Origin: Pseudofabraea citricarpa
Taxonomy: Eukaryota; Ascomycota; Leotiomycetes; Helotiales; Dermateaceae
Length of the DNA: 64,000 nt
Assembly: GCA_029641185.1 (NCBI GenBank)
Contig: JAPWGK010000013.1
Span: 434,001 to 498,000, forward strand
Direction of reading: 5' to 3'
Positions 1 to 64,000 of the stretch are shown one piece after another. Within the stretch, counting starts at the first letter, position 1; each line of letters begins with the position of its first letter. The position numbers were made by a program, and so were the translations under genes. The notes below the pieces were generated by a model that was not told the DNA's origin, ran no database searches, and saw nothing but the letters and a program-made list of their open reading frames with translations.

Positions 1-121
1 TGGCCGTGAAAACTGAACCCCCACCGAGTATTTCGCAACGATATACCCATTCCCAAGGAACCTCAACGTATTGTCGCAGACCTAAAAGATCCGTCGCACA
101 TTACCCATAAATTCGACCATA

Positions 122-1051
122 ATGCCGGCACCAACAGCATTACTCAGACGGCCGGAAGAGCTCGCAGAGGCTGCAAGCGTACCTCTACCAAACGACAGTA
201 TGTGGGAAATTCTTCCCTGCTCCAGAACTTAGCTCACATTGCGCAGACCAAGACGATGAACTATTACTCGATGCGCCAGAAGCCATTCTATCCGACAGCA
301 ATGCCGTTCAGCAAGTGGGAGACGCCGATACCGAGATGCACATTGACGAAGAAGGGCGGCCAAGATTTGCACCCGCCAAAAACACAGTGCGTGCAACACT
401 GCCAGAACCCTCCCCGACCAATTTGCTAATGATAGCCAGGATGGTGTTGTAAGAGTAGAGGGCAGAAAAGTTCCGATACCCCCACATCGCATGACGCCCC
501 TCAAGGCATCGTGGCCAAAGATTTACCCACCTCTCGTTGAGCACTTGAAGCTCCAAGTACGAATGAATTTTGCCAAAAAGGTCGTTGAACTCCGAACATC
601 AAAATATACCACAGATCCAGGAGCCCTGCAAAAAGGCGAAGATTTCGTTAAGGCGTAAGTGCAAAATTCCAATTTGTATGTGATGTCTTTTTCTAATACC
701 TGCCATAGATTTAGCTTGGGGTTCGATGTAGATGACGCAATTGCTCTCTTGAGATTGGACGATCTATACATAGAGACATTTGAGGTCAAAGACGTGAAGA
801 CCTTGACGGGTGAGCATTTGGGCAGAGCTATTGGTCGTATAGCAGGCAAGGACGGAAAGACGAAGTTCGCAATCGAGAATGCGTCTAGGACGAGAGTTGT
901 ATTGGCCGATTCGAAGATCCATATCCTTGGCGGCTTTAAGAATATCCACATTGCACGAGAGGCAATTGTGAGCTTAATTCTTGGTAGCCCTCCAGGAAAG
1001 GTGTACGGCAACCTACGTACCGTGGCATCGAGAATGAAGGAGAGATTTTAA
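122..1051 (+). CDS. PNO1: PNO1 (Dim2), KH-domain 40S ribosome assembly factor
   Basis: Pno1 is the KH-domain partner of the Nob1 endonuclease in late 40S subunit maturation, acting in nucleus and cytoplasm. Four exons (122-197, 247-386, 440-654, 709-1051) joined by GT-AG introns of 49, 53 and 54 bp give one frame of 257 aa, a normal family length. The N-terminus is acidic and variable. The conserved block starts at KVPIPPHRMTPLK, and the C-terminal half carries the family signatures RAIGRIAGKDGKTKFAIEN, VLADSKIHILG and KVYGNLRTVASRMKERF. The start was chosen because the ATG at 122 is followed by the usual fungal beginning MPAPTAL. Nothing looks broken. A decayed copy of its 3' end lies at about 5430-5570. 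Confidence 0.95.
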
Positions 1052-2044
1052 AGATGGATAAGGGGTTATTTTCTTCGGGGGAAGTGTGCGCTGCATAGTC
1101 TGGCGTTTTATGGAGTTGGGGTGTACCATGGGGAAAAGTACGTATGCAAATTCCTAGTTGGGGTTCCCAGCCTGCCCTCATGGCAGAAATACAATAAATT
1201 CAAACCAAACCCTGTCTGCAATTGTCAGCAATGCGTGTGTTTCGTTAGGTAAACTAGCGTTCTAGCTATGTCTAAATAACCAGACTGCTCATGCTATTAA
1301 CAAATCTCTGGTTTAGCTTCTCGGCTCGAAAAGAATAAATCAAACCACCCATCCTCTTCAGTAACCAATTCCTGTTCCTTCGGGTAGAATCTTTCAGTAC
1401 ATCAACTTTGATAAATATCAAGAAATATAGAGAGTTAAGCATTGTCAATCTAGGCCCAACAAAATCAAAACAGAATGGTAAAGCTGTAGAATCGGACGCG
1501 TTGATTCTCTTACCGAATCTCAAGAGCGTCGCAGCAGCTTTTGTATTTCCCAAGAAGCTGCCACAATCCCGATAGCGTTTGTAGCTAGCTAACCACCTCT
1601 TATAACTATGATTTGCTTCCAAATATCTTTAATCTTCTCTCCATTTTATTCAGTCGCAGTCACTTAATTTGATATTGACACTTGAACACCCTGATTATAG
1701 ATCCCGCGAAGAGAGACTTGGAGAGATTGAGGAAGCTCTCGAACAAACACTGCACATGAAGTGTTTAGAGTACCTCCTTAGTAGTGAAGGGAAGACGAGA
1801 GCTGTCTCTCGCTTTACTGGGAAGGCGATTGACGGCTGGCGAGGGTTTCGATTAAACGATACCTATATAGAATACAGGAACGAGTTGCTGACGAAATTCT
1901 ATATAAGCCAAAGCGGGCCAGCGGCCATCAGAAGGTAAATCAGTCGGTATATCAATTAATGGGTATCTAGATCTAGAATAGCAAATTACGGCTCTTGAAC
2001 AAACTTGTATGTCCCTGGCGGCTCAACCGATACAGTTATCATCA
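1052..2044. other. Spacer between PNO1 and the protease-like gene
   Basis: This spacer holds the convergent 3' ends of the two neighbouring genes. An 89-codon open frame at 1669-1938 starts only at TTG, has no motif I recognise and no convincing splice partners, so I do not call it a gene. No RNA gene or repeat was seen. Confidence 0.5.
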
Positions 2045-3844
2045 TCACCTGTGCACATCCGCTCCCAACTCATATAGGCCCTGGATCTGGCCATCCTGCC
2101 TCTGATGACCGTGGCTATCCAACTCGGCCGGTCCATATCCGCCGTCGCGATACTTCTCGCGCGGTGGTGACCCGATACCGTTCATACTCGATACTGTAGT
2201 CCTGTCCGTCGACACGCCTCCCCACGCTGTTTCTTTCTTCTTTTTACTCTTCCGCATATAGAGGAAGGCGCACACGGATATGATGGCGAGCCCGCCAACG
2301 GCAATGCCTGCACCGATTCCAGCCTTTGCGCCTGGTGTGAGCCCCGTGGCAGTGGACGGATCGGTGGTCTCTGAAGACGATGCGGGGTTCGTTGGTGCTG
2401 TTGTGCCAGTCGTTGCTGATTCTTCAGTAAGTGGGACCAAGATACCCCTCCAACTAGCCGCCCAGTCGTTCGTGGATGGGGAGATGGACGTATCCTGGTC
2501 GCGGATGGTTTGGACGGTGCTCTGTGATCCTATGTTTGGACCTGGGGCTTGTGCGAGCCACCAGACGCCCTGGTTGTTGTTGGCATTCCAGTTTGCGCCG
2601 ACGAAGGCCGCTTGGAGAAAGGCACGACCTAACGAGTACCTGCCGCTGGATTGCGCATTGCAAGGGAAATACGGCGTTGGCGACGTGACCAGTGGTGCTT
2701 CGAGAGTGAGGTTGAGGAGCATGAAAGGCACGTCAATGGTGATGTTCTGCGTGTTGCTCTGGTCTTTGCGGAAGACAAAACTGAGAACCGAGGGAGAAGA
2801 GACAATCTGGCTGTACAGTGGGTCGTTGACATTCCATGTGTAGAGACCAAGTTCGGCATCGTATGTCACTGGAAGCCAAGCAGCAATGGCATCGCAGCTG
2901 CTTTTGGGCAAATTCAGGTACGGAGCTTCCGGAAGCATCGAGACTGCCAAAGCAGGCCCGATCGAAGAGTTGCCAGCAGTAAGGAGGTTGCTTACCGTGG
3001 ACGTATTCAGGGGAGATGAGCCATCGATTACGTTGATCGCAATATCAAGCAGGTCGATGAGGCCTCTCTTTCCGTCGTCATCGGGTTCAATGCCTGCAAA
3101 AGCGCCTGTTTGCGTCGAGATATCACCACAGATTCGAGCCTGGTCATAGCCGCCGAAGTAGAGCGAGCCTTTGATCTTCAATGCCACCGAGCCAATCTGC
3201 AGTGCGAAAGAGTTCGAAGCCGTCAAATCTGCCGCCTGTAGATAACCTGGTATTAGACTCCCGTTGATCAAAGGCTGGCCAGACACGGTAAAGCTTTGGT
3301 TTGCAGTGCCCAAGTACCCCAAGCCCAGGGTTCCTACTTGCAATGCTTTGATGGAGCCGCTTGGATAGACGGCTGCGATATCGTCATACACGGCGATGGT
3401 GACATTTGGCACAGTGACCGTGTTCCTGGGACCGTCCGACGTCCCAATGCTCATCTGATCTAACGCACCTTTTCCTTGCCTGCCCTGGACTTCAAGGCCG
3501 CCATGGGTGAAATCAGTCGCGGCTGGGAAACTGATAATCGATCCCAGGGCGGTTCCTGAGCTCTCGACGGCGTAAAGGCCACCGGCCGAGGCAAAACAGG
3601 CGTCCGGTGACAGAGTGACGTTGGAGCAGATCCTCGGTGTTAAGAGGTGCGAGCGAAAGGTTCCACCAGGATATAGAGCAACTTGTTGCGCGGGCGTTCC
3701 AATGTCGACTTGCACCGCTTGCCATGGTCCATCTGGTCCAAAGCTCTTGCTGGACCAGGTCATGGCAAATGGCAGTGCGGCATCGTCTGCAAAGGCTCGA
3801 CTGACAAGTGTTCCGAGGAGAAGCAACAAGCAGAACGGTGTCAT
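2045..3844 (-). CDS. Pepsin-like (A1) membrane protein lacking catalytic Asp
   Basis: Intronless, 599 aa. The start ATG is followed by a signal peptide (hydrophobic residues about 4-19, MTPFCLLLLLGTLVSRAFA). The body has the layout of an A1 aspartic protease: an N-lobe with VDIGTPAQQV, a flap-like region and a C-lobe. Where the first catalytic DTG triad should be, at about residues 59-61, the sequence reads PGG (ALYPGGTF). The second lobe has SMLPEAPYLNLP where an Asp-Ser/Thr motif would be expected. A Thr/Ser-rich stalk leads to one membrane segment (GAGIAVGGLAIISVCAFLYM) followed by a basic KSKKKK stop-transfer and a short cytosolic tail. It is therefore probably a surface-anchored pseudo-protease with a binding or sensing role (inference). 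The frame is clean, so this is not a decayed gene. Confidence 0.85.
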   Translation of the reverse strand: MTPFCLLLLLGTLVSRAFADDAALPFAMTWSSKSFGPDGPWQAVQVDIGTPAQQVALYPGGTFRSHLLTPRICSNVTLSPDACFASAGGLYAVESSGTALGSIISFPAATDFTHGGLEVQGRQGKGALDQMSIGTSDGPRNTVTVPNVTIAVYDDIAAVYPSGSIKALQVGTLGLGYLGTANQSFTVSGQPLINGSLIPGYLQAADLTASNSFALQIGSVALKIKGSLYFGGYDQARICGDISTQTGAFAGIEPDDDGKRGLIDLLDIAINVIDGSSPLNTSTVSNLLTAGNSSIGPALAVSMLPEAPYLNLPKSSCDAIAAWLPVTYDAELGLYTWNVNDPLYSQIVSSPSVLSFVFRKDQSNTQNITIDVPFMLLNLTLEAPLVTSPTPYFPCNAQSSGRYSLGRAFLQAAFVGANWNANNNQGVWWLAQAPGPNIGSQSTVQTIRDQDTSISPSTNDWAASWRGILVPLTEESATTGTTAPTNPASSSETTDPSTATGLTPGAKAGIGAGIAVGGLAIISVCAFLYMRKSKKKKETAWGGVSTDRTTVSSMNGIGSPPREKYRDGGYGPAELDSHGHQRQDGQIQGLYELGADVHR

Positions 3845-4556
3845 AACTGCTGTTTAGACATAGAACAAATATCTGTAGGTGTAGAACTAATATAGACGTA
3901 GAATTAATGTATAGACAAAAAAATTAAGATCAAATTCCGCTTCAGCAAAACACAAGCGGTGGTAACAGCAGGAGATAAAGTACGAAGAAGAAGAATAATA
4001 GCGCAAGAAAAACAAATCAAGGAGGGAGGCATGATTGAGACAAGGAGCCAGTTGGATTTGCTACCCAACAGCAGTTATCACATACATCACTTGATGCGCG
4101 AGATAAACGCGCTCAAGCCAAGCGCTGATGGTACTGGCTTCTGGGTACCAGAGCTTGAGAAGGTGAGTACGGAGTAGGTTAGGAAGAAGCACGATTCTCG
4201 GATGGCTTGTATCTGATTGGAAAGGTAGCTGGGGCTGGCACCTTGGCCAGCATCAATGTTGAATAATATGCAGTTGGTGTTTTAGGACCAGGGAAGCTAC
4301 GGCGTGGACGTGGGGGTGAATGCTGGAATACGACGCTACGCCCTGGCGCCTACAGTGTTCTTTCTCCTCCGCCGGTACCGTATGAGAGCGCATCATGAGG
4401 AACAAAAGTGGAAATCGAAGCACCAGGACAGGAGAGTCCTCCGTTCTGGGGAGCCCCTTAGCGCCGCCGCACACGATACTAAAAGACCCCCTCTTCTCTC
4501 CGCAAATCTACCACACGCCATGCCACGTACAGTAGTTGGTTGATTTAACTCTCAGC
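3845..4556. other. Divergent spacer with possible orphan exon
   Basis: Lies between divergent genes and presumably carries both promoters. A short frame from an ATG near 4031 ends at a good donor-like GTGAGT at about 4165 (after VPELEK), but no continuing exon could be found. A tiny upstream ORF (ATG at 4520, 7 codons) precedes the next gene's start. Confidence 0.35.
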
Positions 4557-5252
4557 ATGTATTTCCTGCTCTCGTTTCTGCTAGCTTCTCCTTGCACGAC
4601 CGTTGTAGCGACCCGGCCTCGCCTAGCGACGACCCCGCCAAACGCAGACGCGATACCACAGTATCAAAGTCTACTTCAACGTCCCATCTCATTCTCACCA
4701 CCCTCACAAACTCCTATTTGGACTTCCCCACCAACACACGATGGGGAACCCCGCATCCGCGGATCCGTTGACATCTCCTTCTATGGCCTCCACGAAGCAG
4801 TCCCCGTCTCCTTCTCCGTCTCACCACAAGTCTGCATGCCCTTGATCCACGAGGTGCCGTACATAATCGCGGATCTCTCTCAACGGATGCTCTCCGAGCA
4901 CCTCGACAAGGTCTCCTTTCCCTTCTCACCGGAGCCGCAGGCGCCTCCGCTGCCCATCTACCTCATGGCCAACATCACGGAACAGATGTACCGCTCGAAG
5001 TTCATGCTCAGCTTGTCGCTCAAGCTGTCACCACTCGAGCCCGGTCTGACAGAGATAGACCCACCGGGCTGGCGCGCTATTGTAGGCTTGTTGGAACAGA
5101 GCGCGCAGGAATTGGATCGGGGCAGGAAGAAGGACGGCACGGGTCTGGGGAGCGTGCTCGTGCTTGAGGCGGGCATGGACGAGCTTCATGTGCTTGCCGA
5201 GTGGAGGTTTTGGAGGATAGTCGACGGCGTGGCTGTCATGTGCGAGGATTGA
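4557..5252 (+). CDS. Small secreted-looking hypothetical protein
   Basis: Single exon, 231 aa from the ATG at 4557. In-frame TTG codons upstream extend the open frame only to 4536 and are unlikely starts. The N-terminus MYFLLSFLLASPCTTVVATR is a plausible signal peptide, followed by a Pro/Ser/Thr-rich stretch and then a mixed alpha/beta body (about residues 70-231) with no motif I recognise. I see no membrane segment beyond the leader and few cysteines, so it is not a typical cysteine-rich effector. Codon use is GC-rich and coherent, which supports a real gene. Function is unknown. Confidence 0.5.
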   Translation: MYFLLSFLLASPCTTVVATRPRLATTPPNADAIPQYQSLLQRPISFSPPSQTPIWTSPPTHDGEPRIRGSVDISFYGLHEAVPVSFSVSPQVCMPLIHEVPYIIADLSQRMLSEHLDKVSFPFSPEPQAPPLPIYLMANITEQMYRSKFMLSLSLKLSPLEPGLTEIDPPGWRAIVGLLEQSAQELDRGRKKDGTGLGSVLVLEAGMDELHVLAEWRFWRIVDGVAVMCED

Positions 5253-5354
5253 TGAGTTTGGTTTGGTTTTTATACGTCGGCTTTACTTTATCGATACCTC
5301 TTGACGCAATGCTGCCTGAATTGTTTCTTCTTCTTGTTTTTATTAAAGGTGTGA

Positions 5355-5570
5355 GAGAGGTGTGGTGTCACTAGGATAATTCGACTTGTTGGGCCATTTG
5401 AAGGTGATGTCTAGTCAGATATCATATATGGGCTTGATTCTTGGTAATCCTCGGGAAAGGTGTATAATAGCCTACATACTATGGCGCCGAGGATAAAAGA
5501 GAGATTTTGAAGATAAAATGTCTACTTCGAACGAAATATATACTAGATCTGTATGAATCTGGCGTTTAAA
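5355..5570 (+). pseudogene. Chimeric relic: kinase fragment joined to PNO1 3' end
   Basis: Two decayed copies of sequences present elsewhere in this window lie side by side. Bases of about 5360-5409 match the kinase-like gene near 6865-6920: the shared core ATAATTCGnCTnGTTGG runs into TTTGAAG, roughly 80% identical by eye over 36 bp. From about 5430 on, the DNA matches the last codons and 3' flank of PNO1 (about 970-1110). That match includes ATTCTTGGTA, GGAAAGGTGTA, the AGAGATTTT before the stop, and CTGGCGTTT downstream. A one-base deletion and an in-frame stop prevent coding. Most differences are transitions, compatible with repeat-induced point mutation or simple age. Confidence 0.7.
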
Positions 5571-5657
5571 TACTGATAACCGGAATACCTTTCTTCCGGT
5601 CATCGTCCTGGAATTTCACAAGGGGACGGCTTTAGGCTACGAGCCTTGCCGTATACA

Positions 5658-7159
5658 ATGACTTTGTCTCTCGGCCAAGTGCTGATTGGTAGCAATGCTT
5701 CTTATCATCTCACCAAGGCCCTGAAAGGCAGTACAGTATTTCAGGCAAAGGTGATCCCTAAAAGCTCAAATCATCTTGGAAATCACAGTTCTTCTTTTCT
5801 GCCAGCTGAGCTGTATATCAAGTCTCCTGCCACTGCCTTGATTAAAAGCCGCTAATTTTCTACGGAGATGTTATTAAGTATCATCCTCCGGGAAAAGAAT
5901 CCATTCAATTCCACCGGGGGCATGCCTGTTACGACATCGAAGCCATCGCGCAATCGGCCCATATACGTGCTCTTATCGACATCATAGGCTCCGAGAGGAA
6001 ATATGAGCAGGATGCTGTAGCAGTTCAGCCCCATTGTACGGTATTTGAATGGATGGATACCGATTTATGGGAGCTGCCATCGGAATCGTACCGGGCCAGC
6101 TCGATCTTGCCACAAATCGATGCGAAATCCGTTCTTGAAGCCTTGGCCACGCTGCATGACTTGCATGGAGTTCATACAGACGTGAACCCGAACAAAATTT
6201 TCGTTTCGAAGATCCATGATATGCGCCCGGTAGTAAAACTTGGTGATCTGGGAAATTGTGCGTTTAGCAGAATCCAATACCCTATACATGAGACTGACAG
6301 GACAGGGGCATTTGCTGGTCTTTTCTTTTGTATTAGCGGTTATGGAAGGTGATATGGCTTATCGTTTTAGGAATATTTCCTAAAGTGCATGTCCTTTGCA
6401 GGTATACAGGAGCGTAGATGAAGCACATACGAGAGAGTGCACGCAGGGGAGATGGGGGTTTGCTTTGTTTCTTTGTATGTACAGTAGGTACATTCCATTC
6501 CTGTCACACACACACACACACACATACACACACACGACTTCACGCCACTTGTCTTCCTCACGCACACATTCTAGTGAAATTTCTGTTTCGTTGTCATCCT
6601 TACTTTGGTTGTCAGGTATTCTCTGTCGGATTCGGCGCCGGCTATATAATTCCGCGAACACCACACCCAAGTTCTGACATCTGGTCTCTTGGTGTATCTG
6701 CAAGTGTCTTACAATTCTCCGCTTTTATGTCCATCGGAAGCGCTTCTATTATTCTCCTACTATGCTCTTCATAGTCTAACTTCTAACCTGAGTCAGCTGG
6801 CTCACTGGCTTGCATCAAAAACAATATCCGGCCCCGATAATAAGCTTATTGAGGGCATGACCGAAGCTTGGTGTCTCGCCAAAATAATTCGGCTCGTTGG
6901 ACCGTTTGAAGTCGATATCAAGCCAGAATATGGTGAAGAGTTTAAAACGGCAGCTTTCTTGGAAAATGAGACATTTCATCATCCAGGAACGGGAAAAGAA
7001 GAGAAGTTCATCAAGTTAGGAACTATTCGCCAAGAGCTAGAAGCAGTGCGTGGAACGAGGCTCGATAAGGAATGTGTGGATTTCATCCTGGTGATCGATT
7101 ATGCTAAGCGACCAAAGGCAAGGGAGGCATTGAAGCACCCTTGGCTAAGAGGCGCTTAA
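5658..7159 (+). pseudogene. Protein-kinase-like gene, probably degenerate
   Basis: Fragments of a fungal protein-kinase fold occur in order. A glycine-loop-like start from the ATG at 5658 (MTLSLGQVLIGSN) is followed by an apparent 98-bp intron (5751-5848). Next come the VIK lysine segment (about 5865), the hinge VFEWMDTDLW, the catalytic loop HTDVNPNKIF (Asp kept, usual Lys replaced by Asn) and GDLGN in place of DFG. After about 6270 the activation segment is unreadable: the region around 6430-6470 only faintly resembles the expected APE motif and is followed by a CA-dinucleotide tract. SSDIWSLG appears at about 6670, and the C-lobe ending LAHWLASK...RPKAREALKHPWLRGA is open from about 6795 to 7159. 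Several undetected introns are possible. I favour a decaying gene because of the lost activation segment. Confidence 0.5.
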
Positions 7160-7783
7160 GGTACTGATGATGGTGTTGATTGAATATGTCGCCGTCATTA
7201 TTCACATGAAATTGCATCTGCTTTTAGCATTATTCTTTTTCTTTCTCAATTGCCTTTTTGCAGATTTTGTGCATCTTTAGGTGGATGGTTTTGGGGCTTT
7301 GGGTTCTTCCTAGTAAAAACTTACTCTGTAGGCAAAACTAAGTGCTTCTGGAAATGCATTATAATAAGTAGGCGGTGTATAGACATTCAAAAGGGAAGTT
7401 TTGAGAAACATGCTTCTTTGAAGGGCATTTATACCTTGTTATGGCGAGTAATAATAATGACGAATCATGTAGGGCAACAGTTAAGAACTTGGCTGTTTAT
7501 AAGAGAAGAGGTATTACTTAAAATAAATATTTGTACATTACTGGATGAACTTTAGTAGAAGCTACAAAACTGATTCAGTACTACAGTGTGTTGTTATCAT
7601 TGTGTTAGTACCCGGAGATCAAGCATACTATCTAACTTAAGCAGATGAGTAGTAATACTATTATGATCAAGTGAAGTGTGAAGTTTTAAGTGTAATAATT
7701 GGCACTTGGCAACTACGATAAAGTGGGTCACTCGGTCTAACTGCTCTTATCATGATAGGTAGAACTGGGTATAACTTCATAGA
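7160..7783. other. AT-rich spacer at the cluster's left edge
   Basis: Convergent 3' ends of the kinase-like gene and the regulator. AT-rich, with only short frames starting at non-ATG codons. Nothing identifiable. Confidence 0.5.
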
Positions 7784-9082
7784 CTAATCAATCAAGGCCG
7801 CTTCTTGCATCATCTCTTTCGAATTCTGCTGTGGGGGACTTGAAACCCGCAGAGAATCTAGAATGCATTTGATAGTTCGCTTGACGGAGCGAAACGTTTC
7901 TTGCGCTTGGCCCATGACTGCTTGTGTAAGAAAAGAGCTTTTTTCCTGATCCAAAATACCAGCATACGCATCTTTTCGGCTCCAAAGTCTACAATCGGAT
8001 GGAAGTCCTAGCACACGTTCCACTGAATTCAATTGATGTTCAAACACCTGGATCATCATCATAATTTGAAGCCTGGCGGGCAATGCAGGCAATGGTCTAC
8101 GACTCGAAGCCGGTGCAGCTGTAGCAAGTAGTTCGGACTTGCTTGACCCTTTCTGCAAGCATATACTGATGCGAGTCAGGATTGTGTCAAAAAGTTCGCC
8201 AAGCTGAATGTATGTGGACAGCAGTATTAACGTTATGGATAATGTCGGGGGAGAATAGGGCGGCAAGGCACTAGAGAATTGAGCGGGAACCATTGTCTGA
8301 AGAACTAAGACAAATTTCATGGTAACTTGTATAGTGTTCTCCCAGGCATTGAAACCCATCGGACTACTCCACGTGAAATCTGGGTCTTCCTCGTCAAACA
8401 GAGCACTCTGTATAAGTTGAGGATTCCAGGACTCCAAGGACTGGCTCTTGAGCTCCACCAACTGACGTGAGATATTTCCAATCACGCTCGTAAGAAACTC
8501 CTTTGAGTCGGCCTTGCAAGATGAACTCTCACTCTGTCTAGAGTTGCCGCTATCTGAAGTTCCCGTCGAGTTTTGATTGTGATTAGAAAGTGGCTCTACC
8601 ATGTCACCAAAGTCCATGTCCGCCACAGTAGGTGGCGAATCAAGACAAAATTGGTCTTGGGATATTGAGGTATCTAGAAAGCTGGGCACGTTGTGCAGGT
8701 AATCAGACCCATGTGCATCTAGCGGTATATTGGGCATCGAATTGAAAAGACCAGTTCCGTGCGGGAAGATAGGCGATGTTCCGGAAATTTCCAATCCGCT
8801 TGAAGGTGGTGATGGAAGCGGATTTGAGGTCGTTGGGGTGCTTAGTCGTCGTCGCCAATGCTCGCGGCCTCTTCGAGACTGGCTGCTGTCAACGTGACCG
8901 CGACCTATATCATTTCCGTGCAGAGGAGGTCGACCAAGAGGTCGCCCACTGCTTGTGACACAAAAGACTCCAACTCGAAAACAGCGATCGCAAGTGCTAC
9001 CATCCTGCTGGTTCCGGGAGCATCGCAATTTTTGTTCCCGGCATCGATCGCAGGCGTATCTTTTGGCTACTTGGCTATTCAT
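7784..9082 (-). CDS. Zn2Cys6 transcription factor, probable cluster regulator
   Basis: Intronless, 432 aa, starting at an ATG at 9082. A fungal binuclear zinc cluster sits at residues 11-41 (Cys 11, 14, 21, 31, 34, 41; CDRCREQKLRC then TCDRCFRVGVFC). It is followed by SGRPLGRPP, which resembles an AT-hook-like minor-groove contact, and a Ser/Pro-rich linker. The C-terminal half is helical with no fungal_trans signature that I can confirm. The layout (N-terminal cluster, short protein, no long MHR) is that of AflR-type pathway regulators. It is divergently transcribed from a P450 and sits at the end of the biosynthetic block, so the likely role is activation of the PKS-NRPS cluster (inference). 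Confidence 0.85.
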   Translation of the reverse strand: MNSQVAKRYACDRCREQKLRCSRNQQDGSTCDRCFRVGVFCVTSSGRPLGRPPLHGNDIGRGHVDSSQSRRGREHWRRRLSTPTTSNPLPSPPSSGLEISGTSPIFPHGTGLFNSMPNIPLDAHGSDYLHNVPSFLDTSISQDQFCLDSPPTVADMDFGDMVEPLSNHNQNSTGTSDSGNSRQSESSSCKADSKEFLTSVIGNISRQLVELKSQSLESWNPQLIQSALFDEEDPDFTWSSPMGFNAWENTIQVTMKFVLVLQTMVPAQFSSALPPYSPPTLSITLILLSTYIQLGELFDTILTRISICLQKGSSKSELLATAAPASSRRPLPALPARLQIMMMIQVFEHQLNSVERVLGLPSDCRLWSRKDAYAGILDQEKSSFLTQAVMGQAQETFRSVKRTIKCILDSLRVSSPPQQNSKEMMQEAALID

Positions 9083-9384
9083 GATGCTGGATGCCCATTA
9101 AGAAACGTTGTCCCATCAGTCCGAGTGTAACGCACACCGGATTTATTCACGAAAAGTATCTTAATCGATGTGAATACAGCTGATGTGAATACAGCTGATG
9201 TTCAGGAATACTTCACAAATGAGACAGCATAATACGTTTTAAATCATATTGCCACTAGCGAATGATTTAGAGATCTCTTAAAAGGGCAACTCCTTGATCC
9301 TGAAAGTATAAAAAACAAATGTTAGCTCTTCAACTCGTCTCCTGCCCATCATCCAAAGGCAGAAAACACTATCATTCAGACCTT
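9083..9384. promoter_or_regulatory. Divergent promoter: regulator / truncated P450
   Basis: Contains a perfect tandem duplication of the 15-mer GATGTGAATACAGCT at 9167-9196, a TATA-like TATAAAA at 9307-9313 oriented toward the P450, and a TCCGAG (CTCGGA) element near 9119. No sequence coding for a P450 N-terminus could be found here. Confidence 0.45.
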
Positions 9385-10659
9385 TCCTTCAAATCACAGC
9401 CTGGAAACATGGTGATGCTACCGACGATACTTACCACAAATTTGGTGGCAAATTTGCAGACGACTTGAGTTATTACATAAGGCAGAGTCTTGCACCTGGA
9501 CCGCATCTCGATGAGCAGAATCTGAGAATGGGCAAACGATTAGTCGTTGAATTCGATGACTTACTTGACGAAAGCTTTGGAGGGAACACGCAAATGAATT
9601 TGTTGGAATGGTCTCGACGTGCAGTCGTTCAGGCATCAAGCTGTGGTGTTTATGGAGAGCAACATCCATTCCTCGACGCTGAAGTTGAAAAGTCGTTATG
9701 GTGAGCTTTGACATTCTTCTCCTCTGTAGCGCAGGCTGACCAAGAATAGGGAATGGATGAACTATTTGACAGCGCATTTAGTAGCTGGTGTGGACATTCT
9801 AGGGAAGGGCTACGCCGCAAGGCAGAAAATCTTCGATGCTTATATCAAGTATTGCGCCAAGCTTCCCGACGATTGTTCGCATCTTGCTAGAGAACACCAG
9901 CGCACCATCCGCGAGGCGGGTATCTGTGAACTCGATAATGCCAAGCAAGCATCTATATTTACCATTGCCGCCTTCAGTAATTCTGCACCAACCCTATACT
10001 GGACTATCTGGGAACTGTTTTCTCGCCCTGAGATCTTGGCTGAAGTTAGGCAAGAACTTGAAGTACAAGCTGTAAGCGGCTCGAAAGAGGACGGGTTTGT
10101 CCTCGACGTCGCAGCGGTCAAGACCAAGTGTCCTCTCCTACTTTCCGTCTTCCAAGAAACACAACGAACTCGCCATGTAAATGCCAGCTTCCGTATGGTG
10201 ATGGAAGACACATTACTGGACGATAAGTATCTCCTCAAGAAGGGGAACTTTCTCCAAATGCCTGGAGCACCCATTCACTCTAACACTCGTATCTGGGGAC
10301 ATGCAGCATCGGAGTTCGATCCTTATCGTTTTGTGCCCAAGAAAGGCACGGGAAGAGATACGTTACCAACTAACAATGGGTTTATGGCTTGGGGTGCGGC
10401 ACCGTATCTTTGTCCTGCGAGGCAATTTGCGTCAACTGAAATCCTGATAGTGGCTGCGATGATGGCAATCAGAGCTGATTTACGACCAATCGGGGGGCTG
10501 TGGGAAAAGGATCCAGCAGTGAGCTTCATGGAGCTGTCGACACTACTGAACCCCAAGAAAGACGCCAAGTTAGATGTTAGTACAAGAGAAGAGTGGGCTG
10601 GAAAGTGGACACTGAAGATGGGTGAGAGTCTGAGCAGAGTGTCTCTTGCTTCAGGCTGA
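9385..10659 (+). pseudogene. Cytochrome P450, 5'-truncated
   Basis: Two exons (about 9385-9700 and 9750-10659; 49-bp intron) encode the middle and C-terminus of a P450. The pieces include FADDLSYYIRQSLAPG, an I-helix region FSNSAPTLYW, the ExxR motif ETQR, a PxxF-type segment FDPYRF and the haem loop FMAWGAAPYLCPAR with its cysteine. The membrane anchor, proline hinge and roughly the first 100-150 residues are missing. The first in-frame ATG falls well inside the fold (LRMGKRL), and the ATGs at 9319 and 9409 run in another frame to a stop. The style resembles CYP7/CYP8-like fungal P450s often called oxysterol 7-alpha-hydroxylase-like. The rest of the frame is clean, so truncation is recent, an upstream exon has been missed, or the sequence has a gap. 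Confidence 0.7.
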
Positions 10660-11275
10660 TATCTGCTTTATATCGAGTTGAATATGCTAGCTAGCGGTTT
10701 CACTATTTTATCAGAAAAGAAAACATTATCTTTGAAATATGAAGACTATATCCCCATTCTAATTGTTGCCACCAATTTTCAATTGCCAAATTTTAATGAT
10801 GACAATAGCCAACAGAGTGGTAAGCAAGGTGTGCTAAGCGAGCTAAAGTCAGGCGACCAGCAAACTCGTACTCCGGAGTCAAGTAATCAGAATATCGTAT
10901 AGCTAGCTGCCTTGTATAATTATGCAGAACCAAGTTTTCAAATTCAACCAGTTCCAGTGAAATCTAATGTTAATATCTTGAAACTCATTATTATTTAGGT
11001 TTTCATATTACATCATGTGTATTGCTTAATGATGAATGGCAACATATGGTAGCAGTGTCGAAAGAGTAGCTGAATTCAATTAAAGTGAAGTTATATGGAT
11101 GCCTTTTAACGCTTGATAGACGCAGAAAGTCTATAAGTATTAACATTATCTGAGTCTTTAGTTTAGCCTTTATAATCTGATTTGCCTGGTAGCATAATGG
11201 AAGTTCACTCTTAGAAGCTGGCTTAGATTCAAAGGGATTAACAGATTATTAAACGTTGGGAAAAGCTTTAGATTA
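10660..11275. other. AT-rich spacer
   Basis: Convergent region between the P450 fragment and the enoyl reductase. It holds only a 74-codon frame beginning at TTG and a palindromic ACTCCGGAGT near 10871. No gene was seen. Confidence 0.5.
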
Positions 11276-12425
11276 TCACGCGTTTCCCACACGTACTACA
11301 AGTTTCTGTCCACGAACTCGCCCCGCTTTAAGCATTTCTAATCCCTGAATAATGCCTTGCCACTTTCCTGGAATCTCTCGCAACGGATGAAATTTCAGTT
11401 GTCCCTGATCCAAAAGATTTTGCATCTCCTTAGTCCATCTCACGCCAAGGTCAAACATTTTGGGGTTCGCATCACGATGGTAAATTCCATCCAGCTTGAC
11501 TTCTCGGCCCTGGATCACATAAGCTAGTGGCATATCTACTTTGACTGCTTTGCGCGTTCTCCATTCGTCGAGAGGATGATCAAGACTTGCGTATCGGGCC
11601 CCTATACGCCCAAGTCCTGTAAAGCAGCATTGTACCGATTCGGGGTTGGTAATACAGTCGAGAGCGTGTTTTAACGTGCCCTTCGTGTGATTCTTGATTG
11701 ATTCTCCGCATGTGGGAGATGAATAAGGGAATGTAGTTACTGCTCCATACGTCTTTACCAGGGCTGATGAAGCAGGCGAAGCTGTGGCAACTACATCATA
11801 ACCGGAACTGAGAAACAAGTATCAGTATTTTGCGGAACCGAAAGTCAGCTACTATGACGCACCTTGATAGAATTTGACACGCCATTGTCCCGGTGGCCGT
11901 GGCCCCGCCATAAACCAGAACAGGTACTCGGGTCCCATCAGTTCGCAGAGGCGCAGGAGTTGACGGTGTGCCGGAAAGGCCGAGCGAGTGCTCCATCGCT
12001 AAGCCTACTGTCGTCCATCCAACTCCTCCCAAGGCTGCACCTTCAAGGTCATTCCATCTATCTGGGACCCGCAAACATAGTCGTGAATCTGCAACCAAAT
12101 ATTCGGCAAAAGTCCCTGAGTTTGGGTCACCGGGATTCGAGCCATGCAAGGTACCACACAACCGAGTTCCAGGCAAAGCAACATTGACTTTGGAGCCAGC
12201 TGTAATTACCGTGCCCATAAAATCACAGCCCATAATTGCATTGGGAACGGGATGGTATTCAGGCATTTTATAGTCAGTCGGATTCAGCGCAACGGTGGAC
12301 ACTCGGATCAAAACATCGTATGGTTCCCTTATTTCCGGCAGTGGATGGGACTTGGAAATGACTGGCGGCCATCCCCCAGCCGCTGGTTGTGAGAGGCATG
12401 TCTGTGTCGGGGGTAAAGGACCCAT
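11276..12425 (-). CDS. Trans-acting enoyl reductase (LovC-like MDR)
   Basis: Two exons (11863-12425 and 11276-11807, 55-bp intron 11808-11862) give 364 aa, the usual length of stand-alone enoyl reductases that serve fungal PKS-NRPS and LovB-type synthases. The medium-chain dehydrogenase fold is clear: an N-terminal GroES-like domain (DVLIRVSTVALNPTDYKM, GCDFMGTVITAGS), then a Rossmann NADPH site (VYGGATATGTMACQIL, about residues 168-183), and a conserved C-terminus ending GQKLVVRVGNA. These enzymes reduce the enoyl thioester on the ACP because the synthase's own ER is inactive. Its partner here is the PKS-NRPS at 17946-30120. It shares a 304-bp divergent promoter with the P450 at 12730. Confidence 0.92.
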
Positions 12426-12729
12426 CTTTGATTCTTCTTCAACTTCCTTTGGTCTGGACTTTTTAAGAGAGTTGCTCGCTTAATTCTCCGAGTCGTCCCG
12501 GGGAAGGCTCCGACTAAAAGCTCCGAACTTTTTCTTGGCACTTGTTGTTCCGCTGAAGTAACCGCTTCTCTTGCAAAGTGTTTAGCGCTCAGAACAAATT
12601 AAGATTTATTTGTAGGTAAAGCAGTTTGATATAAGTCTTCATCAGAACGAACCTTGCGTTCGTAGCTTTTCAATCGCACCTCACCATCTCCTGTCAATAG
12701 TTGAAGAAACCTCGGACTCCTTTACAATC
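12426..12729. promoter_or_regulatory. Divergent promoter: enoyl reductase / P450
   Basis: Three copies of CTCCGA (TCGGAG on the minus strand) lie at 12486, 12508 and 12521 within 41 bp, and a CTCGGAC lies at 12711. The same hexamer recurs in the acyltransferase and ceramide synthase promoters, so it may be the target of a cluster zinc-cluster regulator (inference). Confidence 0.5.
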
Positions 12730-14928
12730 ATGAACTCTTCATTTGTTTTCCCTGATTTTGCAGTCAACATTTCCCATTCGGTGTCCTCTCATCTTCCTGA
12801 AACAATGACGCCTGGATGGATGTGGGCGACGTGCGTCCCACTAGTAGTGACCGCCATGTATACCCTCGACTTTGGATTGAAAGTTTATCGTGACCAGAGA
12901 CTCCGGAAAATGGGCTCGCCGCCTCCAGTCGTCCCCTTCAAACTCCCGTTTGGTTAGTTTTCCAAGTGAAACCCAGTTCCTTTCATTTTCAATATCTGAC
13001 ATTACCAGGGATGGATGTTGGTATATATGCTCTGTACGAGCTCCACAAGCACAGGTTCTTTGAGTTGCTTGTGACATGGATGAATGCTGTTCCTGGCCGT
13101 ACTGTCGAGTTACGAATGTTTGCCAAGGGTTTGATCATAACCGATGAGCCCGCCAATATCAAAGGTATTATGTCTACCGAGGTATGTATTTTCACATGTA
13201 ACGATGAGAGATCTGTGCAAAATTTTAATGATCCCAATAGTACGCCAGTTTTGGTAGAGGCGAGGTGACTAGGAAAATCTGGGGAAACATGCTTGGTGAC
13301 GGCCAGATATTCATTAGTAAATATGGTCGATTGTGCGCTGATTGACCTTTACTAACTTGTCCAAAGCTGATGGCGATCTCTGGCACAAAGCCAAGGATAC
13401 CCTACATCCACATGTAAGTCGAACACCATATAAATGACTTTAGAAGAGAAGCATCATCCGGAGGATCTGATGATTTAAAAGGTCACCAAATCACGTTTCG
13501 ACGATCTAGACATTACCGAGAAACACATGAAAATCATGTTCGACCGTCTTCCTCTTGGCAAGGCTGTTGAGGTGTATGATGTTATTGATCGACAGCAGCT
13601 CGATGTAGTTACAGAGATTTTCTTTGGAGAGTCAGCCAATTCCCTCACTTCCGAGCCACCATTCAGAGCAGCAGCAGATGTATTAAATAAAATCAACACG
13701 GCACGTCTGCTATTCATGTAACATTAACGCTTAAACCTCTCTTCTGTACCCACGAAAAGCTGACGTGGACTCAGGGAAAAAGCTCTATGGGTTCCAGATA
13801 CCCTGCTAGCCCCAAAAGCACTAAGAGATCTAACTGCCTGGACCAAGGGAGTCACAGATAGAGCTTACGCGAGAGATTTGTCTAAAAAGATGCCAGAGAA
13901 CTATACTATGTTGGATGACTTTGTCAGCCAGAAGAAAAGTTACAAGGTACTAAAATTAAAACTATGTAGCCAGTAAATTGCTAACATAGTACAGGAAATC
14001 AAAGAAGGACTTTTCTCTATAATGCTTGGGGGAAAGGTACGGCATCATCTTTCACATATATTGTAGGCTTGATTTAACAACCACAGGATCCTTCTTCCAT
14101 TCTCCTCACTTGGACCATATTCGAAATGGGAAAGAATCCGAATGTGATGAAAAAGATGCAAGAAGAAGTCTCGCGGATGTAAGTCTTTTAAGATCTTTAG
14201 TTAAATTATGTACTGAATTTACTGACAATAATTCAGATGCGGTACAAAACCACCAACAGCTGCCGAACTTCGGAACTTGACATATGTCCGTCACGTAATC
14301 AATGAAACTTTTAGATTACACCACCCATGTGAGTAGAATGCGACTCATTCGACCATCTAAATATAGATGGCTAATTTTATGTCAGTGGGTGTTAATGTTC
14401 GAACGACCTTAAAAGACGTTACTCTGCCTGTCGGAGGTGGAAAAAGTGGTAAGGAACCACTAGCCATTGCCAAAGATACAACCATCAGTAACGTATCCCA
14501 CACCTTAACCCCTCTTCTTCTTTTAATATTAGCATAGTGTATTCCCTCATGAGTATGCAGCGCCGCAAAGACATCTACGGCGAAGATGCAGATATTTTCC
14601 GGCCCGAACGCTGGGAAGAAATGACACCTAGCCGCTGGCATTTCATTCCGTATAACCAGTACGTATTCCTCGCCCAAATTGCAAACCCTCGAAACTAAAA
14701 TTTGGATACAGTGGTCCCCGCTCCTGTATTGGTCGCAATTTTGGTCAGCAGCAGATGGAATACATGCTCGCGCGAATCTGCCAAGAATATGAAGAGATTC
14801 TCATCCCAGCCGGACAGCGCGAGCAGCAGATTCGGGTCGAGCTAAACATTAAGATGGCCCACCCTTGTTTTTGTGAGTTTGTGAGGAAGGAGAAACTGGG
14901 TGATGCTACGCCATTGGTTGAGGTGTAG
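12730..14928 (+). CDS. Cytochrome P450 (CYP52-like), intact
   Basis: Twelve exons (12730-12952, 13009-13181, 13241-13316, 13367-13413, 13482-13717, 13775-13946, 13995-14036, 14087-14178, 14237-14328, 14386-14487, 14538-14658, 14712-14928) splice into one frame of 530 aa. All introns are GT-AG and 48-68 bp. The N-terminus has a membrane anchor (WMWATCVPLVVTAMYTL). Later landmarks are an I-helix GGKDPSS in place of AGxDTT, the ExxR motif ETFR, FRPERW, and the haem loop FIPYNHGPRSCIGR with Cys464 as thiolate ligand. The style is that of alkane/fatty-acid omega-hydroxylases (CYP52/CYP63/CYP584 kin). A late oxidation of the polyketide chain is a reasonable role (inference). The exon 10/11 junction uses a GCATAG acceptor; the nearer TTAG would create a stop. 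Confidence 0.88.
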
Positions 14929-15510
14929 AGTCAATGAGAGTCTTGCCTTAAGTGGCACAGATCGTTCGGACAAGACCCACAGAAGACGGAGTTAGAATAG
15001 CGGAGAAACCAGAAACATTTAATAGACTTGGAATCCATTTATATTTATTACTCTAGTTCATCCTACTAAACGATTATTTGAATTGCAATTTCTTAAATTT
15101 AAAAAGTAGTAATGTATCTACTTACGATGGAATTCCAATTCAAACTTCTTGTTGAAATAAACGAGTAATTGTGCGGCGCATAAGCGACGGTTAAAAATAG
15201 AACGAATTTTTATTACCTTATTACCTTACCACTTGTGTATGTCCGAGAACCTGGAACGAGAAGTAATTGCTTAGAGTTTACGCATCTGACATGTATAAAC
15301 ACTACAAGATTATTCTTCATTCTTTTGAACTAATATTTAAAAGGAGAATATCACGTGCGCTAGTACTGGTTTTCTCAACTCTAGACAAAGTTTGATTCTT
15401 AATGTTTCTCTTTAGCTCAAAATTGTAGAGTCCAAACAATTATAAAAGTGGACTGCGAGTTCTTACTGAAGCTAAGAAATACTTAAAAGTTCTTCCATCT
15501 TCTGCCCCGA
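14929..15510. other. AT-rich spacer between convergent P450 genes
   Basis: Shared 3' region of two convergently transcribed P450s. AT-rich, no open frame of note, no repeat recognised. Confidence 0.5.
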
Positions 15511-17438
15511 CTACCGGTCAAAAGGAGTAAGACGAATTTGGACAGTTGGCTTTTGCCATATCATGAAAAGCCGCAAATCTCTATCCCAGTTTACCGTGTC
15601 CTTATTAACAAGTTCCCAATCAAATTTCCAGAATAACTTGGCCAAGATCATGCGGAGAACGAGGTAAGCCATCGCTTGTCCGAGACAGTTTCGAGACCCG
15701 GCACTAAACGGTCTGAATGCGCTTCGATCATCGGTATCGAATATATGATCATACTCTCCATGAGTTGTCGGTAGCCATCGCTGAGGTTTAAACTCGTAGG
15801 GTCTGTTGAAATATCGAGGTGAATGAGTCGTTGCGTAGGCACACGACGACGTTATGGTCTATAGTAACATCATTAGTGCCAGGGGCCACGAAAAAACAGA
15901 GTTGGAAAGGAAAGGAGAATGACTGACCCCTTTCGGTATATAATTTCCATCGACTGTGATCCCAGGACTGATTCTGGGTAGACCATATGGTACATTGGTA
16001 TGGGCTCGAAGGATCTCCTCAATAATTGCATGCAGCCACGGCAGGTCGTGAAGAACAGATTCTTGGATATCGTCAAAAGAATCGAAAGTTTCTCTCAGTT
16101 CCCTCTGAAGCTTGCCCATGACCTCTGAGTTTGTTGTTAAGAAGTAGATGCCCGCGGAAAGCACGCTCGAAGACTCAAAGTGGTCGAGGACTAAATGGCC
16201 AGCTTGTGCAGCGAGAAAATCATCAGGTGGTGGCGCTCCCTCACCTTTTAGGAATTGGAAGAGGTAGTCCAAGTGCTTTTGATCATGTCGCTCGGCTACA
16301 CGTTTGCGAACTAAGACTTTACTGGCTGTGTGCGCAGCAAAGTAACTGATGGCAACTTTGGGTGGGAGCAGTACATAGGACAAGGGGTATAATAATGGAA
16401 AGCGACGCATCACATTTCTGAGCGTAGCCCAATGACCGATGCGTGAAAGTGATACTAGGATCGGATGATCTTTGTCTATATACATCCAATCAGTTATCCC
16501 TCATTATAATTTAGCGAGGCTTGAGTCAGTGAACTTACCATCTCGTATACTATGGAGATTCTGACTCAGAGTCATAGCGCCACCAAGATCAGATGTTGCT
16601 CTTTCAAACCACTATATATCAGAGTCAATTTTAGATCTATTGATTGTGCTCATGGAATGAAGTACCGGGACGATGTTGACACCCACTTCAGTCGTTGCAG
16701 GGGAAGCCATGAGCTTGTGAACAAACTCGTCGACATGAGCACGAACAGTAGGCTCGTATTCCCTGAGTGCCCGGTTACTAAATGCAGGTGCCAATTGCTT
16801 GCGCGAAGTGCGATGTATGTCAATATCACGTTCAGACGCAAGGCCTTCGTATTTATCGCCAGTATCCAGCAAATCTGACTTGACAAAAGCTGGACGGCTG
16901 TTTATGGCGCTAGTATAGATATCTGCGTTAAGACTTAGCATACCTTGGAGAGTTTATCCAAGGACGAGGAATGAACTGCTTACCTGTATATGCTTTTGGG
17001 GTGATGAAAACCAACTCATTTGGTGCAATGCGAACTACATCTCCTGTTTATTGTAAGCAACGCTTATTGTAAAGTCAAGATATATTTACCATATTCGGCC
17101 AAAGCACGTTGCATCGCCCATGGATAACGCCCAGATAACCTTCCGGTTCACAATGTCAATTGTTGGAAAGAAGACTTGGACAAAGGCGCCTTACCATTGT
17201 CGGCCATACCAGATATTAGACACGGCAGCGATTTTAGGACCGGGAAATTTCGCCAAAGGATGAAACCAAAACAAATAGATGCACCGTGTCAAGGCGTATA
17301 GAAGTATCTAGGAAATTTCAGATGTTAAATTGTGCCTACTATACTGATCAAGACCTAACTTACGGCGCCAGCTGCCAAAATCACATAATCTTGCGAAAAG
17401 AGCTCTATTGTCATTGTTTTATGTATCAAACTCTCCAT
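15511..17438 (-). CDS. Cytochrome P450 (CYP65 / C-15 hydroxylase-like), intact
   Basis: Eight exons on the minus strand (17364-17438, 17195-17307, 17090-17139, 16984-17043, 16666-16922, 16539-16611, 15928-16475, 15511-15858) give 507 aa. N-terminal anchor VILAAGAILLYALTRCIYLF is followed by the proline hinge HPLAKFPGPK. Other landmarks are an I-helix region LDHFESSSV, the ExxR motif EILR, a PERF-like PQRW and the haem loop FRPFSAGSRNCLGQ with Cys450. The layout matches fungal P450s annotated as isotrichodermin C-15 hydroxylase, which are common tailoring enzymes. For the intron at 16476-16538 an alternative acceptor would leave only 39 bp; I chose the 63-bp version with a better branch site. 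It shares a 507-bp divergent promoter with the PKS-NRPS. Confidence 0.88.
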
Positions 17439-17945
17439 TGTCGAATTATAGTTACAATGCAATTCGACCCTGCTAGAGAAGGGAAGATATTGTTGAAGTG
17501 TATCGTCTGATCGAAAATGATCCTTTAAACATTATCTGCCTGTATTCTCGGGAGTCGGGATAGGCCTGATGGCTATAGAGTTCGTGAACAATTCGGGCGT
17601 GTGCCGAAAAGAACCCTCCGTTGAAAATGCCCCGAATGATCAAATCAGGTACGACCGGATTCGGAACCTTAAATTCGTAGGAACTTTACGGAGTAATGCC
17701 AGGTCCCGGGGCACTGGGTGTTAGTTTGCCCAGACATTGCTATACTATCAAAGTTTTAAGGCAATTAATTAACCATATCCTTAAAGCCAGACAAGGAACC
17801 TTGTAAACAAACAGATCACACAATTGAGAACTGAGTACTTGGTTGTAACTCCTCCTCAAATATCCCAACTTGAGAGCGTTTCTGTCGTTTGTTTGCCTGC
17901 CCGCCCAATAGATTATTTTACTCGTCTCCCATCTCATCCACAGTC
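17439..17945. promoter_or_regulatory. Divergent promoter: P450 / PKS-NRPS
   Basis: Contains an inverted CGG repeat, TTCGGGCGTGTGCCGAA at 17592-17608 (CGG-N7-CCG), the geometry expected of a Zn2Cys6 dimer site. It also has an everted CCGGATTCGG near 17659. Likely the main control region of the cluster (inference). Confidence 0.45.
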
Positions 17946-20900
17946 ATGGCGCCTTTAGAACCCTCATTTTCCCAACGAAATGAACCCATTGCAATTATTG
18001 GCAGTGGTTGCAGATTTCCAGGTGGTGCCAATTCTCCTTCCAAGCTATGGGAACTTTTGCGAGACCCTCGCGATGTGTTGAGTGAAATTCCACCTAGTCG
18101 ATTCGACATTCGCGGATTCTATCACCCCGACTCCCAGTTTCCTGGCCATACCAACGTCAAGCATTCATATATCTTAGAGGATGATGTGGCAGATTTTGAT
18201 GCCCAATTCTTCAACATCACGCCACCGGAAGCGGTGGCAATGGACCCGCAACAGCGCCTTCTCCTGGAAACTGTGTACGAAGGCCTTGAGACGGCTGGCC
18301 TGACAATTGAAGGATTGAAAGGCTCTGATACAGGAGTCTACGTTGGACAAATGTATGTAGACTACGAGTCCATGCAATTCCGTGATTTGCAACATATCCC
18401 GACATATCATGCTATCGGTAATAGTTCCATCCGAATTGAATCTAATGGATTGACTGATATTGTTTAGGGTCCGCCCGCAGCATTATTTCCAACAGAGTCT
18501 CGTACTTCTTTGACTGGCATGGTCCATCTTTGACAGTCGATACTGCCTGTTCCTCGAGTTTAGTTGCCCTGCACCAAGCTGTACAGGCTTTGAGAGCTGG
18601 GGAAGTTCACGTGGCGTTAGCGGCAGGGAGCAATCTTCTCCTTGGACCAGAGCCCTATATCCATGAGAGTAAGCTGAATATGCTCTCGCCGGATGGTCGG
18701 TCACGAATGTGGGACGAGAGAGCAAATGGGTATGCTCGCGGTGACGGTGTTGCTGCTATCGTTCTGAAAACACTTAGCGCTGCACTGGCGGATGGAGACA
18801 ACATCGAATGCATTATTCGAGAGACAGGCGTAAACCAAGACGGTCGAAGTCGTGGGATCACCATGCCTAGTGCAACAGCCCAAGCAACGTTAATTTGTGA
18901 GACCTACAACAAGGCAGGTCTTGACCCAAAGTCAAAGATAGATCGATGCCAGTATTTCGAAGCACATGGCACAGGAACTCCAGCAGGCGATCCAGTTGAA
19001 GCAGAAGCAGTGCACACAGCCTTTTTTGGAGACAGCACCGAGGAAAGCACCGCTCAAGAGCCTTTGTTTATAGGTTCGATCAAAACCATTATTGGACATA
19101 CAGAAAGCACAGCTGGACTTGCTGGCATCCTCAAGGTTGTGCAAGCCATGAAATATGGCTATATTCCTCCAAATTTGCTCCTGACTCACCTTAACCCGAC
19201 GGTTTTGCCGTTCTACGACAATTTGCATATCCCCCAAGATCTCACTCCATGGCCAAAGACTTCTGGACCTCGTCGTGCCAGCGTAAACAGTTTTGGATTT
19301 GGAGGCACCAACGCCCATGTTATTCTCGAAACTTTCGAGCCAACGCCGCCTCCAGAGAAAGAAAGACCTTCATTGGCCCCATCTTCTGTCGCACTATTCC
19401 TTTTCTCAGCCCAGTCAAAGCAGTCACTTCTCGCCAACCTGACCGCTCAAGCCAAGTACTTAGAAAACCATCCTGGCACCAATCCTACAGATCTCGCATG
19501 GACATTGCGCTCGCGCCGATCTCGTTTACCACTACGGGTCTCTTTACCAGCGTCATCTATCGAATCGCTGAGTTCTAGTTTAAACGAGCTAATTAGTAAT
19601 TTCCAACTGCATCCAAGATCTGCGACAAACGTCACCAACAAGGCCCGACTCCTTGGTGTTTTTACAGGTCAAGGGGCACAGTGGGCTCGCATGGGAGCTG
19701 AAATGGTTCTAACTTCAGAGTATGCTACAAACGTTCTAGCGGATCTAGATGATACGCTAGCTCAGTTACCCGAGAAAGATCGTCCTGAGAGGACTCTACG
19801 ACAGGAACTTCTGGCAGAACAGTCTTCAAGTAACGTCAACATTGCGTCTGTTTCGCAGCCACTTTGTACGGCCGTGCAAATTATTCTCGTGGAGCTTCTG
19901 CGTTTGGCTGGAATTGAATTCGCAGCAGTCGTTGGCCATTCTTCTGGAGAGATTGCCGCTGCATTTGCAGCTGGTTACTTATCTGCTCGCGACGCTATCA
20001 TCATTGCTTATTATCGTGGCCTTCATTCCCATCTCGCTGGGGGCCCAAACGGAATGCGAGGTTCAATGTTGGCGGTAGGAACATCTCTTGAAGATGCAGA
20101 AGAGCTTTGTAATGATGAAGAGTTTAAAGGAAGAGTCAAGGTTGCAGCCTGCAATTCTCCTTCGAGCCTTACTCTCTCTGGCGACGAGGACGCCATTGCT
20201 GAAATAGCCGAGCTCTACGAAGACGAGAACAAGTTTGTGCGCACTCTCAAAGTAGACAAAGCTTATCATTCTCACCATATGATTCCTTGTTCACAGCCTT
20301 ACTTGGATTCTATGAAGTACATCTCAATCAGAAAAGAGCGCCTTGAGTCGAATTGTACTTGGGTGTCTAGCGTCTATCCTGAGCGCCCTTTTAGCGAGAT
20401 GGGAGACGTGAGCCCCTCTTACTGGGTGGATAACTTATTGTCGCCGGTACTATTTAGACAAGCGATTGAACGAACTATGTCATTAGGTCCATTCGATGGA
20501 GCAATTGAAGTCGGGCCTCACCCGGCACTAAAGGGACCTGTACGCGACATACTGAAGGACATCCAAGTTGATATGCCTTATACTGGTTTGCTTCAACGGA
20601 ACAGCGATGCAAACCATAGTTTTTCTAGTGCTCTTGGATATCTCTGGACACACTTGGACAATCTTTCTATTGATTTTGACCGGTATGAAACCACCATGGG
20701 CGGACCTGCATCCCATCGTTTCATTCCAGACCTACCCGTGTACCAGTGGAACCACAATCAAAAGTATTGGCATGAGTCCGATCTTTCTAGAAATATCCGA
20801 CAGAGGAGTCAGCCGGTGCATCCATTGCTTGGTGATCTGATGCCCCAGAGTTCTCAACATCAAATCACATGGAAAGGCATCTTGCGGCCTCAAGATCTTC

Positions 20901-23900
20901 CCTGGATTCACGATCATCGTATTCAAGGTCAGACTGTCTTTCCAGCTGCTGGATATGCCGCTACGGCTTTAGAAACAGTCCCATTTCTATCTAGAGACGA
21001 TCCGGTTCAGCTTGTGGAGCTTGAAAATTTCATGATTCATCAAGCGATGGTATTTGAAAACCATGACCAAGAATCAGGCATTGAAGTTCGATCCGTAGTC
21101 AGCAGCATAAATCGAGCAAATCTAGGTTTCGTCACGGCTCACTTCACGTATGAAGCTTGCATTGGAAACCAGCAAACCTTCGAGTTAGTGGCAAGCGGTG
21201 AAATAACCATCATCATCGGTGATGCAACCCTAGAAACTCTACCTGCAACAAAGAGCCTTGAGCCCTACATGGCAGATGTGCCGACCGAGACCTTCTATTC
21301 TGCATTGAAGGACGTAGGGTACGAATATTCGGGCTCTTTCAAAGCACTATCCACGTTAAAGAGGAAGCTCGGCAAAGCATCTGGAGCAGTCGCTATGGTC
21401 ACTTCCGTACTCAATACAGAGACCCTGGTCGTTCATCCGGCAGTGTTAGATGCTGCATTCCACTCTATCATTTTAGCTTTCAGTTTCCCCCATGATGGAC
21501 AACTCCGTTCGTTGCACTTACCAACTCGTATCCAAAGGATTAGAATAAATCCTTCGCTTTGTGGGCAGCATTGGTTGCATGTTGGAGATGCGCCCTTCGT
21601 TGCGACGATTCCCGAAGCTCATGCAGCTAACATGACCTCTGGATTCAAAGGTGATGTAGAAATCCACAATAGTACTGGGGAATACTGCGCTATTCAAGTT
21701 GAAGGAGTCCATGTCGTGCCATTTACTCCTGCAACACAATCTGATGATCAAAGGCCGTTTCACGCAATGCACTGGGTTAATGCGGAGCCCAATGCAGACA
21801 TTCCTGATATATTCCAAGCAACAGCTGAAGAAAAACAGCTAGCAATTATCCTCGAGCGTGGTGCTTTCTTTTATTTACGCCAACTAGAGCACCAAATCCC
21901 GGTTGATCATCCTGGAAGATCCGATCAATACAACGCTGCCTACTTGAAGTTCGCAGCACACACTCACAAAATGTTGTTAGACGGGAAACATCGCTACGCT
22001 CAAAAGGAATGGCTTAAGGACACTGTGGAGGATATTGTGGCTGCAGCTGAGCCATTCTCTGGCCGTCCCCAGGTTAAAGCGATGCATGTCGTTGGAGAGC
22101 AAATGCCGCGTGCTATTCGAGGGGAGACTACAATGCTCGAGCATTTGATGATGAACAGCCTTCTGGACGACTACTACGCGAATGCCGTAAGCACAACCAA
22201 AGGAACTGACGTTCTGGCCGAAACGGTCATTCAGATTGCTAGGCGCTATCCCCGTGGAAATATTTTAGAAGTTGGAGCGGGAACTGGCGGCGCAACCCGG
22301 CAAATCTTGAAGCTCATCGGTGATGACTTTTCAAGCTACACTTTCACGGATGTGTCGGCAGGATTCTTTGATAGTGCTCAGTCAGAATTCGAACTCTACA
22401 AAGACCGTATGACATACAGCCTACTAGACCTCGAGCAAGACATGCAGACGCAAGGTTTCGAGAAGCATTCATACGATCTCGTAGTAGCATCTTTGGTTCT
22501 TCATGCTACAAAAAGCATCGAGCAGACAGTGCGTAGAGTTCGATCATTGCTGAAGCCAGGTGGCTATTTGATTTTGTTGGAGTTGACTAATGTGCACATT
22601 ATCAATGCCAATGCCTTATTTGGTTGTCTTCCAGGCTGGTGGCAGGGTATAGAAGAGGGACGAACATTAGGAGCTGCTGCAACAGAGTCACAATGGGACA
22701 CCATCTTACGCAAGACCGGATTTTCCGGCATAGATACCATGACGCCTATTCAGGATGCTTTAACCTTGCCAACCTCAGTATTGGTCTCACAAGCTGTTGA
22801 CGACTGGGTGGAGTTTATTAGGGAGCCCCTCTTGGCACGTCCGTCGCTTGTCATGGGACGAGCAATTGTCAAGCACTTATTCATTGTTGGCGGAACGACA
22901 CTTCGTGTCTCTCGTCTTATTCAGGATGTTCAAAAACTCATTCAAGGATTTTGTGAAGACTTAACACGAGTGGAAAGCCTTTCGGAATTAGACCACACCA
23001 AGATCGATTCAAATTCAACAGTATTGATCCTCGAAGACCTTGACGAGCCTGTCTTCAAAGACATTTCTGAGGCACGACTTGATAGTCTGAAAAGGTTGTT
23101 TGGGTCCGAAAAATACATTGTCTGGGTCACCCAGAACCGTATGATTGACAATCCCTATGCTAACATGCCAATCGGCTTTGCGCGGTCTGTTTTATGGGAA
23201 GTGCCGGACGTTCAATATCAGTTCATTGACTTCGAAGATGTCCTCAAGATCGATGGAAGGGCATTGGCAGAAGCCGTGCTACGATTCCAGGCGTCAGGAT
23301 CTATCAAAGAACAAAGCCAAAGAAATACATTATGGTCGGTTGAGCATGAAATAATTATCAAATCCGACGGACGCCAACTAGTTCCGCGATTGAAGCCTGT
23401 GAGTGGAGCAAACGATCGCTATAACTCCGCACGCAGGACAATCAGAAAAGATATCCAGCCACAAAAGTGCCCTGTGCTTGTTACCAACTTGGATGGCCAA
23501 TACAATCTTCATGAGCAGCCCACGCTCAGTGGCGGGAAGGCAAATACGCACAATAATTCTACAATTTCAATGAAGTTGAGCCATTCCACATTGAGCGCTA
23601 TCAGAACAATCTTCGGAGATTCATATGTGGTATTAGGGAATTGTAGCACCAGCGGTGCCCAATATCTCGGCCTGACGAATTCAGCTGTATCACTCGTTGA
23701 GATTTCGCAAAGCAACCTGGTTCCTAGCTCAATAACACCCCAATCAGAAGCTTTGTTTTTGAGCCTGATCGCGGCACATCTTCTCTTACCAGCCATTATA
23801 GCAGAACTCGCCGAAGGAGACAATCTTGTCGTCCACGAAGCACCCGCGATAATGCCAACCATCCTCGGTCGTCAAGCGAAACTCGCTGCAGTCAAGTTAA

Positions 23901-26900
23901 TTTACACAACCGCCTCGCAAAGGAAAGCAAAAGATAATGGCTGGATTTATGTTAACCGATATTCACGTCAATCCCATTTGAAATCCCTTCTCCCTCCGAA
24001 GGTATCTCGATGCGTTGATTTCACTACTCCTGGACAGTCATCTACTAAAATTTCACCCATCGAGTTGTGCTTACCCCCGGATACCAAAGTCTTCAATACG
24101 TCTGTCTTATTTCCAAACAATGGGTCGCTCAATTCATCAACTCGGAATAACAGCTCTAGGATTAATGACGTATTGAAAATAGCGATGATTTCTGCATTGG
24201 CAGATCTTAGCAACTGGCCGCAGAACTGTACACCACTTGGTCAAATTAATATTCGGGATATAGTTGAGAAAGCAGGTTCATGTGACCCTCTCACAACAAT
24301 AGAGTGGACTACGCCATCTCTATCTGTCACCATTCAGCCAGTCAAAACCCAGTTTAAGTCGGACCAAACTTACTGGCTTGTTGGCCTTTCTAGGGATCTG
24401 GGACTTTCTATCGCAGACTGGATGATCAGAAATGGGGCTAAAAATCTGGTAATAACCAGCCGCAATCCGAAAGTTGACAAGTCTTGGCTAGAAAACGCGA
24501 ATCGCAGTGGAACAGTCGTCCGAGTCTTGAGCAAGTAAGTTTATAACATCGCCGTGAGCAATCCACACTGACAAAGCAATACAGTGATCTTACAGACTGG
24601 GACTCGGTCCAAGAGACGTACCAAGAAATCTGCAAGACAATGCCTCCAATTGCTGGAGTAGCTCAAGGTGCCATGATATTGAATGACGTTGCAACTCGAG
24701 ACATGACAGTGGAGATATTGACGCGGGTTCTACGCCCAAAAGTCGAAGGTAGTTTGAATTTGGATCGTCTTTTCTATGATGAACCATTGGATTTCTTCGT
24801 ATTCTTTGCTTCAGCTGCGAATGTTGTGGGGAATCTGGGGCAGGCGAGCTACACTGCTGCAAATATGTTTATGGCTGGTTTAGCTCAGCAACGTCGTCGG
24901 CGAGGCCTTTCGGCGTCAGTGATGGATCTTGGATTAATCATGGGCACTGGCTACATTACCCGTGAAAAAGGCGACGAGCTGACAAAACCTTCCTGGGAAA
25001 GGGGCCTTTTAACTATATCAGAATCCGATGTGCACCAGACCTTTGCAGAAGTCATCAATTCTGGTCGCTTAGACTCTGGGGCAGAGTGGGAAATTGCAAT
25101 GGGTTTGAGACTAATACAATCCAGCACACCCAATCCACCACCCTGGTACTCATATCCCCAGTTTGCCTGTATGACAGTCAGGAATTCCGAGGACGAAAAC
25201 AACACCTCGAACAGCCAGGCTGGAGCATCTATCAAAGATCAGCTGACTGATGCGACGACGAAAGATGAAGTCGAGAAAATCATTACTGGTAAAAGAACCA
25301 TCACTTTAAACCCTTCATATTTTTTTCGTTTTAAATGAGCAGTGCTAATAGAAATTCTAGAGACTTTTGTCATCGAAATCCGCAAGCTGCTTCACCTCAG
25401 TGATGATTACGAAATCACCACTTCTGTTCGCACTAATGAGCTGGGGCTTGACTCGCTTGTTGCAGTCCGCATCAGGTCCTGGTTTTTGAATAACTATCAA
25501 GTCAATATACCTGCTCTAAGAATTCTGAAGGGCACATCGCTCCAAGAACTGATTGAACAGGCAGTGGAAGATATTCCAGACGAACTGATGCCCAAAATAT
25601 CTTCTACGCAGGATCTACAGCCAGAAATCAACGCAGCTTCCTCGTCTCATAGCTCTACTGATAATGCCTCCGTTGCATCTGAGACACCAATTTCCAGTGC
25701 ACAAACAGAGGCTTCATCTATTCACGAAGATTTGGATGCCCAGGAATCATTGGAGGATGTACAGCCGCAAGAAATGGAGTTGAAGAGGTTTGGGCAGCTT
25801 TCTTATACACAGTCAGTATTTCTGTTTGTACATGAGCTCTTGAATGATAAGTCAACTCTGAACAATTCAGGCATGCTACATCTTAGGGGCGAAATTCGAA
25901 TAGCCGATCTAGCAAAGGCCGTTCGAGCCCTTGGGCAGCGCCATGAAGCTCTAAGAACATGCATTTGCGAACGAGATGGTAAACATGTCCAAGGAGTTCT
26001 TGAGTCTGCGTCTCTTATTCTTGAACACAAGAGAGTATATACCCAGGAAGATCTTTATAAGGAGTACGCATCTTTAAGAAACAACGTCTTTGATCTATCC
26101 CGGGGCCGAACGAGCAAAATAATCCTTCTTTCTTATGCCTCAATGGACCATTATCTTTTAATGAGCTCTCACCACATTGTTTTTGATCGAGCAAGCAATG
26201 ACGCCCTCATGGCCGATCTGGAACGGGCATACAACGGGTTGCAGCCAGGGCCTGATCCGCTACAACATTTGGATTACTCAAATCAGCAGCATGACCAGTA
26301 CTTAAGGGGCGATTGGAAAGAAGCCATTGAATTCTGGCGCCATGAGTTTGATACAATTCCAGATTCTTTGCCCCTTCACCGTAGTCGGGTGTCTGAACGG
26401 AGACCACTTGAGAAGTACGCATCTCACACACCCGAGTTTCAAATCGATAAACAGCTGTCAGCGAAGATTCGTGAGGCTGCAAGAAAGTATCGATCGACAC
26501 CGTTCCATTTCCACCTTGCCGCTTTCAAAGTATTGCTTCATCGCTTTCTTGGAGTAAGAGATGTTTGCATCGGTATTGCAGATAATTGTCGCAGGGACGA
26601 TCACATGCGTACAGGTATCGGACCATTCCTCAACATGCTTCCTTTGCGTATGAACAGCAGCGCAGAACAACGTTTTGGTGATGCCATATCTGAGGCTCGC
26701 GAAAAGAGCTTATTGGTTCTTACAAATTCTATTCCATTCGAGGTCATTTTGAACGAACTCCAAGTCACTCGTCCTTCAACACACACCCCACTGGCTCAGG
26801 CGTTCATGAATTATGCCGAGAACGATATGGAAGACGGGCAGTCATTCCTTGGCTGTCGCATGGAAATAATGGATCAGAACCCAGCCGAAATTCCTTACGA

Positions 26901-29900
26901 TATCACTTTCACTATTATAAACAACGCTGCTGGTGATACACGCATCGTATTAAATGTTCAGCAGTCTCTTTACACTGAAGATGATACTATGCTGATAGCT
27001 AATGGATATGAAGATATTCTACGAGAGTTCGCAACTGCACCGGAGGAGAAAATTGGAGATAAGTGGCAGTTTAGACAACCTGTTCTAGAGAAGGCGTTGA
27101 CCATTGGCCGAGGTAAGTAGTTTGAGTCAAATTCAGGCTAGACGGTGAACAGTTACCATTGACATGAATTCAGAAACTGATTTTTCTTAGGACCTAGCTT
27201 TAATTCCACATGGCCAGAAACCCTGGTGCACAAATTCGAGACACTGTTCCCTAGGATCGCTCATAGAGTTGCAGTAACAGATGGCAACGACACCTCAATG
27301 ACTTACGGACAACTTTCTCAAGAGATCAATACCATTGCAGCTGAATTGCTGAGCAAGAAAGTTGAGCCCGGCTCAAGAGTTGCAATTTTCCAGAATCCGA
27401 CCGTTCATTGGGTAGCTTGCGTTGTCGCAATTATGAAGATTGGCGCGGTATATGTCCCCCTGGATGCTGGAACCCCAGTCGCACGATTATCATTGATCGT
27501 TAGCGACTGCCAACCTGCCGCCATTCTCGTTCACGATTCTACTCTAGAACAGACAGAGAAGCTGGATTGTCCCACCAGTACCATGATCGTTAATGTGTCC
27601 CGTCTACCTAAGACAGAAAATTTAACTATTGCAATTCTTGCTCGGCCCGAGACTCCAGCCATTATCCTTTACACGAGCGGCTCGACTGGAACACCAAAAG
27701 GAGTTGTCCTTCAACATGCCAGTTTGAAGCACGAGTTCGACCACTGTGCCGCCACATATAGATTGGGAGAACAAGATGTCGTATTGCAACAGAGTGCATG
27801 GAGCTTCGATGTCTCCGTAACTCAAATTTTCCTAGCTCTGGGAGTTGGAGCAAGACTGCATATCGTCTCACATCTCATGCGGGCCGATTCGCGCGCAATT
27901 GCAGAGCTGATCAAAAATCAAGGTGTAACAGCAACCTACGCAACTCCGACAGAATACAAAAGTTGGCTTCGACGAGAGCACCAGGATATCTTGCGAACGT
28001 CATCTTGGCAGCTCAGTTTAGTTGCAGGCGAGGCCGTCACAGAACCATTGCTTCAACTTTACCGAGAATTAAACCGTCCTGGCTTACGACTTTTCAATGT
28101 CTACGGCCCAACAGAGACGACATGTGGCTCGACCAAAATGGAACTACAGTACAAAAAGCCTTCCTTCTATCAACACGCGATTCCGGTCGGACGAGCATCA
28201 GCAAATGAATGTTTCTACATTTTGGACGGAAATCAAAAACTCCAGCCAAATGGTCAAATAGGAGAGATAGTCATCGGTGGCGTAGGGGTAGCTATGGGAT
28301 ATCTCAACAACGATGAGCGAACCCTATTGTCTTTCTTGCCTGATCCCTTTGCTGGTGGCGAGTATATCAAACACGGTTGGAACACCATGTATCGAACAGG
28401 TGACCTCGGATACCTAAAGAATGACGGCACACTTGTCCTGAAGGGCCGCATTGGAGACGATACTGAGATCAAGCTTAACGGCGTTCGAATCGATCTGGCG
28501 GATATTGAGCAGACCGTACTCAAAGCTGGAAATGGAATTATGGCCGACGCTGTGGCATCCCTTCGCACTACGCCAGACGAATCAGTGAAGTTCATAGTTG
28601 TCCATGTCATATTTTCATCTGAGAACTTGACTATGGATAGGGACCTCTTTCTCCAAACTCTTCTAAACAATCTGCCATTACCACGCACAATGCGTCCATC
28701 AGCAATCATTTCCGTCGACAGCTTTCCTCGATCTGTTGCAGGAAAAGTTGACAGGAGAGCCATTAGCTCATTGTCAATCCCACGAAAGTTGTTCTCTGTA
28801 ACAAAAGTGTCGGTATTATCAAAAGGCGAGGAAGCGATGGGAAGCTTGTGGGAAATTGTGATTCCAGAAGAACTCGTCACGCTTCATCAAATTAACCCGG
28901 ACTCTGATTTTTTCAGCATTGGAGGAAACTCTATGTTGCTAATTGAGTTACAACACAAGATCCGAGAGCGTTTCAACGTTTCAATTCCGCTTTTCAAACT
29001 TTTTCAGGCGAGCACGCTACGGCCTATGGCTCAACTTCTTAGCAATGATGAATTTGAAAATAACGATCAGATTGATTGGGCTGTGGAAACACAATTGCAG
29101 CCTAATTTAGACATCTCAACAGCTTCACATAACGTCGACCAACCTGCAACTCCTCCTCGGGTCATTGTGTTGACGGGAGCAACTGGCTTCCTAGGTCAGC
29201 ATTTGCTGAGCGCTCTCATCGATCAAAAGAACATCCAAAAGATAATCTGCATCGCAACAAGGAGCTTTGATGAGAACAGAAGAGCTCTCTTCTCTAAACT
29301 GGACAAAGTTGAATGTTACGAGGGAGATTTGAGATTGCCTCGCTTAGGACTGACAGAGGAAGATGCGACCCGTATCTTCCAACTGGCAGATTCAGTCATA
29401 CACAATGGTGCAGATGTCTCACATCTCAAGACATATTCTTCTTTGCGCTCCGCGAATCTTGTGTCAACTCAAGAGCTGGTCAAACTGTGTCTTCCGAGGA
29501 TGATCCCACTGCACTTTATATCCACCACCGGAGTGACGATGTACTCGGCATCTGAAACTTTCGCTGAGGTCTCGATCCGCAACTCAACGCCACCCACTGA
29601 TGGTTTGTATGGCTATATCGCCTCAAAATGGGCCGCCGAGGTGTACCTCGAGAATTCAAATGCTTGTTACGATCTTCCTGTCTACATTCACCGACCATCG
29701 AGTATCATCCGTCCGGAAGTCGACATGATGGGCGACAACCCTGCCGCAGATGTTCTACAAGATATGCTGGCCTACTCGTACCGTATAAAAACGGTGCCAG
29801 TAGCGCCTGCTCTACGCGGGATCCTGGATCTTGTCCATCCGGATACCGTTACAAGAGGAGTAGTTCAAGCCTTGATGGGTCGCCAGCCCGAATCTGGGAA

Positions 29901-30120
29901 TAAAATCATTTATATTCATGAATCGGGAGATACGGAGCTAGATGTTTCGCAGCTTCGAGCACATCTAGAAAGAGAAACTGGAAATGATGTCGATGAACTG
30001 CCGTTGGAGGAGTGGATTACCTGTGCAGAAAATGCTGGGCTATCGAACTCTATGGCTGCTGTATTTCGCGGCCTTGGAGAAGCCGAACAGATAAACTTTC
30101 CAAGGCTACTTAGAAGATAG
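17946..30120 (+). CDS. Hybrid PKS-NRPS megasynthase
   Basis: Five exons (17946-18417, 18468-24534, 24585-25288, 25343-27112, 27191-30120) give 3980 aa. KS has Cys185 in DTACSSS, His324 in EAHGTGT and His368. AT has Ser649 in GHSSGE. DH has His974 (HxxxGxxxxP) and Asp1152. The C-methyltransferase has [12 protein letters not shown] near 1428. KR has Ser2256 and Tyr2269; the ER-like region before it seems inactive. ACP Ser2452 is in LGLDSL. The C domain has HHIVFDRAS (His2691/2692, Asp2696; Arg replaces the usual Gly after Asp). The A domain has [11 protein letters not shown] near 3165. PCP Ser3585 is in GGNSML. The terminal R domain has TGATGFLG near 3666 and an intact YxxxK (Tyr3813, Lys3817). 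It builds a methylated, highly reduced polyketide with the trans enoyl reductase and condenses it with one amino acid. The intact R motif allows reductive (aldehyde) release; Dieckmann release to a tetramic acid cannot be excluded. Confidence 0.95.
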
Positions 30121-30908
30121 TAGACGATTAGTTAGCTGAAGAACTTGTAGGATATATATACAATCTACCATATGTTTACCCATTTCTTTATATATATCTT
30201 CCTGGGTATACCGCCCACATGTTATAGCCGACACTCAGTGAGAACTGTCCGTGAACTGCGTCACATTAAACTCTATAAATTTTCTTTTCTCTTTTAATTT
30301 CTTCCTTTTCTTTATAAAACAAAGGCTACAAAACCTAGCCTCAAAATTAATTTCAGATTCCAATAATCGTCGCCTTTGCCACATATTACCTAATCAAGCT
30401 AAAATCAAGCATCCACTACATGAAGCGCGTCGGGCCTTTCAAGAAATCGGATCTTTCAGATATAGTAACGTGTAGATGAGAGACCAAGGCTAGCCGTTAA
30501 AAATTTTCTTTAGCAACACTACTTCGTACTTAGTCCTACTCTACGCCGATGTTTGCTGGTCGCTTAACTTATAGCCAATTGAAAACCATCTGTCACATGG
30601 GTTCATTACCATCCAATCGCACTGATCTTAGTATTATTCATGCCTGAATTTGCTGGATCCTCCGGATCTGAAAATTCAAAGTCAAAGCTCGAGTCTAAGG
30701 TATGGGGTTTTCGGAGGCTTTTCCACTCGGCACCATACATTCGGCATGTTTCCCCCGTTCGGCAACATATCCGCGCGGTTTGAGTGAACCTAAAAACAAG
30801 AATCCCATCTATGCTGCGATCACTTTATCTTATTCTGATTAATACAATCCGTATTCTCTGTTACCGTCGTCTTTATTGCATCTTGAACGGCATCGTCCAG
30901 AAATCAGC
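30121..30908. promoter_or_regulatory. Spacer and promoter of the acyltransferase
   Basis: The first part is the AT-rich 3' flank of the synthase. At 30710-30724 lies TTCGGAGGCTTTTCC, whose first 14 bases recur exactly at 34171-34184. Three TCGGCA copies follow at 30727, 30741 and 30759. The acyltransferase start is about 145 bp downstream. Confidence 0.5.
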
Positions 30909-32361
30909 ATGGCGGCAACGAACTACCCTTGGACAGAGAAGAACAATGTCTGGCGCCGCAAACTCGGCTCTATGGAGTCCTTGTACCTAGCGCTTGCCTC
31001 TCCTGAGGGCATGCCCGTACACTGGATGATTGGATGTTGCGTATCACTCAAATACCAGCGCTCATCTCCTCTAAACATTTCCCACTCTCTCCTCCTGGCA
31101 TGGAAATCTCTCCGCCCAGACTTTCCCAACGTCGCTGCTACTGTTGACCCTGAGACGAAGGAGATAGTCCTGCAGACTGAGGGGAAGGAGGAGGAGTGGT
31201 TGGAGCGAAGCTTCAAGGTGCACGAGAGCGGGACGGCGAGTGAGCTTTTTGAGAAATTCCGGAGCCAGTTCTGCATCACACTTCATTTTATACAGGGGAC
31301 GAATGAATTGCTGATCCAGGCGCCGCATTCGCTGATTGACGGCCGCGGAATACTTTACTTGTACCATTCGCTCTTTACTGCACTCTCTAAATCATCAGTA
31401 TCTCGGCTCGAAAATGGGCATCTCAAATCGGGACAGCCAAATCTTACAAGGCCATTTGACGACTGGCTTAATGTCTCCGCCGTGCCATCTGAGAAGAATA
31501 TCAAAGATGCGCAGGGGCTTTTCTTCAGGGTGCTCAGCCAGGAAAAGCCTATTCGACTGCCTGGTGTAAATTTTGATCGTACACCCGGGAAACCAACCCA
31601 TCGGGAACTACTGCTTGATGAGAAGACTACAAAAGCAATCATCTCAGCGTGCAAGCAAACAGGCGTCTCGGTGACTTCGGCGTGGCATGCTGCGCTTGCT
31701 TTAGCTGTGCAGGTATATTTTGTTCCCCTTCACTTACTGTACCATTGTCCTTGCATTTACTAATTACCTGTAGAAAATCCAAGAAGCAGGAGGCGAGGAG
31801 GGGACAACGTACGCACAAATCACAACCATCGATCTGCGACGGTATTTCCCCTCTCCCTTCGTTCCCAATACGCATTCGATAGGGAGTCTGCAAACAGGTC
31901 TCCCGTTCTCAGTTTCCATCGCCCCGAGCAGTATAACACAGACTGATGAGACCGCATTTCGCAGCCTCGCACAGTCCCTCAATACACAATATCGTTCACC
32001 CTTCTCATTCACCACTACACCCACAAACTCAAACCCCGATTTTGGCTTCCTAACACCCTTGACTTCAATGTCCACCCAGCTTCTCTTAAGCGGTGGTATG
32101 CCACCTAGCAGTACGCCAAGTCTCTCAAGTATGGGTGCGGTATCAGACATCATGCAAGAGAGTTATGGAGAGTGGGACGTTGAGAGCTTCTGGGTCAGTA
32201 GTACCATGATGACGGGTGACTTTCAGGTATACTGCTGGACGTTCAGAGATCGGATGGCGTTCAGCGTATGTTGGAACGAAGCCTTTTACAGCATAGAGAC
32301 GGTAGACGCGGTGTTGGAAGGAACGAGGGAAGAAATTCTTTCTGGACTGAAGATTGTGTAA
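30909..32361 (+). CDS. HxxxD acyltransferase (condensation/BAHD-like fold)
   Basis: Two exons (30909-31712 and 31774-32361, 61-bp intron) give 463 aa from the ATG in the context AGCATGGCG. The upstream in-frame extension to 30876 begins only at TTG. Residues 140-144 (HSLID, within QAPHSLIDGRG) form the HxxxD catalytic motif of CoA- or carrier-dependent acyltransferases of the condensation-domain superfamily. The C-terminal half contains the second lobe (IGSLQTGLPFSVS). No membrane segments or signal peptide were seen, so it is probably cytosolic. It lies 0.8 kb downstream of the PKS-NRPS on the same strand and shares a promoter element with the ceramide synthases. Likely role: O- or N-acylation of the cluster product, or an unknown step (inference). 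It could also be a trichothecene-3-O-acetyltransferase-like detoxifying enzyme. Confidence 0.8.
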
Positions 32362-32719
32362 AAAACTTCCATGCAAATTATTCGCATATTATTCTCATAA
32401 CTACAGGTCTTTGATGAGCACTTGGCCTCTCAAAAATCGATTCAAATTTCAAACAAAACGCTCTTAATCCATCTTAAAAATATTTCTCTAAGCGAGTGGT
32501 TTAGGACTTCTGTACAACTCCTCTTTTTTCATTCACCTCTTGCGTGTCTTTCCAAAGGTTGTATAATCTGGAAGGGGAGCAGGAATTGTTAGTTTCAAGT
32601 TCTAAATTCTACTTATCTTCCTCGCCGATCGGCTCCGGCTGGGTGATATGATCTGATATACACTCTATCATGAGATATATTAGGCAACAAGATATTAATA
32701 CACAGAAGCTTCTATTCTA
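32362..32719. other. Convergent 3' spacer
   Basis: Short AT-rich region between the acyltransferase and the first ceramide synthase; nothing recognised. Confidence 0.5.
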
Positions 32720-34007
32720 TTATGCGTCTCTCCTTCTCTTTGAGATTACGGCCTTCTCATTGCCGTTCGCCTTATGCAGGCCGCTCGCATGACCATTCGC
32801 GAAGCCGTTACCATTTAGCAATGGCAAAACCTCAGTATTTTCCTTGGAAATATCAATCGCCTCCTTTTTCGTTTTCTCAAGATCCTCTATCCCCGACTCC
32901 TCGGCCTCTGACCTGTCGTCCTTGGCAACCTTCTCCACGACAAGCCGGTACGCACTCCGGAAAAGGCAGTACAGCCAAAAGAGGTTCAGGGCCTGGAGTG
33001 ACGCCAGCAGGGTAAGAGCAATGACGTTGGATAGGAGACATTTATATTGCTGGGTCTCCCAATTGAGCTCGTAGGGACCGACGGTCTTAAACTCTGTTAA
33101 GATGGAATAGAGAATACGGATATTTATATAGTGACGCAAGTAGATCCATACGCATATATTGAAGCCGAAGTATGGCCCTTGGAGGGGGCTGCTGATATAA
33201 TTGAGAGATTTAGATGTCTATAGCAGAGCATTGAGTTAGTGCCTGTCCAGAAAGTCACCCAAGAGCCCAGGGAGGATGACTTACGGCAAGGAAGAAATCA
33301 CTGATGTCATGGGTCAGATAGACGGCGATGCCCATATACGTGAAGTGAAACCGGTAACTCAAGCCGATAAGAGACAAAGTAACGATATGATGTGCCACAA
33401 GCTCCTTGAAGTCTTTGCGCCGCTTCTCCATGCCCAGCACCAGTACTACGGCCTGCTGCGCCCAATACGCAGCCTGGAACAAATAGTAGAACTTAAAGCT
33501 TGCCTCGTGGGTTTTGTGCGGGAAAGACTCGTACATCCCTCTCGTATTGAAATACCATACCGGTGTTCTGCTTATCACATAGATACCCGCGGGCCCCATG
33601 ATTGCGAAATAAACGGCTGTATACATCTGCTCCATAAATCTTGCTTGTTTTCCACGCGATTTAAGACCGTAGAATTGAGCCAAGGGGCGTAAAAGTTCTT
33701 GCATGATAAACTCGCGTGTAAAAGACAAGACTATCATGTAGAACGACACGAACGCAAAATCCCAAACACCCTTATCATACTGTGCAGGTGAGCTCGGATC
33801 AACACCTAATTCGAAAGGCAGTTTATAGGAGAGGAAAATAAAATGATGGATGATGTTCGCCTCGGTTGGGTTAATGGCGAATAAAGAGAGGAAGACAAGT
33901 AGAGGAACAAGTGGAATTATCCAGGTATGCTGCATAGCAAATCGTTTGGCCCGACGTAGATTTGAACGAGCCTTTTTGCGCCTTGGGAACTTCTTCTGCT
34001 CACTCAT
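32720..34007 (-). CDS. Ceramide synthase, BarA-like (TLC domain)
   Basis: Two exons (33285-34007 and 32720-33217, 67-bp intron) give 406 aa. The ATG at 34007 (MSEQKKFPRRKKAR) is preferred because the upstream in-frame extension starts at TTG. It is a multi-pass ER membrane protein with a basic N-terminus and a TLC domain. The Lag1 motif is visible at HHIVTL, then SYRFHFTYMG and THDISDFF, with the paired histidines and both Asp residues kept. SKSLNY and YLRHY follow. This wording is typical of the fungal BarA class, which N-acylates sphingoid bases for the glucosylceramide branch. The acidic, Lys-rich C-terminal tail is usual. It is divergent from a second, LAG1-class ceramide synthase and sits inside the cluster, so it is more likely a resistant duplicate than the housekeeping enzyme (inference). 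Confidence 0.85.
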
Positions 34008-34558
34008 CGTTGTTGTTGGCCAAGCACCAAAGATGGCAAAGGAGTGAAGGGAAGGAAAGGAAAAGAGAGAGGGGGAAAACAAAAAAAGACGGATTGTTAG
34101 TGGAGAAGATGGGGAATGTTTAATTGCAATTCGTATCTTCGTACATTTCGTTGCCTACGTACAAGCCATGTTCGGAGGCTTTTCTTTTTACCAGCTCGGA
34201 AGGTTTCCCCCCGTCGGTGAAGCGAGAGGCGGAACTCCGTTCGCTAACCCGCGGGTTTTCCGGGGGCCTGTGTACTTCCAAAAGCCTGGACGTGTATCTC
34301 CTATTAACTTATATAAATTAAATGCCATCTCGGATTGATTCTGAACTTAGTAAATAACTTTTAGTAAAGATGTAAAGCACGTTAACCAGAAATTATCTAC
34401 AAAAAAGACCCCGGGGTTAGCGAGCGGAATTGCATCCCTCTCTCCGAGCCCGTCGGAGGCTTTAACACGACTCTGTAAGCGAGGCTGGCAACTAGCGACG
34501 ATTGAATCAACTGGTAGTCGACAAGTCAGCAGCGTGAATCCAAACCTCCACTTGCAGG
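34008..34558. promoter_or_regulatory. Divergent promoter of the ceramide synthase pair
   Basis: Contains TTCGGAGGCTTTTC at 34171-34184, identical over 14 bp to the acyltransferase promoter element at 30710. It also has TCGGAGGCTTT at 34453-34463, and a perfect inverted repeat CTCCGA-N5-TCGGAG at 34442-34458. This is the best sequence evidence that the pair is co-regulated with the cluster. Confidence 0.6.
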
Positions 34559-36174
34559 ATGGCACCAAAATCTCAAATACAGCACTCGATTCCAGACGCA
34601 CCGTACGGACTGCCGAGCAATAAGAGAAATGGCAGGAAGGAAAAGAGGAGAGCTGGGAGAGAGCTGAAGAGTTTGTCTCGTTCAGTGCAGGACAATCAAA
34701 CTGGTACGTTCATCAAACCGAATTCATCGCCATCTCACCGCTATTGCTGGTGAGAGTTGCTTTGCTCTGCCTTGGGGCAACCATACCAACATCACCATAG
34801 CCATAAAACAACTCTCCAAAACTCGTACAATTACACTGCAGGATCTTAACTCACATCTACTCTACCACTCCCACCTCTAACAATGCGGTGCAACCAGGCG
34901 TCTCTCTCAGCCTCATCGCACTTCTCTTCCTCGCACATATCTTCATACCCGGGGCGCAGAAATATACCTCTAGATTCTTCACGCTTTCTTACTACAACTC
35001 CGTGACGGGGCAATATGCTGCCGGTCATGACGACTTCTACCTCATATCATTTTGCATCGTTCTCCTCACTGGTATTCGAGCGGGGTGTATGGAATATATC
35101 TTAGCTCCACTGGGCAAATTGTGGGGGATCTCGAAGGAAAAGGACATTACCAGATTCGCCGAGCAAGGATGGGTGCTGGCCTACTACAATGTACTCTGGC
35201 CACTAGGTGTGGTGCGTATGCTTTACCCCCTGGGCTACGGTAATTAACTTCTTTTCACAGTACCTCTACTATAAATCGTCGTATTTCCTCAACATGGATG
35301 AGATGTTTCTCAACTGGCCTCAGCGAGAGCTAGATGGGCCCACAAAGGCCTACATCCTCTTGCAATTGTCGTACTGCATACAAGAAGTCTATGTCATCAA
35401 TATCGAGGATCGTAGGAAGGATCACTGGCAGATGCTGACGCACCATTTCGTCACTATTGCCCTCATCTACGCTTCATATATCTACCATATGACGCGGATC
35501 GGGCATGTGATTTTGGTGGTTATGGATTTCATCGACATTGTTCTTCCCGTAAGTCGTGACAGACTACAAGGCCTTGAGCTCTACTGACAATCATACAGCT
35601 TGCAAAGTGTCTCAAATACCTCGGTTTCAGCACCATCTGTGATGTTGCATTCGGATTCTTTATCCTCTCCTGGTTCGTCACCCGCCACGTTCTGTATGTC
35701 ATCATATGCTATAGTGTGTACGTCTCTACGCCCCGCCTCATAAAACCAGCCTGCTATCATGGCTCCATGGACAATTTGCAAGGTCCTCTCCCGGTTCCTA
35801 ACACCGGGTGGTCTCACTACTTTGAAGCATTCTTTGATCCTTCGGCTACCATCTGCTGGGATAGGGGCGTCATGTTCACCTTCCTCGCGTACCTACTTTT
35901 CCTCGAGGTCATGATGATCATGTGGTTTGCGTTCATCATGCGCGTTGCAATGTGTGTTCTAAGCGGCAAGGGGGCAGTGGATGTGAGGAGCGATAGTGAG
36001 GCGGAGCAAGAAGAAATGGAGGAAGAACCACAGGTTTTCAGAGAGGAAGTCAGTGTCAAGGCTCTCGACTTGAAGGGATGGGGATGCTGCACAAATGTCA
36101 ATAAAACTACGGCTTCAAGCTCAGGCGGGGCTAGATTGCTGAAGAGGATTGGATGTGAAAAGCAGATTGATTGA
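34559..36174 (+). CDS. Ceramide synthase, LAG1/LagA-like (TLC domain)
   Basis: Four exons (34559-34703, 34898-35211, 35261-35548, 35599-36174) give 440 aa. The first intron is long (194 bp) and ends at AACCAG after a CTAAC branch site; an earlier CAG would give an immediate stop. The N-terminus is basic and soluble, then multiple membrane segments begin at VSLSLIALLFLAHIFI. The Lag1 motif is complete: LTHHFVTIALIYASYIYH, then RIGHVILVVMDFIDIVLP and LAKCLKYLGF. This form with MDFID is typical of LAG1/LAC1 (LagA) enzymes that make phytoceramide with very long acyl chains. An acidic segment (EAEQEEMEEE) near the C-terminus resembles the Lip1/CK2-regulated tail of yeast Lag1. Together with its divergent BarA-like neighbour it covers both fungal ceramide synthase classes. 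Confidence 0.85.
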
Positions 36175-36950
36175 TGGTTTAAAGGTTCCTTGTTGGTTGT
36201 TAATTACATGAAGTAGTGAGCAGACAAGTTATTGAGTCAACTCCCAGGAGAGAATCCAAGCTAGTGACACATGTGGTGATGAAATTTGAAGTCGCATTCT
36301 GTCCCATTGATCTGAAAAATTACAATCTATTCACACCTTTCGGGAGCAATTTGATTATGCGGCTAGTGTAACAGTAAACTGTAACATATAGACTGCGGGA
36401 GGACATACTCGTGGGCATGAATCACTTTTGGATATTTTAGTAGCATCACTAAATACACCAAAGTCCCTTAAAGTGAAAAGTTCCTCAAAATACTTCAATA
36501 CTTAAAGCCTATATATAAAGCCAAAGAGAAGTCTCCAAGTAATTATTACACTTCAAAAGTTTCATGTTTTGTCTGCAGCTACCTACGAAACTCTAGTAAA
36601 AAGAAGAAGAAACACTCTCATTCTATAGATAAGGAAATATTATTATGGAGTTGATAGTCTTGGGTTTATGTTACACTTTTCTGCGTCATACAAGAAGAAG
36701 AAGAAGAAGAAAGGAAAAGTTAAATTCAAGAGTATGAAGGACGCAAGTAAAATTCTCTTTAGTAGTTATTCAGACTATGTAACACCTTTAAATGTCGCAG
36801 GCTGATATCGGCAAGTTTCAATCGATCTATCATCTCAATCGTACCAGTTATCAGATAAAACATTTGAATTTAATAACCAACCCTCCCTAAATCCAGCCAT
36901 AAATTCCATCTCCAAATCTATGTGTTTCGAGTTGTCACTAGTCCAGGTGT
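36175..36950. other. AT-rich spacer, right edge of the core cluster
   Basis: Convergent 3' region. AT-rich, with a short GAA repeat near 36692-36711. No gene or RNA recognised. Confidence 0.5.
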
Positions 36951-39324
36951 CTAATACGGCAGCAGCAGCGAAAGGCCTGTCGACTCGCCATCCTCACCAT
37001 CCTCACCAGCTTCACCAGCCTCGCCAGCTTCCTCAGCTGGAGCATTTACCAAATCCCAGTCCATCGCAGACCAGTCTAGCTGATTGACATCAGCATCCCG
37101 CGGAGTCAGTCCAGGCATATCAGGGTATGCTTCAAGCCCCGTTATAGGGTATCCGTCTTGGCCTCGCATATCATAAAGAAGGCTATGATCACCAAGGCCC
37201 ATAGGCATTGAGGAAGGAGAGTCGTCGATGATAGCCAAGTCGGCAGGAGCACTTGACTGTCCAGCATCATGGTTCCGTGCCTCGCGTGCTATCTGTGCCA
37301 CTTTGTGTCTGATAGACGACACGATCCTAGCTGGTACTAGCGGGTCTCCCGATTGTTTGAAGGCAGCCTCGCGGGCCGCCCACGCCTGGAGGACGATGTT
37401 GGAGAAGATTTTGAAGAAGGGGATGTCGTCGCGGTGCAGAAGACCGAAGCGGGCCTCGTAGTTGTCGCTCATGACTTCCCAGGCCTGCTCGGCTTGCTTC
37501 CTGGTAGGTCGCCGCTTCAGGTTTTGGACGATGTGCAGGTATGCGGGAAAGGGGAAGTAGAAGTGGACTAGCCAGACAAATCCTTTGGTGAGGGGTGAGG
37601 TCATGACCTTTGTATCGCACTCGAGCATGCTGAGCGCATACGAAATGGTAGTATCGCGATGCTCCTCCGTCTGATGCACGGAAGAGCTGGAATGCTTGGA
37701 GTGGTGTTCCATGAGGCGGCATTTAGCAAGGTATCCTCGTGTTGTCCAGATCGTCATGAAGTGGAGTGGGTTCTCTGGGTTACAGAATTTTAGATACTTG
37801 TCCTCGATCATGTTTTCCAGGCTGACCAGCTCACTGCCTTCTGAAATAGGTACATCCTTCACAACAGGCTTCAAAGCTGGATTGGTAAAGTCAAGGTGGA
37901 ACATAGTGTGCCGAACAAACTCCCCCAGCTCACTGCGCACCACGGCGAACAGTGCCTCAGTAGATCTCCCCTGAACCTGTGGTGGTTCTTTCATCTCTAT
38001 TCGGAAATCAGAATCATTAACATTAAGAGGAATCCTACAGTCCCACGTAGGGGTTAGCGTTGCGGCCTTAGAGTCAGCCATCTCGCCGATGCGAGTATCG
38101 AATAGCACAAGCGACCACCAAAGCCTTCGACGCATTTCTGCCTCGAGGGCGGTGCATTTAGCTAAAGCCGACTCGCTGTGTATACCCATACGTTGCGCAA
38201 TGCGAATTGCAATGCCAAGAATGGAGGATAGAGATTGAGGAACTGTACTAGGTCTAACCGAAACCTAAAATCGTTAGAAATTATCAACATAGTAAGATGG
38301 TAGACATACTAGGTAGAGGAATAATGCCGTCAAGCACTCGCGATCGCCAGATCGTAAAAATCCACAATTCAATAGAGCTTGCTGACAACCGAATTGATAC
38401 TTCGTCAAAAGATCGACTTTTGAAGAACCAAACATGACCTGGCAGTCATCTGCTGTGAGGCTTAGGATAGACATGCAATAGATGCTGAACATCAGTGCCT
38501 CCAAGGTAGGCTTGATATTTGAGACATTACTGACGGCTTCTATGATGCGTCCTTGCAGGCTGGGAGCGTGTGTGACCTTGAGCAGCGGATTGACGTTGTC
38601 GACATAGAGCTGCCAAAGTCTAAATATCTGGATAGGATCGGGGTGTAAAGTAGAGATGTCGACGGCTTTTTGACGAGAGCCAAATAGGAGGTGGTCATTC
38701 TTTTCACATAGATGATCCCACGCCTTCTTGACTGCAACTTCACGCACATCGTCATCCGAGGAATCGCTGTCATTATTAGGGTCTCGGAACTATTCCAATT
38801 ATCAGTAGGGCTTGGATCACATGAGATATAGTTGTACCTCCTGATTCATGGCGTGCCATATATTTCTAAGGCAATTAGTCACGGTCAGATAGTTGTTTGG
38901 AGAGCGCATACTTAGTCTTGTATACCCTTTCGGAATTAACGGCTGTCGATGGAGAAGAGCAATCAGGCTCTGCAGCTTTTGGCTGTTCGTCAGCGGAATC
39001 ATAGCCACCCTCCCCGTTGGGAGAAGCCTTCTCTCCAGATGAATTCTTGTGAAGCGGCTCGAACTTTATGTTATTTTGACGGAGCAAGTCCTCGTATTTG
39101 CGCAGACGTTCTAGCAACTCTCTCTCGGGGAATCTGCGTCTTCGCTGGCGGGATGCTAGTGCCGCCGGTACACATTGTGTCCGGGACTTGATGCAATTAG
39201 CACAAGGATATTTCCGATCACACTTCACCTTGCGCTGTTGACAGAGCACACACGAAAGCACACGCTGTGGCTTCGAAAGTTGGGATGGGGTGCTCCTATC
39301 TATTGTGGACTGCACTGTCGACAT
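36951..39324 (-). CDS. Zn2Cys6 transcription factor with fungal_trans-like domain
   Basis: Four exons (38912-39324, 38838-38865, 38310-38789, 36951-38264; introns 45-48 bp, one exon only 28 bp) give 744 aa. The zinc cluster is at residues 25-51 (Cys 25, 28, 35, 41, 44, 51; CVLCQQRKVKC and PCANCIKSRTQC). It is followed by a heptad-like dimerisation helix (ELLERLRKYEDLLRQN). The middle carries the fungal-specific regulator region (PIQIFRLWQLYVDNVNPLLKVTH, MRRRLWWSLVLFDTRIGEM). The C-terminus has a short Glu/Gly repeat (GEAGEAGEDGEDGE). It borders the ceramide synthase genes and could regulate them or the cluster, but this family is very large and it may be unrelated. Confidence 0.88.
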
Positions 39325-39600
39325 GGTTACTACACCAGAGGATTCCTGGCCAGCTATTGGGCATTGAGCAGTATCTGTGTTGTCTTGAGGTTGTGATTCG
39401 GGTTCTTATAAATTCCCGATGACACGTCATGTGATCATACTCTCACCTCACATGATGCAGTTACTCTCCTCTCCGTTGAGAAACTTGATTTTCCAAGGAG
39501 TATACTTAAGTTCGTGGATACATAAGTCTCATATTATAGTACAGTCATATGAATGAGCCAAGAAAAGCACTGAAGAAAAGGCTTCGAAGGGGAGAATTTG

Positions 39601-39655
39601 TCGGGCTTTAGTAAAGCCTGACCACACATTTTTCTCGGGCTTTAGTAAAGCCCGA
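39601..39655. repeat. Two near-identical 21-bp hairpin palindromes
   Basis: TCGGGCTTTAGTAAAGCCTGA (39601-39621) and TCGGGCTTTAGTAAAGCCCGA (39635-39655). The second has perfect 9-bp arms around a 3-base loop; the first has one mismatch. They lie 34 bp apart in direct orientation. They could be a transposon-end remnant, a protein-binding site or a hairpin in a transcript; no surrounding element with target duplications was found. Confidence 0.7.
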
Positions 39656-39899
39656 CAAAAAGTTCCTTATTAACAGCAAGTTCTCTCGAAATACAATCTC
39701 GACCCCCTTCCACAAGCAACCAGCATCGGTAATTCTGACAAAATTTATCAGCCTTTTGTCTCTTCCTATTTTCCCAAAAGTTAGAAACTTCCCTCTCATC
39801 TCTAGTTCCTAAGCGACCCTCAAGCTATCGTCAGTGACGCCAACAGTTCCACATAAATTCTCCGCCTTGGGGTGTCACAGCAAGGCCAGCGGCTAATAA

Positions 39900-39940
<41 letters not shown>

Positions 39941-40329
39941 ATAACCAAAAGGTGGCTCAAGCAAAACCAACGACCAACCACGAAGAGCAACCAGCCTTCC
40001 GCGGATCTCAGTCATCACAAGTATAATTCCAGCCGCTCGAGACAGGACCATAGATGTCAACAGTAGGGACGGACCCCACTGCGCAGAGGTGATAGATATC
40101 CCCAAATGATATTTAAATCGTCTCCCTAGGTATGGCATTCCATTGTATTGGAAGAGCGCCCCAGATCGCAGTGTCTCGTTAGTGCGTGTCCTCTTTAGCC
40201 TCGTTTTAATTGCCGGCAAATGAATAGAGGGGAGCGGATCGTTCATCGAATCAACTCCTGTATGGCTGCTGCGGCATGGGATCACTGGTGGATTGTGTTG
40301 GAAGTTAAGCGAGCGGAGTAGCCACCAAG

Positions 40330-40385
40330 AGCTAGTAGAGCTAGTAGACCTGGTAGACCTGGTAGACCTACTAGAGCTGGTAGAC
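40330..40385. repeat. 9-bp minisatellite
   Basis: About six tandem units of AGCTAGTAG / ACCTGGTAG variants. The period is divisible by three, so both strands stay open and yield artificial repeat peptides. Confidence 0.75.
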
Positions 40386-41038
40386 CGCCGCCTCGGCAAA
40401 AGCTCAACACCTAGGTATGCCTAAGGTAGGTAATTAGCACCAATTAGCACCAGCTACACGACGTATAAGTAGATATACCCTACCCTACTCTGCTCTACAG
40501 AACCTCGGCAGGCTTTTATTTTTATTTTTTCAGAAAAGGGGTTGCGAACTGGTACGAATGCGAAAGAAAAAGAAAAAGAAAACCATCACACCTAGAGGTA
40601 GCAAAGAGCAAAAAAGGAATGGGAGAGTGAGAATATCCTACAAGCCAGCCTCGTGTGGTCTTGATTTACATGATCATGATGATTTGAATCCTCCTCCCTA
40701 CCTTAGACACCATCCTCTGCAATACACTTAGATATACCGATCATTTCCTCTCTCTCTCTCTCCCTCCATCCCTCCCCCCCCCCCCCCCCCCCCAATTTCC
40801 AATCCACACAAAACCTATCAATTCCCCAAAAGGAGAGAAGAAGAGGGACGAGAAAAAGAAAGAAAAAAAGAAGAAAAAAACGAGCATCGAAGATAAAAGA
40901 GGGATAGATAATAACTCGGATATTTGGTATCATACAACAGCACGTCCTTGCACGCCATCCGGCAAGCCCTGCCTCTCGGTCCTCTTTTTTTTCTTCCTTG
41001 CCATATCTGTGACGTCCCGGATTTCAACTCGCCCGTCC

Positions 41039-41914
41039 TCAGCGCGTAAACATCCTACTCATGAGCCCGCTCGCCAGATTGCCCGCCATGCCACCAGAGA
41101 GGAAAGCGCTGCCAGCCATATTCGAAGCCTGGCTAAACTTGTCGCAGCGGGAGAAAGCGAGGGTATTGGTGATGGTCATACTCAAGGCAATGACTAATTT
41201 TCCCCAGCAAGTCAGCAAGTCAGCAAACCACATAATGCCCCCATCCCATCCCCCGAAAGAGACATAACAGGACAAAAAGGACAAAAAAAAAAAAAAAAAC
41301 ATACCGACGAGCGTTAGCCAGATGAACTTGAAGCTGGCGATGGCTACGATGGCAAGCACGATCCACAGCAGCGGCTGCGCGTACAGGGCCATCCAGAAGA
41401 AGCGGCTGTCGGTCGGGTTGATCGTCTTCGTCGCCGGGTCGGAGCTCTCGAAGACCCAGTGCGAGTCGCCGCTCTGCATGTCGACTTCGTTCCACCACCG
41501 GAGCCCAACGAGCCGGCGGCCGGCGATGTTCTTGAGGTAGTAGAAATCGACGGCGAGGAGGAGGATGGTGACGATGAAGATGAGTACGCTTCGGAGAGGC
41601 AGGGCGAATCAGCTTCGTGTGCCTTCGAGGGGGAGGGAGGGCAGTGCGGAGGGGAGGGGAGGATTTCTTACAAGTTAGACGTGAAGAGGATCCCAAAAAG
41701 GTAGACGAGCAGACTGGCTACAAGACATTTCTGTATTAGCTGTTCTGTTCTTCTCTTGTTTCTCTCCCGCTCTGCCATGATCAACCTCCTCCTCCTCCTC
41801 CTGCTGCAGCTAAGGATACGTACCGATGCGGAATCCCAGGAAGAATAACAGCGTGATGGGGTGCGAGCTGAGGCGCCAGCTCAATTGGCCGGGGAGGGGC
41901 TGGCTCTGGTCCAT
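41039..41914 (-). CDS. TVP23: TVP23, Golgi membrane protein
   Basis: Four exons (41824-41914, 41672-41717, 41305-41588, 41039-41193; introns 83-111 bp, the third including a poly-T tract) give 191 aa, the family's length. Tvp23 is a four-span Golgi/late-Golgi protein implicated in vesicle trafficking with Yip-family partners. Visible signatures are [52 protein letters not shown] and the C-terminal [11 protein letters not shown]. The start [19 protein letters not shown] matches the conserved N-terminus; an upstream in-frame GTG/ATG-like extension to 42049 is not needed. It is convergent with nothing and divergent from the lyase gene at 42348. Confidence 0.92.
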
Positions 41915-42347
41915 TGCGAAGTGTGTGAGAGCGCGTTGTCGTCCGTCTGTCCGGCTGTGATCTGGTCTGCTGGAAAGAGAGAGAGGGAGCTTCCTATCGT
42001 CGTCGTCGTCACCTACAGTACAATCAATCAATCGTGACAGCGTCGCCAAAAAGAGCTATCTGGCGAGAACCCCCTGTATTCGGCGCTAGCGCGGGCGGTG
42101 ACAGCTGGCAGATGCGTGCCGAGGCGGCGGGCGGGTCTTGTTCCTGTCTGTGCTTCGGCATCTCGTTGTGGTATTGCGGAGAGAGCTTGAAGATCATTGA
42201 CTTCGAGCTCCCCTCTTCTTTACTTGCGAACATAGGTAATTTCTTGCACTTCCTACCTAGCCAGATCCTCAATTCATTAAACTCTGCTGTATCCATGTAC
42301 AATTCTTATCTGAGCCAGAGATCCAAGTGAAGATAAAAAGAAGAGAT
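41915..42347. other. Divergent promoter: TVP23 / CLYBL-like lyase
   Basis: 433 bp between two divergent conserved genes; presumably both promoters. No named motif recognised. Confidence 0.5.
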
Positions 42348-43396
42348 ATGTCAACAACAGCAGCATCTGTGCTTCGAAGAGCACTACTCTATGGTCCTCA
42401 CCCCTCACCTCACCCCCCTCACCCCTCAATCCCCGTATTAACTCATTCAAAGCCCCATAACTAAACCTCCACACAGTCCCCTCATCCTCCCCCAAGTTCC
42501 TCGAGAAATCCCGCTCCCTGGCCGTCGACAGCGTAGCATACGATCTCGAAGACTCCGTAACTCCGTCGCAGAAGAGCGGAGCGCGGCAGAACATCCTCAG
42601 CTTCCTCTCAGGACCACGGCCCTCGCACATCAGCGAGCTGGGCGTGCGCATAAACAGCGTCTCGTCAGGCCTCGCCCTGACAGACCTCACAACGGTCTTG
42701 CAGGCGACAAATCTCGATGCCTTGATCGTGCCCAAGGTGAACCGCGCATCGGATCTGCACTTCATCACAGATGTTCTACAGCATGTCCTACCCGAACGGC
42801 ATCCTTCGTCGCCCGATGCCAAGTCGAACCCGTTGAAGATTCTGGCATTGATTGAGTCGGCCGAGTCATTGGTCAACCTGAGTGAGATCTGCAAGGCATC
42901 GCCATATCTGAGTGGTCTGATATTCGCAGCTGAGGACTTTGCTCTCGATCTGTCGCTGACGAGAACGCCTTCTTTGAGTGAGTTTCTCTACGCTCGTTCG
43001 GCAATATCAACTGCGGCGAGAGCGCATAACTTGGCTTCTACAATTGATCTTGTCTGTACTTCATACAAAGGCGACAGTGGATTGAGGACTCTGGAAGAAG
43101 AATGTATTGGTGGGAGGGGACTTGGCTTCAACGGCAAACAGTGTATTCATCCAACGCAAGTCAATGTTGTACAGAGAAGTTTTGCACCAGATGAGAAGGA
43201 GGTTGAGTGGGCCATGAGAGTGGTAATAGGAGATGAGAAGGCTGACGTAGAAGGAAGAGGTGCTTGGACCTTAGATGGGAAGATGATCGATGTACCCGTT
43301 GTAGGAAAAGCAAAGGCCATTGTCAAAAGAGCCGAGTTGTGCGGAATGGACATTAATAGCATTCGGGAGAAGTGGAAGGACCAAGAGCCTGAATGA
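42348..43396 (+). CDS. HpcH/HpaI-type (citrate lyase beta-like, CLYBL) enzyme
   Basis: Two exons (42348-42393 and 42477-43396, 83-bp intron) give 321 aa. The TIM-barrel lyase family is recognised from AYDLEDSVTPSQK (metal-binding Glu/Asp), ALIVPKVN, LALIESAESLVNL, LSGLIFAAEDFALDL and the C-terminal GKQCIHPTQVNVV. Relatives act on citramalyl-CoA, malyl-CoA or beta-methylmalyl-CoA, and in animals CLYBL is mitochondrial. The short first exon (MSTTAASVLRRALLY) could be a mitochondrial presequence. The first intron has an unusual donor (GTCCTC), but the frame across the junction restores the conserved VPSSSPKFLEKS block. The exact substrate cannot be told from sequence. Confidence 0.88.
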
Positions 43397-43513
43397 AAAC
43401 TGCTTATTGATGTTGCCTCCGTACCCAAAGATCACAAGAGGAAGCAGACTAATAAAGGCAGGACAAATCATGTATGCATATCTGTAGTTGTCCTGCTAGT
43501 CTCACAAACAGAT

Positions 43514-46500
43514 CTAGTATTGACGCTGGGGCTGCCAGAATCTCTGAGTTGAAGTCGTTTGCTTCTCTTCACTTTGTCCGGGGTATTGGTTTTCTAAAAT
43601 CATATCTCCTCCATGCTGCTGGTACATACTCTGGTAACCATCATCGCCATACGTATAACCGCTATCTTCATACCAAGGTTCTTGCTGCTCCACTTCATAT
43701 GCCAAATCTTGTGCGGCCCAGTATCTGTCGTCAACGTGTCCATAGTCGCTGATATTTTCAAGCTCGTCTTGAAAAGTTTCCAGAATTTGCTCTCTCTCGG
43801 TGTAACCAGGCCCAGAAACATATGTACCAGGTGACCTTTCGATTCCAGCGTCTTCGAAGTCTTCAAGGTCATCCTCTTCAGCCTGTGTTCCGAGATTTAT
43901 ATCAAGTTCATGGTTAGACATGAGTGAAGTGGGGTGTTGGCTGAATTCGTTGCGCGGGTTCATCTGTTGGATATACAGTGGCTTTGTCTCGTTTGCAATC
44001 CGCGGTGTAGTATTTGTACTCTCTAGAGTAATTCCGATATTGGCTAATCTGGAAAGGCTTCGAACACGTACCCCGTATGGATTGAGAGTCTGGGCTTCAT
44101 CTGACAAATGCCGGTTGAGTGGAACAGATGGCAACCTTTCCGTACTTGGGCTTACTTGATCTGGTTGCTGCAAAATACCGGCCTGCATGTTTCTTGTGGC
44201 AATGGATGATACATCGTTGATAATAGTTTCGTCTTCCAGGTCATGCTGTTGCACCTGCCCAGGTGTGGCCTTTGATATATGCTCTGGCGCATGCGTATCA
44301 CCAGTGAGTGTTGCAGAGCTTTCTTTCCTTCTGATAGTTGGCCTGATGATATCGATCTCACGGTCCATAGAGTAGTCCAAGGGCTTTTTATTTTCTGTAG
44401 ATGTGATCATTTCTTTATCAGTGTTTTGTGAATCAGAAGAATGATGCCTCTCGGCAACTCGTGTAACTGGCTGTGTGGTTGACGGTCGCTTAACTCGTGC
44501 TAATTTTCCGATCTCTTTTCGAGAAATAGGTGTACTCTTTACTTCTCTATCTGCCGTCTTATTCGATATGGTTGCAGCAGGCTCATCAGGTCGATCGGTT
44601 TCATCAGCTCTCTTCCATCCACTTTGTGAGTCACATGTCTCGATAGCGACATGATGTTCCGGTTTTTGAAGCTTTGTGAGTTCCTCTACATGTGTGTGAG
44701 GCCGTCCCGAATTATGCTTATAGCTGCGGTCCATGTGTCGCACACCCTCGCTATTATGGTAATTATCCTTGTTCGTAGCATTTGCGGCTATGGGTTTGGT
44801 TTCAAGTCCTTTTGGACTCGCTTGTATCCTTAGAGGGCAAGATGGCGGGGATAGTTGATTTGATGGTTGCCTTTCCTGTGCAATGTATGAATTGTGGTGG
44901 TCAATTCCATGTGATTTTATACCTGTATCTTTGTATATTCCAGTCTTCTCAATAGAAATGCGGACCGATTCTGGAGTGGGACTTCTACCGTACTCCAAAG
45001 ACTTTGAAACTATTTCCTCCAGTGGTTCATACTGACTCTCTGACCAAGAAATATATGTTGATGCTCCCTGGGATCGCCTACTTTCAGGTGGCGGTAGATT
45101 CTCCCAGTTGGACTTAGCAAGACTCCGGAGACGAGGAAGCGACGACCTGTCAGGAGACCGTGATAGCTCAAAATTCCGCGTCGACTTGTCTGAGACGTCC
45201 ATTGATCTAGGATTGATCTGCTTACTTCTCGAAGAGCCGCGTCCTCCCAACCCGCCTTTACCGTCAAGTGAAATTTGCTGGTTTACAAGGCTCTGTGACC
45301 TCCTTGCTTTTTCTTGATCAATCCTCTCTTTCAAAGGCGATCTAGAGTCTGTAAAGAATTTCGACGTCGCTTTCGACAAATTTTCTCGATTTTCTCTGCC
45401 TTTCTCGTGTGTTGTTGTTTGCATTGGATCATCATCTAACATGTAACTGTGTCTGGAATTGCGCAGGAATTCCATTTCGGAAAATGCAAGGTCGGGTACT
45501 GCTGTGGAATCAGATCTAAGATAGAAATAAAGCTTTTCGAATTACCACTCACATCCTCGGCGTGGGTTTGAAGAAGACACTCTCCCGTTATTGAAGATTC
45601 CAAGGCTTGCGGAAGGGCGTATCTTTCAGGTTAGCCATGAAGAATGAATTGGAGGTATGACATTCTTACTGTCAATCGCTCATTGCCCACATTTTTTGAA
45701 GAGAAATTACGCATCAAATCCTCACCGGCTCTTCTTGCAGCTTCTGACGCATCCCCTCTTTTGGCCTTCTTCCTCCTTGGTTTCTTCATCTTTTCCTTTT
45801 CCTTGTCCAAGTCTCGAGTCTTATCCTTCGGCTCATAGCGGTCTTCTCGAGTTTTGTGGCGTTTTCTCTTTTCGAAGATTCCTTGCCCATCGCTTTTCTC
45901 TACCACAGCAGAGACTGATGACCCAGAAACAGAGGGTTCTGGTCCGTGCCTCTTTCTCGAACGATCAACAGGAGCTTGTCCAGAGTCTTTCTGATATCCC
46001 TTCTCTTTTTCGCTCGGATTCGGTTGTCTTGGAGGATCTGCAACAGCCTTTTCATGGTCCTTCTGACCTGTCTTTTCTTTTTTTCCCGCCTTCGAATTGT
46101 TTGGCAGCATAGGAGCGTCTAAGAGAGAGCTATCTGATGAGTGGTGTTTTCGTCTAGCTTTATGTTGACTGGCGGCAGACACTTCCCGGTCTCGATTGAC
46201 CCTACGGGCCTTGGGAACGTGTTGTAATTTCTGTGATTTATGCTGATGTTCTACACCTCGACGGTCGTCAGTCCACATCTTTCTCGCAGCGTCAAGTCTA
46301 CCAACAGCCACAGCTTACTTTCGTAGGATTGCGGTGCTTTAGGCTTGTCCTCCGTCGTCCCCATCTCAGCCTCTGTGCGCGCCAGCCATCTCTGAACATA
46401 ATTGTCGCTTTGGCTCAATGGGGGTCGGTTGAGGAGTGAAGTCCGATTCGATACGCTGTCGTGCCTATGATTCGACCGGGGAATTTTATTTCGAGCTTTG

Positions 46501-46634
46501 TTTCTGTCCTTGTCTCTGCGATGCGAATCATCTTCAGCACCTACAGCATTGTCACTACGGCGATGCCCGTGATGTCTTGCAGCTGTATTGCGAATGCTGT
46601 GACCTGTCCGTGTGGAGTCGTCGTGCCGGTCCAT
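43514..46634 (-). CDS. Large disordered conserved fungal protein, function unknown
   Basis: Probably one multi-exon gene. Secure exons are 43514-45498 (LPDLAFSEMEFLRNSRHS...), 45553-45622 (IRPSASLGIFNNGRVSSSNPRRG) and one ending at 45670 (KNVGNERLT), which is open up to about 46300. The likely first exon starts at the ATG at 46634 (MDRHDDSTRTGHS) and runs to SYESK near 46313. The junction between these last two segments could not be resolved: the apparent donor/acceptor pair leaves under 40 bp and does not keep frame. The protein is hydrophilic and rich in Lys, Arg, Ser and Glu, with basic clusters (KMKKPRRKKAKRGD) that look like nuclear localisation signals, and an acidic tail rich in Tyr and Gln. 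No enzyme domain or membrane segment is visible. It ends 118 bp from the lyase gene in convergent orientation. Confidence 0.6.
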
Positions 46635-48933
46635 GACAGCAGATGCTTCAGAATGACATTTACAGCAATGAGATAACGCTGCACAGAATCTATGCAATAT
46701 GGAATGTGGTTCGAATCTTTGGAGCACGTATTGAGAACAAGGGAAAAGAGAAGCATTGAATTATTGTTGATGAACATGAGTACGAAATGGTTCCTACCTT
46801 GTTTGGTACCAACTTAGGTAGGCACAGCTGATGCGTGCTTACCAGATTTGGTAGGAATGACTTTGAAGTAGGCATCAAGCATGATAGATACCACGACTCA
46901 CCAGTAGATAGTATTCTAGCCTATTGATCTTTAGAAATGATGCTTTCATCTCCCTCTTGTCTGTCCCAGGGAGAAGTGCTTAAGACAACGAGTGCTCGAT
47001 TGTGTTGAAGGGAACAAAACGTCGCACTCTCTTCGGCTTCACCACCACACATACAGCAAGCAGACTAACTGAAGAGAGACAAAGGGCTTACGCGGGTTGG
47101 TGCCCGAGATTCCCCGTCACTCAAGAGAAGTAACGAGTAATTCTCCTGTCTTGCTCTCCCGTTCTCGATTGATTAAGAGTCTCAAGATGCAACTCCGAGA
47201 ACAAGAACAGCCAAGGCCATGTCTTGTAACACTCGTACTCTTTCACTGGATCCCCCGTATGTATGCAGCGGAAAGCGTCGTTGTCCCTGCATTGTCATGT
47301 TGACTCCACCGGCCTGGGCCCGTACCGTACGAGACGAAGTGCAGCAGGTTCATGTAGGTCGGCGGTCTTGAAAAAGGTCGAGGGTCCAAACAAGCGGTGT
47401 GAGGGCCATTCACAACAGCCCTATGAAGACACGATTTCGCATATGCAGTGTAACTCATACGACGGTTAGACTGCTGCACGATACAGAACACTGGCAGGAA
47501 CTTGTCTGGAGTCTGAAGTTTGAAATCAAGTCTATCACATGACACATGCCGCATGCATCTTCACTATCTGCAAACATATTCAACTCCATGTTGTGAAACC
47601 TGAGCAATAAGACATTCATTACACAACAGCATCTGGCAGATTTCAGAAGAAGAAGGAGAAGGCTCTGCAGCTGTCCACGGACCGTGACATATGATCGATC
47701 TGTTGGGAGAAGGATTGGAGAGGCCTCCGGCATGCTGTCGATTGGAGGATTTGCAGACTGTCAATCGCATGGTTGTATCAGAGTGCAACAGGTTAATCTC
47801 GACGGTGTACAAAGGATCGAAGGACCTGGAGAGCGGTGGGATGAACATAGCATAGCGTAGCATACTGTGGGTTGTTTGTTTTGTTAGCAAGGTGAGGTGG
47901 TTATGGTTGTTTGTGGTTGTGGTCTTGGAGAGAAAAGCGAGGTGCTCGGAGCGTCGACGTCAGGAGGAAAGTAGCTGGAACACGTGGAGTCTTCGGCGGT
48001 TATATGGGAGAGCAAAGACGAAAAGTAAGCTCATGGCTCTTGCTCATGGCCACATGCGTGAGGCCAGATACTCCTGTAAAGTTGTGTAAAGCATGCAGGC
48101 CCCGTGGAGCTACTTACTGTATGGCTTGCTACTGAGGTCCAGCTAACTGCTTATCGATAAGACCAAGACCAGCTCTCAAGGTTCTGGCAATCTTCTTTTG
48201 CATCCGACAGCACAGCTCACAACCCCTGCTCCCCTGTTCCCCGATGGAGAGATGAACGCCAGACCGAAGAGCAGACAGAGAGCACAAGAGAGCACACCTG
48301 CAGCTCGGATCACTGGAGCATTGGGAGCTCCCAATATTGCCCGCAAACCACTCAACCTGCATGATACAGTAGGTACTCGGTGAAAGGTTGGGCGAGAACC
48401 CTCGTTAAACTCGTGAGACATCCAGAGCAACAATAATACCGTGTACGACCAACCACAACCATAACCATAACCACCACCACCATCACCATCACCATCACCA
48501 TCACCATCAAAGTGAGGGCTTGCAGGAGGAGGATGGTGCGGCATTAGTTTTGGATGGCAGGCATCTCCCATACAGCAACTTTCAAGAGCAATCAATCATG
48601 TCATATGCACAAGGGCGCCCGGTCCAGCGCCACCAGCAGCCAGTTGCTCCATAGGACGAGGAGGCTTTTGAAGCTGCTTTCAGCCGGCTTGCCCTTCTTC
48701 ATCGGCAGCTGCGCCTTGACGAGAGATGCGAGGGCCGCTGGAATGGAAAAACCTTGTTCGCACTGTGCAGCGTGTGCTGAGCAGAGGGCGATCACGACAT
48801 GTCACTGGCTGGCCGGGGTGAGCGATGCAGTATGGCGAAAAAAGTTAACTTTTGCACTCGTAACGGCGGAGTCGGGCAGGGCAGCCTGGGAGGGATTGCG
48901 ATTGCGATGATGGTGGTGGTGGTGGTGGTGGTT

Positions 48934-48973
<40 letters not shown>

Positions 48974-50141
48974 CAATGGTAATAATAATTGCCGTGTTAT
49001 GGCGGATGCTGGGTAGGTGATGCAAGAGCGGTTCGGAGTACAGTGATGTGAAGCAATAACTAACAGTCAAGCATGGCAAGCAGCGGCAAGAAACAGAATA
49101 GAAGCACAGGTTGCAGCTTGCAGGTGGTAGGTCGCAGGTCGCAGGCCGCAGGCAGGGTCAGCTTCTAGGCTTCAATGGTCGTTTGGAAGGGGGGTTAGGT
49201 ACTGTAGAGAGAGGTATGTACAGTGGTGTAGGTACTGCAGACAGGTAGATAGGTAGGGGGTTGATAGGGTAGAAGGTAGGTACTGTAGGTAAGTAATAGG
49301 CTTCCTACAGTACAGTACAGTACAGTACTACTGTATCTATCACTGTCCCCAACCACCAATGACCACCCACACCACCACTACAAACCACTACAACCACCCA
49401 CACCAACACACCCCAACACACCCACCGTTCCATCGCTACCCTTCCCTACCCTTCCCTACCCTACCTACCCTACCCAACCCTCCCCTACAGCACAGTACAG
49501 CACCCTCCCCTACCTACAGCAGCACCCTCCCCTCCTCCCCCCCCCTCCCCTGCCCTGTCTCGCGCAGGCTCCCACAATAATTCACTGCCCTCCAGTGCCT
49601 CCACTGAGTTCAAAGCTCTCCCACCACCCTCCCCCCCGCTAGTCCCCATTCGCTTGATGAGGGGTCGATAAGTCTCTGCCCTGCCCCGCTTACAGTAGTC
49701 TGCTCTCTGCTCCTCCTATCATCCTCATATACTTGTCATTCCCACTTTCCTGGCCGCAAAATCTCTTCATCCTCTCTACAGTACTTCCGCACACTGTCCT
49801 TTCTGTCCTTTGACTGAATACATTTGCGCCTCTCAAGAAATCTTCAATTCCATCAACGACACGCACCAAACAACCTCTCACACCCTCTCTCATTTATCTC
49901 ATCTTCAAGAAGTTCGTTGATCTCCTGCTTGCTCGCGCTGACCTTTGCTTCCTCGATCTTGTCCTCAATTCATGCTTTGCTCTCAGCGAAGTGCCTGTTC
50001 TGCCTCGATGTATCTTTCTTTGCGTAATGATGCGCGTCCCGTCCGTTCCTATACACAACACCGCGATGCCGCGTACTTTTGTGTGAATGCGCGCGGAGAT
50101 TGAGACTTTCAGCCAGGTTCACGAGATATCAACAATCAATC
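46635..50141. other. 3.5-kb repeat-rich spacer and leader of the RRM gene
   Basis: No credible gene. Simple repeats include a CCATCA array (about 48473-48510), GTG/ATG arrays (about 48909-48972), GTAGG/TACTG-type repeats (about 49190-49300), CAGTA direct repeats (about 49305-49328) and pyrimidine-rich CCCTACC blocks (49430-49560). The last 400 bp are CT-rich, typical of a strongly expressed fungal promoter and 5' UTR. A non-coding RNA could lie here but nothing in the sequence proves it. Confidence 0.5.
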
Positions 50142-50843
50142 ATGTCTAAACTCTTCATTGGGTAAGTCGATCCAACTCCCTCATCCTGATCGCAAGCTAA
50201 CCAACCAACCACAGAGGCCTCGCATGGCACACGGATGAGAATGCTCTCCGTCAAAAGTTCGAGGAGTTCGGTGCCGTTGAGGAAGCCGTAAGCCAAGCCT
50301 CTTCTCGGGACACCGCAGTGCCGTACTAATGCGTCACTCAGGTTGTCGTCAAGGACCGTGATACTGGCCGCAGCCGTGGCTTTGGATTCGTCCGCTACGG
50401 ACAAGATGCCGATGCCGATGCCGCCATCGCTGCCATGAACAACGTCGAGTAAGTCATCATCCCGCAACCTGGGTTTCATCAACGAGCTAACATCACATCA
50501 AGGTTCGACGGCCGTCAAATCAGAGTTGACAAAGCCAGCGAGCGTGGCTCCGGCGGCGGTGGATTCGGTGGTGGACGTGGAGGTGGTGGTGGAGGATACG
50601 GCGGTGGCCGTGGAGGTGGTGGATATGGTGGTGGCCGTGGAGGCTACTCCGGCGGTGGAGGTGGATACGGTGGTGGTGAGGGCGGATACGGTGGTGGACA
50701 AGGTGGCTACGGTGGTGGCGGTGAGTTTCCTAATTGACGCTGTCTCTCGAGATGCATACTGACTATCAGACAAAGGATACTCCGGCGGTGGTGGCGGATA
50801 CGGTGGTGGTGAGCAGCAGGGAGGCCAGCGCGGCTGGAACTAA
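50142..50843 (+). CDS. Glycine-rich RNA-binding protein (single RRM)
   Basis: Five exons (50142-50161, 50215-50287, 50342-50448, 50503-50720, 50770-50843) give 163 aa. The RRM occupies residues 1-80, with RNP2 KLFIGGL split by the first intron and RNP1 RGFGFVRY. It is followed by a Gly/Tyr/Arg tail of [14 protein letters not shown] repeats ending GGQRGWN. The layout matches the GRP/CIRBP type, which binds RNA and responds to cold or stress. A first exon of only 20 bp ending in the RNP2 motif is a known arrangement in this family. The last intron has two AG acceptors six bases apart (after 50769 or 50775), so two isoforms differing by two residues are possible. Confidence 0.93.
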
Positions 50844-51565
50844 AGAGCTCTCGTCTTGATGGCCCCATCAGACCCCCGATCGACCCAACTGAACTAAACT
50901 GAAAGAACGATAAAAAGGAGAATCCTCGCCGCCCGTGTTGTTTGCTCGTTTCCCGTCACGAGGACAAAGAAAAAGAAAATTTTAATGGACGAAGTTTTTA
51001 CAAAAAGAGTTTCTTACTTGACCTCGATTGCCGTTGTAGTACGAGCCTTCTTCTTTTCGCCAATCTCCAGATACGATACTTCTTTTGCCTTTGCTCTGCT
51101 CTGCTCTCTCTCTGCTCGGAGTTTGGGGGGTTGGTCTGGTCTCTGGTCTGGTCTGGTCCGGGATGGAATGGTATGACACCTGGCTGGGGCCGGGGTTTGG
51201 CCACCATACACATACCTAAAGTGTTTTTTTCCTCTTTTTCCTTGTTTGCCTCGAATGACAGCTGCGAAATTAAATGAATGAATGGAAATCATAAAGTTCG
51301 CTCAACCTAAACTACTCTCACCTGATCTGATCTGATGTGACGTGAAGTGAAGTGAAGTGAAGTGACGTGATCCTAATTGTACATGTGTACTTGTCTTTCC
51401 CTTGAACTCTGGCATTATAGTCTTTGGTTGATTTGTGCTGTGATCTTCTGCCAGGGAGGCTTCTATACTGACTGCCTTGTATGCGTGTGCCTACTTGTCA
51501 TTCAGGGGGAGACAGCCATCCATACATGTCGTTGCGAGGAATGGATATAGATATGGATAGGCAAG

Positions 51566-51596
<31 letters not shown>

Positions 51597-52170
51597 TGAT
51601 TACAATAAACGAACGAACGATAGGCAGATAGATATTCTCCTCTTGTCTACCATTTACCATTTACCATTTACCATTTGCCATTTAGCAATCAATCAAGCAG
51701 GCGAGCAGGCGAGCATCGGAATCACCACCATCATCACCAGGACGCACGCAGGAGGACCTTTTTACTACATTCGTGCTTGGTTTTTTTCTTTCTTTCATTT
51801 TTGGGGGTCTTTCACACTGCTTATTCTTGCTTGCTTGATGCATATGCCTATTACGCTTATGCCAATGGAATCGAGCGAGCTACAACTTTTTACGCCCACG
51901 TCTATTTCATCTCAATTCATTTCGAAAGTCAACTCCGCGTCCACGCCCACGCCCATGCCCATGCCCACGTCCGCCTCCATATGCGCATCCAGCTCCATCT
52001 CCATCTCCATCTCCATCGCCGCGTGGAAGATTGCATCAAATAATAAGCCAAGGTGATGCACGTAGCGTGGTGGCCAACGTGACATCATCTCCAGATCCAA
52101 CAACAAGAACAAAGACATCCATCAGATGGAACGATAAAGCAAAAATCCATCAGCTGGCAAGGCGTCTTCT
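50844..52170. other. Spacer with simple repeats
   Basis: Convergent 3' region. Contains GTGAA pentamer repeats (about 51340-51368), an ATCT array (about 51567-51595), CATTTAC-type repeats (51650-51685) and CCCATG/CCACGC hexamers (51935-51970). Long frames here start mostly at non-ATG codons or encode repeats. No gene called. Confidence 0.55.
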
Positions 52171-53821
52171 CTAAGCGCTTGGGTCAAGAGTAACACCTGC
52201 TGCGATACTGTGTTGAGGAGGGGTGGTTAGTGAAGGTGTCCTCGGAAAGGAAGAGAGGATAACTTACGTGGCCCATCCGATCAATCGCCAATGCTTCTCG
52301 ATACGACGAGACAGAGCGACCTTCTCTCCGACGTTTGTGCATGCGGGACTGGTCAAGACCAACTTCGCAGCATCCTGCTTGACGGCCACGACCTTGGCAC
52401 CCGTGGCTGTCGAACCAATGTTGACCATGAGAACCTCGTTCTTGGCGAGCTTTGCAACCTTGGCTTGCTTGCCATCGGCAGTCTTGACTCCCAAGAGACG
52501 ACGGAGCAGGTAGTAGTTGACTTCGATCTCAATGTAGATATCTGGGAGACGGCCCTTGAGCCCGAGAACGAAACCGACCAGGCGATCGGCACGGCACAGA
52601 GTGGGATCAATTCGGGTACCGACACCAATGAGTCCTCCGGGCACGGCATACTTCAGCTCGTTGTTCTCGGAGTTCAAGGTGACGATTCTGCTGAAGATGG
52701 GTGTGCACTTGATGGCTCCCTTCTCATCACGAGTCACGATTCCAGGTCGGATTTCAATCTCGTCCCCGATCTTTATGACACCATGGAGGATACTTCCACC
52801 AGCAACACCACCCTTCAACTCCTCAATCTCAGCACCGGGCTTGTTAACATCGAATGATCGAATGATGATCATCTGGGGGTCCTGAGTAAAGTCTCTCGGT
52901 GGTACAGGGATGGTGGATACAATAGCCTCGTTAATGGCATCGATATTGAACTTCAGTTGGGCAGAGATTGGAATAATCGGAGCTCCTCCTGCAACAGTTC
53001 CTCGAATGAACTTCAATATTGATTGGTAGTGCTGGCTTGCGCCCTCTTCTCTCATCAGATCGACCTTGTTCTGGAGAATGATGATCTTGTCAAGCTTCAT
53101 GATCTCGATAGCTGCAAGATGCTCAGAGGTTTGCGGTTGTGGGCAGGTTTCGTTTCCAGCAATCAGTAGCAGGGCGGCGTCCATGACGGCGGCACCAGAC
53201 AACATAGTACTCATGAGAATATCGTGACCTGGGCAATCGACGAACCTTCAAACAGTCAGCCTTATCCTAACAAGCACAACGGGGAACCTACGAGACGTGT
53301 CTGAGAAGGCGGTATGTGCCAGAGCAGCCATCCCGCTCGCAAGGTGGGTCAACTTCCTTCTCACTCTTGTAACTCCTGAAGCAGGTTGGTCTTGGGCAGT
53401 CCTCATTATCGCACTTGTAAATCTTTGCATTGGCATAACCAAGCTTGATGGTAATATTTCGCTCCAGCTCGTTCTTGAAACGAACAGTCTGCACACCAGA
53501 GATTGCTTTCACCACTGTGGACTTCCCGTGCGCGACGTGTCCAATCGTACCGATATTGATGGTTGCTTGTCTTGCGATAATCTCAGGCGTGAGCGGTGTG
53601 AGCGTCTTCACGTCCAGGTCTTTTGGCTCTGTCTGCGGTGGTAATGTTGGACGTATGATTGCTGGTGCGGCCTCTTTGCGGTTGTCCTTCTTTAATGCCG
53701 ACTTTATTGGCTTCTCGTCCAATTCCTCCACATGGTCATCGTAATCCTGAACCTGGGATCCGGCATCAGACTCAGAGTCCGAGTCCATATCGTTCCCGTA
53801 TCTATCTCCATTCGCAGCCAT
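52171..53821 (-). CDS. GCD11: eIF2 gamma subunit (GCD11)
   Basis: Three exons (53292-53821, 52268-53245, 52171-52207; introns 46 and 60 bp) give 514 aa. It is the GTPase subunit of eIF2 that delivers initiator tRNA to the 40S subunit. Signatures are an acidic N-terminal extension, G1 [12 protein letters not shown], a zinc ribbon built on [11 protein letters not shown] and PPCERDGC, G3 DCPGHD just after the first intron, G4 NKVD, and G5-like [12 protein letters not shown]. Domains II and III follow and end [12 protein letters not shown]. The ATG at 53821 (MAANGDRYG) is preferred; the frame extends upstream to 54031 only from a GTG. The last exon is 12 codons including the stop ([11 protein letters not shown]). 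Confidence 0.97.
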
Positions 53822-54454
53822 GTTGGGTGGTTTGCAGATTCCTATGAATCGCGTGGCGGGGTTGATTGTAGTGTAAAATCGATCTCGAGTAGGGTTTTCT
53901 GGTGCGGGAAATTCTTGGAGGACGTCAGTACTTCGGTTCTGTGCCCAGTGGAGATCTGAGATCGGGATGTCTTTTCTGACCTGGGATGGAAGCGCAAGAC
54001 GTGAGCGTGTGAGTCTGGATCGAATTTCCACTGTTCTAGATAAATTCGCACGTATCTTTCAAAATCTCGTGGGATGACTCAAATGGGAACCGATTAAAAC
54101 AGCCACGCGCTAGTCAGTTCAGTCGGTATTCACTTGTAGTAGTGCAAAGCAAAAGAAGCACCTATTATAAAGCCCGTTCAGGTCTGGTGATTTTACAAGC
54201 TCAGAGTTCAACGTTTGATTTATTCTTGCAATATCTGCCAACAATTATGTTTCTGGGTGTGGTTTTTTGCACATTAGCTGTTCCACTTGCATTTTAGACG
54301 TTGCTTCAAGCGAGCCTGCGGAGCCGCAACATCTCAACCTAGGGAGTGATAGTCTTCAGCTCCTTCCAGCTTCGACAGATAGATGTAAGACTTGCAGCTT
54401 TACTTTCTCCTCGACAGTCTCTTCTTTTTGTTCGAAGTCCCTTTCCTGGGCACG
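53822..54454. other. Divergent promoter: eIF2-gamma / DUF1640 protein
   Basis: 633 bp between two divergent conserved genes, presumably both promoters and 5' UTRs. CT-rich stretches precede the start at 54455. Nothing else recognised. Confidence 0.5.
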
Positions 54455-55299
54455 ATGGCACCCGCTGGATTGGCCTCTGCGCAGCTTCTGCCAAGGTTCT
54501 TGCTGCCCCGCCTTAGCTGGCAAGCTGGCCCAGCACAACAGCATGCTGTACGAGCAATAAGCACCATATCTTCCAGCTATGCTGCTAGCAACTCTGGGGG
54601 GAGTAGACCTGTCTCTGCCAGACAGCGGGCAGCTCCTAGACAGCGATTAAGCATACTCCAGAACCCGGCGCATCACCGAGCTTTTCATGCAACACCACGG
54701 CAGCAGCGTGACCATCACTTCGATACACTCAAGTTTGTGCAGCGTCTGCAAGAGGAGGGTTTCACAGAGGCACAATCGGTGGCTATGATGAAGGTGTTGA
54801 GCGATGTCATCGAGGAAAGGTTAGGTTTCTCTGGCCGTACAACTCGCTCCCGCTGATTATTAGGTACAGCATCCAAAACCTTACTCGAACTATGGTACTC
54901 CGCGAAGATCAAGCAAAGGCAACATACACGCAGAAGGTAGACTTTGCTAAACTACGCTCTGAGCTTCTGGCTGCCGACTCCACCGAATCATCTACCACGC
55001 GAGCCTCGCATGAACGCCTCACCAACGACCTTGCGAAATTGAACAGCAGGTTGAGAGATGAGATTAGCAGGACGCAAGCATCCGTGAGGTTGGATCTGAA
55101 TTTGGAGAAGGGCAGGATACGAGAGGAAGCCAATGTGCAAGAACTCAAGATCAAAGAGACCGAGACCAAGATTGAGCAGGAAGTCGCTGGACTGAGGGAG
55201 AAGTTGGAGGCCGTCAAGTTCCAGACCCTCCAATGGTTGATGGGTGTTTGTACTGGTACGGCAGCCCTCATATTGGGTGCTTGGAGATTGTTGATGTAG
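54455..55299 (+). CDS. DUF1640 / FMP32-MCUR1-like mitochondrial protein
   Basis: Two exons (54455-54819 and 54864-55299, 44-bp intron) give 266 aa. The N-terminus is a mitochondrial presequence rich in Arg, Ala and Ser (MAPAGLASAQLLPRFLLPRL, then RAFHATPRQQRDHHFDT). The conserved core HHFDTLKFVQRLQEEGFTEAQ leads into a long coiled coil (about residues 130-240: VDFAKLRSELL, LNSRLRDEISRTQASVRLDL, ETKIEQEVAGLREKLEAVK). A single C-terminal membrane helix follows (TLQWLMGVCTGTAALILGAWRLL). This is the layout of yeast Fmp32 and animal MCUR1/CCDC90B, inner-membrane proteins linked to cytochrome c oxidase assembly or calcium-uniporter scaffolding. Confidence 0.92.
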
Positions 55300-56425
55300 A
55301 GGTCTGGCTTCTTTACAATAACACTTTCAATGGACTTCAGTCCGCTGCGTACAATGTTCTATGCAGCCCGGAGACTATGCCCAGAGCAAGGCCTGGTCAT
55401 TTCCTGTAATAAGTTGATACCTTGGTGGTGTGTTTACATGAGTGAAGGGGTTTGCGAGGATATGGCCGATCTCGGACACCGTCATGGACCACATTTCAGG
55501 TTCTGCTCTGAGAGAATCAAGTGTTCACTCTGAAAGCTTTGAAAGCTAAGCTGAACCGCATGGAATGAAAGAAGCAAGCTGGGCATGTTTCTGTCTGTCT
55601 TTGGTATATGCATAGCTTCAATTATCTACCTGCTTAGTACAATCAAGTAGTTGTTTTTAGAATGACTTAGTAGATCAATTCACAATATTCTCTTAACACA
55701 AGACATCAAGTCGATCTCAGTTACACATACATCTTGGTATACTTGTGGCTTGGTAATATGTAGAGTGTGTTCTATCTTTAGGTGTTTTCTATCTTGTTCT
55801 TTTTTTCTTTCTCCTGTCTTCAACTCTTCAGTAACTGTATGCTTTGTATCTGCTTTGTGATATTCAGTCAGTGTGTGTCTTCAGGCCATCAGAGATAAGC
55901 CAGCTTGTTGTTGCATTTGACTAGGCCTTTAGAAAATGTTTGTCTACGCTCAACCAAGTTAGGTTGCGAAGCAGACTACATACCATAGATAGGTACTACA
56001 GGAGGGACGCCTTGTATAAGCACTGGCGTATCACATGCCCACATATCACATGTCCATGTGTCCATGTGTTTCACGTGACGGTTTTTTCCAAATCGTGTTA
56101 GGTTCGGTCGTCGTGTGCGATAATAATTTTTTTTTTCTATCTTTAGAAGCAATACGGTAACTATCAATAGGTATACTGAAGAAATTTCTTCTTTGTGTTT
56201 ATCTGTTTGTTTCTGTCGTTCTTAACTGTTCTGGTTCTGTCTCCCCTCCACTGAGAACCGCGCCGAAACGAATATCGATATTGTAAAAAGCAAAGCTGGC
56301 ACCATCCGGTCTAGATTGCCTCTTCGATTCTGCTCTTCCCCCTTCCCCCTTCCCCCGATATACCTCAAACAACATATCCTCAAATCCACCCCACTCCAGC
56401 TTGACTATGAGGAGAACCTGCAAGT
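55300..56425. other. Convergent spacer
   Basis: AT-rich 3' flanks with tracts of T. A 67-codon frame (55330-55533) and others have no recognisable content. No RNA gene identified. Confidence 0.5.
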
Positions 56426-58368
56426 CTAAACCCTCTTGACGCTGAAGACCCAGCCGGTCAAAGGATCAATGAAGTTGGTAACAGATCTACGACGATTGCC
56501 CTTACCAGTGGTGAAAATCTCGCCCTTGGTAATGGTAGCATTTGCAAGCTCAAGCAACTCCATCTTGAAATCGGGAATGCTGTCATACTCGTTCTTGAAA
56601 GGGAAGCTTTGAGCACCGAAAGCAATCTTGCGCATTGCGACTTCGTTATCACTCATGTCCTCGCTCGAACCCATAACATCATCCTCGTCGAACTTGGGCA
56701 CCTCTTGAGCGATGATCCAAGGCTTCACAACTGCTCTGGCGAAGAGACTGCGAAGTCGGTCATCCTTTGGGAGTTCGAAAACCTTCTTGATATGCTCGCC
56801 TTTCAAGCCCTCGGTGCTCCGAATCAAAATTGCCTTGAGCTTCTGCTCTGCGAGGATTCCAGGTCCCTTAATGTTGAAGCGGTGGGCGAGGAGGACGAAA
56901 TCAAGGTACGAGGTGATTGCATTTGAGTCAACAACCGAGTATAGGGGCAATAGGGTGGCATCCTTGCAGACAATCCATTGCAGCAAGAGGTCGAAGCTTC
57001 GTGGAGTAATATCAGTAAACTCAAGCTTTTGCTCTTCGTAGTTCTTGACGGGGAGGGCTGCAAGTTGGTCTCGGATTACAGACGAGATCTCGACAATGAG
57101 CTTCTTTGGAACATGACGATGTTCTTTGGTTGGACCAAGGAAGATATTAACTCGCTCTTGTTCAGATTTCAGGAAATCCCTGCTCATTTCGTTAGATTGA
57201 CTTGAAGACTTCAAAGTATTTTTTGTCTGAGGTGACAGGGAAATCATGTGACTTACTCTACCCAAGCATCAGCTGGCTTGAGTTTGGCAGCAGCCTTCTC
57301 ATCCTCCTTCTTCTTCTTCGCCTGCAAGAGATGGTATTTAGGCTGCGGAACAAGTGTTAGACAGAGTATCTGGAAACAGACGAAAGAGCTTACCAAGACT
57401 GAAGCGTCTCGCTTATGTTGGCGACGCGCTGGGCTTCCTCCGATGGTGGAATTATATCGTTGTCTGTTATTGACTTGCTTCTGATGTTGATTCATAGTCA
57501 TAGGATCAGCGTTTTTTCTCATGGCTTGGATTGTAGTGATGAGGTCCTGGTGATTGAGGTTGAGCATGTCCAAAGTCCACTCACGACCTGCTTGTGGATA
57601 GACGCCGCACAAAAACTCTACTTTCTCTCGGAGTTTATCATCCTTGATAGAGTTGATGTCGAACTCATTGCCTACAACGAAGGGATCGTCCTTGGGGAGA
57701 TTGAGCTTGAAGCGAAAGTTGTCGTTGTCGTCTTTGACAAGACTAGCCTTGCATGACTTGGCCACAAAGCCGTCGAATTTTGAATTGACTGCAAAGTCAT
57801 CATCGCTATCTTCTAGAACGATCGTATCATCAATCTTCTCCTTCTTCTTGATGAAAGACTTTGAACTCTTCTCAAAGAAGAATGGACCATTTGGTGGCGT
57901 GCAAGGTGGTTGCTTGGTACGATCGTCCTCTTCGAAAAACGCATCGGCAGCATCGGCCACATTTCCCTTGTGAGAAGCCAGCTTGTCTCTGAGTTCAGAG
58001 ATCGGAACGTTGGGAAGCATCTCCTTCAGAGCTTCGACACCCTTCATCTCGAGGTCTTCCTTGTCACCTGCAGCAACTTCCTGTAGAAGTTCCTCGATTG
58101 GTGAGGAGATTGGCGTCAACTGCTTTTGAGCAGGAGTGGCATGGCCAAAGATCATAGCAGCGCTATCTGGAAGGGACTCTTCATCGCCAGAGCTGGTGCT
58201 GCTGGTGGGAGTATCCATGCCAGGAGTTGAAGTTGGCGATCCAAAGAGAACATGGCGGGCCATGGATGCCTTGCGCGAGGGCAAGTTGTTGTCAGATGCT
58301 GAGGATACAGCGGCGTCGGTGGGACTTGGGGGAGTGTGAAAGGCCGTAGCCAAAGATCGGTAAGACAT
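56426..58368 (-). CDS. CUE-domain / BTB-domain protein, probably one gene
   Basis: The upstream part (58368-57394 plus 57342-57257; 51-bp intron) has a Ser/Pro-rich N-terminus, a CUE-like ubiquitin-binding helix bundle (GVEALKEMLPNVPISELRDKLASHKGNVADAADAFF, positions about 105-140) and a Lys-rich segment. The downstream part (57179-56426) has a BTB/POZ-like fold (VNIFLGPTKEHRHVPKKLIV, PRSFDLLLQWIV). If unspliced, the first frame stops at 57253, only 66 bp before the next ATG (57187). A canonical intron 57180-57256 (GTAAGT, CTAAC branch site, GCAG) removes the stop and keeps frame, giving 604 aa (353 codons plus 251). I prefer the fused model because no room for a promoter exists between the parts. 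Alternatively they are two genes of 354 and about 249 aa, or both isoforms occur. Confidence 0.65.
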
Positions 58369-61300
58369 GATGGCTTCCTGTTGAAGGTTTTAGGGGAATG
58401 CAGGTAAAGAAGTGTAGTAGTGGGAAGGGAGTCTCTTACTGTCTTCGAAGAGAATACTGATGCGGTTGTGTTAGATCTTTGCTGTACAAGAGAGTCTGCA
58501 GAGGATCTCTTGGAACTGACGCGCGCGAGTTGACGGTAGCGCGCAGAACAACTTCTGCAACAGGAAAACTTACTTTGAAGAAGAACCAAATGTTTTCTGC
58601 ACTTGTAAAGTGTTACAAGTCCAAGGTTGTGCTCATGCGGTTGATGAGGCTTTGTGAGGTGGTGATGTGGATGGTGGGAGGAGAATGGAGTGGTTTGAGG
58701 TGAGGTTGCGGAAGTTGGTAATGTTGTGGGCAAAGAAGATCGAGAAAGGGTAGTGGGTTAGGGCATCGGAACAAGTTATTCCTGGGCCAGATTAATCCGA
58801 TTGTATATCCTTCAGCAGCGTGTTCGCGCTCAGGATGGAGGCGTGTTCGCTTAACTTCCTACTCGCACTCAAGGGCTTTCTTCAAGCACGTGCAGATATC
58901 TACCACCGGTATCCTCACATGTAGACTTAATCCAACTGAGAGACGGCAATAGATCAACGGTCCTGCGTTGAGTGCAGGATCCTACGTAGCAATTGGTTAC
59001 AGAGAATGCAGGGAGGTCTGCAAAATCAGCAACTGCCGAGCATTCTCTTCACATTTCATTCCGCTACACCCCCTCACAACGACTTTGAAGGCTTTAGAGG
59101 CTTTCGCTGTTTGTATCTTGCGTCTCCGGAGATTGATAGCAATCTAAAGCACGGGTTAAGCTTCCTTGGGGATGTTCTACCGCTGGTCGCTTAACCCTTA
59201 AGCCTGTGCCAAATGTTTGAGGGAGTGGGGAAGAGAGAATCCTCATGCGTAAGTTGAGTCTGTTTCTAGTATCCTTGCTGACTTCTGGGAAGTGTATATG
59301 CGCCTTCGAATGCACTACTAGCAGATCATTCCAGACGTGGATAGCTCCGGATGTGGACACGGAGTTATCTTCGGCGGCAATATTCTCATAATACGCAACC
59401 TCAGCTTGCTCGCCAGCCCTAGGAAGCCATCCTGACCAGCTGGGCGCATAGCCTTCTACTCTATCCTTATACCAGAGGACTTCAAAGTCGAGTTGTCTTT
59501 GACTGCAGCTTGTGCTACTGCTTCAACGTTCGCTTGAAGGATCTCCTCATCCTGAAATCTCCATCGACGTTGGAGGATCCTCAAATTTTGATCTGTCAAG
59601 GGCTGCTCTAAAGAATGCCCTAAAGAACTCTGACAGAGGAAGTTACAACTTGATCTTGCACAATGTTGGAGATGTGGTCGATCATCGCCTCGAAGTAGTT
59701 GGTCCCACAAAGTGCTCATTTGGCCATGCCAACAATGTTTGCTGCTAGTTCCCGTCTCTTTCTAGCTATAGCTTGCAACAATCTAAGTAGGCGACAATAT
59801 AGGTCTTGAATACACGTAATGTCTGCTGGGGCATTGAAGACATCCTATTGCTGCTGCGTTTTGATATAGCGGAGTGAACTTTCAGCCCTCTTGGGCGGTT
59901 CAATAATTCTGCAACCATTTATCAGCGTTAACAACTTCTTTGGAGTCATAACATGATAGTCTGCTTACTGGGCTTTCTCTAAGGCTGTCGTCCAACTCTC
60001 CGGACTTGATCAAGCCAATGGTATGTTCCCTATCTCAGATTCCATACTCCACGCCACTTGACCTAGCTAACCAGAATCCGAAGGCTTCGTCAAAATCGTG
60101 TTCGAGTTGTACGTGATCAAGCATTGGATAAAAGCTATCAAAGCTTCTGGATAGCTCGGAACAAGTCCAGCGGTATCAATCATGTCGACAGTTGGATAAT
60201 TCTGGTTCCGTATTTGGTACGAAAACTTCAAGGCTTTCCAAGTTGAGATGTACTTGAATCCGAGTGTTTGGGGTTTCTCTCAGAGCTTTATATCAAGTTG
60301 ATGGTTGAAATCCACATTGTGATATGTTCCAGGAATAACAAGGCGGGTAGAGAATCAAGCTCGTCGCTTAATAGTCGTATGCTAAGCCACTGGCAGCTCG
60401 CTAATTTCGATAACAATGTTGCCACAGCAATCAAGTCCGACAATGGGTACGATCAAGGTCTGGCAGGCTCTTATACCCTTCGATCAGAAGGTATTATCCT
60501 CCGCACGATATAATGGCTTGCTAATAATATGAGTTTGAACCAAGGAATGCCTCGTAGCACTATGCTTGAGATGAAATAAATGCTTTCCGTGGATTTTGGT
60601 ACCGCCTAGAGGAGTTCTCGACAGACGGGAGCCAGAAAGATTCGAGCGGGTCTTATCTAGAACATATGGAGTTATCTTAGCGGTATAGTGAATTGGAGCC
60701 GTGATGCCATGGCATTCACGAAATACAACTGTCGATACACCCATATATTGAGTGATTGAGAGGTTATGGCCTCAAAGCTCCACGTATTGATTCACTGTGG
60801 TCGGTAGGAGAGTTTGGTTGAGACATTCATTCAGATGGTCTCGCTACGGGTTCTGTCCTTCCTTATATAGTAGGTACAGTGGCAAACCAGACATACTCGA
60901 TCCTGCTACCTCCTCAGGTAACGAAAGGTGAATAACCCACGTGAGTCATAACAACCTCGAGTCTTGAATCTCTATTAACTCACTACCTTGGTGTTTAGCA
61001 GTCGGAGCCCGAAAAGCCATCTTCAGAGAGACTTTATTGTCTAAGGGGTTTGAAAATATCACGAGAAACACACACAACCCAAAATCAATACTGAATCATG
61101 CCTACTGAAATTCTTTACGATTATTCCAGCCAGGTTCATCGCTTCGGCAAAATATTCATTACTGTCGATACGCATTTCTTTGTGCCGCGAGAAAAGACAC
61201 AACCTGACGTCCAACTCTTAATAACGTCTCCTGGATTCCTGAGATCCAGGCGGCTTCTAACCCCACCTGATATTAGGGCTCAAATCTCATCTTCAAGATC

Positions 61301-62453
61301 TTGAGCTTTATCTTGAACGAGCGTCGGCAATATAACCAGGTACGTTGAGCTTGTCAATCGAGCTCTGCCTGCTTCAGCCCGTATAAGGAAATAAGGAAAT
61401 GAAGATGAAGGGCCAGCTTGAAACTGCTCTGTTGACTTCTGACTATTCAATGCGCAATTCAGCTCCAATATGTTCTCAAGGACAGAAACAATGGGCTTTT
61501 TTAGCCAAAACCTGATTTGCATATTTTCACAGAAGGGGCGTTTGCATGCTAGGGTCACGATATATACCTACCTATGCTCGAGGAAAGCAGCTGCCCACCT
61601 TTCCCAGGAACGAACAAATCATTACTGGCAATGACAGAGACAGTGTATGTGATAAAAGTCGAAGATAACAGATGGGCAGAAATCTGGTGGTCCTCTTCCG
61701 AAGGACATGAAGATATATAGACAGACGCTTTCATAGATCTCATACACTGGAAGGCAGCGATCGGCCAGAACGATGATAAAATTGGAAAATGACTCTTGAG
61801 TGGGCTTCTCACGGGACATCTGACAAAATTCCAAGATGGTGTACAATAATAACCACATCCACTTCGGACCTCACATACCTGAAAATGTCTTTTGAGAAAG
61901 CTCGCTTATGATGCTACTCACTCAGAGAAGTAGATAATCTCTAACGCGTCACTTCGGGAAAGTGAGATGTTAAATTCAAAAAAGCACTTTTCGATAGCTA
62001 CATTCAGCTCAGTTAGCGACTTCTAGCTCTCAGCAGCACAACTTGAAAACACCATGCCTTAAGTCTTTTCTTGATCTTGATGGAAATGACTCGGGGGTGT
62101 TAATGTCTAATACAATCAAACATTCTATAGTCTATCCTGTGACTTTTGATACTCTGTAAGATTTATACTTTCCCAGCGGCTCCTCCTCTACTCTTACATG
62201 ATTTACTTGAAATTCCAATGCAGGAGATGTAGCTTGACATAATCTGAGACTCTATGTGCAGCTATAATTTTGGCTAGGGCAGGCGCGTGGGTTATCTTAT
62301 TACGGCAGCAGTGAGGCTAATATCGATTGGAACCTCCCATTTGTAGCCACAAAAACTACCGCCTCATAATACTAATGGCCATACCAGCCCTGCCTTACTT
62401 ATGCAATTGACTTTGCCTCCCCAAACGGTCTATCGCTATACCGGATGAATTTG
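58369..62453. other. 4-kb gene-poor region
   Basis: The first 350 bp are the promoter of the CUE/BTB gene. Beyond that no frame exceeds about 92 codons, most start at non-ATG codons, and none shows a motif I recognise. The base composition and broken frames look like decayed coding or transposon sequence, but no terminal repeats or transposase remnants could be named. One short ATG frame (61098-61304, 68 aa, MPTEILYDYSSQVHRFGKIF) is the best small candidate and remains unsupported. Confidence 0.5.
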
Positions 62454-63909
62454 TCACCCCATCTGTGAAGAACAACCAATGAGACCCTTCAGGCGTTCAT
62501 CAGTCTCGTATTCCTTCAGCGCGCTCTCCTTCCACTGCGACCAGCCTTCTTCCAGCCCAAATGCTTTCAATATTGCATTGGCTAACGGCAGAGCATACTT
62601 CCATTCTGGCTCCAAGGCCAGGCCCCAAAAGAATCTTCTTACCTTTTCATCAATCACATTGCTGGCCAGATCAGATAGGCCCCTTCTCCCTAGCATGTCA
62701 GCCAGTACAAGATCGTTGGCACTCAGCGAGTATTCGCCATTGCACAAGGCCTTCATATCTGCTGTAACAAGCGATGGTCCAAAAGCTTCGCGTCGAGGTA
62801 CCACACGCGCCATCTGCCAGTCAATAATGCCGGTGATGTTCAACTGCTCGTCGACGAGTAAGTGGTCGCCTTTATCGTCGACATGCTTCAAGTAGAATCT
62901 CTCTGCTATTGGGTTTTCCTCTTGCGAGACCAATTGGGTTGCGTTATCCTTCAAAAAGCGGTACACTAGATAAGCATCAACAGGATATTCGGTGTAGAGC
63001 TGGCCATCCACAATAAGCTCCAAGTACTGCTCAGCAAAAGCAGTATAATAAGCGGTCGATGTAGCAAACGGACCTGTGGGAGTGAGGACGAGAAACCTGT
63101 CGCTGGCAACGGCTGATACCTCGATTTTAGATGATTGCAAGCACAGAGAGCCAGCCTTAGGAAAAGGGTGTTTTTCCAATTGTGTCAGAATGTCCGCAAG
63201 ACCGCTCCAGACCTTTGCCTTTTCGTTCTCACTGGCTTCGCTCTCGGATACTCCCTGGCCTGTCCATGGTTTTCCCTGTAGTTCTTCCATGAGGATGAAG
63301 CTGATGCCAGTACCATGATCTGTTCCAGTGCCACATATACCGTAACCAAATGCCCGAGGTGCTGGTACTGCGGTAGTTTCAAGAAACTTCAGGGTGGCAT
63401 ATTCGCTGAGTACAAGGTACTCAACCAGCGAAGATGGAAGGCCAACAGCGAGGCTGGTAACACGTGGAACTCGAAGTAACCATGAAGGCGAGCCATCGTG
63501 GAAACGAATACGGGCGTGGTAGTTGGCGCTCCCCATGAGAGCGCCGGGGCCAATCGTGGAAGAAAACTCGATACTGCAACTCCGGGCACCATTTAGACTT
63601 GAAGCATACTTGCAGACTTCCACATCGTTGATACGAGAGCGGAGACGTTCAATTTCAGCGGTAGTCTGTGATATATAAGTTGCATCGTCCAAGACCTTTT
63701 ATTCCCAGAAACACTCAGCACTGGATTTAGGTGAGATATAAGAATGGGGCAAGGAAAAAGGCTGTGCTACTTACCTTATTACACTTATGGAAAATTGAAC
63801 TCATATGAATGAGACAAAGATAGCGGTTGCAAACATCGCATCCACCGATGGCTCTGACGCTTGGTCGCTCACATCCCGGCACTGAGCAAGTGAAGAACCT
63901 CGAGTTCAT
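62454..63909 (-). CDS. Zinc-finger plus APH-like phosphotransferase
   Basis: Two exons (63775-63909 and 62454-63695, 79-bp intron) give 458 aa. Residues 1-45 form a small Cys/His zinc-binding unit (FTCSVPGCERPSV, GGCDVCNRYLCLIHM, FHKC). The rest is an aminoglycoside-phosphotransferase/choline-kinase-like fold: an N-lobe with MGSANYHARIRF and WLLRVPR, ISFILMEELQGKPW, then the catalytic loop LKHVDDKGDHLLVD and the metal-binding segment ITGIIDWQMAR. In the loop the HxDxxxxN pattern reads with His in the Asn position, a variant I associate with a fungal subfamily rather than with decay. The substrate is unknown; the family includes small-molecule and protein kinases. The gene begins only 91 bp from the window's end, so its promoter is cut. 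Confidence 0.85.
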
Positions 63910-64000
63910 GATATGGTAATATCTGAGTAAGACGAGCGATGATAGCTATATGAGAGATATCCAAGAATTGCTTGCAGATGATGGGAAAGGCTGTAGGAAT
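63910..64000. other. Window end, partial promoter
   Basis: Ninety-one bases upstream of the phosphotransferase start; nothing recognisable. Confidence 0.4.

Follow-up and report, generated by a model that had tools for sequence, protein, structure and literature searches.

We analysed a 64,000-nucleotide stretch of the Pseudofabraea citricarpa genome (contig C5, 434001-498000; hereafter, the window) that almost certainly carries an extra, intact pair of ceramide synthase (CerS) genes, one of each fungal class, inside a PKS-NRPS gene cluster. We put the chance at slightly better than even (about 55%) that this pair is a self-protection module, that is, a duplicated target that would guard the producer against a CerS-inhibiting product of the cluster.

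A divergent pair of ceramide synthase genes

The initial annotation had assigned the two genes to one divergent promoter, in agreement with the start codons, which are 551 bp apart.

32720..34007, minus strand: win_Bar, BarA-class ceramide synthase gene, 406 aa, two exons (34007-33285, 33217-32720)
34008..34558, no strand: divergent promoter common to win_Bar and win_Lag, 551 bp
34559..36174, plus strand: win_Lag, LagA-class ceramide synthase gene, 440 aa, four exons (34559-34703, 34898-35211, 35261-35548, 35599-36174)

That annotation had also recognized two TLC/Lag1 proteins by their motifs, and both the gene models and the matches to the TLC domain profile (PF03798) bear this out. All four introns of the two genes are of the GT-AG type; win_Bar contains the motif AHH...THDISDFF and win_Lag contains THH...MDFIDIVLP; the PF03798 E-values are 7.6e-28 and 3.0e-23, respectively, and exon 1 of win_Bar also matches the profile. 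In a sequence search of the PDB, each protein yielded six matches, five to yeast Lac1/Lag1 and one to human CerS6 (8izd, 8qtn, 8qz6, 8qz7), the best E-values, obtained with Lac1, being 2e-92 for win_Bar and 5e-29 for win_Lag. The catalytic HH and the two Asp residues (DxxD), 28 and 31 residues past the first His, are present in both proteins at the same spacing as in these yeast and human members of the family, which are ordinary cellular enzymes, whereas the window genes belong to a cluster; residue numbers for this comparison are those of CerS6 (from passages of PMC11919693). The C-terminal DxRSDxE motif, which separates CerS from other TLC proteins (as described in part of PMC8789539), is exact in win_Lag (DVRSDSE) and one residue off in win_Bar (DDRSEAE). 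Judging from the sequences, both proteins are members of the fungal acyl-CoA-dependent ceramide synthase (Lag1/Lac1) family, with the corresponding predicted activity.

The two proteins are 29% identical to each other and have different nearest genes in the host, one on contig C9 (64% identity to win_Bar) and one on contig C1 at 1.84 Mb (C1:1840; 42% identity to win_Lag), so that they belong to different classes. These identities, together with the trees described below, uphold the earlier assignment of one protein to the BarA-like and the other to the LagA-like class. Of the alignment columns with at least 97% invariance across 120 homologues of each protein, win_Bar keeps 114 of 116 and win_Lag keeps 74 of 77, and thus, neither looks decayed; the same columns are kept by the other host genes to the extent of 116/116 (C9), 92/116 (C16), 72/77 (C1:1840) and 66/77 (C1:2223). 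Given the intact gene models and this conservation, we rejected a pseudogene interpretation of either gene.

The surrounding cluster

The genes around the pair, identified by domain search, are typical of a biosynthetic cluster.

7787..9097, minus strand: second Zn2Cys6 protein, on the far side of the cluster
9312..10656, plus strand: cytochrome P450 (C-terminal part matched; first exon guessed)
11279..12479, minus strand: zinc-type dehydrogenase (ADH_N)
12616..14925, plus strand: cytochrome P450 pieces (heme-binding end alone matched)
15514..16953, minus strand: cytochrome P450 pieces
17946..30120, plus strand: PKS-NRPS, KS-AT-DH-MT-KR-ACP-C-A-T-R, five exons
30843..32361, plus strand: probable acyltransferase (HSLIDG; PapA_C Pfam match with E 0.0011 and 18.8/30 bits, below the curated cut-off)
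36954..39405, minus strand: Zn2Cys6 transcription factor (Zn_clus and Fungal_trans pieces)

The PKS-NRPS gene is complete, with an ATG at 17946 and a stop at 30120, and all four of its frame breaks can be read as GT-AG introns, with several choices for each, those adopted being 18418-18467, 24535-24584, 25289-25342 and 27113-27190. The domain search found no match to an enoyl reductase in this protein, so the zinc-type dehydrogenase probably serves the PKS as a trans-acting enoyl reductase. The 2.6 kb between the megasynthase and the CerS pair, a distance given correctly in the initial annotation, contain the gene for the probable acyltransferase, in which HSLIDG is presumably an HxxxD-type motif. 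The pair is flanked by this gene and the PKS-NRPS on one side and by a Zn2Cys6 gene on the other, which places it within a run of cluster-type genes and confirms that it is embedded in the PKS-NRPS cluster. Past the Zn2Cys6 regulator, the genes are ordinary ones (DUF846, an HpcH/HpaI protein and eIF2-gamma pieces). In the rest of the host genome, the next match to the window PKS is 42% identical.

The shared promoter

The divergent promoter contains a 39-nt imperfect inverted repeat with arms at 34221-34259 and 34405-34443, the score of which was matched by none of 1000 dinucleotide shuffles and by one of 227 window tiles. It holds two copies of one element.

34236..34255, plus strand: promoter element TCCG-Y-TCGCTAACCC..GGG, copy 1, win_Bar side
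34409..34428, minus strand: promoter element TCCG-Y-TCGCTAACCC..GGG, copy 2, inverted, win_Lag side

The core TCGCTAACCC followed by 0-3 bases and GGG occurs at two sites in the 44-Mb genome, both of them in the CerS promoter and in opposite orientations. The core pattern was picked after the inverted repeat had been seen, and about five genome matches are expected from the base count; the absence of further sites in the genome is thus unsurprising. What stands out is the inverted pair, which fits a putative joint control of win_Bar and win_Lag. A search for a motif common to the promoters of the cluster found nothing convincing among 39 spaced triplet patterns. The core of the palindrome in the Zn2Cys6 promoter has one site with a single mismatch in the CerS promoter, at 34359; in the window, this core has five matches against 1.0 expected, four of the five being the palindromes themselves, and we considered the site too weak to be used as a link to the regulator.

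Other ceramide synthase genes of the host

A PF03798 profile search of the host assembly (44 Mb, 43 contigs) detected six CerS-type genes, namely, the window pair and four genes elsewhere: BarA-class genes on C9 and C16, and LagA-class genes on C1 at 1.84 Mb and at 2.22 Mb (C1:2223). It also found two further TLC proteins, on C8 and C23, which we take to be of the TMEM56/TLCD4 type. The C9 gene, which is 94% identical to that of Phlyctema vagabunda (Helotiales), lies near PalH and groups with leotiomycete BarA genes, is, by this similarity and grouping, the BarA gene that one would predict for the lineage of the host, and C1:1840 is a further LagA-class gene located among ordinary genes. No PKS or NRPS domain was found in the ORFs flanking C1:2223 and C16 (ten each) or C9 and C1:1840 (about five each). 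The window pair is additional to the ordinary CerS copies of the host. The initial annotation had called for a search for second copies elsewhere, which are indeed present, and this excludes that the pair are the sole CerS genes of the genome; its proposal that the pair supplies insensitive copies of both enzyme branches holds with regard to additional copies and class, whereas their insensitivity, like an action of the product on sphingolipid synthesis, is a prediction.

Origin of the pair

Phylogenetic trees of the BarA class (34 rows) and the LagA class (36 rows), which were built without Fusarium FUM17/FUM18 and without ALT7, were combined with AU tests on constrained groupings. Win_Bar and five other proteins form a six-row group (support 96/95): Xylogone P0010, Chlorociboria P0082 and three from Lachnellula, of which two bear the source name FUM17. 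The second BarA-class copy of Xylogone (P0089) groups with ordinary leotiomycete genes. Win_Lag falls into a group of four rows, with support (92/89) below the program's star, the others being Xylogone P0124 and two proteins of Lachnellula that carry the name FUM18. A sister relationship with the host copy was rejected both for win_Bar and C9 (AU p 3e-61) and for win_Lag and C1:1840 (AU p 8e-5), these tests covering C9 and C1:1840 and leaving out C16 and C1:2223. Thus, the comparison with host copies proposed in the initial annotation places the window genes outside C9 and C1:1840, and an origin by recent (tandem) duplication of these two is rejected. A grouping of win_Bar with the short Aspergillus wentii protein P0041 is disfavoured (AU p 0.031).

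Because win_Bar and win_Lag have matching relatives in the leotiomycetes Xylogone and Lachnellula, the tree topology suggests that they represent an old leotiomycete pair. In Xylogone, P0010 and P0124 are located on the same contig of 6.9 Mb (6,927,901). In Monosporascus 5C6A, a BarA-class and a LagA-class gene of other lineages have consecutive locus tags (DL771_006323, 006324).

Linkage of ceramide synthase genes to the PKS-NRPS family

A protein search with the PKS part (best 120 of 1907 matches) retrieved 27 relatives at 55-71% identity, and these were compared with the best 120 of 481 LagA-class and the best 120 of 1932 BarA-class matches. Linkage was defined as the same species and a contig of the same size, with the lists compared by eye. 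As each list comprises the best 120 matches, the counts are lower bounds. Among the matches listed, a LagA-class CerS is located on the contig of at least four of the 27 relatives, in at least three orders.

Monosporascus CRB-9-2 (Xylariales), 64-kb contig: PKS-NRPS relative and LagA-class CerS, tags 007712 and 007710, two apart
Triangularia setosa (Sordariales), 223 kb contig: PKS-NRPS relative and LagA-class CerS
Cladorrhinum PSN332, 279 kb contig: PKS-NRPS relative and LagA-class CerS
Cordyceps javanica (Hypocreales): PKS-NRPS relative and LagA-class CerS, tags 000862 and 000868, six apart

For the other 23 relatives, no CerS was found on the contig among the matches listed; three of these (Lecanicillium saksenae, Colletotrichum graminicola and Astrocystis) have LagA-class matches on other contigs. 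The L. saksenae assembly is fragmented, and C. graminicola seems to be represented by two assemblies. No BarA-class CerS was found on the contigs of the relatives (0/27 among the matches listed), so that, within this scope, a BarA-class copy beside this PKS-NRPS is seen in the window only. Podospora didyma and Hypoxylon NC1633 contain possible BarA/LagA pairs on the same contig, but these contigs are long, and the pairs were left out of the counts.

The identity matrices of the PKS and LagA-class proteins of six species are correlated with r 0.988, a value reached by one of the 720 permutations, the observed one, in a comparison that ignores species relationship; the set consists of the four linked species together with L. 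saksenae and C. graminicola, a single contig being seen for four pairs only. With the window added, r is 0.914 (1/5040 permutations). However, in both the PKS and the LagA-class trees, Monosporascus lies closer to Colletotrichum than it does to the rows of Sordariales. The contigs of the four fungi support a link between this PKS-NRPS family and CerS genes.

The window departs from this pattern. In the PKS tree, it is placed next to A. wentii (support 80) and then to the set of Colletotrichum, Monosporascus and Triangularia, and its relatives (A. wentii, Monosporascus, Colletotrichum, Triangularia, Cordyceps) are 58-71% identical over the PKS part, several of them having a LagA-class CerS gene on their contig. 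Unlike the window, these contigs lack a BarA-class partner among the matches listed, and their LagA-class genes are of lineages other than that of win_Lag, which is 49-51% identical to the linked copies, against 63-69% for the window PKS. A model in which win_Lag simply travelled with the PKS-NRPS, along with the Colletotrichum, Monosporascus and Triangularia copies, is rejected with an AU p of 0.0015, which is somewhat generous because the group was named after a first tree. Since win_Lag is of a different lineage, the CerS association may have more than one origin: the placements imply either that a new LagA-class gene took the place of the earlier one in the lineage of the window, or that CerS joined the PKS-NRPS family repeatedly. 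Repeated recruitment and replacement would each favour a functional link, whereas a passenger would do neither. It is conceivable, although we would not bet on it, that the family makes a CerS inhibitor chemically unlike fumonisins, that spare CerS were taken up independently at least twice, and that the window lineage went furthest, with one resistant enzyme per branch under one divergent promoter.

Proposed self-protection and alternative explanations

Several observations favour self-protection: the pair is extra and intact, retains the catalytic HH and DxxD, and is not sister to the tested host copies; the LagA-class linkage recurs in four other fungi and co-varies with the PKS; and there is a common promoter element along with the precedent of FUM18 and FUM15-19. 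Under this reading, the cluster product would act on ceramide synthase as a competitor of the sphingoid base or of acyl-CoA. Once the cluster is active, the divergent promoter would drive two spare CerS, one per branch, which could be less sensitive or could simply add capacity, and ceramide synthesis would go on while the host's own CerS are inhibited. With a two-class pair in the cluster, the ordinary CerS copies of the host are possible targets of inhibition by the product. Counting against self-protection are the confinement of the BarA-class partner, among the matches listed, to the window PKS-NRPS and the 23 of 27 relatives without CerS on the contig; the placement of win_Lag in a lineage other than the one found with the closest relatives of the PKS-NRPS; the reported dispensability of cluster CerS in Fusarium and Alternaria, together with the failure to find a cluster-wide regulator motif; and the relatives of the pair in Xylogone and Lachnellula. 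Indeed, the initial annotation had named conservation of the pair in species lacking the cluster as evidence against its inference, and these two fungi hold both classes without a close PKS-NRPS among the matches listed, where no Xylogone protein appears in the best 120 of 1907 PKS matches and the Lachnellula ones are 43% identical. The neighbouring BarA-class and LagA-class locus tags of Monosporascus 5C6A bear on the same point.

The Xylogone and Lachnellula genes are what would be expected if the pair were a general second set, that is, old leotiomycete BarA/LagA duplicates, involved in membrane lipids or stress, that came to lie near the cluster by chance or capture and have no function in it. 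The pair also has its own promoter element and no motif found in common with other cluster genes. However, the Zn2Cys6 gene beyond the pair puts it inside the run of cluster-type genes, and LagA-class CerS are independently linked to relatives of the same PKS-NRPS in the four other fungi, so we regard this explanation as a real but minor contender. One or both CerS might instead serve as tailoring enzymes in biosynthesis, N-acylating an amine that the PKS-NRPS makes or acylating an intermediate of the sphingoid type; fumonisin B1 is a substrate that CerS6 can N-acylate (according to passages of PMC11919693), and the reductive release domain of the NRPS could yield an aldehyde or an amino alcohol. 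A single tailoring step would not call for two enzymes of different classes, though, the cluster has a separate probable acyltransferase, and the catalytic and near-invariant positions are like those of ordinary CerS, which makes such a role improbable. Finally, the intactness and good conservation of win_Bar and win_Lag would also suit the ordinary CerS of the host that happen to be located here, but with the C9 gene belonging to the host lineage, C1:1840 lying among ordinary genes and the window copies falling outside both, this is very improbable, and housekeeping by position is rejected by the six CerS-type genes and the tree tests.

Comparison with known cluster ceramide synthases

To our knowledge, few fungal ceramide synthase inhibitors are known (fumonisins, AAL toxins, australifungin). 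Cluster CerS genes are known from the fumonisin and AAL-toxin clusters, as described in parts of four sources (PMC11209526, PMC11796371, PMC12821873, PMC13161914). The passages concerned report that FUM18 confers FB1 resistance in yeast (PMC11209526) and that, in Fusarium, it is not necessary according to one group and contributes according to another; that FUM17 gives no protection in yeast (PMC11209526, PMC12821873); that ALT7 has no resistance effect and is not closely related to FUM17/18 (PMC12821873); and that FUM15-19 form a self-protection subcluster (PMC11796371). Thus, of the fumonisin precedent invoked in the initial annotation, the protection of yeast by FUM18 stands, but, in the same passages, FUM18 is reported as unnecessary in Fusarium and FUM17 as non-protective in yeast. 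By analogy, FUM17, FUM18 and ALT7 warn that cluster CerS genes need not be required.

The closest likeness is to FUM17/FUM18 of Fusarium, two adjacent CerS genes in a polyketide cluster with further CerS elsewhere in the genome, as far as described in these sources; moreover, some BarA-class proteins among the matches listed are named FUM17 by the sources of their sequences, and some LagA-class ones FUM18. The differences, taken from the relevant passages, are that in the FUM cluster Fum8 links the PKS chain to alanine (PMC11796371), whereas the window has a PKS-NRPS, and that the 3' ends of FUM17 and FUM18 overlap (PMC11209526), whereas the window pair diverges from one promoter. ALT7 of the AAL-toxin cluster (Alternaria, Bipolaris) similarly encodes a CerS and lies within or close to a cluster for a sphinganine analogue (part of PMC12821873), but it is one gene, and the window has two.

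We recognized no described link between a PKS-NRPS and CerS in the open-access literature; PMC8403587 contains no ceramide or sphingolipid terms, and PMC9495618 does not mention ceramide. The novelty suggested in the initial annotation stands to this extent, but the naming of BarA-class proteins as FUM17 and LagA-class proteins as FUM18 indicates that the same two classes may be paired next to the PKS of the FUM cluster. Clusters with a spare target have thus been described before; the combination of such a target with this PKS-NRPS family and both classes is new as far as the open-access literature was searched. A PKS-NRPS family repeatedly linked to CerS would lead directly to a new class of inhibitors whose target is predicted, and would allow the question of why a single spare enzyme, or a pair, is required by a producer, given the unclear roles of FUM17, FUM18 and ALT7.

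A substitution in win_Lag

Position 192 of win_Lag, which we believe to be adjacent to the residue equivalent to Tyr189 of CerS6, is Trp in 117 of 120 homologues and Cys in win_Lag, a possible pocket change. Of the other three homologues, Xylogone P0124 and Lachnellula suecica P0127 have Cys and L. cervina P0187 has Tyr. The C1:1840 gene of the host also has Tyr at the equivalent site, so that a residue change at this position is not peculiar to the cluster.

Homologues in other fungi

In Monosporascus CRB-9-2, both the PKS-NRPS and the LagA-class ceramide synthase (CerS; P0242 and P0176, respectively) are placed next to or within the Colletotrichum copies, although Monosporascus belongs to Xylariales. 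By this placement of both proteins, the CRB-9-2 cluster looks like a case of transfer. Another Monosporascus, 5C6A, encodes a BarA-class (P0099) and a LagA-class (P0146) protein under consecutive locus tags, DL771_006323 and DL771_006324, a second example of a two-class CerS pair. The lineages of these two proteins differ from those of the window pair.

The only Aspergillus protein among the 120 listed matches of win_Bar, the BarA-class CerS of the window, is P0041 of Aspergillus wentii (403 aa). This species also has the closest PKS-NRPS among the matches listed, and P0041 may be a cluster copy. Placement of P0041 as the sister of win_Bar is disfavoured by a tree test (p 0.031).

Other TLC-domain genes and the Zn2Cys6 gene

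G000:C16:202697-203361, BarA-class CerS-like gene (L003)
G000:C1:2222801-2223657, very divergent LagA-class gene (L006)
G000:C23:2218588-2227600 (approximate), TLC-domain gene and highly reducing PKS, from domain matches (L008, L013, L014)
Window 39597-39656, two near-perfect palindromes in tandem, upstream of the Zn2Cys6 gene

In the C16 gene, 24 of the 116 near-invariant positions are altered, among them the second catalytic Asp, which is replaced by Glu (SNDIPEFF), perhaps reflecting an altered function. The C1 gene, altered at 11/77 such positions, is adjoined by REV1 and further ordinary genes. On C23, a TLC-domain gene of TMEM56/TLCD4 appearance lies directly upstream of the PKS (matches to KS, AT, DH, MT, ER, KR and ACP), a second TLC protein adjoining a PKS in the P. 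citricarpa genome.

Exact copies of the palindrome core, GGCTTTAGTAAAGCC, are present in the genome only at the tandem site, perhaps an autoregulatory site of the Zn2Cys6 gene.
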